From the IMG/VR virus record IMGVR_UViG_3300008952_003220, positions 62,001 to 126,000 of that record: a stretch of DNA of 64,000 bases, one strand, 5' to 3'. The notes under the pieces are model-generated. The model searched no databases and had not been told where the DNA came from. It saw only the letters and a program-made list of their open reading frames with translations. This document shows, piece by piece, positions 1-64,000 of the stretch; within the stretch, counting starts at the first letter, position 1; the number at the start of each line of letters is the position of its first letter. The position numbers and the translations under genes are program-made. This DNA is from a virus.

Positions 1-1
1 G

Positions 2-223
2 CAACCAGGAAATAGAATTACAGATCCTCAGTCTATTTTGAACTATCTAAAAGTTCCCTGCGACCCAGAGACAGCAATGTCGCTAGAGGGAATTGTTGAA
101 TCTCTTGCTAGGGACAATCAGTCTGATCGTCTTGTAGGATTTGATAGCTATATTAGAGGGCCAAAGAATCAAACATCAGAGCAGATAGAGCGTGCAATTA
201 AATATATAAATGCAATGATCTGA
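2..223 (+). CDS. partial hypothetical protein, C-terminal 73 residues
   Basis: The frame is open from base 2 to the TGA at 221-223, so the gene starts outside the window. The visible part is hydrophilic and mostly helical, with no motif I recognise. An apparent TTG start at 38 is unnecessary because the frame continues upstream without a stop. It ends 22 bases before the next gene on the same strand, so the two may be cotranscribed. Confidence 0.7.
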   Translation, partial: QPGNRITDPQSILNYLKVPCDPETAMSLEGIVESLARDNQSDRLVGFDSYIRGPKNQTSEQIERAIKYINAMI

Positions 224-245
224 GATAATTAATCTAGAGGCCTGC

Positions 246-1736
246 ATGAAAGTAAGTGAACTTTATCTACGCCAGCTTGTAAGAGATAGTCTTTTCAAAA
301 GACTCGTCACTGAAGCTGATGCCGAAGAAGAAGATTTTGAGAGGGAGATGCCTGAAATACTCCCCCCGGAAATATATGAGCCTAGTGAGTCTGTTCAAGG
401 CGAACCCGACGAGCCAGAGCCTGAAGAAGATTCTAGTGAGGCTGATAAGGTAGTTGTTAATCTATCTACAGCAGCAGGCATGGAGGTTGCAACAGCATTA
501 ATATCTGCAAATCCAGATAGAGTAAAATATGGTAGAAGGCTAGACAGAGTAGATAGGCTTTATCCTGTAAAGGATCCAGAAAATCCTGTGACGCAGGCTG
601 AGTTTATTGAGATGATAAAGCGTGCTTTCAAGCCTGAAGCGGGTCACATCTGGACCATTTCAAAAAGAAGCGAGATGTTTGGGTTGCAAAATAAAAGCGG
701 AAAATTTCCTATCACAGTATTTATTCCACACCCTGACCAAATTGCAAGTGCTAATCCTGGCGAAGCCATTCCGACCATGCTAACTCAGGGAAGGAACGAG
801 GGTGATGAGTATGAGGAGGCTGCATACACTGAGTTTTCTGAAGCGTCTAAGGGAAGCAAAGTGTCTCCATTGGTTAAGTCTGTAATTGATGGAATATCAA
901 AAGACAGAGTCAAGAGAGACCTTGACCCTATCGACATCGTGAAATGGAATGTTCGGAGTACAGGAACTGAGAGTACAAAGCTCCCTTTTACAGACGAGGT
1001 CAGGGATGTTGGAGAAACAATATCAGACATAACACTTGAGCGAGGAGATGATAAAGTCTATATCTCGCTTAAGAACAAGAAAGGGTCTACAATAGCTAAC
1101 AGGGGCTATTCAGGAAAGTTTTCATTTAGTGATGATGATTCTGTTGTTTTTAATGTGGATGGCGGTGCAAAGAGGTCGCAGCCTGCTCTTAAGAAAATTG
1201 ATGAATTTTTAAAAGCTCTCGGTGTCAACACAGGTATTGCTGCTAAAGGGTTCCAGGATTACGCTAAGTATAGCACATTAGATGATGAGCAAAAGCTTGA
1301 TCTTGGTAGCGTTGACTATAAATTTAATACACAGCCCGAACTTTTAAAGCTCTTTAAAGACAAGCTGCAAGTAGATGAAGAGAAGGTTAATAATTTTCTT
1401 AGAGCCTCAGTTGGAATGGGATACTACTACGTTAGAGAAGTTTCACCAGGTAAAGCAAAAGTTATTCCGCTATTGACTAGAGAAGAGCTTGATGACTTTG
1501 TCGGTAAGATAGATGTTAACAGCCTTGAGATCTTATACCCAGAGGCAAACAATGATAGACAGTCGAAAGGTATAGAGCTTAAGGTTAAAACGAAGGGCAA
1601 GGAAGATAGACCGTATAAAGCTTTTAAAGTCAGAGTGAGAAATACAGATGGTGAGATTCTTCCCAATAAGATGCAAGTCGATGTTGTCAAAGAGGAGTTC
1701 ATGAGAAAATGGGTCAAGAAATTCCTAAAAAAATAG
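246..1736 (+). CDS. large acidic protein with variant N-terminal tag helix
   Basis: 496 residues of unknown function. The N-terminus MKVSELYLRQLVRDSLFKRL is a diverged form of the helix (consensus MKITRRQLRRLIKEEL) that starts over 20 other proteins in this window. A VTEA sequence follows near residue 22, where many others have [LI]xE. Residues 24-65 are a Glu/Pro-rich linker, and the rest is a mixed alpha/beta body without a known motif. The tag suggests virion cargo or a structural role; this is inference. It overlaps the next gene by 28 bases. Confidence 0.75.
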   Translation: MKVSELYLRQLVRDSLFKRLVTEADAEEEDFEREMPEILPPEIYEPSESVQGEPDEPEPEEDSSEADKVVVNLSTAAGMEVATALISANPDRVKYGRRLDRVDRLYPVKDPENPVTQAEFIEMIKRAFKPEAGHIWTISKRSEMFGLQNKSGKFPITVFIPHPDQIASANPGEAIPTMLTQGRNEGDEYEEAAYTEFSEASKGSKVSPLVKSVIDGISKDRVKRDLDPIDIVKWNVRSTGTESTKLPFTDEVRDVGETISDITLERGDDKVYISLKNKKGSTIANRGYSGKFSFSDDDSVVFNVDGGAKRSQPALKKIDEFLKALGVNTGIAAKGFQDYAKYSTLDDEQKLDLGSVDYKFNTQPELLKLFKDKLQVDEEKVNNFLRASVGMGYYYVREVSPGKAKVIPLLTREELDDFVGKIDVNSLEILYPEANNDRQSKGIELKVKTKGKEDRPYKAFKVRVRNTDGEILPNKMQVDVVKEEFMRKWVKKFLKK

Positions 1737-1984
1737 AGGAGCAGCTTGAGATTGTTGCTTCCTACGCTGGTGATTGTGATGACTGGGTAACCATTAAGAA
1801 AGAAGTGATGCGTGCTCTCCCGCCCACCCTAAGAAAATTTTTTTCCACCAGGGATCCCAGGACAAAGGAGCAGTGGTTAAACCCATTTGAAATGAAGCTC
1901 ATTGAAGCCTATCGAGATATAACTGATACAGTTCTTATTCTTAGAACGCTAGAAGAAAGAAGAGAATTATTTGGTCCACTTTGA
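1709..1984 (+). CDS. hypothetical protein, 91 aa
   Basis: The gene starts with ATG inside the 3' end of the tagged gene upstream, in another frame, suggesting translational coupling. It is charged and helical, with no TM segment and no recognised domain. After it comes a -10-like TATAAT (2005-2010), so the transcription unit may end here. Confidence 0.65.
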   Translation: MGQEIPKKIEEQLEIVASYAGDCDDWVTIKKEVMRALPPTLRKFFSTRDPRTKEQWLNPFEMKLIEAYRDITDTVLILRTLEERRELFGPL

Positions 1985-2039
1985 TTTAACTTTCTTAAGA
2001 ATGTTATAATATTGATTGTTCACACACTTAGATGGAGTA

Positions 2040-2393
2040 ATGACCATGAGTTCAAAGACAAGCTGGATCCCCGAGATCATGTATGAAGATGTAGACGAGG
2101 GCTCTTCCTCAATTCCCTTTGTCATGGTTCCTGAGGAAGAGGAGATGCCCACCCTACTTTACATATTTGAGAGTCGTCACACTGGAGAGTTTGAACCGGG
2201 ACTTGATGGAGAGGAGGTTCCTGTTGTGCAGTGGGATCTTCACCAATATGCTGACATGATGATTTTAAAGGAAAGGGTAGATGAAGAGACGTATGATACA
2301 ATTCGCGTCGCCCTGGGACTAGACCCTCTAGAAGATGCAGTCAGGAAGGGACAGGGAATCACTCAGGATGTTAGAAATAATCTAAATATCTGA
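2040..2393 (+). CDS. acidic conserved-type phage protein, 117 aa
   Basis: I chose the ATG at 2040 (MTMSSKTSW) because GGAGT lies just upstream; a TTG at 2016 would need no Shine-Dalgarno. The protein is very acidic, with a run of Glu and Asp near residue 30 and a helical C-terminal half. The style resembles small conserved proteins of marine T4-like phages, but I cannot name a family. A TATAAT at 2005-2010 could serve as its promoter. Confidence 0.65.
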   Translation: MTMSSKTSWIPEIMYEDVDEGSSSIPFVMVPEEEEMPTLLYIFESRHTGEFEPGLDGEEVPVVQWDLHQYADMMILKERVDEETYDTIRVALGLDPLEDAVRKGQGITQDVRNNLNI

Positions 2394-2454
2394 CGGTAAT
2401 CTTAGGTAATTTTCTCACGGGTCGAATACTTAAAAATGATGGAGGAATATCCTT

Positions 2455-2943
2455 ATGCGCTTTAATGCAAACAGGCTTGCTAGACTTGCAGGTCTTTCTA
2501 ATGATTCAGGCTCAGGCGTTCTAAGAGAGGGACGCCAGCTACAAGAGCTTCAAAATAGCCGTGAAAGAGATGAGTACGGTGAAGACGGAGACTACGGCGA
2601 TGAGATGCTTGCTGAGGACAGAGACGACGACGACGAGGTCCTTGAGATAAGTGAGACTATGCTTAGGGACGAGATTCGTCGCATGAGAGTGGCTCGACTT
2701 AATGAGAGCAGGACTAGGCAATCTGTGGCAAGAAAGACTTCTCGTCACAGAAGAAGACGTCAGGATAGCTCAGCGCTTCAAGAGGCAAAGCTTCGAAAGG
2801 AGATTAGAAGTCAGATCAGTGAGATCTTTGAAGATCTTCAGCTGACAAGCAAGTGGATCTACGGTAAGAATCTTCCCAGAAGAAGCTCACCTGGCAGGGT
2901 CACGATGGGTGCACCCGGAATTGGATTCAAAAACTTTAAGTAA
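2455..2943 (+). CDS. charged coiled-coil protein with tag-like start
   Basis: 162 residues. It begins MRFNANRLARLAGL, a short helix followed by VLREG near residue 22, which contains an L-x-E-G. That resembles the tag plus [LI]xE arrangement of other proteins here, with a different helix sequence. The middle is an Asp/Glu block, then Arg-rich coiled coil (EIRRMRVARL and LRKEIRSQI), then a Gly/Pro/Lys C-terminus. It could be a prohead core or virion protein, but this is inference. GGAGG lies 6 bases before the ATG, and a strong hairpin terminator follows. Confidence 0.7.
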   Translation: MRFNANRLARLAGLSNDSGSGVLREGRQLQELQNSRERDEYGEDGDYGDEMLAEDRDDDDEVLEISETMLRDEIRRMRVARLNESRTRQSVARKTSRHRRRRQDSSALQEAKLRKEIRSQISEIFEDLQLTSKWIYGKNLPRRSSPGRVTMGAPGIGFKNFK

Positions 2944-2966
2944 TAATCACATCACAATATCCATAT

Positions 2967-2995
2967 AAAAGGGCCGGTAATTTACCGGCCCTTTT
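2967..2995 (+). terminator. rho-independent terminator, bidirectional
   Basis: AAAAGGGCCGGTAA pairs with TTTACCGGCCCTTTT around a minimal loop, and the right arm ends in TTTT. It lies 24 bases after a stop codon and just before the promoter at 3000-3027. Confidence 0.9.
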
Positions 2996-2999
2996 ATTG

Positions 3000-3027
3000 T
3001 GTACACACAGATAATTTTGTTTATAAT
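3000..3027 (+). promoter_or_regulatory. promoter of the window-wide family
   Basis: TGTACA at 3000-3005, a 16-base spacer, then TATAAT at 3022-3027. It lies just downstream of a terminator and 15 bases before the next start codon. Confidence 0.7.
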
Positions 3028-3041
3028 CTCTATAGGAGATT

Positions 3042-3470
3042 ATGATTATGAGATATGACGTTGGGCAGGTTGTGTTCCTCCTCTCTAAAAAAGACATGAA
3101 AGTCTTCCCGGCTCAGGTCGTGGAAGAGATTATATCAAAGAAGATCGACGGTGAGAACGTTACCTACGTTGCACGTTTGCCAAACAAGGATCGATCTGAG
3201 GTTAGTCTTAGTGAGGTTAATGCGACTGTTTTTAAAGATGCAAAATCGCTCAAGGGACATATGATTAGGTCTGCGACAGAATCGATTACATCCCTTGTGT
3301 CTGCTGCTGAGCAGCTAGCTGAAAGATCTTTTGATGCTGTTGCCAAAGAAACTGATCAACCATTTGAGATAAAGGGAGAAGTTTCTGGTGACTTAGCAGA
3401 GGTTGACCTAGGGAATGGAATTAAGGCAAAGATCAATCTTAATGAGGTCCCGCCAGATATAGCGATCTAG
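3042..3470 (+). CDS. hypothetical protein with N-terminal small barrel, 142 aa
   Basis: The start is MIMRYDVGQVVFLLSKKD (a second ATG at 3048 is also possible), with TAGGAGAT upstream. Residues 1-60 look like a small all-beta SH3/KOW-type domain. The middle is a helix, and the end is a short beta unit (EVDLGNGIKAKINL). No enzymatic motif is visible. It opens the unit that carries GroEL and has its own promoter. Confidence 0.7.
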   Translation: MIMRYDVGQVVFLLSKKDMKVFPAQVVEEIISKKIDGENVTYVARLPNKDRSEVSLSEVNATVFKDAKSLKGHMIRSATESITSLVSAAEQLAERSFDAVAKETDQPFEIKGEVSGDLAEVDLGNGIKAKINLNEVPPDIAI

Positions 3471-3539
3471 TCGATCGTTTTATACGAACTGCTATTAACT
3501 GTTTGTCTTTTATTGATAGCTTTATGACAGGAGTGAATT

Positions 3540-5331
<1,792 letters not shown>

Positions 5332-5390
5332 TTTGTTTTTATATTGAAAGTTTAACACAGCCTACTTAATTATAGAAGGGTGGCTTGCTA

Positions 5391-5732
5391 ATGCTCACAG
5401 AGAATGAAAATCTTAGACTTAGACGTGATATTGAGAAGACAACATTGCGACTTATCATGGACCAGAATGCCCATGTTCCAGATACGCTGACTAGAATTAG
5501 AGTTCTTCCGACAGTGGCTGTCGTTGGTCAAAAAGAAAAGGTTCAGAGAACTGAGGCGCAAAATGCTGTTCTTGATGTTTACGTTAAGTTTTTACCAACA
5601 TCTGGTAGTCTAATTAAGACGCTTATGTCTCTTGGAAAGATGATAAAGGGACTACCTGGTGTCAAGATTGTCCGAGTTCTTGCTGTTAACAATAGAAAGG
5701 TTCAGCGCAAAGGAAAGCCGATAGTAATATGA
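5391..5732 (+). CDS. conserved-type phage protein, 113 aa
   Basis: I place the start at ATG 5391 (MLTENENLRLRRD), after a TTG/ATG-rich leader with GGGTGG upstream. The N-terminal helix (residues 1-30) is followed by RIRVLPTVAVVGQKEKVQR and a basic C-terminus. There is no known catalytic motif, and it does not have the GroES signature despite its place after groEL. It overlaps the next gene by 4 bases (ATGA). Confidence 0.65.
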   Translation: MLTENENLRLRRDIEKTTLRLIMDQNAHVPDTLTRIRVLPTVAVVGQKEKVQRTEAQNAVLDVYVKFLPTSGSLIKTLMSLGKMIKGLPGVKIVRVLAVNNRKVQRKGKPIVI

Positions 5733-5944
5733 GCAAGTCAAAATACACAAAGCTTGTCGCTTCATATAGAACTGATCTTTCACTAGGCTTGCAGTGGGCA
5801 CGTGCAAATAAGTCGATTACTGGACCGGCAGAGATTCAGAAGTCAGGTGACGTCTACTACGCGAGGGTGAAGCTAAAGAAAGGAAAGGCATTTCTAAAGA
5901 ATCTCATAAGTGATAAGTTTGGTAGTTTTATAAAAGTTAAGTAG
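5729..5944 (+). CDS. small basic protein, 71 aa
   Basis: It starts in an ATGA overlap with the preceding stop. Lys-rich, with alternating beta-like stretches (DVYYARVKLKKGKAFL), possibly nucleic-acid binding. No family recognised. It is the last gene before the promoter at 5950-5977. Confidence 0.65.
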   Translation: MSKSKYTKLVASYRTDLSLGLQWARANKSITGPAEIQKSGDVYYARVKLKKGKAFLKNLISDKFGSFIKVK

Positions 5945-5949
5945 TTTCG

Positions 5950-5977
5950 TGTAAACTTAGGCTGTTTATGATACAAT
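5950..5977 (+). promoter_or_regulatory. promoter of the window-wide family
   Basis: TGTAAA at 5950-5955, 16-base spacer, TACAAT at 5972-5977, followed by TAAAGGG, as also seen at 26285. It drives the short gene at 6037 after a 60-base AT-rich leader. Confidence 0.75.
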
Positions 5978-6036
5978 TAAAGGGTGCTAATTAAGGTACA
6001 CAAAAAATAGATCAATAATTTTTGGGGTAATTACTC

Positions 6037-6264
6037 ATGAATAATATCGATGAACTAGCCGTTATGGCTGAAGATAAGCTGACAGGCCTTTTTCTTAGAA
6101 CACGCAGTGACATTAAGAGGGCTCGACGAAGAAATGACAAGAAGGCTGTTGCAGATTATGAGATCGATCTTTGCTATATTCAGCGTGAGATTGAGATTAG
6201 GCATGAAAGAAAGAAGGCCCATGCCCAATACACTTCTGTAAATCCAAGAAAGTTTAGTGCTTAA
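6037..6264 (+). CDS. small helical basic protein, 75 aa
   Basis: Helical throughout (RTRSDIKRARRRNDKKAV, then a long amphipathic helix) and rich in Arg/Lys. There is no TM segment. A similar style of small protein is common in T4-like marine phages, but the function is unknown. It has its own promoter upstream and is followed by about 170 bases of AT-rich DNA before the sigma factor. I see no gene in that stretch. Confidence 0.65.
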   Translation: MNNIDELAVMAEDKLTGLFLRTRSDIKRARRRNDKKAVADYEIDLCYIQREIEIRHERKKAHAQYTSVNPRKFSA

Positions 6265-6434
6265 TTAAAGCCTTTTCTTTTGTAACTGGGTGTCTATATT
6301 AATAGTACACTTGGTATATCATTTTTTGATTATTTCTATATGATCAAATACTTAAATCCAATCTTTTAAAGATAAATTATATTTTTTATTTTATGAAGAT
6401 TTTCTTTTTCTATATCTTTAAAAAGGAAAAATAA

Positions 6435-7193
6435 ATGCAATCAATAAGCACTTATTTCAAAGACGTCTCTAGAACTACACTATTAACAAGAGAGGAAGAG
6501 GTTTCCCTTTCTCAGAGAATTGAGCAAGGAGACGAAGAAGCCCGAAGGGTTATGATTGAGTCAAACCTTAGACTTGCAATTAGCATTGCTAAGAGGTACT
6601 ATAAGAGTGGCTGCTCTTTGGAAGATCTAATTCAAGAGTCGAATATTGGACTTATGAAGGCTGTTGAAAAATTTGACTGGCGTCGTGGATTTAAATTCTC
6701 GACATACGCAAGCTGGTGGATCAGACAGTCTATCTGTCGTCACATTAGCACACACAGAAACACTGTCAGAGTTCCTTCGCACGCATCATCTCTAGCATCT
6801 AAGATTAGAAAATTGACTGCTGAATATGAGGATGAGTTTAACCAGAAACCGAGTAACTCGGAGATTGCAGAGATCCTTGGGATTACTGAAAAGATGGTCA
6901 AGGCAAGTATTGAATCAATGAAGCTTCAGTATATGACCTCTATTCACGCTACTGTTGGAAATGATGAAAATAGCAGACAGGTAATTGAGATGATCTCTGA
7001 CGACACATACAAGACACCCGATGAGATAATGGATCACGAGAAGATGATGAATGTGATCAAGTCCTGTCTTAGCAAGCTTTCCTCTAGAGAGGAGCAGATT
7101 CTAAGGCTTAGATTTGGTATCACAGATGAGTTTAGCGATACTGAAGAGTTTGATGTTGATGAAGAAGAAATTTACACTGAGATAGGAGAATAG
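6435..7193 (+). CDS. sigma-70 family factor, regions 1.2 to 4.1, ending at an in-frame TAG
   Basis: 252 residues. Region 1.2 is at the start (STYFKDVSRTTLLTREEE). Region 2 is complete: SNLRLAISIAKRYY, DLIQESNIGLMKAVEKFDW, FKFSTYASWWIRQSICR. Region 3 contains PSNSEIAEILGITEKMV, and region 4.1 has LSSREEQILRLRFGI. The reading frame then stops at TAG 7191-7193 before a canonical region 4.2 helix-turn-helix. The next ORF continues in the same frame after two codons and carries a helix-turn-helix-like segment. It should direct host RNA polymerase to phage promoters, most likely the TGTAAA-N16-TATAAT set in this window (inference). Confidence 0.93.
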   Translation: MQSISTYFKDVSRTTLLTREEEVSLSQRIEQGDEEARRVMIESNLRLAISIAKRYYKSGCSLEDLIQESNIGLMKAVEKFDWRRGFKFSTYASWWIRQSICRHISTHRNTVRVPSHASSLASKIRKLTAEYEDEFNQKPSNSEIAEILGITEKMVKASIESMKLQYMTSIHATVGNDENSRQVIEMISDDTYKTPDEIMDHEKMMNVIKSCLSKLSSREEQILRLRFGITDEFSDTEEFDVDEEEIYTEIGE

Positions 7194-7196
7194 ATC

Positions 7197-7475
7197 ATGT
7201 CAATGCCATTAGGATTTAAATCAGAGCACGGTTATGCAACTGTTAGGTCAAACGAGGGTGGGCTGGGATATCGAGAGATTGCAGAGGCTATGACAGAAAG
7301 AGGGTTTAAGATGAATCACTCTACTGCTAGAAATGTATTCCTCGCAGCTATGGAAAAGATTGCATTTAATGTATGTAACTTTTATGATTGTGATACGGGC
7401 AATGATAATCTAAAGCGGGTTTCATCTGATCCTAGATTTCAATCAGGCGTCTTAGATGTCCTAAAGACAATTTAA
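7197..7475 (+). CDS. possible detached sigma region 4.2 / HTH protein
   Basis: 92 residues in the same frame as the sigma factor, separated from it only by TAG and ATC. GGAGAA lies 7-12 bases before its ATG, so it can be translated separately. Residues 24-50 (YREIAEAMTERGFKMNHST then ARNVFLAAMEKIA) resemble the region 4.2 DNA-binding helices, with an insertion in the turn. Either the sigma factor works in two pieces, or the amber codon is read through to make a 345-residue protein. No amber suppressor tRNA is seen. Confidence 0.6.
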   Translation: MSMPLGFKSEHGYATVRSNEGGLGYREIAEAMTERGFKMNHSTARNVFLAAMEKIAFNVCNFYDCDTGNDNLKRVSSDPRFQSGVLDVLKTI

Positions 7476-7485
7476 TAAGAATAAA

Positions 7486-7782
7486 ATGAAATCTCTGGCC
7501 TTTATATTTGACTCACTCGAAAACTTGACACAGCAGACAATGCTTCTCGAGGCATGCGGCTGGGATGAAGATAGGGCTAATTCTCTATTTGAAAAAGCCT
7601 CTGAAGTAATGATTGAGATCTTCAACTCTGCTAGTTGTAAAAGCTGGGAAGATTTCAAGTATAGAATCGGTGAATCTCTTTCAGAAGATTTCAATACTGA
7701 TGAGGTAATCACTATGTTAAAGATTGTGGATGGTATAGCAGAGAAAAGTCAGTTTATTCCTGATAGCTCATATGAAAACTAA
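7486..7782 (+). CDS. hypothetical helical protein, 98 aa
   Basis: ATG 10 bases after the preceding stop. Acidic and all-helical by composition; no motif recognised. Its last 11 bases overlap the next gene in another frame, so it belongs to the same operon as the sigma pieces. Confidence 0.6.
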   Translation: MKSLAFIFDSLENLTQQTMLLEACGWDEDRANSLFEKASEVMIEIFNSASCKSWEDFKYRIGESLSEDFNTDEVITMLKIVDGIAEKSQFIPDSSYEN

Positions 7783-7972
7783 AGCAATCTCACAAAACTC
7801 TAAGCACGGTAAGGGCAGGTCGGATCTTCCGGGATTTCTTGTTAAGCATGTTGATGACAACAGCTTCGGAATCCTAATCAGTCAAGACGATAATCACTCA
7901 GAGTTTTGGAAGGTTTTTTCATCAAATGGAATTGTTACCTGGTACAAGCCTAAGTGCGAAATACTTACTTAA
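7772..7972 (+). CDS. small barrel-like protein, 66 aa
   Basis: Overlaps the previous gene by 11 bases. After a polar 20-residue start it reads GFLVKHVDDNSFGILIS, then WKVFSSNGIVTWYKP and CEIL. That is the beta order of the small SH3/KOW-like proteins so frequent at 46-58 kb. It is an isolated relative of that family; function unknown. Confidence 0.6.
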   Translation: MKTKAISQNSKHGKGRSDLPGFLVKHVDDNSFGILISQDDNHSEFWKVFSSNGIVTWYKPKCEILT

Positions 7973-7975
7973 GTA

Positions 7976-8221
7976 ATGAAGCACCCATTATCTCAAAACG
8001 GTACGTTGCTAGATTTTGAAAGTGGTCGAATAATTTTATCATTCGAAAGAATTTCTATAGAATTTGCCATCGAGGAGTTTCTGGAGTTTTGTGAGCTTGT
8101 TGACGAAACGCGTCTTTCTGTTTTAAATGATCCTGACTTTGTAGTCGGAACTTACGATGATGAGAATGGCGAGAAAAAAGAAATTTTACTTATGAAGCCA
8201 GAAGATGAAGATTACAACTAG
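7976..8221 (+). CDS. hypothetical acidic protein, 81 aa
   Basis: ATG three bases after the previous stop. Alternating beta-type hydrophobics at the start (GTLLDFESGRIILSFERI), then an acidic helix and the tail EDEDYN. No family recognised. Confidence 0.6.
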   Translation: MKHPLSQNGTLLDFESGRIILSFERISIEFAIEEFLEFCELVDETRLSVLNDPDFVVGTYDDENGEKKEILLMKPEDEDYN

Positions 8222-8260
8222 TCATAATACTTATAACTATGACTAGTATTAGGAGATCAA

Positions 8261-8695
8261 ATGGGTACCGAGTATAAAAATCCTGGACCAAATTTTACAC
8301 CAGCCTATCAGCTATCTGGTGTTCCCTTTGTTACATCGTCTGCCAGTGAGCATATTAATGCTACACCGGTGGAAATTACTTTTCCATATGTGACACGATT
8401 TTTTGACGTAACTAACTTGTCAACAAATCCGATGAGAATTGGATTTAGTGAAAATGGTATTAATGGAAGAGCAGAAGCTGAAGATAAGACAAATTTAAGA
8501 AATCACTATTTTATACTTTCTGGAACAACATCAACTGGGAGACTTGAGCTAAGATGTAAGAGCGTCTTCTTTAGGGCAGATATAAATGCAAATAAAGTTG
8601 GGTTTAGCCTGGTTGCTGGTCTTACGGGAATAGAGCAATTCCCGCCACTTACCGGTACGTTTCAGACTACAGCTAGCTTTAAGGGAATCGGTTAG
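8261..8695 (+). CDS. putative virion structural protein, 144 aa
   Basis: ATG with TAGGAG upstream. The sequence is all-beta in character, rich in Thr/Ser/Gly/Asn with few charges (FFDVTNLSTNPMRIGFSENG). It begins MGTEYKNPGPNFTPAYQLSG. This matches the look of small neck, decoration or fibre-base proteins of marine myoviruses. The assignment rests on composition only. Confidence 0.55.
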   Translation: MGTEYKNPGPNFTPAYQLSGVPFVTSSASEHINATPVEITFPYVTRFFDVTNLSTNPMRIGFSENGINGRAEAEDKTNLRNHYFILSGTTSTGRLELRCKSVFFRADINANKVGFSLVAGLTGIEQFPPLTGTFQTTASFKGIG

Positions 8696-8740
8696 ATTCT
8701 TTTTTAAAAGAAGATAGGCCTAGGGTTTATAATTAATTCT

Positions 8741-9499
8741 ATGGAACACTCTAAAAGCGACATTCAGAAGCAGCTAAGTTATCTTCTTCCTAAAGACAGC
8801 CTTGATCCGCTTGTCTGGTCAGAAGATGACAGTCTTCTTCCAGATGTTCGAGAATCTCTATTAAAAATAGCAGATGAGTTTATGGAATTTTTAGAGATCG
8901 ATGTTCCATCTGAAGGGTTTATTCTTATTGGAAGCTTAGCAAATTATAACTACACTTCATTTAGTGATATAGACTTGCATGTGCTAATAGACTTCGAGGC
9001 TGTTGATGAAAATCAAGATCTTGTCAGAGAATACATGATGGCCAAGAAGTCTCTCTGGAATAATAGACACGATATAATGGTCAAGGGTCATGAAGTTGAA
9101 CTATATCCTCAGAGTATTAGCTTAGAATATCATTCTACAGGTGCCTATGATATTCTCAAAGATGAGTGGATTAGTAAGCCGACTAAGATAGAAGCTGATG
9201 TAGATGTTCTTGCTGTAAAGAAAAAAGTAAAATCTTTAATGAATAAGATTGAGAAAGCTCTTGAATCTGATGATAGACTCGAAGATCTGGCAGTGCTTAA
9301 GTCAAAGATAAATAAGATGAGACAGTCTGGCCTTGAGAGATCTGGAGAGTTCTCTGTAGAAAATCTTGCATTTAAGATCTTAAGAAGAAACGGCTATATT
9401 GATAAGATATATAAAACTAGTCGAAGAGATTATGATAAATCTCTAAGTCTTCAGCAAGAGTCATTAATTAGAAATTATATTAAATTTCTTATTTTTTAA
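8741..9499 (+). CDS. nucleotidyltransferase-fold protein, 252 aa
   Basis: Residues 67-83 hold the pol-beta-type nucleotidyltransferase signature: LIGSLANYNYTSFSDIDLHV gives G-S, then D-x-D (DID). A third carboxylate may be in VELYPQSI near residue 126. The C-terminal half is helical and basic (LKSKINKMRQSGLERSGEF). Members transfer nucleotides to RNA, antibiotics or proteins; the substrate here is unknown. No antitoxin partner is evident next to it. Confidence 0.75.
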   Translation: MEHSKSDIQKQLSYLLPKDSLDPLVWSEDDSLLPDVRESLLKIADEFMEFLEIDVPSEGFILIGSLANYNYTSFSDIDLHVLIDFEAVDENQDLVREYMMAKKSLWNNRHDIMVKGHEVELYPQSISLEYHSTGAYDILKDEWISKPTKIEADVDVLAVKKKVKSLMNKIEKALESDDRLEDLAVLKSKINKMRQSGLERSGEFSVENLAFKILRRNGYIDKIYKTSRRDYDKSLSLQQESLIRNYIKFLIF

Positions 9500-9581
9500 T
9501 ATAGATTTTATAAAAAATCATATTTTTTTATATAATCTTTTGAATCCAAAATATAGCTTAATTTAAATGAGCGAGGAAAGA

Positions 9582-10061
9582 ATGTCAAAAAATCTATTAA
9601 CACAAGAAGGCTACAATAGCCTATTCGAGAAGCTTAGAGTTCTTAAGTCCGTAGATAGAAAGAACGTTTCTAAGGAGATTGAGGTCGCCAGGGAGCATGG
9701 TGATATAAGCGAAAATGCCGAATACTCCTATGCAAAAGAAAAGCAAGCCCTTATTGAATCTAAGATCGCTAAAATAGAATCACACCTAGCAAACTCTGAA
9801 ATTATAACAAAAAATATGATAAATACAGACGGTAGCATTGTTTTTGGCTGCTGGGCTCATTTGCTAAATCAAGACACTGATGAAAAGAGAGTTTATAGAA
9901 TAGTTGGTGAAACTGAATCTGATATCAAAGGCGGAAAGATAAGCTATAAGACACCTTTTGCTAGAGAGATAATTGGCAGAAAAGCAGGTGATGAAGTTGA
10001 GTTTGTCACACCAAAGGGTGAGGAGCAATATTGGGAAGTTGTCAATGTCACTTATGAATAA
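9582..10061 (+). CDS. greA: transcription elongation factor GreA
   Basis: 159 residues from ATG 9582. GAGGAAAG sits just before this ATG, so I prefer it to the in-frame ATG at 9567. The N-terminal coiled coil has the acidic tip EHGDISENAEYSYAKEK, the two carboxylates that stimulate RNA polymerase transcript cleavage. The C-terminal FKBP-like domain contains GRKAGDEVEFVTPKGEEQYW. GreA rescues backtracked RNA polymerase, presumably host polymerase on phage DNA here. Full length (E. coli 158). Confidence 0.95.
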   Translation: MSKNLLTQEGYNSLFEKLRVLKSVDRKNVSKEIEVAREHGDISENAEYSYAKEKQALIESKIAKIESHLANSEIITKNMINTDGSIVFGCWAHLLNQDTDEKRVYRIVGETESDIKGGKISYKTPFAREIIGRKAGDEVEFVTPKGEEQYWEVVNVTYE

Positions 10062-10073
10062 AGGAATAATAAG

Positions 10074-10259
10074 ATGAAAAAAGAAGAAATCAACCAGGTA
10101 ATTAACTTAAGAGAATATGTCATTAAAAGCTATAACAGCCTTGATGGCGGAACCGCACCAGGAACTTCTATCATAAAGCAGGCTAAGGTTGCTATCACAT
10201 ATGAGACTTTAATTAAAATGATTGATGACATTTTGAAAGAGCACGTTAGCTTTTCATAA
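10074..10259 (+). CDS. small hypothetical protein downstream of GreA, 61 aa
   Basis: ATG 12 bases after greA, with AGGAATAA upstream. Helix - Gly-rich turn (SLDGGTAPGTS) - helix. Position suggests cotranscription with greA. No family recognised. Confidence 0.6.
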   Translation: MKKEEINQVINLREYVIKSYNSLDGGTAPGTSIIKQAKVAITYETLIKMIDDILKEHVSFS

Positions 10260-10340
10260 ATTGAAATAAAAAAATCTTAAAAATTTCAACTCAAACCCTC
10301 CAAAGGTGCATATGTATTTTTGTGGGGGTTTACGATTAAG

Positions 10341-10358
10341 GGCCCCCAGGGGGCTTTT
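10341..10358 (+). terminator. probable terminator hairpin
   Basis: GCCC-CCAG-GGGC followed by TTTT. Just upstream, AAACCC (10292-10297) can pair with GGGTTT around 10326-10331. The stretch 10260-10363 therefore folds heavily and separates greA from the lipoprotein gene. Confidence 0.6.
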
Positions 10359-10363
10359 AAATT

Positions 10364-11359
10364 GTGATAAGATTACTTCTTCTCTTTCTGCTTTGCTCAT
10401 GTGTTAATACCGATTATATGGTGGTCGGAGGTGGAACTGGAGAAACAGAGGTTATCACTATCTATGAAGAGGTTGAGGTTCCCATATACATTTATGAGGA
10501 AGTCCCAACAGATCCAGGCGAAATCTGGATAGATTCTTTTATACAGCCCATGTCTGTTGACGGCGTTGATATCCTTTGGGTCATTGATACCTCTGGGTCA
10601 ATGAATAGATACGATGCAGAGCTGATGTCTGGAATTGAAGCTATGATGCTTGCTCTTCCCGATTCAGGCTGGCGACTTGCGATGATGTCAAATGACCCAG
10701 GAGCAGCCTCAATTGAATCACAGTTCCCTCTTGTTCCGGGAGATGATGTTGCAGATGCAGAGGCGATGTATCAAAACATGGGTCGAGGACATAGAGAAGA
10801 GGGATTTGATGCTTCTTACGAGTATATTGTAAATAATACCTATGCTCAAACCTGGCTGAGATATGACTCTGCCTTGCTGGTCGTGTTTGTATCAGATGAA
10901 GAAGAGCAAAGCGATGATCACTTTCCGGTAGTTGGTGACTATATAGACTGGTATTCTCAACAGAGAAATGGATCTTCCTTTTTATCAAGTATCATCAATG
11001 TAGACCCATCAGTCTCTCTTTGCAATACAAATGCATACAACAATGGTGACAGATACGAGGAGGCTACAAGCTATTTCGGAGGTCAGATTGTTGATATATG
11101 CTCTGAAGACTGGAGCGCTGGTGTTATAGATGCAGCCTCTAGGCTGGAGCCGTATGAATATCTTGAACTAACGTATGAGCCCATTGAAGAATCGATTAGG
11201 GTTTTCATAGATGGTTCTCTAGATTACGACTGGTACTATTCCTCGACAGATAACACAGTCTACTTTACTATTATGCCTGGTGGGAATGAGCTAGTTGAAA
11301 TTGGATACAGATATTTTCCACCTTCAGAAAGCGGAGACACCGGTGATACGGGCATCTGA
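10364..11359 (+). CDS. VWA-domain lipoprotein
   Basis: 331 residues from a GTG start. The N-terminus MIRLLLLFLLCSC is a short signal peptide with a lipobox-like Cys (residue 11 or 13). A Gly/Glu/Tyr linker follows. The von Willebrand A domain begins near residue 66 with WVIDTSGSMN, a complete DxSxS metal-ion-dependent adhesion site, followed by VVFVSDEEEQSD. The C-terminal 90 residues are a beta-rich domain ending in DTGDTGI. Export to the host envelope is predicted; adhesion or assembly is the family's usual role. Confidence 0.8.
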   Translation: MIRLLLLFLLCSCVNTDYMVVGGGTGETEVITIYEEVEVPIYIYEEVPTDPGEIWIDSFIQPMSVDGVDILWVIDTSGSMNRYDAELMSGIEAMMLALPDSGWRLAMMSNDPGAASIESQFPLVPGDDVADAEAMYQNMGRGHREEGFDASYEYIVNNTYAQTWLRYDSALLVVFVSDEEEQSDDHFPVVGDYIDWYSQQRNGSSFLSSIINVDPSVSLCNTNAYNNGDRYEEATSYFGGQIVDICSEDWSAGVIDAASRLEPYEYLELTYEPIEESIRVFIDGSLDYDWYYSSTDNTVYFTIMPGGNELVEIGYRYFPPSESGDTGDTGI

Positions 11360-11501
11360 AATATTTTGGTCAGTAATTTTTACAACAAATCTTGTTGTTA
11401 TGATTAATTGCATTATTCAAGATAAAGAGATGGGAATATTCCTCTCCGGGTTTGGGTTACTGATGTCGCTTTATATGACGACTAGAGAAAAGCAAGAATA
11501 G
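11343..11501 (+). CDS. small two-TM membrane protein, 52 aa
   Basis: I choose GTG 11343 (VIRASEIFWSV) rather than the far-upstream TTG at 11295; GCGGAGA lies just before it. Two hydrophobic segments (SVIFTTNLVVMINCI and GIFLSGFGLLMSLYM) with a short charged hairpin between them. It overlaps the 3' end of the VWA gene. A holin-like or accessory membrane role is possible, unsupported otherwise. Confidence 0.5.
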   Translation: MIRASEIFWSVIFTTNLVVMINCIIQDKEMGIFLSGFGLLMSLYMTTREKQE

Positions 11502-11509
11502 CATAATAG

Positions 11510-11537
11510 TGTAAAGCCTATCACGCATCTATATAAT
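11510..11537 (+). promoter_or_regulatory. promoter ahead of tRNA-Leu
   Basis: TGTAAA at 11510-11515, 16-base spacer, TATAAT at 11532-11537. It reads into the tRNA remnant and tRNA-Leu. Confidence 0.7.
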
Positions 11538-11547
11538 TAAAACACTT

Positions 11548-11590
11548 GGCCCATTGGTGTAGCTGGTAGACGCATGGGATTACTATAATA
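11548..11590 (+). pseudogene. truncated 5' half of a tRNA, Leu-like
   Basis: The sequence TTGGTGTAGCTGGTAGACGC is a typical D-arm of tRNA-Leu type, preceded by an acceptor-like GGCCCAT and followed by ATGGGATTA resembling an anticodon 5' arm. No variable arm, T-arm or CCA follows before the intact tRNA-Leu starts at 11635. It is therefore a degenerate or partly deleted duplicate. Confidence 0.55.
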
Positions 11591-11634
11591 ATGTGTTATA
11601 CAAGTTTAGCTTTACTAGTATAATTATTTTAAAT

Positions 11635-11721
11635 GCGGGCATGGTGTAATTGGTAGCCACAACGGGCTTAAAACCCGTTGATCGTATGATCGTCTCGGTT
11701 CGAATCCGGGTGCCCGTACCA
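11635..11721 (+). tRNA. tRNA-Leu (anticodon TAA)
   Basis: 87 bases, with acceptor GCGGGCA pairing TGCCCGT, loop CTTAAAA, a long variable arm (class II), T-loop GGTTCGAATCC and encoded CCA. It decodes UUA and UUG, frequent in this AT-rich genome. Confidence 0.95.
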
Positions 11722-11738
11722 TTTAATAAGGTTCAATT

Positions 11739-12209
11739 ATGGCTTACAGTAAATCAAAATGTAGTGACGAAGAGATCATTGAAGCCTGCCGTGCTGAACT
11801 CACGATGGCAAAAGCTGCAGTTAAATGTGATCTTCATTTTTCGACTTTTAAAAGAAGGGCTATTGGGCTTGGTGTCTATAGACCAAATCAGGGTGGTCAA
11901 AACACAAAAAAAGGGCCCTATAGCACACGAATTCCAACTGAAGAAATATTAAAAGGAAAACACCCATCATATCAAACTTATAAATTAAGATGTCGAATGA
12001 TAGAAGAAAATATATTAGAGTATCTGTGTAACGAATGTGGCATTGATGAATATAACAGAAAGCCAATTTCACTTGAGCTAGATCACATTAATGGTATAAG
12101 ACATGATCATAGATTAGAAAATTTACGATTATTATGTCCTAATTGTCATTCACAGACACCAACATATCGTTTTAAGATAGGTACTGCAAGGAATATAGAT
12201 GATAATTAA
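11739..12209 (+). CDS. HNH endonuclease, homing type
   Basis: 156 residues. The N-terminal 55 residues look like a helix-turn-helix (AKAAVKCDLHFSTFKRRA). The nuclease domain has CNECG, LELDHINGIRHDHRLENL and CPNCH: two Cys pairs for zinc plus the catalytic DH and N of the HNH fold. Free-standing nucleases of this sort spread beside tRNA and other conserved genes. Here it starts 17 bases after tRNA-Leu, and a tRNA half-copy lies just upstream. Confidence 0.88.
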   Translation: MAYSKSKCSDEEIIEACRAELTMAKAAVKCDLHFSTFKRRAIGLGVYRPNQGGQNTKKGPYSTRIPTEEILKGKHPSYQTYKLRCRMIEENILEYLCNECGIDEYNRKPISLELDHINGIRHDHRLENLRLLCPNCHSQTPTYRFKIGTARNIDDN

Positions 12210-12283
12210 TAATAATTTTTATGTCATAGCGAGAAAAAGAAAACATCTCTCAAACTTGTCGATTATTCTAAATATTTATTCAC

Positions 12284-12784
12284 ATGCACCATCTTAGCTC
12301 TCTAGTCTCAGATTCTCATGAAATCTGGCACACGGGCTCGGGAAATCAGATACGGTTTGAACAGATAATGACTCACATAACATCTCATGCGCTGCTTGGT
12401 GGAAGAGTATTTATTGGAACAGATAGCATGTTAAGATCTGATTCTTGTGTGTTTGCTACAGCTATCTGTCTTCACGGAAGCACGGGACAGTCTGGCGGAA
12501 GATATTTTTTTAAAAGAGAGACACAAAAAGATAGAGACTATACTAATCTCAATTCTAGAATGCTAAAAGAAGTTCAAGAATCTATTGAGATGGCAGGAAA
12601 AATCGTCGATTGCTCACCAAGCGCAGACATTGAGATACACATTGATGTTGGAATTAGTGAAAGGTCTAAGACAAGAAATCTTGTTGAGTCTCTAAGGGGC
12701 TGGGCTGCAGCAGCAGGTTTTTCATGTAGAGTAAAGCCTTATGCCTGGGCATCTGCATCTGTTGCAGATAGACATACTAAGTGA
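12284..12784 (+). CDS. RNase H-like fold protein, DUF458/YkuK-like
   Basis: 166 residues. The first strand carries FIGTDSMLRSD (first Asp of an RNase H-like site). A Glu lies in LKEVQESIEMAG, and a second Asp in IEIHIDVGIS. A C-terminal strand-helix follows, ending in the Trp/Ala-rich KPYAWASASVADRHTK. The arrangement is that of the YkuK/DUF458 family of predicted RNase H-like nucleases. Activity is not certain. Confidence 0.6.
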   Translation: MHHLSSLVSDSHEIWHTGSGNQIRFEQIMTHITSHALLGGRVFIGTDSMLRSDSCVFATAICLHGSTGQSGGRYFFKRETQKDRDYTNLNSRMLKEVQESIEMAGKIVDCSPSADIEIHIDVGISERSKTRNLVESLRGWAAAAGFSCRVKPYAWASASVADRHTK

Positions 12785-12823
12785 GATATATATAAAGTAG
12801 CTGCTTCGTTAAAAGGAGAAAGA

Positions 12824-13243
12824 ATGAGAAGGTCAGAGATAAAAAAGTTTATTAGAGAAATGTGCGGAGAGTCTGATCATTATACAGGAGAAGATTTGCA
12901 TACACATATTAGAGATTCTCTTTCTAGCGGCGCTGCTCCTTTCGTTGATGTAAGTTGCTCAGATAGAAACGGATATGCTGTCGTCTGCGATGTTTTAGAT
13001 GACCTTAGCAGGAGAGATTCTCGGTATAGTGTTGATATGGGATTTGAAGGATTTTTTGAAAATGAACTAGGAGAAGATGTTTTTTTTCTTTTTTCAATAG
13101 ACGAAGTAGATCCATCATCTCTTGAGATTCATGACGTAGATGATGAAAGATACGAAGAGCAAATAGATGACTGCAGCTTAAATGAAAAGTTAAGTTTGAG
13201 AAGCATAACAAGAGACTTCCTTTTAGAAAAAATTGTTGACTAG
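12824..13243 (+). CDS. acidic protein with short tag-like N-terminus
   Basis: 139 residues, ATG with AAAAGGAG upstream. It starts MRRSEIKKFIREMCGESD, a weak version of the tag helix. Its C-terminus LRSITRDFLLEKIVD has a similar helical pattern with an L-L-E. The middle is strongly acidic with a Phe-rich stretch (EGFFENELGEDVFFLF). Function unknown. Confidence 0.65.
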   Translation: MRRSEIKKFIREMCGESDHYTGEDLHTHIRDSLSSGAAPFVDVSCSDRNGYAVVCDVLDDLSRRDSRYSVDMGFEGFFENELGEDVFFLFSIDEVDPSSLEIHDVDDERYEEQIDDCSLNEKLSLRSITRDFLLEKIVD

Positions 13244-13306
13244 TGTGAAATCACTCAATGTTATTGAGTAAATATTAAATTGATATAGATTCGTAGAGAG
13301 GTTTTT

Positions 13307-13636
13307 ATGATTAGCACAGATGACTTTCTTAAGACAGTTATAGACAGAGCAGTCAAGAAGGTAATTTGCATGTCACTAGAGATTCCTGAAGATGATTTCA
13401 ATCCAGGAAAAGCAGAATACTATGCTGTTTGGAAAAGAAAGATAGTAGGTGACAAATCGCTTTCTAGATTAAAGATACGGCGGGACAGGTACCAAGATTT
13501 TTATGATGTGCCTATGAATCTAATTGAAGACGAGGGTCTTCTTTGGGACGACGTCATAGAATATCTTATTGAACATAGATCTAAAAAGATCTCACCTAAA
13601 GATTTTATGCTAGAGAATAGATTGATCTATTCATAA
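13307..13636 (+). CDS. hypothetical protein, 109 aa
   Basis: ATG with AGAGAGG upstream. Mixed alpha/beta; Arg/Lys-rich centre (KIRRDRYQDFYDVP) and an aromatic acidic part. No motif recognised. It is followed by a 150-base structured non-coding stretch. Confidence 0.6.
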   Translation: MISTDDFLKTVIDRAVKKVICMSLEIPEDDFNPGKAEYYAVWKRKIVGDKSLSRLKIRRDRYQDFYDVPMNLIEDEGLLWDDVIEYLIEHRSKKISPKDFMLENRLIYS

Positions 13637-13657
13637 TTTTAAATATATTATTGACTT

Positions 13658-13738
13658 TCCTGATAGAGCAGCTTGAGAATCCCGCTATAGTCTCGCTGCA
13701 TAGTCTAAGAGCGCGGGACTCTTTGTACTGTATCAGGA
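13658..13738 (+). ncRNA. candidate structured RNA with pseudoknot
   Basis: Outer stem TCCTGATA (13658-13665) pairs with TATCAGGA (13731-13738). An inner stem pairs GAGAATCCCGC (13675-13685) with GCGGGACTCTT (13713-13723), with one A.C mismatch. In its loop CTAT (13685-13688) can pair with ATAG (13700-13703). GCAGC (13668-13672) can pair with GCTGC (13695-13699) to make a pseudoknot. No ORF fills this stretch. It could be a stable RNA or the upper part of a leader. TTGACT at 13651 might be a -35 element. Confidence 0.45.
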
Positions 13739-13770
13739 CCCGCAGGGAGGCACGGGGTCACAGGTGTCTC
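13737..13770 (+). ncRNA. H-type pseudoknot element, copy 1
   Basis: Order S1-L1-S2-S1'-L3-S2'. GACCC (13737-13741) pairs with GGGTC (13755-13759). GAGGCAC (13747-13753) pairs with GTGTCTC (13764-13770). Loop 1 GCAGG and loop 3 ACAG are shared with copy 2 at 18124. It lies 18 bases before the start of the gene at 13788, which suggests translational control, and there is no T-run after it. Confidence 0.5.
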
Positions 13771-13787
13771 ACACTTAAGGGTATGTT

Positions 13788-14120
13788 TTGAGTAAAAAAA
13801 GAAATATAAAGGAAGGGCAGATCTATCTTGTTAGAACAGCAGCAAGCGTCAATGTTCTAAAGAAGATTATTAAAATAGATGATTTGGAAAAAGGATGGTA
13901 CACAGGGTGTCTTGTTTCTGAAGAAGATAAGCAGGCCCTTATCAAGCAGCAAGTCGCTTATTTAAAACATGAGAAGCCGAGTGAATGTATATCCTGGATA
14001 TCCGAATCAGATATAATAAAACGCGTGTATAATAAAAAAAATAGTGGTACAATAAAGGGTACAAAGCGAAAAACAAGAAGGCGTGTATATGATCCGAATT
14101 CTAGGAAAGATTCCAAATAG
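13788..14120 (+). CDS. basic protein upstream of TilS, 110 aa
   Basis: TTG start (LSKKRNIKEGQIYLV). The first 60 residues look like a small beta barrel (GQIYLVRTAASVNVLKKI, GWYTGCLVS). The C-terminal 35 residues are highly basic (KGTKRKTRRRVYDPNSRK), possibly RNA-binding. It overlaps tilS by about 30 bases. Directly downstream of the pseudoknot RNA, it is the first gene that element could control. Confidence 0.6.
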   Translation: MSKKRNIKEGQIYLVRTAASVNVLKKIIKIDDLEKGWYTGCLVSEEDKQALIKQQVAYLKHEKPSECISWISESDIIKRVYNKKNSGTIKGTKRKTRRRVYDPNSRKDSK

Positions 14121-14709
14121 GATTACAGTCGCATGCAGCGGCGGTCCTGATTCAATGGCTATTGTTGATTTTTTGATTAAAGGTAGAAAGAATGTAACTG
14201 TCGCATACTTTAATCACGGAACAGATCACGGCTCTGAGGCTGCTGGGTTTGTTTTTGATTTCTGCAAAAAAAGAGATATCCCAATCATTTCAGGAAGTAT
14301 GACAGCCCCAAAGACAAGTGATAAATCCTGGGAAGAGCACTGGCGAGATGAAAGATATAGATGGCTAAGCTGTATTGCAGGAGACGTCATAACAGGTCAT
14401 CATCTCGATGATTCTGCTGAATGGTATCTGTTTACTTCTTTGCATGGAAACGCGAGATTGATTCCGTATAGAAGAGACAATGTAGTCAGGCCATTTTTGA
14501 CAACTCCGAAGTTAGAGTTTATAAGCTGGTGCGATAGAAATAGTATTGAATATCTTAGGGATCCTTCTAATGAGAATGAGAAATTCATGAGATCTATTAT
14601 TAGAAATAAAATAATGCCCCAATGCCTAAGAGTGAATCCTGGATTGAGAAAGGTCATTAAGAAAAAAATTACTACTGAATATAAAGAAAAATGGGAGAAT
14701 AAAAATTGA
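14089..14709 (+). CDS. tilS: tRNA(Ile)-lysidine synthetase, core domain
   Basis: 206 residues from ATG 14089 (GTG 14083 is an alternative). It shows the PP-loop ACSGGPDSMAI near residue 15 and TGHHLDDSAEWYL near residue 105. Near residue 155 is the TilS signature RDPSNENEKFMRSIIRNKIM. The enzyme converts C34 of tRNA-Ile(CAU) to lysidine with ATP and lysine, changing both codon reading (AUA) and charging. Bacterial TilS is usually over 300 residues; the C-terminal domains are absent here. A CAT-anticodon tRNA lies at 15973. Confidence 0.9.
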   Translation: MIRILGKIPNRITVACSGGPDSMAIVDFLIKGRKNVTVAYFNHGTDHGSEAAGFVFDFCKKRDIPIISGSMTAPKTSDKSWEEHWRDERYRWLSCIAGDVITGHHLDDSAEWYLFTSLHGNARLIPYRRDNVVRPFLTTPKLEFISWCDRNSIEYLRDPSNENEKFMRSIIRNKIMPQCLRVNPGLRKVIKKKITTEYKEKWENKN

Positions 14710-15737
14710 AAATCAATAAGCTTATAGAGGGATTGTGCTTTGATGATGTTTTGCTGCTACCGCAGTATAGTGAGATCTTTTCTAGAAAAGAAACTGACAC
14801 GTCAGTTCAAGTTAAGAATTTAGGTGATCTTGGGATCCCTGTTGTTTCGAGTCCAATGGATACAGTCACTGAGTCTTCAATGGCAACTGCAATGAGTCAG
14901 CTAGGCGGTCTAGGAATTATACACAGGTACAATACTATTAAGGACCAGTCGCTGATTGTTAAAAAGTCAATTGACAAAGGGGCAGATTTGGTTGGTGTGG
15001 CAGTTGGCGTTTCTGGTGACTATGTTGATCGGGCGCTGTCTGCTTGCAAGGCAGGAGCAAAGGTTATATGTGTTGACATTGCACATGGCCATCACGCTCT
15101 CATGCGATATGCTTTGAAAACCCTTCGGAACACGTTTGGCGATGATATTCATATCATGGCTGGAAATGTTGCTACTGCTGCTGCATTTAATGATCTTTCT
15201 GACTGGGGTGCTGATAGCATTCGTGTTGGTGTTGGTGGTGGGTCTATCTGCTCTACCAGAATTCAGACAGGTCACGGTGTTCCTACGTTGCAGTCTATTA
15301 TTGATTGCTCCTATTCTGATAGGGACTCGCTGCTCATCGCTGATGGTGGTATTAAGAATTCTGGAGATATTGTTAAGTCGCTTGCTGCAGGCGCAGATCT
15401 TGTCATGCTCGGCTCTATGCTTGCTGGAACAACTGAAGCCCCTGGAGAGATTATCTATTTAGATGGGGGTAGGTGCAAGGCATATAGGGGAATGGCTAGT
15501 AAAGATGCTCAAATTGACTGGAGAGGGCATACAGCTTCAATTGAGGGAGTTTCCTCAACTGTCCCACTAAAAGGGCCAGTTAAAGATATCATTGGTGAGA
15601 TTATAACTGGTGTTAGAAGCGGAATGTCCTATAGCGGGGCTAAGACACTTAGAGAGCTGACATTTAAATCTAGGTTCATCAGACAGACTTCAGCGGGGTC
15701 TGTTGAGAGCTCCACACATATTTTAAAAAATGGATGA
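14706..15737 (+). CDS. guaB: IMP dehydrogenase without CBS domains
   Basis: 343 residues, TTG start after GGGAGA, 4-base overlap with tilS. The TIM barrel has DDVLLLPQ at the start, [20 protein letters not shown], and the catalytic Cys loop [17 protein letters not shown]. It also shows [25 protein letters not shown] and [11 protein letters not shown]. The flap and tail ([17 protein letters not shown]) fit IMP dehydrogenase better than GMP reductase, though both share this loop. It oxidises IMP to XMP with NAD+ for GTP synthesis. Bacterial enzymes are about 490 residues; the regulatory CBS pair is missing, so purine feedback may be lost. Confidence 0.88.
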
Positions 15738-15945
15738 TGAAAAAGATGTTTCCCCTGGAGATCTTGTTGAGATAACTTGGTCAAACTTTGGAAAGGGGCT
15801 TGCTCTTGTCTTAGATGTTTTCTCTGCTAAGAATGTTAGCTCCGGTGAGATAAATTTTATAGGAAGGGCAATTTGCAGCGGGTCTATCATTAATTTTATG
15901 CCTGGCTGTCACGTCCATTTATTAGCAACATCTAGTGTAAACTAA
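15730..15945 (+). CDS. small barrel-like protein, 71 aa
   Basis: Overlaps the end of guaB by 8 bases. DVSPGDLVEITWSNFGKGLA gives the GDLV turn and first strands typical of the small barrel family of this genome, followed by IGRAICSGSIINF. Its last codons overlap the promoter at 15936. Confidence 0.65.
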   Translation: MDDEKDVSPGDLVEITWSNFGKGLALVLDVFSAKNVSSGEINFIGRAICSGSIINFMPGCHVHLLATSSVN

Positions 15946-15963
15946 GCTAATAAGAGATATACT
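15936..15963 (+). promoter_or_regulatory. promoter ahead of the CAT-anticodon tRNA
   Basis: TGTAAA at 15936-15941 (overlapping a stop codon), 16-base spacer, TATACT at 15958-15963. The tRNA begins 10 bases after the -10. Confidence 0.65.
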
Positions 15964-15972
15964 AATGATCAT

Positions 15973-16049
15973 GGGGAGTTAGCTCAATCGGTCAGAGCAA
16001 CGGTCTCATAAACCGTAGGTTCTGGGTTCAAGCCCCAGGCTCCCTACCA
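15973..16049 (+). tRNA. tRNA with CAT anticodon: Met or lysidine-type Ile
   Basis: 77 bases. Acceptor GGGGAGT pairs with GCTCCCT, anticodon loop CTCATAA, T-arm CTGGG-TTCAAGC-CCCAG, encoded ACCA. The anticodon stem lacks the three G-C pairs of initiator tRNA. With tilS nearby, tRNA-Ile(CAU) reading AUA is as likely as elongator Met. The sequence alone does not decide. Confidence 0.93.
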
Positions 16050-16063
16050 ATTATGTCATTAAG

Positions 16064-16861
16064 ATGAAAAAAAAAGAAAAGATAGACCCTAGCTGGAAAG
16101 AAGTGCATTATCCAATCTGCGATGTGCCCTTGGCAGCTGATGAGCAGAAGCTAGTCTTAGAAGAGATGAGATATCTTTATAGTCTTGTAGAGCACTTTAA
16201 TAATGAAATAGCCTCTCAAAGATACCGAAGTATGTCGATGACTGAAATCATAGAAGATCTCAATCTAGATCACAATAGCATCGTTATTGATCTTGGGACT
16301 TTTGTTGGCCAGCAGATAGAAGACCTTGCAGAGGCTAATGTTGAAGTTCACGCATTTGAGCCCCATCCAATATTTTCAAAATCTCTTGAAGAGAGGTTCT
16401 CTTCATATAAAAATGTCATCATAAATCCAATTGCAGCCGGTGCAGTTGATGGTGAGTTTGATCTCTTTTATCAGAGAGCTAGTGACGATTTTAATGGGGG
16501 AGCCTCACTTGTAATTCACAAGATGGATACACACATAGACTTTTTTAAAAAGGTTGAGAGGGGTCCCGAAGTCAGTCACAAGGTCAGGTGTGTTGATATT
16601 TCAGACTATATTTCTTCTCTTGATAGGCAGATTGACATTTTAAAGATAGATGTTGAAGGTTTTGAATACATTATACTTTCTCGACTAATCGAGACGGGAA
16701 TGATTGATAAGGTAGACCGTATCTTTTTTGCCGATCACCGCGATGATTTTTTCGCAATAGAGTGGTTTAGAATTGCAATTAAGACTATTAGAGAGGCATC
16801 AAATACACCTAAAAATATTGAGAAAATATTTTCTAGGCATACAGCTCATATTGAAAAATAG
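16064..16861 (+). CDS. FkbM-family methyltransferase
   Basis: 265 residues. The SAM-binding motif I is VIDLGTFVGQQIEDLA (residues 75-90), then VEVHAFEPHP, a loop with GGASLV, and the family signature DILKIDVEGFEYIIL near residue 192. FkbM enzymes O-methylate sugars or small molecules. In phages they sit with glycan-modifying genes; a second methyltransferase follows at 16922 and a sulfotransferase at 20803. It begins 14 bases after the tRNA. Confidence 0.88.
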   Translation: MKKKEKIDPSWKEVHYPICDVPLAADEQKLVLEEMRYLYSLVEHFNNEIASQRYRSMSMTEIIEDLNLDHNSIVIDLGTFVGQQIEDLAEANVEVHAFEPHPIFSKSLEERFSSYKNVIINPIAAGAVDGEFDLFYQRASDDFNGGASLVIHKMDTHIDFFKKVERGPEVSHKVRCVDISDYISSLDRQIDILKIDVEGFEYIILSRLIETGMIDKVDRIFFADHRDDFFAIEWFRIAIKTIREASNTPKNIEKIFSRHTAHIEK

Positions 16862-16921
16862 CATTTTCTTTTTTATCATTTGGCTGTATAATATAATAAT
16901 CGTTATGGAGAAATTTAATTA

Positions 16922-17605
16922 ATGATCAACTTACATGGAAAAGATGGGGTTATGAACTTTCTCATCCGTCGTTACGGATATGAGTCATATCTAGAAATTG
17001 GTGGGCAACCTGCTTCTGAGAGAGCAACATACCATAAGGTTAAATGCAGAACAAAGGACTCTATTGATCCAGACCCAAATGCTGCAGCAACTGATCTTCC
17101 CAGTGGGATGACACACCATTTTATGATGTCTGATGAGTTCTTTGAAAAAAATGCTGGTAAGAAAAAGTTTGATCTTGTTTTTATTGATGGGTACCATGAG
17201 CATCAACAAGTTCTTAGAGATATCACTAATTCTTTAGAATGCTTGACAGAGAATGGAACAATTGTTCTCCACGACATGCTTCCTCCGACGAGAGATCTCG
17301 AGGCAATAAATAGAACTGGGACAGGCTGGCGCGCATTTGCAGACCTAAGAGCATCTCGAGAAGATCTCACCATGTTCACATGTCCGCCGCCGTGGGGAAC
17401 AGAGGACGGACTAGGTGTTATTAGAAGAGGAAAGCAGGATATTTTTACCAAGGATGTTGAATATGACTATGATTTTTTTCTAGAGAATAGAAATCAATTA
17501 ATGAATATTATTACGCCTACAGAATTTTTAGCGAATGTAGGTGTTATCGTTATTCAGTGTCCAGAGTGCAGCTCAAATATCATCCTTCAGTCAAATGAAC
17601 AATAA
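16922..17605 (+). CDS. class I SAM-dependent methyltransferase, Methyltransf_24 type
   Basis: 227 residues. Motif I is YLEIGGQPASERA (residues 22-34), with an acidic second strand and the typical DLVFIDGYHEHQQVLRDI followed by NGTIVLHDMLPP. The last 20 residues contain CPECSS. The LVFIDG-H/Y-x-VLxD pattern is that of small-molecule or glycan methyltransferases. The substrate is unknown; pairing with the FkbM gene suggests a common target. A TGTATAAT-type -10 precedes it at 16885. Confidence 0.82.
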   Translation: MINLHGKDGVMNFLIRRYGYESYLEIGGQPASERATYHKVKCRTKDSIDPDPNAAATDLPSGMTHHFMMSDEFFEKNAGKKKFDLVFIDGYHEHQQVLRDITNSLECLTENGTIVLHDMLPPTRDLEAINRTGTGWRAFADLRASREDLTMFTCPPPWGTEDGLGVIRRGKQDIFTKDVEYDYDFFLENRNQLMNIITPTEFLANVGVIVIQCPECSSNIILQSNEQ

Positions 17606-17696
17606 GAATCGTAATATTTTAGATTAAGATTAAACAAATTTTAAAATAATGATAATTTACCAAGATGCTCTATAAAGAGCTAAGGAGAGAAAAAAC

Positions 17697-18071
17697 ATGC
17701 TACAAAAAGCTAAAGATCTTTGGGCAAGCTGGAAGGTTCAGCTTAGTTTTGTTGGAGGCGCACTTGTTGTTTCCGCTGTTTGGGGAACGTGCACATACGA
17801 GCCCCCAGAAGCTGATCTAGAGGTTTCTGCAACGACCACTGATAATCAGGACGGTACTGCCAATACAACATCAACAGAAGCTGATGGTGAGACCACTACG
17901 ACCACTACGACATCTGACGGGACTGGGACCACAACCGGTAACAATACAACGACAGATGCCAATACCACCACAACTACTGGAGATAATACATCTGCTAATA
18001 CCGGTGATACCACTACCACTACCACTACTACTACAACTGGTAATGGGACAACTGAGAGCACAGATAATTAG
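17697..18071 (+). CDS. membrane-anchored Thr-rich stalk protein
   Basis: 124 residues, ATG after AAGGAGAG. An N-terminal charged helix is followed by one hydrophobic segment (LSFVGGALVVSAVWG) and a Cys pair region (GTCTYEPP). Residues 45-124 are low complexity, about half Thr with Asn/Gly/Asp. This is like a mucin stalk and a good substrate for O-glycosylation. The minus-strand open frame beneath it (Val-rich) is only an antisense image of the repeats. The flanking palindrome and terminator close the unit. A spanin-like or surface role is guesswork. Confidence 0.7.
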   Translation: MLQKAKDLWASWKVQLSFVGGALVVSAVWGTCTYEPPEADLEVSATTTDNQDGTANTTSTEADGETTTTTTTSDGTGTTTGNNTTTDANTTTTTGDNTSANTGDTTTTTTTTTTGNGTTESTDN

Positions 18072-18081
18072 ATAAAAAATG

Positions 18082-18111
18082 ATCTCACCTCTTTTTAAAA
18101 AGAGGTGAGAT
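18082..18111 (+). terminator. perfect 30-base palindrome, terminator-like
   Basis: ATCTCACCTCTTTTT is followed directly by its reverse complement AAAAAGAGGTGAGAT. It lies 10 bases after the stop of the Thr-rich gene and just before a second hairpin with a T-run. It may be a transcription barrier in both directions. Confidence 0.65.
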
Positions 18112-18123
18112 TAAAAATCCCCC

Positions 18124-34639: not shown

Positions 34640-35293
34640 ATGAAAATCACGCGTAGACAGTTAAGAAGACTGATAAAAGAAGAGATAGAAGCATCTCTCC
34701 TAGAGCAGGACACCAGGCCTCCGCATCGAAGGCAAGGTGGTGCTAAAGGTGACTCCAGACAGCGCGGCAGTCATCCAGGTGGTGTCGAAGGAGGAGGGCG
34801 ACCGGAGAGAAGACAGCCGGGTTCCGGAGGGGATCCAGGTGCTGGAGGTCAGGCTGGCGGACACCTGGCAGGCCCAGCTGCCGGAGCAAGCATTAAGATC
34901 ACATCTAGCGGCTGGGATGGTGAATGGACAGTGACTCCCTGCCTGCCACTGTCTGCATATGCGATTGATCCGAGCCTGCTCCCATTCCGGACCTCCGTAG
35001 ACAATTATCATGCGGGAACTGGGATTTCAGATCACATAGAACGGGACTTTCCGACCACAGTTACAGATATGACCAAATACTCGATCGTACCAGTGGGAAG
35101 CTGGGGGATGATGTCTGAGTCATTTCGCAGGGAGGAACTCTCTGCCCGCATTCTGGAAGAGTCTTCCGTCCCCAAGTCTATTAACATCATAGACCTAGAA
35201 ACGGGCAAGCAGGCGAAAGGAAGGATGTACAGAGATCTGTCTCTGTCATTTACTGAATGCCCATTTACAGCTGTAGTTCCAGAGGAGGATTAA
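34640..35293 (+). CDS. tagged protein with a frame-disturbed GC-rich segment
   Basis: 217 residues from ATG 34640. MKITRRQLRRLIKEEIEASL then LLEQD. From about 34715 to 34890 the annotated frame is Gly/Arg/Pro-rich nonsense-like. Another frame there reads KVVLKVTPDSAAVIQVV and VLEVRLADTWQAQL, with normal amphipathic content and G/C third positions. Two compensating indels, or overprinting, would explain this. The remaining C-terminal 130 residues look normal (SSGWDGEWTVTPCLP). Function unknown. Confidence 0.6.
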   Translation: MKITRRQLRRLIKEEIEASLLEQDTRPPHRRQGGAKGDSRQRGSHPGGVEGGGRPERRQPGSGGDPGAGGQAGGHLAGPAAGASIKITSSGWDGEWTVTPCLPLSAYAIDPSLLPFRTSVDNYHAGTGISDHIERDFPTTVTDMTKYSIVPVGSWGMMSESFRREELSARILEESSVPKSINIIDLETGKQAKGRMYRDLSLSFTECPFTAVVPEED

Positions 35294-35294
35294 A

Positions 35295-35903
35295 ATGAAA
35301 ATCACACGTAGACAATTAAGAAGACTGATAAAAGAAGAGATGAGTCTCATGATGATGGATCCAATGGACCGTCATGACCATCACCGCAGCGGCGGCTGCG
35401 GTGATGAAAGAAAGACAGGTAAGAAGTGCTCTAGCTGCGCGGCGAAGAAGCCCTGCGGCTGCGGTGGTGACATGTCAGACATCAGAGGTCTAGACAGTGA
35501 AATGCCTGATGATCTTTACGGAATGGAAGACGAGGGTAGCGCTTGGGCCAGTGGTGATGTTGTTCACGAACCGATGTCTGGAGATGAGGCCTTTGGTGCT
35601 GGGTTTGCCATGGGACAGGAAGAGCGGGATGCTTTCAGCTATACAGGTGATGTGTCTGATCTAGGAGAAGATGAGGCTATAGGTATCGGATACCATGCTG
35701 GCCTGATGGGGTTAGACGATGCACCTCACGGACATGACATGGCAGTTCCGCATCCGCAAAGCTATGACGCTGTGATGGAGTTTCTTAGATCAAACCCAGA
35801 GCTTGTTGAGATGGCTGTCGAGGAGCTCATGGGAATGACAGGGTCCACCTGTCAGGTTTCAACCAGGATGGCAATTGCAGACTATCTAGTTGAGAGTCTC
35901 TGA
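35295..35903 (+). CDS. tagged Cys/His-cluster protein, 202 aa
   Basis: Tag MKITRRQLRRLIKEEMSLMM without a clear [LI]xE. Residues 24-60 hold DRHDHHRSGGCGDE and CSSCAAKKPCGCGGD, a dense His/Cys cluster that should bind metal. The rest is acidic and Gly/Met-rich with a C-terminal helix. The tag DNA matches that of the gene at 34640 in nearly every base. Confidence 0.68.
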   Translation: MKITRRQLRRLIKEEMSLMMMDPMDRHDHHRSGGCGDERKTGKKCSSCAAKKPCGCGGDMSDIRGLDSEMPDDLYGMEDEGSAWASGDVVHEPMSGDEAFGAGFAMGQEERDAFSYTGDVSDLGEDEAIGIGYHAGLMGLDDAPHGHDMAVPHPQSYDAVMEFLRSNPELVEMAVEELMGMTGSTCQVSTRMAIADYLVESL

Positions 35904-36037
35904 TGTTGAGCAAATTTCTTAAGTGGCTAGACTGGCGCGGTGTTCCACTGCGAGACTTCGTTATGGTATCCATTGCCTTTGGGGCTTTAACAGGCTTAGT
36001 CGTTTGTGGTTTAATTGCACTAGCAGGCGGTGGATGA
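35903..36037 (+). CDS. single-TM mini-protein, 44 aa
   Basis: TGATG overlap with the previous stop. LSKFLKWLDWRGVPLRDF, then one hydrophobic helix (VSIAFGALTGLVVCGLIALA) ending Gly-Gly-Gly. Amphipathic N-terminus plus TM; possibly a holin or phage membrane accessory. Confidence 0.55.
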   Translation: MLSKFLKWLDWRGVPLRDFVMVSIAFGALTGLVVCGLIALAGGG

Positions 36038-36044
36038 ATGTAGC

Positions 36045-36266
36045 ATGTCTGAAGGTAAGTGGCTAAAATCTCTAAATGATGTTAATCTTGAAGGCCTCTA
36101 CCTTAGGACAGCGCAAGCGACAGCATCTCTTCCCGAAGGGATAGTCGTCTATTGTATTGTAGATGAGGGACATCAGTTTAGGGTCAGAACAGACAAGGTC
36201 TATTGCGGAGTGCAGGAGTTTATCTTTGACACTGACATGAAACACTACTTTGAGATTTACGTTTAG
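36045..36266 (+). CDS. hypothetical protein, 73 aa
   Basis: ATG 36045 chosen (SEGKWLKSLNDVNLEGLYL). Beta-rich (EGIVVYCIVDEGHQFRVR), one Cys near the end. Overlap with the preceding frame only if the upstream GTG were used. No family. Confidence 0.55.
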   Translation: MSEGKWLKSLNDVNLEGLYLRTAQATASLPEGIVVYCIVDEGHQFRVRTDKVYCGVQEFIFDTDMKHYFEIYV

Positions 36267-36312
36267 ATTTTAGGCAGAGTGAGAATACCTATAATTATCG
36301 GGGGACAGGTAG

Positions 36313-36720
36313 ATGAAAATCACTAGAAGGCAACTAAGAAGGCTTATTAGAGAACAGCTAGAGATGCTATCTCAGCCTTTGTCGAAATCAGATGAGTTTG
36401 TTACCGGATCTGACGTCTTGGCTGGATATATAGTTGTGAGTGCCGCTCATGATGGCATGCCCGTCGGGTACGCTCCGATTGTTCGAACCGATGGTCCAGA
36501 CCGCCCGTTTCTCGTTCGGACAACAGATACAAGCTGGATCTTACCTCACAGCATGGTAAAAGCATTATACCCACAAGTGGAGGACGCATTTAACTGGGTT
36601 GACTCGAAAGGAGACTGGCGAGATCTCGGCCCTGGATCTCGTGGAACAGTTGGAAACTTTTCATGGGAGTGGGTAGAGGATGAGCCCACTATAAGTCCCA
36701 ACGATCATAATCTAATATAG
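36313..36720 (+). CDS. tagged protein, 135 aa
   Basis: Tag MKITRRQLRRLIREQLEML with SQPL following and no [LI]xE. An all-beta body (AGYIVVSAAHDGMPVGYAP, RPFLVRTTDTSWILP) and an acidic end. SD GGGGGACAGG before the ATG. No family. Confidence 0.65.
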   Translation: MKITRRQLRRLIREQLEMLSQPLSKSDEFVTGSDVLAGYIVVSAAHDGMPVGYAPIVRTDGPDRPFLVRTTDTSWILPHSMVKALYPQVEDAFNWVDSKGDWRDLGPGSRGTVGNFSWEWVEDEPTISPNDHNLI

Positions 36721-36795
36721 ATCTCATTAGACAGTAAATATCAAAATTTTCTAAATACATATATAAGAAGCCTCACACAAGAGAAGGAAAGGGCG

Positions 36796-37179
36796 ATGAA
36801 AATAACAAGAAACCAACTTAGAAGACTGATCAAGGAGGAGCTTGGTCACCTCCTTGAGCAGGTAGCACCTGTAGAGCCCGGGGCTATGACCTACAATGAT
36901 TGGTATCAAAGCATGCTGGGGCATGATGACTGGCATAAAATGGTAGGGGTCGGCATTGGTCATAATCCAGGTCAAGCTAAAGATCAAGCAGTGCAGCATG
37001 CGACCCGGAGAATCGAGGGAGCCGGCTTGGTCGCTGGCATGAATCCAGCCGAAGTGATCGGTGAGCGCGATCCAGCACTCTTCAATGATGATGAAGATGA
37101 CAGAGTGGCAGTCGCTGTCACCCTGGGCTATGTCGACGAAGAGATGATCATCTCCACCAGGCGTCCCTGGTGGAGATGA
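36796..37179 (+). CDS. tagged protein, 127 aa
   Basis: Tag MKITRNQLRRLIKEELGHL then LLEQV. The body contains DWHKMVGVGIGHNPGQAKDQ and Ala-rich helices; possibly a small enzyme-like or dsRNA-binding-like alpha/beta fold (GIGHNPGQAKDQAVQHAT), but I do not assign it. The 3' end lies in a 19-bp inverted repeat that contains the stop codon. Confidence 0.65.
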   Translation: MKITRNQLRRLIKEELGHLLEQVAPVEPGAMTYNDWYQSMLGHDDWHKMVGVGIGHNPGQAKDQAVQHATRRIEGAGLVAGMNPAEVIGERDPALFNDDEDDRVAVAVTLGYVDEEMIISTRRPWWR

Positions 37180-37184
37180 TCATC
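37143..37184 (+). repeat. perfect 19-bp inverted repeat over a stop codon
   Basis: Left arm 37143-37161, loop CGTC, right arm 37166-37184, no mismatch. The TGA of the upstream gene lies in the right arm. There is no T-run after it, so it is not a classic terminator. It may protect the mRNA 3' end or block upstream ribosomes. Confidence 0.85.
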
Positions 37185-37203
37185 CAGTACGACGGATGAA
37201 CCA

Positions 37204-37623
37204 GTGAAAATTACCCGTAGACAGCTAAGAAGACTTATCAAGGAAGAGCTGGTAAGACTAGTAGAGCAGCAGGTTCCTCAAGTTGAACCTGTTCCAGTTA
37301 CAATGGGTATGTATTGTGTAAAAGAAGGGGACACACTGTCTGCAATCACAGCCCAGTATTCACCACAGGATGTAGACTGGCAGATGAATCACGATCTTAA
37401 TCCAGAAATTTCTGATCCAGATATGATACATCCAGGGCAGCAAGTTGAAATATACTTGAACCCAGACATACCTGCTGATGAGTGGCTTAGTATTTCGGTG
37501 TGTGATCCGGATTCTGATTTCACTGGCTGGCACTACCGCCCGGATGGAATGGTCGCATTTACACCAGCTCATGATGAAGTTATACCTTCACCCAATCTTA
37601 ATCTTCCTGCGATGCGAAGATAG
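37204..37623 (+). CDS. tagged LysM-domain protein, 139 aa
   Basis: GTG start, tag MKITRRQLRRLIKEELVRLV then VEQ. Residues 37-85 form a LysM unit: YCVKEGDTLSAITAQY, NHDLNPEISDPDMIHPGQQV, EIYL. LysM binds peptidoglycan N-acetylglucosamine. A tag plus LysM on one small protein suggests packaged cargo that acts on the host wall during entry (inference). Confidence 0.8.
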   Translation: MKITRRQLRRLIKEELVRLVEQQVPQVEPVPVTMGMYCVKEGDTLSAITAQYSPQDVDWQMNHDLNPEISDPDMIHPGQQVEIYLNPDIPADEWLSISVCDPDSDFTGWHYRPDGMVAFTPAHDEVIPSPNLNLPAMRR

Positions 37624-37633
37624 AATAGGCACA

Positions 37634-37831
37634 ATGAAGATCACACGTAGACACCTAAGAAGACTTATCAAGGAAGAGCTGAGTCATCTTCTTGAGGTAG
37701 ATTCTGAAAAGATAGCAGCTCTAACTACTGCCCTTGCTGATCTTGATAAGGAAAAGATTACTGTTAGTCAGGCAGAAGAGCTTGAAGCAGACATAGATGC
37801 GATGCAACAAGATGTTGAGGCGTCAGGGTAG
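37634..37831 (+). CDS. tagged helical mini-protein, 65 aa
   Basis: Tag MKITRRHLRRLIKEELSHL then LLEVDS. The rest is a single acidic helix pair (EKIAALTTALADLDKEKI). It convergently overlaps the minus-strand gene by 9 bases. Confidence 0.65.
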   Translation: MKITRRHLRRLIKEELSHLLEVDSEKIAALTTALADLDKEKITVSQAEELEADIDAMQQDVEASG

Positions 37832-38140
37832 CACCCACACATCTGCTGCTGGGACCAGTGATGGGTCGTCAGCTGCAACGCACTTGCATCTCTGATTTGT
37901 TACCGACTCCATCTTAGTTCCTTGTGTGCTACATGCCTGTTCGCACTTCGTGATTGTCTCACTGTCAAGCTGGCACTTAGATAGCAGAATCCCCATGGCT
38001 ATTGTGCAACATATATAGAGGACAGCTTTTGCCACGCCGCTCGCTATGGCACCAATTGCTGCTGTTTCCTCTCTGAGAGACGGGATCTCTTTTCTCTGCC
38101 GCTGGTTGTCAATATCATCTAGGTCTGTTCTTTTGTACAT
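37823..38140 (-). CDS. minus-strand Cys-rich membrane protein, 105 aa
   Basis: Charged N-terminus, one TM segment (GVAKAVLYICCTIAMGILL) near residue 40. Then a Cys-rich exported-looking part (KCEQACSTQGT, RCKCVAADD) with about seven Cys. It overlaps the other minus-strand gene upstream by 26 bases, so the two form a short operon. Confidence 0.6.
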   Translation of the reverse strand: MYKRTDLDDIDNQRQRKEIPSLREETAAIGAIASGVAKAVLYICCTIAMGILLSKCQLDSETITKCEQACSTQGTKMESVTNQRCKCVAADDPSLVPAADVWVLP

Positions 38141-38393
38141 TAGCTTCTCTCATCTTAACGTACCTTCCTGTTCGCTCATCGTAAACGAGCCTCCAAGATG
38201 AGATATAAGCTATGTCAGCCTCTCTTACTTTCTGGCGATCGACGGGTTTTCTGTCTTTGCCAAATATATCTTCATTTTCGTTTAGTAGCTTTTCTAGATT
38301 CTTTCTCATCCTCGCGTCTTTTATCTCCTGAAGAGTGAAATAGATTCCAAAGGCGCATGATAATATGATCATCAAAAGAATTATTGTTTTCAT
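38115..38393 (-). CDS. minus-strand membrane-anchored protein, 92 aa
   Basis: MKTIILLMIILSCAFGIYF is a signal anchor; the rest is a charged helix and a short beta part. Starts on a sharp boundary: the divergent + strand promoter lies at 38434. ATG preceded (on the minus strand) by GGGGGATAAATG. Confidence 0.6.
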   Translation of the reverse strand: MKTIILLMIILSCAFGIYFTLQEIKDARMRKNLEKLLNENEDIFGKDRKPVDRQKVREADIAYISSWRLVYDERTGRYVKMREANVQKNRPR

Positions 38394-38433
38394 TTATCCC
38401 CCATACGTTAAATACATATGTTCATCTCTGGCG

Positions 38434-38461
38434 TGCAAGAAACTAATTTGTGTTATATAAT
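38434..38461 (+). promoter_or_regulatory. promoter of the window-wide family
   Basis: TGCAAG at 38434-38439, 16-base spacer, TATAAT at 38456-38461. It faces away from the minus-strand pair. Confidence 0.72.
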
Positions 38462-38481
38462 GTATTCGGAGGTTACAAACC

Positions 38482-38664
38482 ATGGCACAATTTGCGATAT
38501 TCTTTGCTTTGGGTGTTTTGCACACCGTCTGCTTTTTGATTATCACAAACAGAGGAAACCGGTTGCGGATGACTCAAGACAAGACTGTGAAGACCCGCCA
38601 GAAAGATAAGAAAGAATCACACATCACTAAGCCCGCAACGGGAGAGGTTGACCTTTATGTTTGA
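38482..38664 (+). CDS. small membrane protein, 60 aa
   Basis: ATG after GGAGGTTAC. One N-terminal TM (AQFAIFFALGVLHTVCFLII) then a Lys-rich tail. It overlaps the next gene by 8 bases. Confidence 0.6.
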   Translation: MAQFAIFFALGVLHTVCFLIITNRGNRLRMTQDKTVKTRQKDKKESHITKPATGEVDLYV

Positions 38665-39490
38665 GAATGATCTTACTAAGAAGCTTCAAGAAGAGGTTAA
38701 GTCCAAGTCTCAGAGAATCCGGACCCTAAAGAGCGAAAATGTCGCTAGGGCAGCAGAGCAGTTCACATCCCTAGATGGCTGCTCTCGCTGCAGGGGTCGA
38801 GGCTGGATCGTTACTTGGGACACACTAGACTGTATCCACGGTAGCTATGCCCAGTACAGCTCATGCCCTGAGGAGGCATGTACTCGAGAGACGCGGAGTA
38901 GGTCAGGATTGTCTCCTGTTAGAACTAAGTACGATAGATATAATTCCGGATCAACTTGGGTGCCTAAGTACACTGAGGTGGAAGAGAAAGAGCTGAAGCA
39001 GCTTCAAGATAGAGTTCGAATCGCGCAGGGGGAAATTATCGCTGAGACAGCTCGGTGGACACCAAGTCGTGACAAGATTGTTAAGGTTGTTAGGGGCACC
39101 GGTCCCAAAAAGTATCGTGCTCCCATGGGACTTGAAGGGCTTGTTGTCAAGTCCTTTGTAAACGACTATGGAACTCAGAAGTTTATCATCCTTGACAGTG
39201 ATGGTAATCAGCACTGGGTCAAGGCAAAGGAGATTGATGTTGTTGACCCAGATCCTGATGTTGAAAGCTGGGGCGCCGTTAGTAGGGCACACCGTGAAAG
39301 CAATGGTGTTCCAGTAATTGTTACAGTAAAGAGGAAGTCTGCAAAGGCTGCCTTGATTCGAACAGTACAGGGTGTAGAGTTTTGGTGTCCGATAAGCACA
39401 ACACCTGACTTGAGTGATTCACAAGCGGGTCAGACTTTAAGCATCATCCTACCAATCTGGCTGGCAAAAAAGAATAAAATTATCTCTTAG
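38657..39490 (+). CDS. zinc-finger plus barrel-type protein, 277 aa
   Basis: ATG 38657 (FENDLTKKLQEEV). N-terminal coil, then CSRCRGRGWIVTWD and a later DC/SC/AC set. This resembles a DnaJ-type zinc finger half (CxxCxGxG), which would need four Cys. Residues 100-150 are a coil, and the C-terminal 130 residues contain two beta units (GLEGLVVKSFVNDYG, FIILDSDGNQHWVK). No enzyme motif. Possibly an RNA- or DNA-binding regulator. Confidence 0.65.
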   Translation: MFENDLTKKLQEEVKSKSQRIRTLKSENVARAAEQFTSLDGCSRCRGRGWIVTWDTLDCIHGSYAQYSSCPEEACTRETRSRSGLSPVRTKYDRYNSGSTWVPKYTEVEEKELKQLQDRVRIAQGEIIAETARWTPSRDKIVKVVRGTGPKKYRAPMGLEGLVVKSFVNDYGTQKFIILDSDGNQHWVKAKEIDVVDPDPDVESWGAVSRAHRESNGVPVIVTVKRKSAKAALIRTVQGVEFWCPISTTPDLSDSQAGQTLSIILPIWLAKKNKIIS

Positions 39491-39495
39491 ATTCT

Positions 39496-39523
39496 TGTAC
39501 ACTATGCCTGGTTTGGTTAAAAT
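39496..39523 (+). promoter_or_regulatory. promoter of the window-wide family
   Basis: TGTACA at 39496-39501, 16-base spacer, TAAAAT at 39518-39523 preceded by TTTGG. A 60-base leader follows. Confidence 0.6.
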
Positions 39524-39583
39524 ATAGGGTCTGAAATGAATAGTTTCAGCTGTGTTAATCAACTACTAAGGAGATAAGTTAAC

Positions 39584-39820
39584 ATGAATTACAACAAGAC
39601 CAAGTCAACGCGCCGATTTACTTTCGGAATCAACCGTAACACCACTGCTAAGAAGGCAGGATCCAACACTGTCACCATCGCAACAAACCCAGAGTCGGGT
39701 CGATATAGCTACGGTGGAACTTCTGTCACAATGACAGTTAGAGAGGCGAAGGCTTTCAAGAGCTTCCTCGACGCTGAGCTCAGCAGCATTGACTCAGATG
39801 ATTCTACTGTAATCGTCTGA
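39584..39820 (+). CDS. small basic-to-acidic protein, probably highly expressed, 78 aa
   Basis: ATG after AAGGAGA. Thr/Asn/Ser-rich with a basic first half (NKTKSTRRFTFGINRN) and acidic end. Codons are C-ending much more than its neighbours (AAC, ACC, ATC), as in strongly expressed genes. It has its own promoter and terminator, so it is an abundant monocistronic product; function unknown. Confidence 0.7.
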   Translation: MNYNKTKSTRRFTFGINRNTTAKKAGSNTVTIATNPESGRYSYGGTSVTMTVREAKAFKSFLDAELSSIDSDDSTVIV

Positions 39821-39841
39821 TTTTCTAGGTTATCTTGTCTT

Positions 39842-39871
39842 GATGCACCCTTTGGGTGCATCATTTTTTTT
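39842..39871 (+). terminator. rho-independent terminator
   Basis: GATGCACCC-TTT-GGGTGCATC then eight T. Confidence 0.95.
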
Positions 39872-39942
39872 ATTCATTAGATGCAGATTTTATTGTTTCT
39901 GATTCCCGAGAATAGATAGTAATAAGGGTCTGGAGAAAACTC

Positions 39943-40341
39943 ATGAAAATTACACGTGGAAGACTTAAGAGATTAATAGCTGAAGCAGTTCAAGATATAA
40001 GAGAGCAGGAAGAAGAAGAAGGCGGCGAAGAAGAAGGCGGCGACGAAGGCGGTGACGTCTTGGTCGATCTTTCTGCTGACGAGCCTCTTGATGTTGATGT
40101 TGTTGATGTCGAAGCTGCCGAGGAGGAAGCTCCCGGTATGACATCACTTGACATAGATGCTATGACTGGAAGAGAGGTCTATAACGCTCTTCTTACAATG
40201 ATGCAAGACGCCGGTGGGTCCTCAATGGGTATTGAAGATCTTGAGGGAGCAGTGATGTCTGAGACTGATCGGCTACGAAGAAAGGGTCGTAGCACCAAAG
40301 CCAGGACATCCAGAAGAATACCCGGGATGTGGTGGGGATAG
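39943..40341 (+). CDS. tagged Glu/Asp-rich protein, 132 aa
   Basis: Tag variant MKITRGRLKRLIAEAVQDI then IREQ. Residues 22-60 are Glu/Gly/Asp runs with Val/Asp repeats. The rest is a helix and a basic C-terminus (RRKGRSTKARTSRRIPG). ATG after GGAGAAAAC. Confidence 0.65.
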   Translation: MKITRGRLKRLIAEAVQDIREQEEEEGGEEEGGDEGGDVLVDLSADEPLDVDVVDVEAAEEEAPGMTSLDIDAMTGREVYNALLTMMQDAGGSSMGIEDLEGAVMSETDRLRRKGRSTKARTSRRIPGMWWG

Positions 40342-40380
40342 ACTTTTTAAGTTTAAGCAACCTCTTTCTGGAGAAGTGTA

Positions 40381-40614
40381 GTGAGATGGCTTAAGAATCT
40401 AGTAGTCCAGCCCTGGATAAATCACCCACACGCAACTGGTGAGACATACTGGCAGCATCTTCTTTATGCCCTTTGGGCATCACTGAAGGTGACCTTGGCT
40501 GGACTGATGCTCCTAGTTCACGCTTTTTTTCCTTTTCTGTTTGTGACGACAGGAAGTAAGATTCTTTGTAAGGTAGTTGACAAGATCCGGATTAGAAACG
40601 GTGGTAGAGAATGA
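40381..40614 (+). CDS. DUF6356-like membrane protein, 77 aa
   Basis: GTG start. HPHATGETYWQHLLYALWAS and LVHAFFPFLFVTTGSKIL match the DUF6356 pattern (HPxxxGETYxxH then one TM and HAxFPFLFxxTGS). The family is short and its function unknown. It overlaps the next gene by 4 bases. Confidence 0.7.
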   Translation: MRWLKNLVVQPWINHPHATGETYWQHLLYALWASLKVTLAGLMLLVHAFFPFLFVTTGSKILCKVVDKIRIRNGGRE

Positions 40615-40979
40615 AGCTGCAAAGAAGAGAGCTGAGAAGACTGATACTTGAGGAGTGCGGGTGCACGTCTGACGGTTCACTTCCGCCCTATCTAGAGTCG
40701 GCTGATTCACCCATTGAGGGAGTCGGCATATTTTCTGTCACAGAGATTCCTGCTCACACAGATATGGGTCCAGCTCACATCTACATGGATGACGGTAGAA
40801 TTGACATCACTCAGTTAGGGAGGCATCACAATCACTCTGACTCACCTAGCTGCTATAGTGAGTGGGTTAATGATGAGAGACATATTTTCCCACACCGTGA
40901 TCTATCTCCGGGTGAGGAGATCACTGTCGATTATACAATGCAGCCTGATCTTGAGCAGCCCAAGGCGGGATGGAGATAG
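40611..40979 (+). CDS. tagged SET-domain-like protein, 122 aa
   Basis: Tag MKLQRRELRRLILEECGCTS (I-L-E-E at residues 12-15). Residues 35-115 match SET features: GVGIFSVTEIPAHT (N-terminal GxGxxA/S turn), NHSDSPSCYSEWVNDE (the NHSxxPN motif form), and LSPGEEITVDYT (GEEIxxDY). SET enzymes methylate protein lysines. It lacks room for pre- and post-SET parts. As possible packaged cargo it might modify a host protein (inference). Confidence 0.72.
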   Translation: MKLQRRELRRLILEECGCTSDGSLPPYLESADSPIEGVGIFSVTEIPAHTDMGPAHIYMDDGRIDITQLGRHHNHSDSPSCYSEWVNDERHIFPHRDLSPGEEITVDYTMQPDLEQPKAGWR

Positions 40980-40982
40980 AAG

Positions 40983-41651
40983 ATGATAATTACTAGAAGA
41001 GACCTAATACGACTTATAAGATCTGAGATAAACGGCTCACTCAAAGAAAACTTAGCAGGAGGTATGATTGGCAATATCTGGGCAATGGCGAGGGTCACTA
41101 GTCCAGATGACGAAACTGCTGATCTCTATTCTCAGTCTGTCTCATGCATTAATGGAAGCACAGTATGTAATCTCCAGGATCCAGACGGTGACGGCGTATA
41201 TTCGTGGCATAAGAAGACAAATGATGTCGACACAGGAGATGAACCTGATGATCCAGAAGGTGAAGAAGCGACTCCTGACACAGATGAACCTGATGATCCA
41301 GACACTGCTGAACCTGAGGCTCAGGGCCAGAGTGAGTGGGTAGAATGCACCGAAGCAGAGCAGGCGGAATTAAATAGACTCCATCCTCGACACGTGAAAT
41401 CAGTAGCGATCGCGACTGCAATTAGAATGTTAAACGCAGCAAAGAAAGAACACATAGAAGACAATTCCGAAGCGATTCCTGATAATGTTCTCGATGATAT
41501 TGCTGATATCATCAGGCCCCACGGGGAAAATGCAATAGTCACTGCGATAGAAGGGGAAAAGGAGAAGACTGCAGATTCTCAGATGGACGTGCTATTCAGC
41601 AGGCGCGGGACAGTGTATGACCTGCAAAGAATTAGAGATAGTCTAGGCTAA
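40983..41651 (+). CDS. tagged acidic protein, 222 aa
   Basis: MIITRRDLIRLIRSEINGSL then LKENL ([LI]xE). Residues 80-115 are repeated D-E-P-D-D-P units (DTGDEPDDPEGEE, DTDEPDDPDTAEP), a disordered linker. The C-terminal 100 residues are helical (RMLNAAKKEHIEDN, ENAIVTAIEGEKEK). No family. Confidence 0.65.
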   Translation: MIITRRDLIRLIRSEINGSLKENLAGGMIGNIWAMARVTSPDDETADLYSQSVSCINGSTVCNLQDPDGDGVYSWHKKTNDVDTGDEPDDPEGEEATPDTDEPDDPDTAEPEAQGQSEWVECTEAEQAELNRLHPRHVKSVAIATAIRMLNAAKKEHIEDNSEAIPDNVLDDIADIIRPHGENAIVTAIEGEKEKTADSQMDVLFSRRGTVYDLQRIRDSLG

Positions 41652-41687
41652 GGAAAATGATTAATTTAGAAATAGGAATGTATTGGT

Positions 41688-42836
41688 ATGAAGATAAGAA
41701 AATCTAGACTACAGCAAATCATCAGAGAGGAGCTGTCAAGGAAACTTAGTAAAGGCTCAGATGTAAGAGAAAGTGCAGGTGTTCTTGTTATGAAAAACAG
41801 GCAACTTGATGAAGCTGCTGTTCTCGTCTTAGGGGGTGCTATAATCACAGCTGAGATGATTGCTGCAGCACTTGGTATTTCCCTAGCTGTTGTTGGAACA
41901 GCGTGGCTTATTGATATGGCTAGTGAGCTTGGCTGGGATTACTATCCTAGTGAGGCTGAAGCCAGAGAGGCTATAAGTCAAGGGATGCCACGGGTCAATC
42001 CAGATCTCAGGCTGCCCGCTTCTTCAGGTTACAGACCCACTGAGGCTGAGCTGCAAGCTCAGCTAGCCCTAAGTGCAACAGCCCAAAGACTCTCGGCAGA
42101 AGCAGAACAGGGATCTGATATTTCTCCGTTAGGGCCGCCCAGACAAAGTGAAGAGCCCGGACCACAACGACGTCTCCCACCTTTGGAATCCATTGAATGG
42201 GACGACACCGAGGATGAAAGGCTTAGAGGGTTCAATGAGTATTGGTCCTTTGCTGTTAGATCGTCTGGCTTTGTGACACACTATTACCTAAACATGTCTG
42301 ATTTTTCTACAGGCCCATATGAGCTATATGATGTTCTAGACACAGCTAGCCCGGAGTCAGATGAGTCATATTTTACTGATCTTGACCTTGGGGTGGGAGT
42401 GCTACCTGGCCAGGGAGAGTCAGAGCTAGAGGTCTCTCATTCAGCTATCGAGCGGCTTATGGATAAGGCTATTGCCTATGCTGAAACTGCTTGGCAATCT
42501 CGAGTAACTCCGTTTACAGCTGATTCTGAGATATGCTATGCTCAATTAAACGTGACTGGGATGTATGAACGTGAGCTAAGATCAATACATCGGATTCCAG
42601 ACGACTACACGACTCTAGGCCCAGTAATGGGCCTTTCAGATCCTACAATGAGAGATAGCTGCGAGTGGGCTTTGCTCATGACAGCTCATGATGATGAAGG
42701 GGTGTGGGGAACTCAGATCCCCATTGTGTCGGAAGATGGTGCTTATATGGGAGAGTATCTTATTGTTATGGATGAGGTGAGAGTAGCTCTATCAGAAGGA
42801 AGATGTGACAACTGCATCTCTGATATTGCCGGATAG
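41688..42836 (+). CDS. tagged membrane-active protein, 382 aa
   Basis: MKIRKSRLQQIIREELSRKL is the tag; SKGSDVRESAG follows. Residues 48-85 are a hydrophobic stretch of about two TM helices (AAVLVLGGAIITAEMIAAAL and ISLAVVGTAWLIDMASELG). A Pro/Gln-rich linker follows, then a beta-rich domain with two Cys pairs (ICYAQLN, DSCEW, CDNC). A cargo that inserts in a membrane is plausible. No known family. Confidence 0.68.
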   Translation: MKIRKSRLQQIIREELSRKLSKGSDVRESAGVLVMKNRQLDEAAVLVLGGAIITAEMIAAALGISLAVVGTAWLIDMASELGWDYYPSEAEAREAISQGMPRVNPDLRLPASSGYRPTEAELQAQLALSATAQRLSAEAEQGSDISPLGPPRQSEEPGPQRRLPPLESIEWDDTEDERLRGFNEYWSFAVRSSGFVTHYYLNMSDFSTGPYELYDVLDTASPESDESYFTDLDLGVGVLPGQGESELEVSHSAIERLMDKAIAYAETAWQSRVTPFTADSEICYAQLNVTGMYERELRSIHRIPDDYTTLGPVMGLSDPTMRDSCEWALLMTAHDDEGVWGTQIPIVSEDGAYMGEYLIVMDEVRVALSEGRCDNCISDIAG

Positions 42837-42871
42837 CTTTGTAGAATCTTTATTCTTACTGGGCATCCATG

Positions 42872-42899
42872 TGTAAATAGCTTGTGATTGTGGTATAAT
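42872..42899 (+). promoter_or_regulatory. promoter of the window-wide family
   Basis: TGTAAA at 42872-42877, 16-base spacer ending TGTGG, TATAAT at 42894-42899. Confidence 0.8.
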
Positions 42900-42916
42900 A
42901 AGGCATAGAGAGATAA

Positions 42917-43264
42917 ATGTCTGCAAAGTTATGTCTTACCTTCTTGCTGTTTACACTTCTGCACATCGGCGTGTGGTTTAGTACAAATACACAATTGATA
43001 TCTGACGAGTGGAAACAGCGCAGCTTTTGGATCATGCTATCCCTGGCAATTCCAACTTCGCTGCTAGCATACTATGGAACAAAAGTCGGATACTCTGCTC
43101 TAGGCGACAGTGCTTGGTCTGTGAGGTTTATCGGATTCGGAACCTCTTATCTTATCTTTCCTCTATTAACCTGGCAGTTGCTAGGTGAGTCGATGTTTAC
43201 TTTGAAGACTATGCTATGCATCTTTCTATCTATGGTCATAGTCTTCATTCAGGTTAAGATGTAA
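42917..43264 (+). CDS. four-TM membrane protein, 115 aa
   Basis: Hydrophobic segments near residues 4-24, 37-55, 68-90 and 94-113 (IMLSLAIPTSLLAYYGTKVG, TMLCIFLSMVIVFIQVKM). The size and four-helix layout recall small multidrug-resistance-type proteins, but I see no conserved Glu in helix 1. Function unassigned. Confidence 0.7.
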   Translation: MSAKLCLTFLLFTLLHIGVWFSTNTQLISDEWKQRSFWIMLSLAIPTSLLAYYGTKVGYSALGDSAWSVRFIGFGTSYLIFPLLTWQLLGESMFTLKTMLCIFLSMVIVFIQVKM

Positions 43265-43291
43265 CCCCAGAGAAACAGGAGAATGTAGCAC

Positions 43292-43849
43292 ATGGAACAT
43301 GTTTGGCTTTTTGAGAAGTGGCAAGGATTGCCGCTTAGGGATGTGAGACAGCAGCTTTTGAATCATGCTGAGACCCTGAAGACGTTTGGTGATATGAGTG
43401 TGAGAGAGCTCTGCTGTCTGGCCAAGGGAGACTGGATACCAATTGGACTCTATGTCTTTATTAGCGGGGATAGGATTGTATATGCCGGTAAGACGCACGG
43501 CCGGTCTTTCCAGGAGAGGATGCTTAGTCATCTAGATCATCGAATGCCGATTCCTGGGTCACCTCATTTAGCACAGCTTGTACAGTCAATCTCAAAGAGA
43601 GACAGTATTTCAGCTGAAGAGGCTGTTCAAAAAGTTATGAACATGAAGGTGGTCTGGATGCCTGTTCCGGACCTTGGACGAGGCAAGCAATATCACAAGA
43701 AGCTTATCGCAAGCGTGGAAAGGCAACTGCTTTGGCACCGATGCCTAGATCCTATGTATAACTCTCCTCGTGTCAAGAGAAATGATCATTACTCACTCAA
43801 GGGTGAGAGGTATCAGCTTGAAGAAGGATTTGAGCTAGGAAGCTTTTAA
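43292..43849 (+). CDS. GIY-YIG-type nuclease, 185 aa
   Basis: Residues 52-80 give IGLYVFISGDRIVYAGKTHG followed by RSFQERMLSH. This is the GIY...YIG pair in the form LYV...YAG, with the catalytic Arg. Downstream, ASVERQLLWHR holds the metal Glu, and MYNSPR the Asn. Such nucleases are homing or repair enzymes; no flanking intron is visible. Confidence 0.72.
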   Translation: MEHVWLFEKWQGLPLRDVRQQLLNHAETLKTFGDMSVRELCCLAKGDWIPIGLYVFISGDRIVYAGKTHGRSFQERMLSHLDHRMPIPGSPHLAQLVQSISKRDSISAEEAVQKVMNMKVVWMPVPDLGRGKQYHKKLIASVERQLLWHRCLDPMYNSPRVKRNDHYSLKGERYQLEEGFELGSF

Positions 43850-43850
43850 G

Positions 43851-44090
43851 TTGAAACAAGACTGTGATCCGATTATAGACCACTTTGTTGATGAGGAGAT
43901 TCTTGTCAAGCTCGGAGATCTTGTTAGGATAAATGAAAGCTATCACGCTGATCATCACAATATGATCGGGACTGTTATAGATGTCCACTGTGGTGTTAAG
44001 GAGACTGTGCCACCAGGGATAACAGTCATGTGGTGTGATTCAACAATTGAATGTCTTTGGTTTGACGTGGTGGAAATTATAAGAAACTAG
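43851..44090 (+). CDS. barrel-like small protein, 79 aa
   Basis: TTG start right after the previous stop. VKLGDLVRINESYHADHHN then MIGTVIDVHCG and WFDVVEIIRN. GDLV is the family marker; the 18-residue N-terminal extension is unusual. Confidence 0.65.
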   Translation: MKQDCDPIIDHFVDEEILVKLGDLVRINESYHADHHNMIGTVIDVHCGVKETVPPGITVMWCDSTIECLWFDVVEIIRN

Positions 44091-44132
44091 ATTCTCTGGC
44101 AGCTAGATATGTATTAGAGCTGGAGAAAGGTC

Positions 44133-44495
44133 ATGAGAAAGATAACTCGTCAGGAGCTTAGAGCCATCATAAGAGGGCACCTTGGCTCTATCAAAGAGGC
44201 AGCAAAAGATTCTGTGCCCTTTGGCAGTGGCATGGAGCAGCTCGAGCTTGAGCCAGATCAAAAGGAAATTGTTGGACACACGTGACTAACACACGTTCGG
44301 AGGAAGGGTTCCTCCTTAAATGAAGTTGGTGAAGTTGTCTGGCATAGCCTAACAGAATCTGGAAGGATAGATGTTTATGATGTGTGGTGGCCAGATAGCG
44401 GGTATCATGAGATGAACATCTCCGGAGAAGTTCTTGAAGCTGTAACGTCAAAGCAGCACGAGCATGTGACGAGAGATGCTGACGAAGATAGATAG
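44133..44495 (+). pseudogene. tagged gene split by an in-frame TGA
   Basis: ATG 44133 opens MRKITRQELRAIIRGHLGSI then IKEAA ([LI]xE-A). The frame stops at TGA 44283-44285 after 50 residues. It then continues without a stop in the same frame for 69 more codons to TAG 44493-44495. The second part is gene-like (NEVGEVVWHSLTESGRIDVY, MNISGEVLEAV). The TGA is followed by CTA, a context known to be leaky in some systems. It is either a recent nonsense mutation, a sequencing error or a read-through gene. Confidence 0.6.
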
Positions 44496-44554
44496 ATTAT
44501 TTTTCTATGTACATTTTAAGATGATGTCATAAGATTTAATCACATGGAGGAATC

Positions 44555-44860
44555 TTGAAAAGAAGACGAGATCCTGAGCGAATGGCTCGAAAAAATGAAG
44601 TAGCAGAAGTCAATCGTGCTTCTAGAGAATCAAGGACGCCTGAACAGCAATTAGCTATTCTTGATACTAGGCTGGGCACTGAAATGGGTGCTAGGAGAGA
44701 GAGAAGTCGACTGATAGATGAAATTGAGAATCGGCTTAATGCAAAAAAGAAGCTTAAGAGCGATCCCAGCGTCACACAGAATTCTCCGAAAAAGAGATCT
44801 GATAGAAGAAAAGAAAAGGCTCGGCGACATTCTGAGAGGCAGAAGAGAAACAGTCAATGA
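44555..44860 (+). CDS. very basic coiled-coil protein, 101 aa
   Basis: TTG start after GGAGGA. Arg/Lys/Glu-rich throughout (KRRRDPERMARKNEVAEV, RSDRRKEKARRHSERQ). A single long helix; nucleic-acid binding is likely. It ends in an ATGA overlap with the next gene. Confidence 0.6.
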   Translation: MKRRRDPERMARKNEVAEVNRASRESRTPEQQLAILDTRLGTEMGARRERSRLIDEIENRLNAKKKLKSDPSVTQNSPKKRSDRRKEKARRHSERQKRNSQ

Positions 44861-44967
44861 CATCGGGACTAGTCTGCTCTTACATTATCGTTTTTGTGGT
44901 GGGTCTTTTTCTTGGAATACACTTAGAGGGAAGAGCTAGGATGTATTTTATCAAAAAGAAGAAATAG
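44857..44967 (+). CDS. single-TM mini-protein, 36 aa
   Basis: ATGA overlap start. TSGLVCSYIIVFVVGLFLGI is a TM segment, and the C-terminus RMYFIKKKK is basic. It has the topology of small phage membrane proteins. Confidence 0.5.
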   Translation: MTSGLVCSYIIVFVVGLFLGIHLEGRARMYFIKKKK

Positions 44968-44987
44968 TAAAATCGAGATATCATTCG

Positions 44988-45015
44988 TGCAAGCTAAAAA
45001 CCGGTATGGTATAAT
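44988..45015 (+). promoter_or_regulatory. promoter of the window-wide family
   Basis: TGCAAG at 44988-44993, 16-base spacer, TATAAT at 45010-45015 preceded by TATGG. Confidence 0.78.
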
Positions 45016-45035
45016 GGAGACATCAAGGAGGTTTG

Positions 45036-45272
45036 ATGCAACAGATTTATCTAGATAGGGACCAATGTAGCCAATTTCAAGTTGAGTATTTCGAGAAAGA
45101 TTCAGTTTCCCTAAGAGCAGATGTCATTCTATCATCTAAGTTTAGTGGGTATGACGATGTTCATACTTCTTTTCTTCAAGAATTTCGAAGTCGAACGATA
45201 CTACTGACACGTGCTAGAGATGACTCTCCGGGGTGGTACACAGTTATTAACACACTAGGGAGAGATCAATGA
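45036..45272 (+). CDS. hypothetical protein, 78 aa
   Basis: ATG 45036 after AAGGAGG. Beta-rich start (QFQVEYFEKDSVSLRADVIL), helix, Arg-rich end. The stop overlaps the next start (ATGATG). No family. Confidence 0.6.
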   Translation: MQQIYLDRDQCSQFQVEYFEKDSVSLRADVILSSKFSGYDDVHTSFLQEFRSRTILLTRARDDSPGWYTVINTLGRDQ

Positions 45273-45502
45273 TGTGGACAGTAATCTATCATAATGATGA
45301 CCTCAGCATTTCGGCTGTAGAGTTTAATGGTCCGATGGACGCTCAGGCTGCTATGCTTGCAGTGTCTAAGACAATTAACGGCGCAGTTATAGCAATGGTA
45401 AAGGGGCTTCACAAGGTTTGGGAACCTGAACAGGGCTGGGTGAATGACAACACACCACCTTGTAGGACAGATGTACAGCAGCATGACCTCTACGAAATCT
45501 AG
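45269..45502 (+). CDS. hypothetical protein, 77 aa
   Basis: MMWTVIYHNDDLSISAVEFN, helix with Ala/Met, then a Trp-Glu-Pro turn. Two beta-alpha units; no motif. Overlaps the previous gene by 4 bases. Confidence 0.6.
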   Translation: MMWTVIYHNDDLSISAVEFNGPMDAQAAMLAVSKTINGAVIAMVKGLHKVWEPEQGWVNDNTPPCRTDVQQHDLYEI

Positions 45503-45513
45503 AGAGTCTAATA

Positions 45514-45747
45514 GTGAAGATGCATAAAGAAAAATATGAAGATCTTCTTCTTCGATTTGCAAAAGAGCTTCATGATGTTGGTGTGACAGAAGATATGAAG
45601 AAGATCGTAGAAGCGCAGTATACTAGAACACAAAATCTTGCCAGCTCCCACATTGAAGAAGTGACTGACAGATTTTGCTATCGTCATGATGGATATATGA
45701 TTGAGGCTGTTCGAACAGTCAGTCTTACTGTGAAGAAGATGAAATAA
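45514..45747 (+). CDS. helical protein, 77 aa
   Basis: GTG start. All helix (KYEDLLLRFAKELHDVGVTE, NLASSHIEEVTDRFC). No family. The next gene starts immediately at 45748. Confidence 0.58.
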   Translation: MKMHKEKYEDLLLRFAKELHDVGVTEDMKKIVEAQYTRTQNLASSHIEEVTDRFCYRHDGYMIEAVRTVSLTVKKMK

Positions 45748-45939
45748 ATGAAGTCATTGAAAGCTGGAGATCGAGTTGTAGTTAGGTCATCACTAGGCGA
45801 CCAGACGGCAACTGTAATAAATATATTCTGGAGAGCTGTAGCAGGTACCTGTGTTTCGTATATCCACAGTATAGAAGTAATATACGAAAATGGGATGAAG
45901 GCAAGCGTCGTTCCTGAAAGAGTTGAAATATTGAAGTAG
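45748..45939 (+). CDS. barrel-like small protein, 63 aa
   Basis: MKSLKAGDRVVVRSSLGDQT, ATVINIFW, SIEVIYENGMKASVVPERV. GDRV replaces GDLV; the array-type ending VEILK is kept. Confidence 0.68.
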   Translation: MKSLKAGDRVVVRSSLGDQTATVINIFWRAVAGTCVSYIHSIEVIYENGMKASVVPERVEILK

Positions 45940-45992
45940 GCGGTTTAGTGTCTTTGATGTCCTAATTAATGAATGAGTGGCATCACTAGGAC

Positions 45993-46181
45993 ATGGAAAA
46001 TAAAGAAATAAAGCTAGCTATCGTAGGAGACCTTGTTGTAAAGAGCAAGGGAATAAGTGTGGGTACAAGGGGAATAGTTACTAATGTGATCGTTAATTTC
46101 ACAGGAACAACAATCTATGAAGTTAATACGCCCATGGGATTACTTAGCTGGTATTCACGTCATGTCAGGATTATAAGATGA
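45993..46181 (+). CDS. barrel-like small protein, 62 aa
   Basis: ENKEIKLAIVGDLVVKSKG, TRGIVTNVIVNFTG, IYEVNTPMGLLSWYSRHV. Ends RIIR. ATGA overlap with the next gene. Confidence 0.68.
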   Translation: MENKEIKLAIVGDLVVKSKGISVGTRGIVTNVIVNFTGTTIYEVNTPMGLLSWYSRHVRIIR

Positions 46182-46399
46182 AATGCGGTGAGCTAGTAGC
46201 GTTTGTTGAAGAATTGAATCCCAGAAAAAACTCATCTGATTGCGGAATCTTTAGGTGGAAAAGCGGAATCTTAGTGAAGAAAGATGAAGAGTTGAAAAAA
46301 GCCACTATTCTATGTGAAGGATCGCTGGTTATAGTTCCACTAGAGTCGATATACATTAGGTCTTTTGATTCACTTTCTAAAGACACATTCACATTTTGA
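46178..46399 (+). CDS. barrel-like small protein, 73 aa
   Basis: Starts MKCGELVAFVEELNPRKNSS: GELV in place of GDLV. KSGILVKKDEELKKATILCE and a short C-terminal tail. A TAAATACTGGGAG leader follows before the next gene. Confidence 0.65.
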   Translation: MKCGELVAFVEELNPRKNSSDCGIFRWKSGILVKKDEELKKATILCEGSLVIVPLESIYIRSFDSLSKDTFTF

Positions 46400-46464
46400 A
46401 ATTATAAAATTAAGAAGATGTGTATTAAGATTAGCTAAATCTTAAATACTGGGAGACAGGATAA

Positions 46465-46737
46465 ATGGCTAATCTCTTTTTTGCTGGAGAAAAGGCAACA
46501 AAAGAAGAAGCGAAGAAGTCGCTGATGGAGCACATTGAAAAGAACTGGACTGGGACATTCTATGCTGACTTCCACACCGATGGCGGTGGCGTCTTAATTC
46601 GGGCGATCATTGAGGTAGAGCATCCAGGTGAAGAACTAGACCAAGAATTTAGAGGGAAATTTCCTGCTAAGTGGCTTGGCTGGCGCCTGGTTCTTCTCAA
46701 AGTGACACCCGGGTATATCGACGCTTTTATCAAATGA
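46465..46737 (+). CDS. hypothetical protein, 90 aa
   Basis: ATG with GGGAGACAGG upstream. N-terminal helix (TKEEAKKSLMEHIEKNW), then a beta sheet (FYADFHTDGGGVLIRAII). Possibly a small alpha/beta binding protein; no family. ATGA overlap with the next gene. Confidence 0.6.
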   Translation: MANLFFAGEKATKEEAKKSLMEHIEKNWTGTFYADFHTDGGGVLIRAIIEVEHPGEELDQEFRGKFPAKWLGWRLVLLKVTPGYIDAFIK

Positions 46738-46937
46738 ATGTGGGTGACTTAGTAAGCTTTGATCTTCCCTATATTACAGGTATGGTCCCTGATAGAGGAG
46801 TAATCCTGTCTATTAATAGGGATCTTAGCTACACTGATGAGGAGATCAAGGTCATGACTAACAGCGGCCTGATGGTCTACATCTCAGATCTAGACTTCAA
46901 ATTCTACTGTGTTGAGGTGATCAGTGCGTGCGGGTGA
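46734..46937 (+). CDS. array-type barrel protein, 67 aa
   Basis: ATG 46734 in an ATGA overlap. MNVGDLVSFDLPYI, RGVILSIN, IKVMTNSGLMVY, VEVISACG: already the array ending EVIS, with the next gene's start overlapping it. Confidence 0.7.
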   Translation: MNVGDLVSFDLPYITGMVPDRGVILSINRDLSYTDEEIKVMTNSGLMVYISDLDFKFYCVEVISACG

Positions 46938-47124
46938 CATGGTTCGATTCAGGTATAGCGGAATGCTTGTTCACGACTTTCCTAATGATGTTCCATGGCA
47001 TCTGGGTCTCTTGATAGAGTACCACACATGGGAAAAGGTTGCGACTGTCATGCACAATGGAAAACTTCTCAGAATCAGAGCAGCTGATGTCACGAAAGCT
47101 GGAAAGAGAGATTTTGTAAAGTGA
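46924..47124 (+). CDS. array-type barrel protein, 66 aa
   Basis: GTG start inside the EVIS region of the previous gene (14-base overlap). MRAGDMVRFRYSGMLVHDF, WHLGLLIEYHTWEKVATVMH. Ends RDFVK, where the GIY-YIG gene begins in a GTGA overlap. Confidence 0.7.
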   Translation: MRAGDMVRFRYSGMLVHDFPNDVPWHLGLLIEYHTWEKVATVMHNGKLLRIRAADVTKAGKRDFVK

Positions 47125-47381
47125 GTGATCAGGCTTGGTTTCTTTACGTTGTTGAGTGTGCTGATGCATCACTTTACACAGGGATCACAACAGATCTGAA
47201 TAGAAGAATCGATGAGCACAATAGGCTATCAAGGGGTGCTAAATATACAAGAAGCCGAAGACCTGTTAGGCTTATCTACTCAAAGAGGTTTAGTGATCGA
47301 TCTGCTGCCTCAAGTGCTGAGGCGAAATTTAAGAGACTGGCTAGAAGAAAAAAGCTAGAGGTGATTAGTGAAGATAGGTGA
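47121..47381 (+). CDS. GIY-YIG nuclease (UPF0213 type) inside the barrel-cassette array
   Basis: 86 residues, GTG start. WFLYVVECADASLYTGITTD is GIY...YTG, followed by LNRRIDEHN, YTRSRRPVRLIYSKRF and AEAKFKRLARRKK. This is the single-domain UPF0213/YhbQ family fold. Its last residues LEVISEDR are the array ending, with the next barrel gene starting inside it. A nuclease gene sitting in cassette register suggests it moves with, or moves, the cassettes (inference). Confidence 0.88.
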   Translation: MSDQAWFLYVVECADASLYTGITTDLNRRIDEHNRLSRGAKYTRSRRPVRLIYSKRFSDRSAASSAEAKFKRLARRKKLEVISEDR

Positions 47382-47559
47382 TATCGTAAAAATGAAAGGT
47401 CCTGACGGAGAAGTTGGTCTTGTCGTTGAACTGGACAATCAGACAGGATTTACCAGAGTCGTTTGGCAAGACGGGGTAAGCCTGTGTGCTACGTCACACC
47501 TGATTCTAATTGAATACATCACACACAAACCTAAGACAGAATCTTCTATATTTTCTTAA
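47368..47559 (+). CDS. array-type barrel protein, 63 aa
   Basis: GTG start in the EVISEDR codons. MKIGDIVKMKGPDGEVGLVV, TRVVWQDGVSLCA, ILIEY. The end is a polar tail rather than EVISESR, and no gene overlaps it, so it is the end of a run. Confidence 0.7.
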   Translation: MKIGDIVKMKGPDGEVGLVVELDNQTGFTRVVWQDGVSLCATSHLILIEYITHKPKTESSIFS

Positions 47560-47595
47560 TATGTAATTCTAAGACATATATGTGAAGATGATCCA

Positions 47596-48087
47596 ATGAA
47601 TATCTTTGAAGACATCGAAGACCTTAAAGGCTTTCTAGATCTTGAAAGCGAGAAAATCCCTATCTATGTTACAAGTGGTGGCTTTGATCCGATGCATGTC
47701 GGGCACCTCAGGTGTATTCTCGAGACAGGAAAGATGGCTGATCAAGATGGTGGATTTGTTGTCATCATTCTAAACGGTGATGGATTTTTGCAGAGAAAGA
47801 AAGGCGCCGTCTTTATGCCAGAGAGAGAAAGAGCAGAGATCATATCTGGCATCCGGGGTGTCGATGCCGTCCTAATTTGGGATGACGGGTCACAGACAGT
47901 TGTTGGTGCGCTCGAGCAGATCGAACCTGACTATTTTACCAAGGGAGGAGACCGCGCAGCCCCTGAGGACATTCCAGAGTGGGGGATCTGCCAGGAGGTC
48001 GGCTGCAAGGTCATATTCAATGTCGGTGGCGGTAAGGTCCAAAGTTCATCTTGGCTTATAAGCGCTGCTAAAAAAGACTCAAGCTAG
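47596..48087 (+). CDS. HldE/RfaE C-terminal-like nucleotidyltransferase
   Basis: 163 residues. VTSGGFDPMHVGHLRCI holds the HxGH motif (HVGH), with ERAEIISGIRGVDAVLIWDD and FTKGGDRAAPEDIPE. It ends with VQSSSWLI (the SSS-x-LI hallmark of the HldE adenylyltransferase half). It would join ATP or CTP to a sugar phosphate or similar. No heptose kinase neighbour is present. SAM and sulfate transferases elsewhere may use the same glycan pathway. Confidence 0.82.
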   Translation: MNIFEDIEDLKGFLDLESEKIPIYVTSGGFDPMHVGHLRCILETGKMADQDGGFVVIILNGDGFLQRKKGAVFMPERERAEIISGIRGVDAVLIWDDGSQTVVGALEQIEPDYFTKGGDRAAPEDIPEWGICQEVGCKVIFNVGGGKVQSSSWLISAAKKDSS

Positions 48088-48113
48088 TGCATATTTATAG
48101 GTGAGGGCTAAGC

Positions 48114-48734
48114 ATGAAGATCACTAGTGAGCAGCTAAGAAGAGTTATAAAAGAAGAGCTCAAGATTCTCAGTGAAGATGAGGGCACAACTTTTGACAGA
48201 GCTGGAATTACATTTCCCATTGATCGGCCCGGGACAGTAGAGTCAGAGAGATATGCCGACATATCGCGGATCTCAGACTGGATTCACGTAGCTCTGCGCA
48301 CAGCTGATAGAATGGAAACTACTGTTCAAGACATTAAAGAGGTATTACTACCACTATATCAATCCAGGGAGGAGTATGAGGAGTTGCGGTTGCAAATATT
48401 TGACAGCGTCGGCGCTCAGCGTGCTGTTGTAGCTCAGCAGCTTAGCCCAAGAATATCCCAGGTCAAAATAGGGCTAGAGGCCGCAACTGTAGCCCTTGAA
48501 AGCATGCAAAGTGAAGTCGCAGTCTTAGAAGAGATTATTCTTCAAGCAGCCCCCGCGGAGATACAGTCGCTCGAGGAAAGAGTTGCAGGGATTCTTGACC
48601 CACTCAGAGGGGATGTAATCGAGACAGAAGAGGAATCATTGGTTCCAGTAGAGCAGGTTGAACCAGGAGATGCTAGGCGGGCTGAGCGTCAGCGACGTCG
48701 TCAACGACGTCGTCAACGGAGACGAGAGCAGTGA
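48114..48734 (+). CDS. tagged coiled-coil protein, 206 aa
   Basis: MKITSEQLRRVIKEELKIL then LSEDE ([LI]xE). Residues 45-160 are helical and acidic (LEAATVALESMQSEVAVLEE). The last 20 residues are an Arg/Gln repeat (RRQRRRQRRREQ, bases 48690-48731) from a GACGTCGTCAAC tandem. The basic end suggests DNA contact. ATGA-type overlap with the next tagged gene. Confidence 0.65.
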   Translation: MKITSEQLRRVIKEELKILSEDEGTTFDRAGITFPIDRPGTVESERYADISRISDWIHVALRTADRMETTVQDIKEVLLPLYQSREEYEELRLQIFDSVGAQRAVVAQQLSPRISQVKIGLEAATVALESMQSEVAVLEEIILQAAPAEIQSLEERVAGILDPLRGDVIETEEESLVPVEQVEPGDARRAERQRRRQRRRQRRREQ

Positions 48735-49099
48735 AGACAACCAGGAGACAGCTAAGACGTCTTATCAGTGAGGAGATTCGTCTCTACTTAAGCGAGGCTT
48801 TTTCTCAAGATAAAGAAGATGAAGCAAGAGAAAAGATTGTTCAAGCTGTTGAGCTAGCCCTGGGGGGATTTAAGAGAAGGACCTTTCTAAATCCCAAGGA
48901 AGTGATGGCTTTAGAGAACGGCCTAATGTCTGTTGGATTAAATCCAGATGATTTCAACATAGACCCAGGTCACCAATTACCTCGTGGGCGAGCTAACAGA
49001 CAAGGCCAGCCGTGCACAGTTGCTATATATCTAGATAGACACGCATATCACTTTGAGTTTGATAGAAAGCTTGGAATAAGGGAAGTTGACAGAACATGA
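48731..49099 (+). CDS. tagged protein, 122 aa
   Basis: GTG start. MKTTRRQLRRLISEEIRLYL then LSEAF ([LI]xE-A). Two helices, then a beta unit (PCTVAIYLDRHAYHFEFDRK). Ends in the ATG of the next tagged gene: three tagged genes in a row share 4-base overlaps. Confidence 0.65.
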   Translation: MKTTRRQLRRLISEEIRLYLSEAFSQDKEDEAREKIVQAVELALGGFKRRTFLNPKEVMALENGLMSVGLNPDDFNIDPGHQLPRGRANRQGQPCTVAIYLDRHAYHFEFDRKLGIREVDRT

Positions 49100-50157
49100 A
49101 AATAACAAGAAAACAGCCAAGAAGACTGATAAAAGAATCCACCTACGAAGAGATCGCAAGAATTCGTGACAGCGGAGACTACGAATGGATGGATATGGAA
49201 TACGAAGTAGTAGACTTAATGGAGTCTATGCAGACATTCCCAGCGAAAGATGTTATTGATATAATGTATTCCGCACTTGATGCTGAAAATAGAAGTGACG
49301 TGGGCTTCTGGCACATGATGTTGAGTGATGGAGGTCATCTTTACGAAGCATTAGATGCATTGAAGGATGAAGAACGGAGACTGGCAGGAGATGGAGAGCT
49401 GAGTGATGCTGAAGCAGTTCAGCTCCATGCCCTTGCTGATGAAGCAATTGAAGATGCTCTGACAGAACAGACGACAAAGATCACACGCAGACAATTAAGA
49501 AGTCTAATCAAAGAAGAGATGGGCCGACTTATCAACGAGCAGGATTATGACGAATCAAACCTCTATACACACGCTGATGGGCAAGAGCTTGTTAACAGGC
49601 TTAGAGTCGTTAATCCCAGACTGGCAAGAAAATATGAAGAGAGTCTCGATACACTTTTCGACAACGGAGACAAGACTGGTCTTTCTATGCGTGTTCGGCA
49701 AATGCTCTATGATCTCGAGGCAGATACAATCATAGATGATGTAGATGAATTTCAACCAGGGTTTTCTGAGTACGGATCTGGACATGGGGCTGAGCTCGGC
49801 GGTGGGATGACTTCACAAGACTACTATTCTACTTTAAGGCAGCAGTGGAAAGAAGAAACAGGAGACGGAGAGCTTTCACCCGACGAGGCAGCGCGCCTTC
49901 GGGCCCTGACAGCCGACGCAATCGCTGATGCAGAGTCAGATAAACCAGCCCCTCTAGTGATGCCAGACCCAGCTACCGGAATATCTCTCGGTCTTGATCA
50001 ACAGGCATTCGGATCCTCAGGAGATCCTGAAATGGAAGCTGAGGTGGGACTTGCTCTTGCTCTGGACACTGGCGAGCCAGGAGAGATCGAGGCAGCTGTC
50101 AAGAAACTAGAGGATCTAGGCTATTCCCCGCAAGAGATCTCCGACATGGGCGGATAG
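49096..50157 (+). CDS. double-tagged fusion protein, 353 aa
   Basis: Two tag helices in one frame: MKITRKQPRRLIKESTYEEI at the start (no [LI]xE) and KITRRQLRSLIKEEMGRLIN near residues 129-148, followed by INEQ. Each half ends in the same helical module, DGELSDAEAVQLHALADEAI (residue ~97) and DGELSPDEAARLRALTADAI (~257). So this is two tagged genes joined in frame, the start codon of the second now ACA-AAG. It is strong evidence for tag and module shuffling. Confidence 0.72.
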   Translation: MKITRKQPRRLIKESTYEEIARIRDSGDYEWMDMEYEVVDLMESMQTFPAKDVIDIMYSALDAENRSDVGFWHMMLSDGGHLYEALDALKDEERRLAGDGELSDAEAVQLHALADEAIEDALTEQTTKITRRQLRSLIKEEMGRLINEQDYDESNLYTHADGQELVNRLRVVNPRLARKYEESLDTLFDNGDKTGLSMRVRQMLYDLEADTIIDDVDEFQPGFSEYGSGHGAELGGGMTSQDYYSTLRQQWKEETGDGELSPDEAARLRALTADAIADAESDKPAPLVMPDPATGISLGLDQQAFGSSGDPEMEAEVGLALALDTGEPGEIEAAVKKLEDLGYSPQEISDMGG

Positions 50158-50173
50158 TAAACAGTCTATTACG

Positions 50174-50201
50174 TGTAAACTAGACACTCCTGTGGTACAA
50201 T
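50174..50201 (+). promoter_or_regulatory. promoter of the window-wide family
   Basis: TGTAAA at 50174-50179, 16-base spacer ending TGTGG, TACAAT at 50196-50201. Confidence 0.8.
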
Positions 50202-50218
50202 AAATGTATTAAGGAGGA

Positions 50219-50317
50219 ATGATGCTAGCGTTTGTTATGGACGTCCTAACTGTTGCAGTTGGCGTCCATGTTTATTTTATGGCTAAAGACTGGCGTGATC
50301 GCCGACGATATCGATAG
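50219..50317 (+). CDS. single-TM mini-protein, 32 aa
   Basis: ATGATG after AAGGAGGA, the strongest Shine-Dalgarno in this stretch. MMLAFVMDVLTVAVGVHVYF is a TM helix; the C-terminus KDWRDRRRYR is basic. First gene behind the 50174 promoter. Confidence 0.5.
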   Translation: MMLAFVMDVLTVAVGVHVYFMAKDWRDRRRYR

Positions 50318-50325
50318 GAGAAGAG

Positions 50326-50535
50326 ATGCTTACAGATAAGCAGATTCAAGAACAGCTTACAACACTTCGTTTAAATTTCGACCCTGAGTCCCCGTTCAAG
50401 GGAATGATTGATCTCTATAGTGATGGAGGTCTAATGACATTGGGTACTGATGAGCAGTGGCAGGTTCACGATGCAATGAGTGACGATCTGAAAGGGATGG
50501 TCTTTGGAGAGAGTGATGAGATTTCCTCTCACTGA
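50326..50535 (+). CDS. hypothetical protein, 69 aa
   Basis: ATG after GGAGAAGAG. Acidic, alpha/beta, ends ESDEISSH, with the next gene starting 20 bases before its stop. No family. Confidence 0.6.
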   Translation: MLTDKQIQEQLTTLRLNFDPESPFKGMIDLYSDGGLMTLGTDEQWQVHDAMSDDLKGMVFGESDEISSH

Positions 50536-50725
50536 AACTCAAGCCGTCATCCTCGTTAAGCTCATCAACAAAGAGAAGATTCTCAGGCGTGATATGATGA
50601 TCCTAGACATGGTCATCCTCACTCAAGTTGGCGCCATTAGAATGCGCAAAGAAGGGCTCACGATCACGAAGGCCGGCAAGCTCCGGTTCGTCAAGTGGGC
50701 TCGCAAACAAGGAATGGTGAAATAA
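50516..50725 (+). CDS. small basic HTH-like protein, 69 aa
   Basis: ATG 50516 (RFPLTETQAVILVKLINKEK). Helix, then GLTITKAGKLRFVKWARKQG. The length and the helix-turn pattern suggest a tiny DNA-binding protein; weak. Confidence 0.55.
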   Translation: MRFPLTETQAVILVKLINKEKILRRDMMILDMVILTQVGAIRMRKEGLTITKAGKLRFVKWARKQGMVK

Positions 50726-50947
50726 ATGGTTGATCTATCTAAGACATCTCCTGGTGATCTCGTATGGTTCAAGGTCTGGTGGCAGGCCCGACCTCTCTAC
50801 GGTGAGGTTCTAAAGCTCATTCCAGACGAGGAAGCAATTGAGGTTCTAACCCCGCTTGACGGATACCGCACTGTCTGGATCAAGAACGCATTCTTCGAGG
50901 AGAAGAAGGCCAGGAAATCAGAGTATCAAAAGTACGGTAGCGTGTAA
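50726..50947 (+). CDS. array-type barrel protein, 73 aa
   Basis: ATG directly after the previous stop. SKTSPGDLVWFKVWWQARPL, GEVLKLI, VWIKNAFFEEKKARKSEY. Its final codons overlap the -35 of the next promoter. Confidence 0.66.
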   Translation: MVDLSKTSPGDLVWFKVWWQARPLYGEVLKLIPDEEAIEVLTPLDGYRTVWIKNAFFEEKKARKSEYQKYGSV

Positions 50948-50970
50948 TAAGCGCTAAGCTGTGGTATAAT
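50943..50970 (+). promoter_or_regulatory. promoter of the window-wide family
   Basis: TGTAAT at 50943-50948, 16-base spacer ending CTGTGG, TATAAT at 50965-50970. Confidence 0.8.
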
Positions 50971-50990
50971 ATAAGTGTCAAGGAGGAAAT

Positions 50991-51311
50991 ATGACTTTTA
51001 CCCGTAAGCAATACCTGGCAGGCGAATGCACTCACGACCAGTACTACGATCAGCTTGTCACGGAGGAATTGAAGAATACAGTTCTTCGTTCCATTCCTGA
51101 GAAGCAGATCATGTGGAGCAGGGATGAGAGCTTCAATGACATTCCTCTTCGATCCTGGGACTGGCTGGCAAAGTTTAACCCAGTTGAACCAAAGAAGTTC
51201 AAAGAACTAGGAGATTTCAGCACACTGGCTGGTCAGGTCTGTGCACTGAAGGCTGCAGCTCGTCAGATTCGTGAGGAGTCTGAGGGTCGCCCAGTCGCAA
51301 CCTATCTGTAG
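50991..51311 (+). CDS. hypothetical protein, 106 aa
   Basis: ATG after AAGGAGG. Helical N-terminus (TRKQYLAGECTHDQYYDQLV), then DWLAKFNPVEPKKFKELG and a final Ala-rich helix. G/C-ending codons are raised compared with the 40 kb region. No family; first gene of the transcript that runs into the array. Confidence 0.62.
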   Translation: MTFTRKQYLAGECTHDQYYDQLVTEELKNTVLRSIPEKQIMWSRDESFNDIPLRSWDWLAKFNPVEPKKFKELGDFSTLAGQVCALKAAARQIREESEGRPVATYL

Positions 51312-51320
51312 AGACAATCA

Positions 51321-51569
51321 ATGTTTGAAGACAACCCATATTCCCTGTATGACAAGCCTGGACAGAAAGAGGCTACAGCGGATATCAATGCGTTTATGGA
51401 CAGTGTTCAGAGAGAAGTAGCTGCACATCAGGAGAACCTCAGCGCGCTTTGGAAAGAGCTTCGGGAGCTGGCTGATAAGTATAGCTCTCTGGGTGCGGCT
51501 GACACAGAGTCACGCTACGCCATTGAGTTTGAGTTTCGAAAGCGGACAGAAATCAATGAAAGTCGGTGA
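51321..51569 (+). CDS. coiled-coil protein ending in array junction, 82 aa
   Basis: Helical (AFMDSVQREVAAHQENLSAL). Its last codons EINESR are the junction: ATG of the next gene lies inside them, so this non-barrel protein shares the array ending. Confidence 0.64.
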   Translation: MFEDNPYSLYDKPGQKEATADINAFMDSVQREVAAHQENLSALWKELRELADKYSSLGAADTESRYAIEFEFRKRTEINESR

Positions 51570-51753
51570 TGTAGTTAAGGAACGCTGTAGCGGCCAAGTC
51601 GGGCTTGTTATTGAGAGACACAGTCGAGCGGAACTGGAGGGTAGCCCTAACAGTGACTTCACAGTTAGCTATCAATATAAAGTGCTGTTTGGCACAGAGA
51701 CAGTGTTCGTTCGAAATACTAGGTCAGTTGAGGTGATAAGTGAAGCTCGGTGA
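51556..51753 (+). CDS. array-type barrel protein, 65 aa
   Basis: ATG 51556. MKVGDVVKERCSGQVGLVIE, YKVLFGTETVFVRN, VEVISEAR. Insert of about 12 residues between strands 2 and 3. Confidence 0.72.
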   Translation: MKVGDVVKERCSGQVGLVIERHSRAELEGSPNSDFTVSYQYKVLFGTETVFVRNTRSVEVISEAR

Positions 51754-51901
51754 CGTTATATACGATTCTCACTACGGACAGAACGGTATGGTCGTTGAGG
51801 TGTCTGAGTGCGGTGTATTCTGCACTGTTCTCTACTCTGACGGTATTTCTGAAAGGGGCATTCGGGCTAATGAGCCTGGAATTGAGGTGATTAGTGACTG
51901 A
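51740..51901 (+). CDS. array-type barrel protein, 53 aa
   Basis: GTG start inside EVISEAR of the previous gene. MKLGDVIYDSHYGQNGMVVE, CTVLYSDGIS, IEVISD. One of the shortest complete versions. Confidence 0.7.
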   Translation: MKLGDVIYDSHYGQNGMVVEVSECGVFCTVLYSDGISERGIRANEPGIEVISD

Positions 51902-52052
51902 CAAAGAGATTATTCGTGAGGCATTCTTCGCACTGTCGGGCTTTCGAAGCCCGTCACTAACAAAGAAGCAGCAAGAGCAGGAACTGGAAAGATGTTGGAA
52001 GGTGCTAGCAGAAGCTGTATACGGGAGTGGAGAAGAAAATGAAACTCGGTGA
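51894..52052 (+). CDS. helical non-barrel array member, 52 aa
   Basis: GTG start overlapping EVISD. TDKEIIREAFFALSGFRSPS, then a coil (KKQQEQELERCWKVLAEAV). It ends ENETR, the junction for the next gene. A different fold in cassette register. Confidence 0.6.
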   Translation: MTDKEIIREAFFALSGFRSPSLTKKQQEQELERCWKVLAEAVYGSGEENETR

Positions 52053-52143
52053 CTGCATAGTTATTTTTTCTTTTGTGTTTGTTGGGATTCCGCTCATTGG
52101 ACTGCTGACAGCTTTTGTCGAGATTCTTATGGGTGTACTGTGA
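52039..52143 (+). CDS. single-TM array member, 34 aa
   Basis: ATG in the ENETR codons. MKLGDCIVIFSFVFVGIPLI then GLLTAFVEILMGVL: the array start MKLGD joined to a membrane helix instead of a barrel. Confidence 0.58.
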   Translation: MKLGDCIVIFSFVFVGIPLIGLLTAFVEILMGVL

Positions 52144-52310
52144 AAGTCGGTGACTTGGTAAGATGGAAGGGTCACAGCAAGATACCTGGTATTGTCTTGG
52201 CAACAAAGCAGACGAAGGGGGCATTTAGACGAACTGCTGTGCTTGCGTATATTCCCGAATGCCCAGAACCAGAATGGTTTTTGAAAAGCGAGCTGGAGTT
52301 GGTAAAATGA
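52140..52310 (+). CDS. array-type barrel protein, 56 aa
   Basis: GTGA overlap start. MKVGDLVRWKGHSKIPGIVL, RTAVLAYIPE, EWFLKSELELVK. Ends in an ATGA overlap with the next gene. Confidence 0.7.
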   Translation: MKVGDLVRWKGHSKIPGIVLATKQTKGAFRRTAVLAYIPECPEPEWFLKSELELVK

Positions 52311-52639
52311 AAGCCTATGACGGTTTTGCAATTCTTATTCTGTCTGGTTGCTTAGTTCAAGAGAAAGATACGGGACATGAGAACGATTTCCCAATTGAGT
52401 CTGTGAGCTGCACTCACCCTGATTCGGATTACGAAGCTGTTGTTGAAGTCGCTGTCGAAGATAGCTATGAATGGGAAGATATCCATTTCCAGATTCATCA
52501 ATACGAAGAGACATGGGACACACTTCTGTGGAAGCCTGGTGATGAAGACACAGCTTGGTATACAAGAATGCAGATTATGGAGCTCGACTGTCGGGCTGGA
52601 TATGATTATGACTTTCTATATGTAGAGGGTGATTTGTGA
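52307..52639 (+). CDS. acidic lipoprotein-like array member, 110 aa
   Basis: ATG 52307. MKAYDGFAILILSGCLVQEK: array-like MKAxD followed by a hydrophobic stretch and a lipobox-like SGC. The rest is strongly acidic (AVEDSYEWEDIHFQIHQYEE). Export to the envelope is possible. Confidence 0.6.
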   Translation: MKAYDGFAILILSGCLVQEKDTGHENDFPIESVSCTHPDSDYEAVVEVAVEDSYEWEDIHFQIHQYEETWDTLLWKPGDEDTAWYTRMQIMELDCRAGYDYDFLYVEGDL

Positions 52640-52857
52640 AACCTGGTGAACGCATGAATCCAGGTGACCTAGTTAGGGTAATCCATGAGGATGATCAACA
52701 GTTCACTTGTGAGACGGCGTCGTACGTCTGGCATGAGTTCATGGGGAAGTTCGGAATGATCGTCTCAATGGCAAAGCGGCTTCATATCCCAGCTGCCAAG
52801 GTTCTTATCAAGGGAGCTGTGGCTGAGTTTGATCTTGATGAGCTGGAGACATTATGA
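52636..52857 (+). CDS. array-type barrel protein with doubled start, 73 aa
   Basis: GTG 52636 after GAGGGTGAT. MKPGERMNPGDLVRVIHEDD carries the start motif twice (KPGE and NPGD), as if a start had been duplicated; ATG 52654 could also serve. The body is FGMIVSMAKRLHIPAAKVLI, and it ends DELETL without the junction tail. Confidence 0.66.
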   Translation: MKPGERMNPGDLVRVIHEDDQQFTCETASYVWHEFMGKFGMIVSMAKRLHIPAAKVLIKGAVAEFDLDELETL

Positions 52858-52863
52858 CTATTT

Positions 52864-53094
52864 GTGAAACCTATGCAAGTCGGTGACTTGGTGAGATGCA
52901 CCTGGCAGCCTCGGTCATCCGGGCATGTCAAGGGAATTGGGTGCCTTGGGCCACCACCACTCATCAAGGGAGAGTACGGAATTATTGTTAACCAGCGGCT
53001 TGATATTAACCATCATACAATATTGTTTCCAAGGTTTGGATATGAGCATACACTTTCTCCAAACGCGTTTGAGGTGATCAGTGAAAGCCGGTGA
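52864..53094 (+). CDS. array-type barrel protein, 76 aa
   Basis: GTG start. MKPMQVGDLVRCTWQPRSSG with a Gly/Pro insert (LGPPPLIKG), EYGIIVNQRL, then FEVISESR. Confidence 0.7.
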   Translation: MKPMQVGDLVRCTWQPRSSGHVKGIGCLGPPPLIKGEYGIIVNQRLDINHHTILFPRFGYEHTLSPNAFEVISESR

Positions 53095-53269
53095 TTTGGT
53101 AAGATTTAAGAATATTGGTGGACCAGCTAAGGCATGGGGGTCATATGGGCTCATCACAAGAATCCACCATCATCGTCATGTAATAGGGCGGATCTACCTT
53201 CTCACAAGATTTGGGCTGGCTACAGTTCCATTTTCTAAGAGAAGTAGATATCTTGAGGTCGTAAAGTGA
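53081..53269 (+). CDS. array-type barrel protein, 62 aa
   Basis: GTG start in the junction. MKAGDLVRFKNIGGPAKAWG, SYGLITRIHHHRHVIGRIYL, YLEVVK. No SESR tail; the next gene begins 23 bases later without overlap. Confidence 0.7.
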   Translation: MKAGDLVRFKNIGGPAKAWGSYGLITRIHHHRHVIGRIYLLTRFGLATVPFSKRSRYLEVVK

Positions 53270-53291
53270 AAAGCTTTAGAAGTGAGGAAAT

Positions 53292-53426
53292 GTGAGCTGT
53301 CTTAGTTCTCTTTTTTGGATGGATCCAGTGATCATCTTAGTGTCATCTATTTCTGTTTTTTTCGCTCTAAGTTGGTTTTTGGAAAAGATTGCTGATAAGC
53401 TTGGAATAAAGGATGAAGAAGATTGA
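53292..53426 (+). CDS. single-TM mini-protein, 44 aa
   Basis: GTG start. SCLSSLFWMDPVIILVSSIS then VFFALSWFLEKIADKLG. Ends DEED with the next TTG start overlapping its stop by 4 bases. Confidence 0.55.
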   Translation: MSCLSSLFWMDPVIILVSSISVFFALSWFLEKIADKLGIKDEED

Positions 53427-53647
53427 AGGTTGGTGACTTGGTTCGATATAGGGCTGGTAAGGGCTTCGGTCCGATTGCGATTGTTGTCGATGAAAGTCCA
53501 TCAATCTCTGACTTTCATCGACGAATCAGAGTGATGTGGCTCGGAAACAAGAAACCCGTTGCTTCTCATGCATTTTCAGTCAATGGAAAGAGGGTTAGTA
53601 CTTGGGTTCATCCAAAAAAGTTTGAGGTGATCAGTGAAAGTCGGTGA
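53423..53647 (+). CDS. array-type barrel protein, 74 aa
   Basis: TTG start. MKVGDLVRYRAGKGFGPIAI, RIRVMWLGNKKPVA, WVHPKKFEVISESR. A typical full-length member: the middle GKxFG loop and the Trp strand are clear. Confidence 0.73.
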   Translation: MKVGDLVRYRAGKGFGPIAIVVDESPSISDFHRRIRVMWLGNKKPVASHAFSVNGKRVSTWVHPKKFEVISESR

Positions 53648-53795
53648 CTTGGTGAGGCACAAACGTTCAGAATGTGGAATGACAGGAATCATTGTGGAAG
53701 TTCATGTTAACAAAACTCCCATCGTCCTGTGGGGCGATGGTCGACGTGGTCAATGCATCCCAGCATATCTTGAGGTGATCAGTGAAGCTTGGTGA
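53634..53795 (+). CDS. array-type barrel protein, 53 aa
   Basis: GTG at the junction. MKVGDLVRHKRSECGMTGII, VLWGDGRRGQCIPAY, LEVISEAW. The tail SEAW (not SESR) results from the next start encoding MKLGD. Confidence 0.72.
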   Translation: MKVGDLVRHKRSECGMTGIIVEVHVNKTPIVLWGDGRRGQCIPAYLEVISEAW

Positions 53796-53991
53796 CTTGG
53801 TGACTATGCCTGGTACGTGGATTAGAAACATGGACGATGGCAACGGATTGGGAATGGTGGTAGAATTGCCTTTTGTCGGTCCTAACGGAGAAACGCAACA
53901 AACTCCGCGAGTCGGCATATTGTGGTCGGATGGAGAAGGAATTGACTGGGAGCCTGAAACATGGCTGGAGGTAATCAGTGAAAGTCGGTGA
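53782..53991 (+). CDS. array-type barrel protein, 69 aa
   Basis: GTG start. MKLGDLVTMPGTWIRNMDDG, GLGMVVELPFVGPNG, PRVGILWSDGEGIDW, LEVISESR. Confidence 0.72.
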   Translation: MKLGDLVTMPGTWIRNMDDGNGLGMVVELPFVGPNGETQQTPRVGILWSDGEGIDWEPETWLEVISESR

Positions 53992-54142
53992 TCTAATTAG
54001 ACACACGAAGACAGGTTGGACAGCGATGATTCTTAAATTGCCTCGATCTACTTCGGATGCGGGAATGATGACGGTACTCACTTTCGAAGGTGAGGGTCAG
54101 TGGAGAATGTCTTCATGCGAGGTGATCAGTGAAAGTCATTAG
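53978..54142 (+). CDS. array-type barrel protein, 54 aa
   Basis: GTG start. MKVGDLIRHTKTGWTAMILK, MMTVLTFEGEGQWRM, CEVISESH. The tail ends His because the next gene starts MKVIR. Confidence 0.7.
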   Translation: MKVGDLIRHTKTGWTAMILKLPRSTSDAGMMTVLTFEGEGQWRMSSCEVISESH

Positions 54143-54383
54143 ACCGGGATCTCACGCGAGAGTCGGAGACTACATTCGAGAAGGTTGGGATACTGAGACA
54201 AGAAGTATTCAGCCTCCATACAACTATGGCATTGTCATTAAGACAGAGACGCGCACTTTGGGACCTTACACGCAAGAGCAGATCGATGAATCGCCAATTA
54301 GGAAGATTTATTTTCTAACTAATGGTGGAAAGATAATGGCGAGGTATGCGGTGCACATAGAGGTAATCAGTGAAAGTCGGTGA
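54129..54383 (+). CDS. array-type barrel protein, N-terminally diverged, 84 aa
   Basis: GTG start. MKVIRPGSHARVGDYIREGW: nine residues inserted before the GDxI turn. Longer middle loop, then KIYFLTNGGKIMA and IEVISESR. Confidence 0.7.
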   Translation: MKVIRPGSHARVGDYIREGWDTETRSIQPPYNYGIVIKTETRTLGPYTQEQIDESPIRKIYFLTNGGKIMARYAVHIEVISESR

Positions 54384-54525
54384 TCTGGTACGGGTAATGA
54401 GTCGAGAGGGTAATATCGGACTAATCGTAAAGATTGAAGAGTATTATCTTATGGCTCAAAAAGCTAAGCATGCACTTCTTCACACTGGAGAGAGTTTTCG
54501 TCTTCACGAGCTGGAGGTGGTTTAA
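54370..54525 (+). CDS. array-type barrel protein, 51 aa
   Basis: GTG start. MKVGDLVRVMSREGNIGLIV, HALLHTGESFRLHELEVV. It ends at the ATG of the membrane protein; LEVV replaces LEVI. Confidence 0.7.
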   Translation: MKVGDLVRVMSREGNIGLIVKIEEYYLMAQKAKHALLHTGESFRLHELEVV

Positions 54526-54911
54526 TGAAAGCTGGTGACCTAGTCTTCTGGGGTTTATTCGGTATGATGATAGAGGTATGCTTTACTGCGCTAAGAAGCT
54601 TGATTATAGATAAGAAGCTTAATTTAGTTGGACACACTTCTGTGTGGATGTTTCCCATATATGCCTTAGGACTTTCTTATGGTTTCGATTTTGTGTTGTG
54701 GTTAATTAAAAATGACGTGATTCGGTATCTCACGTACCCCTTGTGGATTTGGGGAGTCGAGCTTGCAGTAGGGATTCCAGCTTCAAGAATGGGAATTTTA
54801 CTGTGGAACTATGATTATCTTCCTAAGCAGCTGCATTGGAAAGGAATAATCAGCTTTGCTCACTACCCGCTGTGGGCAGGTTTTGGTATATTGGTGGAGA
54901 TGATTAAATGA
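54525..54911 (+). CDS. TMEM229-like membrane protein with array start
   Basis: 128 residues. The first residues are MKAGDLVFWGLFGMMIEVCF, the array start leading into a membrane segment. About five TM segments with conserved-looking IEVCFTALRSLI, HTSVWMFPIYALGLSYG, IWGVELAVGI, LLWNYDYLP and YPLWAGFGILVEMI. That order (GxxxEvxFT, hTSvWmfPiYg, WtwELxxG, WnY, gxxxxEm) matches the TMEM229 / PF06541-type family. Function unknown in any organism. In the array it shows that whole membrane proteins can be cassettes. Confidence 0.68.
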   Translation: MKAGDLVFWGLFGMMIEVCFTALRSLIIDKKLNLVGHTSVWMFPIYALGLSYGFDFVLWLIKNDVIRYLTYPLWIWGVELAVGIPASRMGILLWNYDYLPKQLHWKGIISFAHYPLWAGFGILVEMIK

Positions 54912-55114
54912 AAGTAGGTGATGTTGTTCGCATACCAGCAGGAGCTAGGGATGCCTTTAGAATGAGATCTGATGTCGGAATGATTGTTGGAAAGATTCCC
55001 AGAAAGGATAAGTACCCAGACGATCTCGAGGTTTTGGTCGATGGTATTATCCATGCCCTAGGGTTTCAGATAAAGGTTGATCCGCTTTTTAAGGTGATTA
55101 GTGAAGCTGGGTGA
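54908..55114 (+). CDS. array-type barrel protein, 68 aa
   Basis: ATGA overlap. MKVGDVVRIPAGARDAFRMR, VGMIVGKIPRKD, LEVLVDGIIHALG, FKVISEAG. Confidence 0.71.
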   Translation: MKVGDVVRIPAGARDAFRMRSDVGMIVGKIPRKDKYPDDLEVLVDGIIHALGFQIKVDPLFKVISEAG

Positions 55115-55289
55115 TCTGGTCCAGATACAAAGCTGGTGTCGAAGCAAGGGTAGAATGGCACATGTTGTGGAAACATTCTGGTGGGATACTTCTCGAGTAA
55201 GGATTCAATTTCTTGATAAAGCAGGACTATCTCAAAAGCCCTCTGATGCAGCAGTATCTAATTTAATAGTGCTTCAGGCAGTAGAGTGA
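55101..55289 (+). CDS. array-type barrel protein, 62 aa
   Basis: GTG start in the SEAG junction. MKLGDLVQIQSWCRSKGRMA, VRIQFLDKAGLS; ends LIVLQAVE with a GTGA overlap. Confidence 0.69.
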   Translation: MKLGDLVQIQSWCRSKGRMAHVVETFWWDTSRVRIQFLDKAGLSQKPSDAAVSNLIVLQAVE

Positions 55290-55468
55290 AAGCCGGAGAT
55301 CTAGTTTATGATGACAGCATTGGACTTATTGGTATTATCATCGGTGTTTCGACTGTGGGATATCGAGGATCGGAAATGTACGATGTCTTATTTCAACCTG
55401 TCTTCTCAGGTGAGATATTCATTGCTGAAGTGTTCTCTAAAGATCTGACGATTATCGGTGAGACATAA
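55286..55468 (+). CDS. array-type barrel protein, 60 aa
   Basis: GTG start. MKAGDLVYDDSIGLIGIIIG, YDVLFQPVFSGEIF; ends LTIIGET with no junction tail. Last member of this run, before the 55475 promoter. Confidence 0.7.
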   Translation: MKAGDLVYDDSIGLIGIIIGVSTVGYRGSEMYDVLFQPVFSGEIFIAEVFSKDLTIIGET

Positions 55469-55474
55469 GTTTCG

Positions 55475-55502
55475 TGCAGCCTTGAATTAGCTGTGGTATA
55501 AT
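55475..55502 (+). promoter_or_regulatory. promoter of the window-wide family
   Basis: TGCAGC at 55475-55480, 16-base spacer ending TGTGG, TATAAT at 55497-55502. Confidence 0.78.
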
Positions 55503-55530
55503 AAGAACATACAAAACAAGGAGAAAAACA

Positions 55531-55836
55531 ATGCCACTTTCAGCAAATGAACTAATGCTAGATGCTAAGATGCTCAATCTCGAAGAGATGCTTGAGCTCA
55601 ACAGCTTCCTCGTCAGTCAAATCAAGAAAGAACAGAAACGTCAAGCACGTCAGAACAAAGCTAGCCTCTCTGTCGGAGACGCAGTTAGGTTCTCAGACAA
55701 TGACGGTCTCGTCACCCACGGCAAGGTTACGAAGATCATGCGTACAAAGGCCCTGGTTGACGTTGGCCCTTGTGTCTGGCGTGTCCCAATGCATCACCTG
55801 ACCAAGGTTAAGATGCCTACCGGGTTTGCTGTATAA
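55531..55836 (+). CDS. helix plus barrel protein, 101 aa
   Basis: ATG after AAGGAGA. Residues 1-40 are helical (NLEEMLELNSFLVSQIKKEQ). From residue 45 the barrel unit: LSVGDAVRFSDNDGLVTHGK, KALVDVGPCVWRVP. A GDAV version with a N-terminal helix. Confidence 0.68.
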   Translation: MPLSANELMLDAKMLNLEEMLELNSFLVSQIKKEQKRQARQNKASLSVGDAVRFSDNDGLVTHGKVTKIMRTKALVDVGPCVWRVPMHHLTKVKMPTGFAV

Positions 55837-56159
55837 TGGCGACGCTTCTAGAAAGACTTCGAAACCACGACTGGTTCTACGCATACTCTGACGATCACCG
55901 TGTGTGGAAGCGCGGTGAGCAGCGTACCAAGGAGCTCTACAGCGAGCTCGTCAAGAGGGAGTGTCCATACAATATGGGTGACATTCGTATGACAGTTCAA
56001 AAGATGATTCTTGAAGACTTCACAGAGGTTGAGACTAATCGATGGTATCGAGACCCTGAGAAGACTCGATATGTGGCACCTGCACAGAGATCTGAGCTTA
56101 TTGAGAGATCACGTGCTGAAGAGGTTCTGAGGTGGATTGATTCAAATGAAAATCGGTGA
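55836..56159 (+). CDS. hypothetical protein with array ending, 107 aa
   Basis: ATG overlapping the previous TAA by one base. Helical and basic (LLERLRNHDWFYAYSDDHRV). Its end DSNENR is the junction for the barrel gene at 56146. C-ending codons are frequent. Confidence 0.66.
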   Translation: MATLLERLRNHDWFYAYSDDHRVWKRGEQRTKELYSELVKRECPYNMGDIRMTVQKMILEDFTEVETNRWYRDPEKTRYVAPAQRSELIERSRAEEVLRWIDSNENR

Positions 56160-56334
56160 TCTTGTAAGATATAAGTACCCCGATGTCATGGACCCGTGTG
56201 TTGGTCTTCTTATTAAGATTGACAAGAAGGCTAAGCGAGGATATCATCAGTACGGAGTGATGTGGGACTTTCTTCATGGCAGGATCGGTTGGCAAAAAAA
56301 GAGTGAGATCGAGGTGATAGATGAAAGTCGGTGA
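56146..56334 (+). CDS. array-type barrel protein, 62 aa
   Basis: ATG 56146. MKIGDLVRYKYPDVMDPCVG, YGVMWDFLHGRIGW, IEVIDESR. Confidence 0.72.
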   Translation: MKIGDLVRYKYPDVMDPCVGLLIKIDKKAKRGYHQYGVMWDFLHGRIGWQKKSEIEVIDESR

Positions 56335-56518
56335 CCTGGTGATGATTGAAGCCAGGAACAAGAAGCAAACGCTAAGGCCTCCATACTATGGAAAGACTGG
56401 AATCATTGTCGGTCATAATCCTGGTCCGCTTGGCAGCCCTGAGTGGGTTGTTGTTGTCGATAGGAAGGTTAGACAGATTAGTTATCTCTATCTGAAGGTT
56501 GTAAATGAAAGTCGGTGA
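56321..56518 (+). CDS. array-type barrel protein, 65 aa
   Basis: ATG in the DESR codons. MKVGDLVMIEARNKKQTLRP, GKTGIIVGHNPG, LKVVNESR. Confidence 0.72.
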   Translation: MKVGDLVMIEARNKKQTLRPPYYGKTGIIVGHNPGPLGSPEWVVVVDRKVRQISYLYLKVVNESR

Positions 56519-56675
56519 TTTGATAAAGTGCCCAAACAGGCGTCCAGTTCGACAGGGACTCATTATCGAGACTGGTGTGTATGTTGGCAGAAAAGATATT
56601 AAGGTTTTGTGGAGCAATGGTTCGATTTGGACTGAGCGGAGCAAAGATATGGAGACTATCAATGAAAGTCGGTGA
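56505..56675 (+). CDS. array-type barrel protein, 56 aa
   Basis: ATG in NESR. MKVGDLIKCPNRRPVRQGLI, DIKVLWSNGSIW, METINESR. Two Cys fewer than neighbours; the short form. Confidence 0.7.
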   Translation: MKVGDLIKCPNRRPVRQGLIIETGVYVGRKDIKVLWSNGSIWTERSKDMETINESR

Positions 56676-56889
56676 TCTTGTCAGGGTCTTTGAAAAAAGA
56701 GCTTGTGGCGGGGTTTCAAATGGAGCCATCGGCTTGGTCTTAGAAGAAGACAATAGCCAAATAACAACTCCACGATGGAAGATCATGTGGCTATCAGGAA
56801 ACGAGATGACGGGTAGGCTTAAGACTAGTCGAATGAAAGAAAGTGTAACTTATGGACATGGACTAGAGGTGATCAGTGAAAGCCGGTGA
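56662..56889 (+). CDS. array-type barrel protein, 75 aa
   Basis: ATG 56662. MKVGDLVRVFEKRACGGVSN, IGLVLEEDNS, WKIMWLSGNEMTG, LEVISESR. Confidence 0.71.
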   Translation: MKVGDLVRVFEKRACGGVSNGAIGLVLEEDNSQITTPRWKIMWLSGNEMTGRLKTSRMKESVTYGHGLEVISESR

Positions 56890-57070
56890 TCTTGTGAAGC
56901 TCAAAGTGGGTGAAGAGCCTCGAAATAAAAGAGAAATAGGCACAGTCATACAGATTGATGCGTACATTACATCTGTAGGAATGGAACCGATGGCAGAGGT
57001 CCTGTGGAATACGGGAGAGACTGGGTGGATATTATCTAATAGAGTTGAGGTGCTAAGTGAAAGCAGGTGA
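56876..57070 (+). CDS. array-type barrel protein, 64 aa
   Basis: GTG start. MKAGDLVKLKVGEEPRNKRE, IGTVIQIDAYI, AEVLWNTGETGW, VEVLSESR. Confidence 0.72.
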   Translation: MKAGDLVKLKVGEEPRNKREIGTVIQIDAYITSVGMEPMAEVLWNTGETGWILSNRVEVLSESR

Positions 57071-57302
57071 TTTGGTAAGGCTCAGGAAGTCTCATCCAGC
57101 TGTACAGCGCTGGCGGAAAAGCTATCGGAGGCTCGGGCACCCCTTCATTGGGAAGTGGGCAGACGCGGCTGTTCCCCTGCTTGTTCTCGAAGAGTGTGAC
57201 CACTCTATTGACCGGTGGAGGGTAATCGGTCCAGGCGGCGCGCTTGCATCTTTTGACGGATTTTTGCTCATTCGATACGGAGCGCGAAATGAAAGTCGGT
57301 GA
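57057..57302 (+). CDS. array-type barrel protein, basic version, 81 aa
   Basis: GTG start. MKAGDLVRLRKSHPAVQRWR: an Arg-rich loop follows the start. LLVLEECDHSIDRWRVIGPG, ends YGARNESR. Confidence 0.68.
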   Translation: MKAGDLVRLRKSHPAVQRWRKSYRRLGHPFIGKWADAAVPLLVLEECDHSIDRWRVIGPGGALASFDGFLLIRYGARNESR

Positions 57303-57504
57303 TGTGGTCCAGTTTCTACAAGAAAGGTTTAAAAGATCTCATATTGATCAGTGCGGAATATGGGATTGTAAAATCGGAATTCTAGTTAAATACGAAGGCT
57401 CTGATTCAATGACATCAGTCTTTTGCGATGGTAAGCTTTTTCAGATTCATGAAAGTAGAATTGAATATCTGGACCAGGAGTTTCAGTTAGATGAAGGCTG
57501 GTGA
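57289..57504 (+). CDS. array-type barrel protein, 71 aa
   Basis: ATG 57289 in NESR. MKVGDVVQFLQERFKRSHID, KIGILVKYEG, SVFCDGKLFQIHESR; the tail DEGW contains the next start. Confidence 0.7.
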   Translation: MKVGDVVQFLQERFKRSHIDQCGIWDCKIGILVKYEGSDSMTSVFCDGKLFQIHESRIEYLDQEFQLDEGW

Positions 57505-57664
57505 TCTTGTTTACGCAATTTACGACCTTGAGCGAGGGCTCAGTACAGTTGGTATAGTCCTGGAAGTGGAAAAAGATAATGTAAAAGTGCTGTGGTCATC
57601 GCCATCGAATCCAATGGGATGGTGGCGAAAGAATCAGCTGGAGATTATGCATGAAGGTAGGTAA
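57491..57664 (+). CDS. array-type barrel protein, 57 aa
   Basis: ATG in DEGW. MKAGDLVYAIYDLERGLSTV, VKVLWSSPSNPMGWW, LEIMHEGR. Confidence 0.7.
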   Translation: MKAGDLVYAIYDLERGLSTVGIVLEVEKDNVKVLWSSPSNPMGWWRKNQLEIMHEGR

Positions 57665-57833
57665 TCGAGTCCTAAAAGATCAAGTCCTAAATCATAAAGA
57701 CGCTGAAGGAATAGTTACTAAGATCACGAAGGAACATACAATTATTCAGTGGGATAATATAAACGGCGAATGGCACTACAGAAGTGATCAGCTAAAAGAT
57801 ATAAAGGTCTTAGATGGAGGACACAAAAAATGA
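57651..57833 (+). CDS. array-type barrel protein, 60 aa
   Basis: ATG in HEGR. MKVGNRVLKDQVLNHKDAEG: GNRV replaces GDLV. TIIQWDNINGEWHYRSDQL. It ends in an ATGA overlap with the exonuclease gene. Confidence 0.68.
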   Translation: MKVGNRVLKDQVLNHKDAEGIVTKITKEHTIIQWDNINGEWHYRSDQLKDIKVLDGGHKK

Positions 57834-58672
57834 AAGTAGTCTTGTTTGATGCGATGAATCTGATACACAGATCAAGAAACTCATTTAGTAAAGGTGAGCA
57901 TCCTCTGACATATAGCTTCTTTAGATGTTTTAAGCCGCTAGTAGAAAAGTTTAACGCTGATCTAGCATATTTTGTTCTAGAGGGAAATCCATTACACAGG
58001 TCTGGGGAATATTCAGAATACAAGTCAAATCGTCCAGCACAGCCAAGTTCATTTTGGAGACAGTGTGGGGAGATCCTTGAGACAATGAAGAGCTTACCGA
58101 TAGTTCAGATTAGGCATCCAGACTATGAGTGTGATGATGTCATAGCCAATCTCGCTAAATATCATTGCGACTCTGGAAATGAAGTCATTATTGTTTCTTT
58201 CGATTCAGACTTTATTCAGGTGTTTGACAATATGAATCCAGATCTAGTGAAAATATATCACCCAATCAAGAAGGTCTTTATTGAGAATCCAGACTACATC
58301 TATCTCGACTGGAAGGCACTGAGGGGTGATGTGAGTGACAATATTCCAGGTATAAAGGGCGTAGGAGATAAGACAGCGACAAAGATTATCAATGACCAAG
58401 CACTTATGGAAAAGACTCTAGCTGATCCACAGAAGAAAATGATATTTGATAGAAACAGGTCGCTGATCCAGTTTCACTGGTTTGACGATCTGTCAAATGA
58501 TCTTCAAGATTCGGGATCAGAGGTCGTCTATCCTAATATATCTTTTGATGAAGTAAGGTCTAGCTTTGCTGGAATGAACTTTGATAGCATGTTGTCAGAT
58601 AGGTATTGGACCAAGTTTGTGGCTGCCTTTGAGTCTCTTGTAGCAGGTACTGTTAATGATAAATGTCGGTGA
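57830..58672 (+). CDS. FEN-type 5'-3' exonuclease / RNase H (T4 RNase H-like)
   Basis: 280 residues. The PIN-like acidic site is complete: VVLFDAMNLIHRSRNS at the start, DYECDDVIANLA near residue 101, SFDSDFIQVF near 123. The helix-3-turn-helix is DNIPGIKGVGDKTATKI near residue 172. The family removes RNA primers and flaps during replication; T4 RNase H is the phage example. It sits inside the barrel array by ATGA overlap on one side and a 17-base overlap on the other. Confidence 0.9.
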   Translation: MKVVLFDAMNLIHRSRNSFSKGEHPLTYSFFRCFKPLVEKFNADLAYFVLEGNPLHRSGEYSEYKSNRPAQPSSFWRQCGEILETMKSLPIVQIRHPDYECDDVIANLAKYHCDSGNEVIIVSFDSDFIQVFDNMNPDLVKIYHPIKKVFIENPDYIYLDWKALRGDVSDNIPGIKGVGDKTATKIINDQALMEKTLADPQKKMIFDRNRSLIQFHWFDDLSNDLQDSGSEVVYPNISFDEVRSSFAGMNFDSMLSDRYWTKFVAAFESLVAGTVNDKCR

Positions 58673-58853
58673 TCTAGTCATTGTTAAGAATGATCTGTCT
58701 GTCTGGTATGACAAGGCTGTTGGTGTGATTGTTGAGATCATTGGAGACCGAGATCAAAGAACTGCAGTAGCCCGGGTTCTTCTTGAAGACGGAGCTTTGG
58801 GTGTAGCCTATCTAAGAAATTGTGAAAAGATAGAAGACGCTGATAAAATCTAG
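58656..58853 (+). CDS. array-type barrel protein, 65 aa
   Basis: ATG inside the end of the exonuclease. MINVGDLVIVKNDLSVWYDK, AVGVIVEII, AVARVLLEDGALG; no junction tail. Last member of the array. Confidence 0.7.
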   Translation: MINVGDLVIVKNDLSVWYDKAVGVIVEIIGDRDQRTAVARVLLEDGALGVAYLRNCEKIEDADKI

Positions 58854-58865
58854 AACACAGTTTTG

Positions 58866-58893
58866 TGTAGCTTTGGCAGTGCAGTGGTATAAT
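58866..58893 (+). promoter_or_regulatory. promoter of the window-wide family
   Basis: TGTAGC at 58866-58871, 16-base spacer ending AGTGG, TATAAT at 58888-58893. Confidence 0.78.
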
Positions 58894-58921
58894 GGTAATG
58901 TCACCAACTAAGGAAGACAAT

Positions 58922-59143
58922 ATGCTTACTTACCGACTCATTCACGCACTCCTCGACGACGAGGATGGCATTTCAGGGGAGGCGTACGATGCGCTTCTCA
59001 ATTGGTTGTGTTGCCACAAGGACGGCAGCCCAGAGCTTGCTGAGCGGATCACCGATGCTGCCAAGGCAGCAAACGGTCGCTGGTACATCCCTGAAGGGGC
59101 TGATCTCAGGCTCTCTGACCCCGGTCGGATGGGGGTGAAGTGA
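58922..59143 (+). CDS. hypothetical protein, 73 aa
   Basis: ATG 58922 after AAGGAAGAC; the longer frame runs back through the promoter. Helical (RLIHALLDDEDGISGEAYDA). Markedly G/C-rich third positions against the 3-15 kb genes. No family. Confidence 0.62.
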   Translation: MLTYRLIHALLDDEDGISGEAYDALLNWLCCHKDGSPELAERITDAAKAANGRWYIPEGADLRLSDPGRMGVK

Positions 59144-59370
59144 TGCGAGAAAAGATTCCCACAACGTATCTCAACGCGCTAGCGCTTAAGACACGAACTG
59201 CTAACGGTCTCAACTATGTCTTCGAGGCCTATGATCTCCAGGTCGTCGCACTTCAAGATATTCCGGGTAAGCCGCATCTTGAGCGTATCATCGTTGGTGA
59301 CTGGAGCGGAGATCGACGAGGCACCCTCGTCTATGACCATCGGGCTGGATGCCCGGTTACGTGTAGCTAA
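59143..59370 (+). CDS. hypothetical protein, 75 aa
   Basis: TGATG overlap. Residues 10-60 form a beta sheet (NYVFEAYDLQVVALQDI, LERIIVGDWSG). Two Cys at the end. G/C-rich codons. Its stop region overlaps the next -35 box. Confidence 0.62.
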   Translation: MREKIPTTYLNALALKTRTANGLNYVFEAYDLQVVALQDIPGKPHLERIIVGDWSGDRRGTLVYDHRAGCPVTCS

Positions 59371-59389
59371 GCCTAAGCCATGGTATAAT
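59362..59389 (+). promoter_or_regulatory. promoter of the window-wide family
   Basis: TGTAGC at 59362-59367, 16-base spacer ending CATGG, TATAAT at 59384-59389. Confidence 0.78.
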
Positions 59390-59408
59390 AGAGACATAAG
59401 GAGGGACA

Positions 59409-59588
59409 ATGAGAAGTGCAGTTGCTGATTATCTATTGAACCTGAAGCCGTACGAGCTTGTCGACATCGCGGTTGACTACCTTGGGTGGGACAGTGACGA
59501 TGTGACTGTGGAGGTCGCATGGCAGTGGGTGGCTGGCCTTTCTGATGTAGAGGTCGCAATTATTTATAATGAAATGGAAGGTGCATAA
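59409..59588 (+). CDS. acidic protein, 59 aa
   Basis: ATG after AGGAGGGAC. RSAVADYLLNLKPYELVDIA, VEVAWQWVAGLSDVEVA: alternating helix and Val-rich stretches. One-base overlap (TAATG) with the next gene. Confidence 0.6.
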   Translation: MRSAVADYLLNLKPYELVDIAVDYLGWDSDDVTVEVAWQWVAGLSDVEVAIIYNEMEGA

Positions 59589-60091
59589 TGCCAGACGTAG
59601 AGAAATATCTAAACACACCCAACCTTGGCCGAGATGACGAAAACAAGCACAGCTGGAAGCTGGGTGATATTGTCCATACTGCCGGGTCTTATGTCACGGC
59701 CAACGGTTACAACTACTGTGGCTATGAACAGTTCGACATCCCAGTCGGATCTCGTGCACGGATCATCGGCATCAAGCAGACTGATCTAAACGCGGCACAC
59801 AACAATGGCATCGGCGATGTCTACATCGACTTTGAGCTTCTGGATCACTCTAATCCTGATGGGACACCTGTCACCTGTGGCAACCGTCACTCCTTCTCGA
59901 TGGCTGAGGCTTGTCGTGAGTTCTCACTCTGCCCTGACGGCAGTGGAGACCCCGGATACGTTCGAGGCTCCGGCCAGCGGAATGAAGGCCTTTGGGTGAG
60001 CATAGAAGCTAAGCGCATCGAAGATCATCCGGAGCGCGGATACGCTCGGTTCCAGCATCGAAAAGTGGTTGACCCTTCTCAATACGTGTAA
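59588..60091 (+). CDS. hypothetical beta-rich protein, 167 aa
   Basis: The start overlaps the preceding TAA. KLGDIVHTAGSYVTANGYNY, VGSRARIIGIKQTDL and DVYIDFELLDHSN recall a larger barrel of the GDxV type. Cys pairs (YCGYEQ, VTCGNRH, REFSLCPDG) may bind metal. Codons end mainly in C or G. No family assigned. Confidence 0.64.
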   Translation: MPDVEKYLNTPNLGRDDENKHSWKLGDIVHTAGSYVTANGYNYCGYEQFDIPVGSRARIIGIKQTDLNAAHNNGIGDVYIDFELLDHSNPDGTPVTCGNRHSFSMAEACREFSLCPDGSGDPGYVRGSGQRNEGLWVSIEAKRIEDHPERGYARFQHRKVVDPSQYV

Positions 60092-60114
60092 CAGCGTTTC
60101 TGATGTGGTATAAT
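60087..60114 (+). promoter_or_regulatory. promoter of the window-wide family
   Basis: TGTAAC at 60087-60092, 16-base spacer ending TGTGG, TATAAT at 60109-60114. Confidence 0.8.
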
Positions 60115-60138
60115 GGTAACACCTACTAAGGAGGCAAC

Positions 60139-60360
60139 ATGGTTTACGGAACTTCTTACTTCCCGACACGAGGAGACGCTTACAAGTACTACAGGGCACA
60201 AGGTGTCTTCTCCTTTCAGGTTGATAATAAGATCACGGACGGAGAGATCAATATTGGAAAGCCTCCTGGATATCTGGGGCACAATGCCCGAGCCATCCTG
60301 CAGAATGATCAGGGCGGGTCGAAGCGGTGGTTCATCGCAGAAGATATCCGTGCTGGATAG
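60139..60360 (+). CDS. hypothetical protein, 73 aa
   Basis: ATG after AAGGAGGC. VYGTSYFPTRGDAYKYYRAQ, then a Gly-rich part and WFIAEDIRAG. Looks like a small alpha/beta binding module; no family. Confidence 0.62.
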   Translation: MVYGTSYFPTRGDAYKYYRAQGVFSFQVDNKITDGEINIGKPPGYLGHNARAILQNDQGGSKRWFIAEDIRAG

Positions 60361-60383
60361 TGAAAATAAGGGAGACATATAAT

Positions 60384-60776
60384 ATGAGAAAACCACGGAA
60401 GGATACGATTCGAAATCTCTACCGAGATGGGATCATCCAGTACTTTGGATGCGGAGACAAGGACCTCGACCGCGATCTAATCAAGTCTACAAAGAAGGAC
60501 GTCCACATCGCCGGGAAGGCTCCAGGGCAGTGGGTCAGTGATGAGGGGATCCTCGAGATCTACTGTGAGAGTGGAATCCCTAATGCATCTGACATCCACG
60601 AGATACCTCCGATGCCAGAACTTGGGATTATGAAAGGAAGCTGTCATTACAATAGTGATAGCTGGTGTAAGCTTGATAAGTGGGTCAATCTCGGACTCAA
60701 GGCACGTGGATATAGTGAGCGTGTCCATCACGAGCCCTACAACGGTGGTGTGATTGGAGTCTTCTGGGACTATTAA
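60384..60776 (+). CDS. hypothetical protein, 130 aa
   Basis: ATG 60384 with GGGAGAC upstream; the longer frame would overlap the previous gene. Cys/His-rich parts (YFGCGDKD, GSCHYNSDSWCKLDKW) and a basic start. No family; could bind metal. Confidence 0.6.
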   Translation: MRKPRKDTIRNLYRDGIIQYFGCGDKDLDRDLIKSTKKDVHIAGKAPGQWVSDEGILEIYCESGIPNASDIHEIPPMPELGIMKGSCHYNSDSWCKLDKWVNLGLKARGYSERVHHEPYNGGVIGVFWDY

Positions 60777-60833
60777 AGAATAGAAAACTGAACCCCGTGC
60801 TAGATAGTTATTCTCATAGGAGTGCTACCTAGT

Positions 60834-62297
60834 ATGCGGTTCACTAGTGTTCAACTTAGAAAGGTCATTAGACGTATTCTCACTGAGTCAATAGATGACG
60901 AAGACGGAGAGCTCGACACAAAAGAAGCAGAACAGCTTAGATATTTAACGAGAAAGGTAATTGATGATGCCACAGATTCTCCGCGCGGACACAAGCAAAA
61001 AGATAAGCGTGTTCTCTATCACATCAATCGTTTACGACCAGCTAGACCCCAACCGAAGATGACTTACTGGCAAGAGTGGGATCCTGATAAGATCGACCGC
61101 GAAGGAGATAAGGGCGATTACGTGAACGTTCCGGGATCTGATGGCTGGAAAAGACACTGGCTAGACAGCCCTGTCAAATCTGGTGTTTTTCTCACACCAA
61201 ACCCTCTAGACATTGCAATGAAGCATGGACGATCAGGTCACGTTTATGCGTACAGAGTTCCGCAGTGGGTTATAGCAAAATCTGGTGGGCTGCATCGTTA
61301 TGACACTGGGTCGGAGGTTCTTATTCCTGAAGATGTGTGGAACGAAGCAGGGGAAGAGATCGAGTTCATGGGTAAGAGCATGGACAAGGAAGAGTTGTGG
61401 GACAAGATGGACAGTGCTCAGTTCGGCAGGGGCCACCACAGGAAAGCAAAGAAGCCGGCTTGGATGACTGACGAAGAATTGAAGCAGTGGCAAGTCAGTC
61501 AAGACAAATTTAATCTTGGAGGATTAAGAGCAACCAGCTACCCTGAAAGCGCGATTCAGCTTATGAAACCCGAAGATAGAGAGAGAGCTGTCGCAGCCAT
61601 TATGGCAAAGAAAGAATTCGAGGAGCCGCAGCGAATAGAAAAGGGGCCTAGAGATAAAAAGGGAATTGTGATTCCTTCCTTCGGCTGGGGCCTGGACAAG
61701 AAAGATGAGGAGCTTTTAGCTTTGCTGAAGAAGCGTATGAATGAAGAAGCCTTGCGAGTGTGCATAAGAGAGATGGTGGAAGATGGTTACGGAGAGTTCA
61801 ACTCTACAGATGCGCAAGAGCTAGCAGCGCTTGTTGACAAAGCAATATCTGATGCTCAAGACATGATTCAAAGTGCAGGTGTGATAATAGTAGATAGAGA
61901 TCAAGACACATCAGATCCCTATATCCTATGCCTCAGAGCATACAACAACTGGGGCTTTCCAAAGGGTAGAGCTGAGCCCGGCGAGGACAAAGAGCAGACA
62001 GCTTCTAGAGAGACGCTAGAAGAAACTGGGCTAGAGGCTGACATAGACTGGTCCCTTACAGGTGAGCAAGCACCCTCAGTAACCTATGGCAGCGGAAAAA
62101 AGAAAAAGACAGCTTCCTATTTCATGGCAGATAGACTCAGTGAGAAACAGCCTTCTTTGCCTGTCAATCCAGAGCTTGGGCACGCTGAGCATGACGAGTG
62201 GCGGTGGGTCCCAGCATCACAGTTATATGATATCATGCCTAAAAGACTGGGGCCCGTGATTAAATACATTCAACAATCTCTCGGGTCCCAGCTGTGA
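60834..62297 (+). CDS. tagged fusion: ADP-ribosyltransferase-like region plus Nudix hydrolase
   Basis: 487 residues from ATG 60834. Tag MRFTSVQLRKVIRRILTES ([LI]xE: LTES). GELDTKEAEQLRYLTRKVI follows (the shared helical module), with a second copy (GEFNSTDAQELAALVDKAI) before the C-terminal domain. Residues 55-230 have the strand order of ADP-ribosyltransferase-like folds (VLYHINRLR, SGVFLTPNPLDIA, HVYAYRVPQW, GSEVLIPEDVW); this is weak. Residues 345-480 are a certain Nudix domain: GRAEPGEDKEQTASRETLEE fits GX5EX7REUXEE. Nudix enzymes hydrolyse nucleoside diphosphates such as ADP-ribose. Confidence 0.8.
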   Translation: MRFTSVQLRKVIRRILTESIDDEDGELDTKEAEQLRYLTRKVIDDATDSPRGHKQKDKRVLYHINRLRPARPQPKMTYWQEWDPDKIDREGDKGDYVNVPGSDGWKRHWLDSPVKSGVFLTPNPLDIAMKHGRSGHVYAYRVPQWVIAKSGGLHRYDTGSEVLIPEDVWNEAGEEIEFMGKSMDKEELWDKMDSAQFGRGHHRKAKKPAWMTDEELKQWQVSQDKFNLGGLRATSYPESAIQLMKPEDRERAVAAIMAKKEFEEPQRIEKGPRDKKGIVIPSFGWGLDKKDEELLALLKKRMNEEALRVCIREMVEDGYGEFNSTDAQELAALVDKAISDAQDMIQSAGVIIVDRDQDTSDPYILCLRAYNNWGFPKGRAEPGEDKEQTASRETLEETGLEADIDWSLTGEQAPSVTYGSGKKKKTASYFMADRLSEKQPSLPVNPELGHAEHDEWRWVPASQLYDIMPKRLGPVIKYIQQSLGSQL

Positions 62298-63346
62298 TTA
62301 TCACAGAGATGATGTTGCGAAGTCTTGTTAGAGAGTCTCTGATTCTTGAGGGCCCAAGAGATCAGGTAATATTCAAGGCCATCTTCATGGCAGGCTGTCC
62401 TGGTGCCGGTAAGGGGACAGTGATTGAGGCTATCTTTGGAAGAGGCACCGGAACAACACATCAAGGTCTAAGGATCGTGAATCCAGATCAGCTTTATGAA
62501 TATCTACTTTCAGCGGCGGACATGCCTCTTTCCGCTCCGGACCTTCCCAAGGATGATCCTTCACTTTCTGCATATAGATCAGCAGCAGGAAAGTTGCAAC
62601 ATCGTGCAGGAATGAAGATGACCGGAGGTTCTAAGGGCGTAGCTCCTGGTCATGTCGGGCTAGATGTTACTTCTTATGGGTACAAACCCGGGAAGACTTC
62701 TCGAGGACCATCACAGATTGAGACATATATTCAAGGTAGAAAAGGCTTAATCATCGACGGAACTGCTCGCAATTACGAAAAGATAGAAAGAGAAAAACAG
62801 ATACTTGAAGAGCTGGGATATGACGTAATGATGGTAGCAGTTGTAACTCCAGAGCCTGTTGCTCAGGAGAGAAATGCCAAAAGAGCGCTTGATCCTAAGA
62901 AGCGATCTATTTATCCAGGTGCTGTTAGGGGAGCCTGCAACGCACTTAACTTGAATTTAGGAAAAGAATGGGAGAGAGATCCAGCCCAGCCCGATGGTCT
63001 AAAAAGAGACAGCCAGGGAAACTTTATCGTAGTGCAGGGTACCAACAGATACAGGGATCTGTTTGGTGATAACTACATAGAGATTGATAATACTAAGCCC
63101 GAAGAGGAGGCAGTTACCGATGATGATGTGAGCGTGATAGAGGGCTTCATCTCATCTCCCCTATCAGCAACTGCGCAGCAGTGGGTCTCTAACGCCCTAG
63201 GCTCGTCTCCCGTTTCAGGGGAAGAACCAGAAGAGCTTACATCTGATGATGCAGATCAGCTCTCAGCCCTGGTCGACAAGGCAGTTGGTGATGCACTAGG
63301 TGATGAAGAAGATGATGACACTTTAGGTGACGAGGAATATGTATAG
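62294..63346 (+). CDS. tagged P-loop kinase, zeta-toxin-like
   Basis: 350 residues, GTG start overlapping the Nudix gene by 4 bases. Tag MIITEMMLRSLVRESLILEG (I-L-E-G fits [LI]xE-G). Walker A MAGCPGAGKGTVIEAIF near residue 32, then NPDQLYEYL, LIIDGTARNYEKIEREKQIL and an Arg-rich lid (AQERNAKRALDPKKRS). The order matches zeta-toxin or nucleoside-kinase-like P-loop kinases. A C-terminal copy of the module (EELTSDDADQLSALVDKAVG) links it to the preceding gene. The substrate is unknown. Confidence 0.78.
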   Translation: MIITEMMLRSLVRESLILEGPRDQVIFKAIFMAGCPGAGKGTVIEAIFGRGTGTTHQGLRIVNPDQLYEYLLSAADMPLSAPDLPKDDPSLSAYRSAAGKLQHRAGMKMTGGSKGVAPGHVGLDVTSYGYKPGKTSRGPSQIETYIQGRKGLIIDGTARNYEKIEREKQILEELGYDVMMVAVVTPEPVAQERNAKRALDPKKRSIYPGAVRGACNALNLNLGKEWERDPAQPDGLKRDSQGNFIVVQGTNRYRDLFGDNYIEIDNTKPEEEAVTDDDVSVIEGFISSPLSATAQQWVSNALGSSPVSGEEPEELTSDDADQLSALVDKAVGDALGDEEDDDTLGDEEYV

Positions 63347-63375
63347 ATGACAATTATGATTTACTGGGATTTAAG

Positions 63376-64000
63376 ATGAAGATAACTAAAAGACAGCTAA
63401 GAAGACTAATCAAAGAAGAGCTAAGCAGAGCTCTCTTAGAGCAGGCAGAAGAAGAAGCTGGGACTGACTGGAGCGGCTGGCAGGACCCAGTCGAACCAGG
63501 TCCAGCGCCTTGGCGTGCCGGAGATCCTGAAGAAGCGAGAGAGATGATTGATGCATTTTCTGAGTCTGAGTTTCAGGCAGCTGAGTCAGCCGGACAGCAA
63601 GACCCAGATGTGGTCTACAACATTGTTCAGGGTAACACAGACCTAGAGAGAGCTGTTCAAGGATTCTCTACGGGGAATCCGGTTCTCCAGGATAGTACGT
63701 CTTTACCTGGTAGATATGCCAGAGCTTTTCTCGTCATGACTCCTGATGAGGTGATTGGCCTTGCTCGAATTATAAAGCGTCGTGCTAGAAGAAAAGATGC
63801 CGTCGTTTCACCTGTCCCGTGGGAGGACGAAGCAGCGCCCGAAGCGGACGAAGCAGCGCCCGAAGCGAAGGTCGACGGACAGACTGAGCTAGCTCAGGAC
63901 TTCGATGGGTTTAATCTTTCACATTCAACACCTCACTTTCCAATTGACATAATCGACTTTGGTGATCTTTACTACTATCGACCCCCTGATAGGGCTCAGT
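63376..64000 (+). CDS. tagged protein, partial at right edge
   Basis: ATG 63376, open to the end of the window (208 codons). Tag MKITKRQLRRLIKEELSRAL then LLEQA ([LI]xE). Body helical and acidic (DPEEAREMIDAFSESEFQAA), an alpha/beta part (RYARAFLVMTPDEVIGLARI), then a linker with a tandem DEAAPEA repeat and LYYYRPPDR at the edge. No family. Confidence 0.7.
   Translation, partial: MKITKRQLRRLIKEELSRALLEQAEEEAGTDWSGWQDPVEPGPAPWRAGDPEEAREMIDAFSESEFQAAESAGQQDPDVVYNIVQGNTDLERAVQGFSTGNPVLQDSTSLPGRYARAFLVMTPDEVIGLARIIKRRARRKDAVVSPVPWEDEAAPEADEAAPEAKVDGQTELAQDFDGFNLSHSTPHFPIDIIDFGDLYYYRPPDRAQ
63826..63867 (+). repeat. 21-base tandem repeat in the tagged gene
   Basis: Two exact 21-base copies (GACGAAGCAGCGCCCGAAGC plus G) encoding DEAAPEA twice. 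It is a disordered acidic linker; the count may vary between relatives. Confidence 0.9.

Follow-up and report, generated by a model that had tools for sequence, protein, structure and literature searches.

Small phage genes joined by one repeated dual-coding junction form a probable integrase-free cassette array

How do dozens of tiny phage genes come to share the same two ends, and does this allow them to be exchanged one at a time? The question arises at positions 51321-58853 of the window, that is, the whole 64,000-nucleotide stretch analyzed here (positions 62,001 to 126,000 of IMG/VR record IMGVR_UViG_3300008952_003220), where 34 small genes of an uncultivated virus of bacteria follow one another on the same strand. 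The array described by the original prediction is real, but its count of about 29 barrel genes was too high: we found 25-26 genes for SH3-like barrels, usually of about 50-80 aa, and eight others (51321, 51894, 52039, 52307, 53292, 54525, 55836 and 57830) that do lie in register with them, as had been proposed for some; the GIY-YIG nuclease at 47121 sits in a separate array. We interpret the chain, with a probability of about 85%, as an integrase-free gene-cassette array in which each cassette is one small gene with both ends fixed by a repeated junction. Its features are as follows.

45748..47559, +, separate small array of the same kind
47121-47381, +, GIY-YIG nuclease in that array (PF01541, 1e-16), junction tail EVISEDR-stop
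51321..51569, +, non-barrel module, 82 aa, charged/helical, junction-encoded tail INESR-stop
51542..51579, +, first junction of the chain, ATG type: EINESR-stop (51321 gene) overlaps MKVGDVV (51556) by 14 nt
51556..51753, +, barrel module, MKVGDVV...EVISEAR-stop
51740..51901, +, barrel module, VKLGDVI...IEVISD-stop; relatives of 47-52% in L117/L077
51894..52052, +, helical non-barrel module, MTDKEIIREAFFAL...NETR-stop
52039..52143, +, single TM helix, 34 aa, head MKLGDC
52140..52310, +, barrel module, 4-nt overlap upstream
52307..52639, +, lipobox-like protein (ILSGC, lipobox by eye), start MKAYD, 4-nt overlap on each side
52636..52857, +, barrel module, extended head MKPGERMNPGDLV
52864..53094, +, barrel module, MKPMQVGDLV...EVISESR-stop; relatives in seven contig groups
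53081..53269, +, barrel module
53292..53426, +, short hydrophobic gene, 44 aa
53423..53647, +, barrel module, TTG start, 4-nt overlap
53634..53795, +, barrel module, 53 aa; relatives in 84 contig clusters (E<=0.01)
53782..53991, +, barrel module; 76% DNA relative in L025, with other neighbours there
53978..54142, +, barrel module
54129..54383, +, barrel-like module, altered head MKVIRPGSHARVGDY; upstream stop TAG at the same place
54370..54525, +, barrel module
54525..54911, +, multi-TM protein with grafted MKAGD head
54908..55114, +, barrel module
55101..55289, +, barrel module
55286..55468, +, barrel module, last of the putative first transcription unit
55531..55836, +, 101-aa protein, C-terminal SVGDAV barrel-like part; 53% relative in L117
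55836..56159, +, non-barrel module, overlap-derived tail NENR-stop
56146..56334, +, barrel module, the one modelled by AF2
56321..56518, +, barrel module
56505..56675, +, barrel module
56662..56889, +, barrel module
56876..57070, +, barrel module
57057..57302, +, barrel-like module; single-module DNA match (73%) to L076
57289..57504, +, barrel module
57491..57664, +, barrel module
57651..57833, +, barrel module, head MKVGNRV
57830..58672, +, FEN-type 5'-3' exonuclease (PF02739, 4e-21; PF01367, 1e-12), tail NDKCR-stop via a 17-nt overlap; second FEN-like gene of this phage
58656..58853, +, last barrel module, variant head MINVGDLV

The predicted dual-coding junction, EVISESR-stop in one frame and MKVGDLV in another, is present as an exact 14-nt overlap in 19 neighbour pairs, whose downstream genes start at 51556, 51740, 52039, 53081, 53634, 53782, 53978, 54129, 54370, 55101, 56146, 56321, 56505, 56662, 56876, 57057, 57289, 57491 and 57651. 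The remaining overlaps measure 4 nt (n = 7, a class that uses the other reading frame), 1 nt (n = 2), 8 nt (n = 1) and 17 nt (n = 1), and gaps interrupt the chain before 52864, 53292 and 55531. A box (TGGTATAAT / TGTGGTATAAT) at 55488..55504 (+), with similar boxes near 50966, 58885 and 59376, suggests a promoter for a second transcription unit from 55531; generic sigma-70 and terminator scans gave results near chance.

The junction is one repeated 36-letter sequence (consensus TTGGAGGTGATCAGTGAAAGTCGGTGATTTGGTAA). The upstream protein takes its last beta-strand and tail from it, and the next gene its ribosome-binding site, start and first strand; counting the start codon and the upstream stop codon separately, it fills five roles. 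Across 532 distinct junctions, information content is limited to about -13 to +23 and the flanks are near 0 bits. Exact copies of the 25-base pattern were found in 103 viral contig stretches, which have many more junctions beside them, and this recurrence is not due to chance; among about 700 linked pairs at 196 loci, 609 overlap by 14 nt. That GAGGTGAT serves at once as Shine-Dalgarno (SD) sequence and EV codons, as had been suggested, agrees with two biases: the E of EV is GAG in 333/342 junction tails (97%) compared with 156/331 internal EV pairs (47%), and mean anti-SD pairing is -11.3 kcal/mol at junctions against -6.2 upstream of ordinary genes. Not all tails are alike, however: the SD is strong at about 11 of the 19 14-nt junctions and weaker at ATG-type junctions. 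The Gly codon is GGT in 531/531 cases at 14-nt junctions and in 551/688 elsewhere. Since each of the other two frames meets a stop in the head (ATG/GTG-AAA-GTC-GGT-GA, at positions 2-4 and 12-14), out-of-frame upstream sequence terminates within 4 or 14 nt; any sequence inserted upstream would end within this distance, and the next gene could thereby be translationally coupled to it.

Such strong constraint of synonymous codons by the SD would also fit a junction kept for translation only (overlap and SD), with modules joined by random illegitimate recombination and selection for in-frame whole genes, and selection alone would likewise put breakpoints at gene edges. The array was compared across its relatives, all of them metagenomic contigs, in a sample of 1,367 modules from 144 groups of viral contigs. 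The order of genes is not conserved among them, and homology rarely crosses junctions: it was kept within the module in 66/66 and 45/45 pairs (>=90%) and across the junction in 6/28 and 6/32 pairs (>=90%). Overall persistence was 94-100% within modules and 12-28% across junctions, whereas ordinary gene boundaries in the same loci persisted in 72-82% of cases, and those separating small genes in 72-78%. The difference holds for small genes within 2 kb of a junction (ordinary boundaries 17/23, junctions 30/226) and by family (junctions 9/56, ordinary boundaries 13/18; Fisher P=1.9e-5), the ordinary-boundary controls being fewer than the junctions (18-35 families). Dispensability, with turnover by any route, could account for part of the low neighbour persistence.

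The position of the switch was read from aggregate profiles. In left-matched pairs the signal exceeds background as far as +8 and has dropped close to it by about +14; in right-matched pairs it lies close to background until about -1 and exceeds it from +5 onward. The ancestry switch thus maps inside the 14-nt overlap. Clean recent events come from a few near-identical pairs. The near-identical phages L017 and L018 differ by the presence or absence of one module, and the remaining junction in L018 is an exact chimera of two junctions across ATGAAAGTCGGTGATTTGGT, a 4-nt overlap becoming a 14-nt one. One module has been replaced in L090/L102 between flanks that are 99.6% and 98% identical, L034 and L047 carry one versus about eight modules, and single modules are 97-100% identical between contigs with unrelated neighbours. 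Single-gene cassettes are thus gained, lost and reordered as units, and the chimeric junction and the switch within the overlap bear out the proposal that modules sharing both ends can be swapped there without breaking frames. The same two observations, together with the far higher persistence of ordinary edges, make the translation-only explanation unlikely.

Two further readings fare worse. Tandem duplication and divergence of a paralogous family, vertically inherited, would explain why head, tail and fold are common to all barrels, and L111 does hold one pair of 99% copies. However, same-locus pairs at least 75% alike number only five among the 1,367 modules, the same ends occur on non-barrel proteins, and 62 families (>=80%) are common to different contig groups, mostly in different neighbourhoods; this sharing already contradicts duplication, which we regard as very improbable. 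Slightly less credible still is an assembly artefact, in which short repeats led assemblers to join unrelated contigs. The data are metagenomic, the repeats span 20-36 bp and the loci are fragments, but many shared modules are 80-97%, not 100%, identical and lie inside long arrays of independent assemblies, and a 36-bp repeat is usually spanned by one read.

Grafting of heads and tails is evident in the non-barrel modules, whose ends vary with their context. The membrane protein at 54525 carries an MKAGD head here, and its 70% homologue in L144 lacks it; the multi-TM module is in register as predicted, but its proposed TMEM229-like identity has no Pfam support, and an AF2 model from one sequence was poor (pLDDT 54). 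The 51894 module has a 63% relative in L117, beside other neighbours and with tail DESR-stop, and its L192 relative has neither junction nor such a tail. GIY-YIG nucleases have an NESR-type tail only where a head follows. At least 11 contig groups with arrays contain GIY-YIG relatives, several of which end in junction tails, and FEN genes lie in the arrays of L117 and L149 as well as here, which raises the possibility that module-borne nucleases drive exchange by cutting or processing DNA and starting homing-like conversion of neighbouring cassettes. We consider this doubtful: most arrays lack GIY-YIG or FEN in the stretch examined, the GIY-YIG protein here is small (86 aa) with a weak PHROG homing match, and no target-site disruption was seen.

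The array had been likened to an integron in logic but lacking integrase and attC, and the searches agree. Tyrosine integrase (PF00589) was found in 0/20 array-bearing records, which are partial (controls positive 14/14), as was serine recombinase/resolvase (PF00239; 0/20 of the same partial records), and the junction forms no hairpin (folding z about 0). A RecA family gene is present in 18/20 array-bearing records. Since the junction (20-36 bp) hardly varies from place to place, homology-directed exchange there would insert, delete and replace cassettes as exact units, both inside one phage and from one phage to another. The probable route is strand annealing or recombination of the RecA/UvsX type while phages replicate and co-infect, although 20-36 bp is short for efficient RecA-type exchange. 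Whether the dual-coding overlap is itself the recombination site of a general integrase-free system that moves small proteins singly between large-phage lineages is, in our judgement, evenly balanced.

Structure prediction, which had been proposed for the small proteins, was run on the 56146 module and gave (with an alignment) a five-strand SH3-like barrel (pLDDT 89.6, pTM 0.74); this is the one representative modelled, and the other modules are called barrels by sequence pattern. The model resembles Tudor, PWWP, PsaE, PetP and YorP (TM 0.6-0.75). Unlike known SH3-like, Tudor, PWWP, KOW and YccV-type small domains, the barrels belong to no significant sequence family, and with Foldseek E-values no better than 0.005 their function is not transferable; matches in Pfam and PHROGs were weak and SH3/KOW-like. 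A tblastn search with one barrel module against 50,697 phage records gave no match, and no near DNA matches were found in named phages. Genome hits were limited to metagenome bins (Halobacteriovorax, Flavobacteriales, WOR-3), and these are probably binned or joined phage contigs, so we claim no host. The array's proteins are probably accessory ones for host interaction or counter-defence, drawn from a pool that is exchanged rapidly.

It is an old question whether phage mosaicism arises because conserved boundaries recombine or because genes are joined at random and then selected. Here one short boundary recurs hundreds of times and ordinary boundaries of the same genomes serve as controls, which makes this directly testable. 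The array also indicates that many unstudied phage proteins belong to a large pool under exchange (1,221 distinct in our sample), and its layout, which lets a small gene join without harm to those beside it, suggests a simple plan for genes that can be stacked.

Among known systems, the PeSL cassettes of T4-type phages (Arbiol 2010 and Comeau 2014, cited in PMC4503421) likewise have a short element that recurs between the small accessory genes of large phages and mediates shuffling without an integrase. PeSLs are intergenic early promoters with stem-loops at the exchanged boundary, whereas here the 14-nt overlap is itself coding and shows no hairpin, and no promoter was seen. The SAS of cluster K mycobacteriophages is an SD-containing repeat just before small non-structural gene starts that sometimes contains the upstream stop, and its authors suggest a possible homologous recombination target (PMC3203893). 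It shares with our junction a repeated SD-bearing sequence at small-gene starts, but SAS/ESAS is a different 13-bp sequence (GGGATAGGAGCCC) just upstream of the start, unlike the junction logo, and its exchange was not shown; our junction spans both frames and is exchanged module-wise. In the literature searched, MKVGDLV appeared in no paper and no cassette array of this kind was closer than SAS and PeSL. Integrons too are arrays of single-gene cassettes that mostly lack promoters, share their ends and can replace one another; here we found no integrase and no attC-like structure, and the cassettes overlap and bring their own start and ribosome-binding site. Lambdoid phages have conserved linker or boundary sequences, and short gene-boundary homologies act as recombination points. 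In those phages each boundary belongs to one particular pair of modules, whereas here a single junction serves every module of an array and does so across phage contigs.

The window spans bases 62001-126000 of a linear virus record of 134,713 bp. A large tailed phage that has not been cultivated is its most likely source. This record codes for a RecA-type recombinase, a gp32-like SSB, a DnaB-like helicase, a C-family DNA polymerase III alpha, a small PolA, DnaJ, ribonucleotide reductase and a sigma factor, and a GroEL-like protein can be seen in its ORF list. None of the named phages compared by DNA is close to the record, and its RecA shares <60% identity with those of known phages. Two FEN-type exonuclease-like genes occur in one phage, one with replication genes (L009:17416-18378, called by eye) and the other inside the array.

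Features of the window
51321-58853, plus strand: 34 chained genes of the main array
57830-58672: FEN exonuclease gene inside the array
54525: multi-TM protein
56146: barrel module used for modelling
47121: GIY-YIG nuclease gene in a separate small array
46465-46737: 90-aa protein family (MANLFF.GEK...); 15 array-bearing contig groups contain relatives
50966, 55494, 58885, 59376: repeated TGGTATAAT boxes a little 5' of gene starts, probably the phage's own promoter type
34625-41700, 48114-49110, 60822, 62294: sites of a second repeated 5' leader, MKITRRQLRRLIKEE

Neighbouring genes in the main array overlap by exactly 14 nt in 19 cases, 4 nt in seven, 1 nt in two, and 8 nt and 17 nt in one each. 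With a 14-nt overlap, the upstream gene ends GAG GTG ATC AGT GAA AGT CGG TGA (EVISESR-stop) and the downstream gene starts GTG AAA GTC GGT GAC TTG GT (MKVGDLV), so the dual coding described in the original prediction is confirmed. Its proposal that the EV codons double as a ribosome-binding site was also supported: the glutamate is GAG in 333/342 junction tails vs 156/331 internal EV pairs, the synonymous preference expected of such a site, and mean pairing with the 16S 3' end is -11.3 kcal/mol at junctions vs -6.2 before ordinary genes. Absent from that prediction is an explanation of the overlap classes. Each of the other two frames of the head (ATG/GTG-AAA-GTC-GGT-GA) meets a stop, at bases 2-4 or 12-14. 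Hence the two main classes are just the two ways in which an unrelated upstream frame can meet the head, which accounts for practically any gene fitting in front of it.

An exact junction pattern search of viral contigs matched 103 stretches. Together with the matches listed for a second, ATG-type pattern, the window and the FEN relatives, these gave at least 196 loci with at least 1,367 MKxGD modules (52-79 aa, 5th-95th percentile). Once near-identical loci and those on the same contig were merged, at least 144 groups were left. Linked pairs overlap by 14 nt in at least 609 cases and by 4 nt in at least 74. Across 532 distinct junctions, only the region from about -13 to +23 relative to the start codon holds information, with flanks near zero. 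RecA was found in 18/20 array-bearing records; its scores form two groups (E about 1e-65 and about 1e-36), suggesting that arrays are carried by more than one phage lineage. Four junction-type heads in a row also lie near 2143482-2144067 of L213, a candidate WOR-3 MAG chromosome, as either an integrated element or mis-joined phage.

Conserved gene order in relatives would speak against exchange at the junction; the order differs. Between module pairs from different contig groups, homology extends from half to half within the module in 66/66 and 45/45 cases at ≥90% identity (136/140 and 135/143 at ≥80%), and across the junction to the neighbour in only 6/28 and 6/32 (10/79 and 8/58). In the same loci, the neighbour persists across ordinary gene boundaries in 83/114 cases at ≥80% and 37/45 at ≥90%, and across those of small genes alone in 42/58 and 21/27. 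Close to a junction (within 2 kb), ordinary small-gene boundaries retain the neighbour in 17/23 cases and junctions in 30/226. Counted once per family, junctions (9/56) differ from small ordinary genes (13/18, Fisher P = 1.9e-5) and from all ordinary genes (26/35, P = 3.5e-8).

In the 32 pairs that match only in the upstream module, identity exceeds background as far as +8 (0.94 vs 0.73) and lies close to it between about +14 and +23. The 24 pairs that match in the downstream module show background or near-background identity as far as -1 and exceed it from +5 onwards (0.94 vs 0.73). These profiles place the ancestry switch inside the 14-nt overlap. A single module distinguishes contig loci L017 and L018 (flanks 99.5-100%). 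In the L018 junction, the left half of one L017 junction is fused across ATGAAAGTCGGTGATTTGGT to the right half of the following one, so that a 4-nt overlap has become a 14-nt one and every protein stays intact. One module is replaced between L090 and L102 (flanks 99.6% and 98%), one site holds one vs about eight modules in L034 and L047, and L031 and L048 have two vs one. In other contigs, single modules with 97-100% identity are flanked by unrelated genes, and window genes 51740, 51894, 52636, 53634, 55531 and FEN have relatives in L117 in another order.

Non-barrel modules sit in register, as the original prediction states. Protein 54525 begins MKAGD-LVFWGLFG, whereas its 70% homologue in L144 has no such head and begins (L)MFWGVFG. 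Tails of GIY-YIG relatives are NESR/YESR/NENR/SEDR where a head follows and unrelated otherwise (EFINAAV, INEYL, YIYGRK); those of the 51894 family behave likewise. These ends are therefore a property of the junction and not of the protein family. Barrel module 56146, modelled with AF2 from 74 aligned modules, is a predicted five-strand barrel of SH3-like fold (pLDDT 89.6, pTM 0.74), in which strands 55-59 (IEVID) and 6-9 (LVRY) are the junction-encoded ends. Foldseek matched Tudor, PWWP, PsaE, PetP and YorP at TM 0.6-0.75, without strong E-values. As a guess, the module proteins could be a fast-changing host-interaction or counter-defence set.

Leader MKITRRQLRRLIKEE begins >20 otherwise unrelated proteins, including most genes of L013 and one at L011:4405; DNA identity over 55 nt reaches 96% (copies at 34632-34686 and 35287-35341). 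One idea is that it directs proteins to the capsid and includes a protease site (IKE).

The data are best read as homology-directed exchange at the overlap that draws modules from a common pool; the nuclease modules (GIY-YIG, FEN) may contribute. Within-array duplication is rare (5 pairs ≥75% alike). The array works similarly to an integron but, as originally proposed, shows neither integrase nor attC: the 20 array-bearing records yielded no tyrosine integrase or serine resolvase (positive controls worked), and junction folding revealed no unusual hairpin. It resembles T4 PeSL shuffling, as described in PMC4503421, and mycobacteriophage SAS, at which recombination was proposed but not demonstrated by its authors (PMC3203893). 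Within the literature searched, what appears new against integron, PeSL and SAS is that a dual-coding overlap forms the site, that this site serves all modules and that the crossover maps within it.
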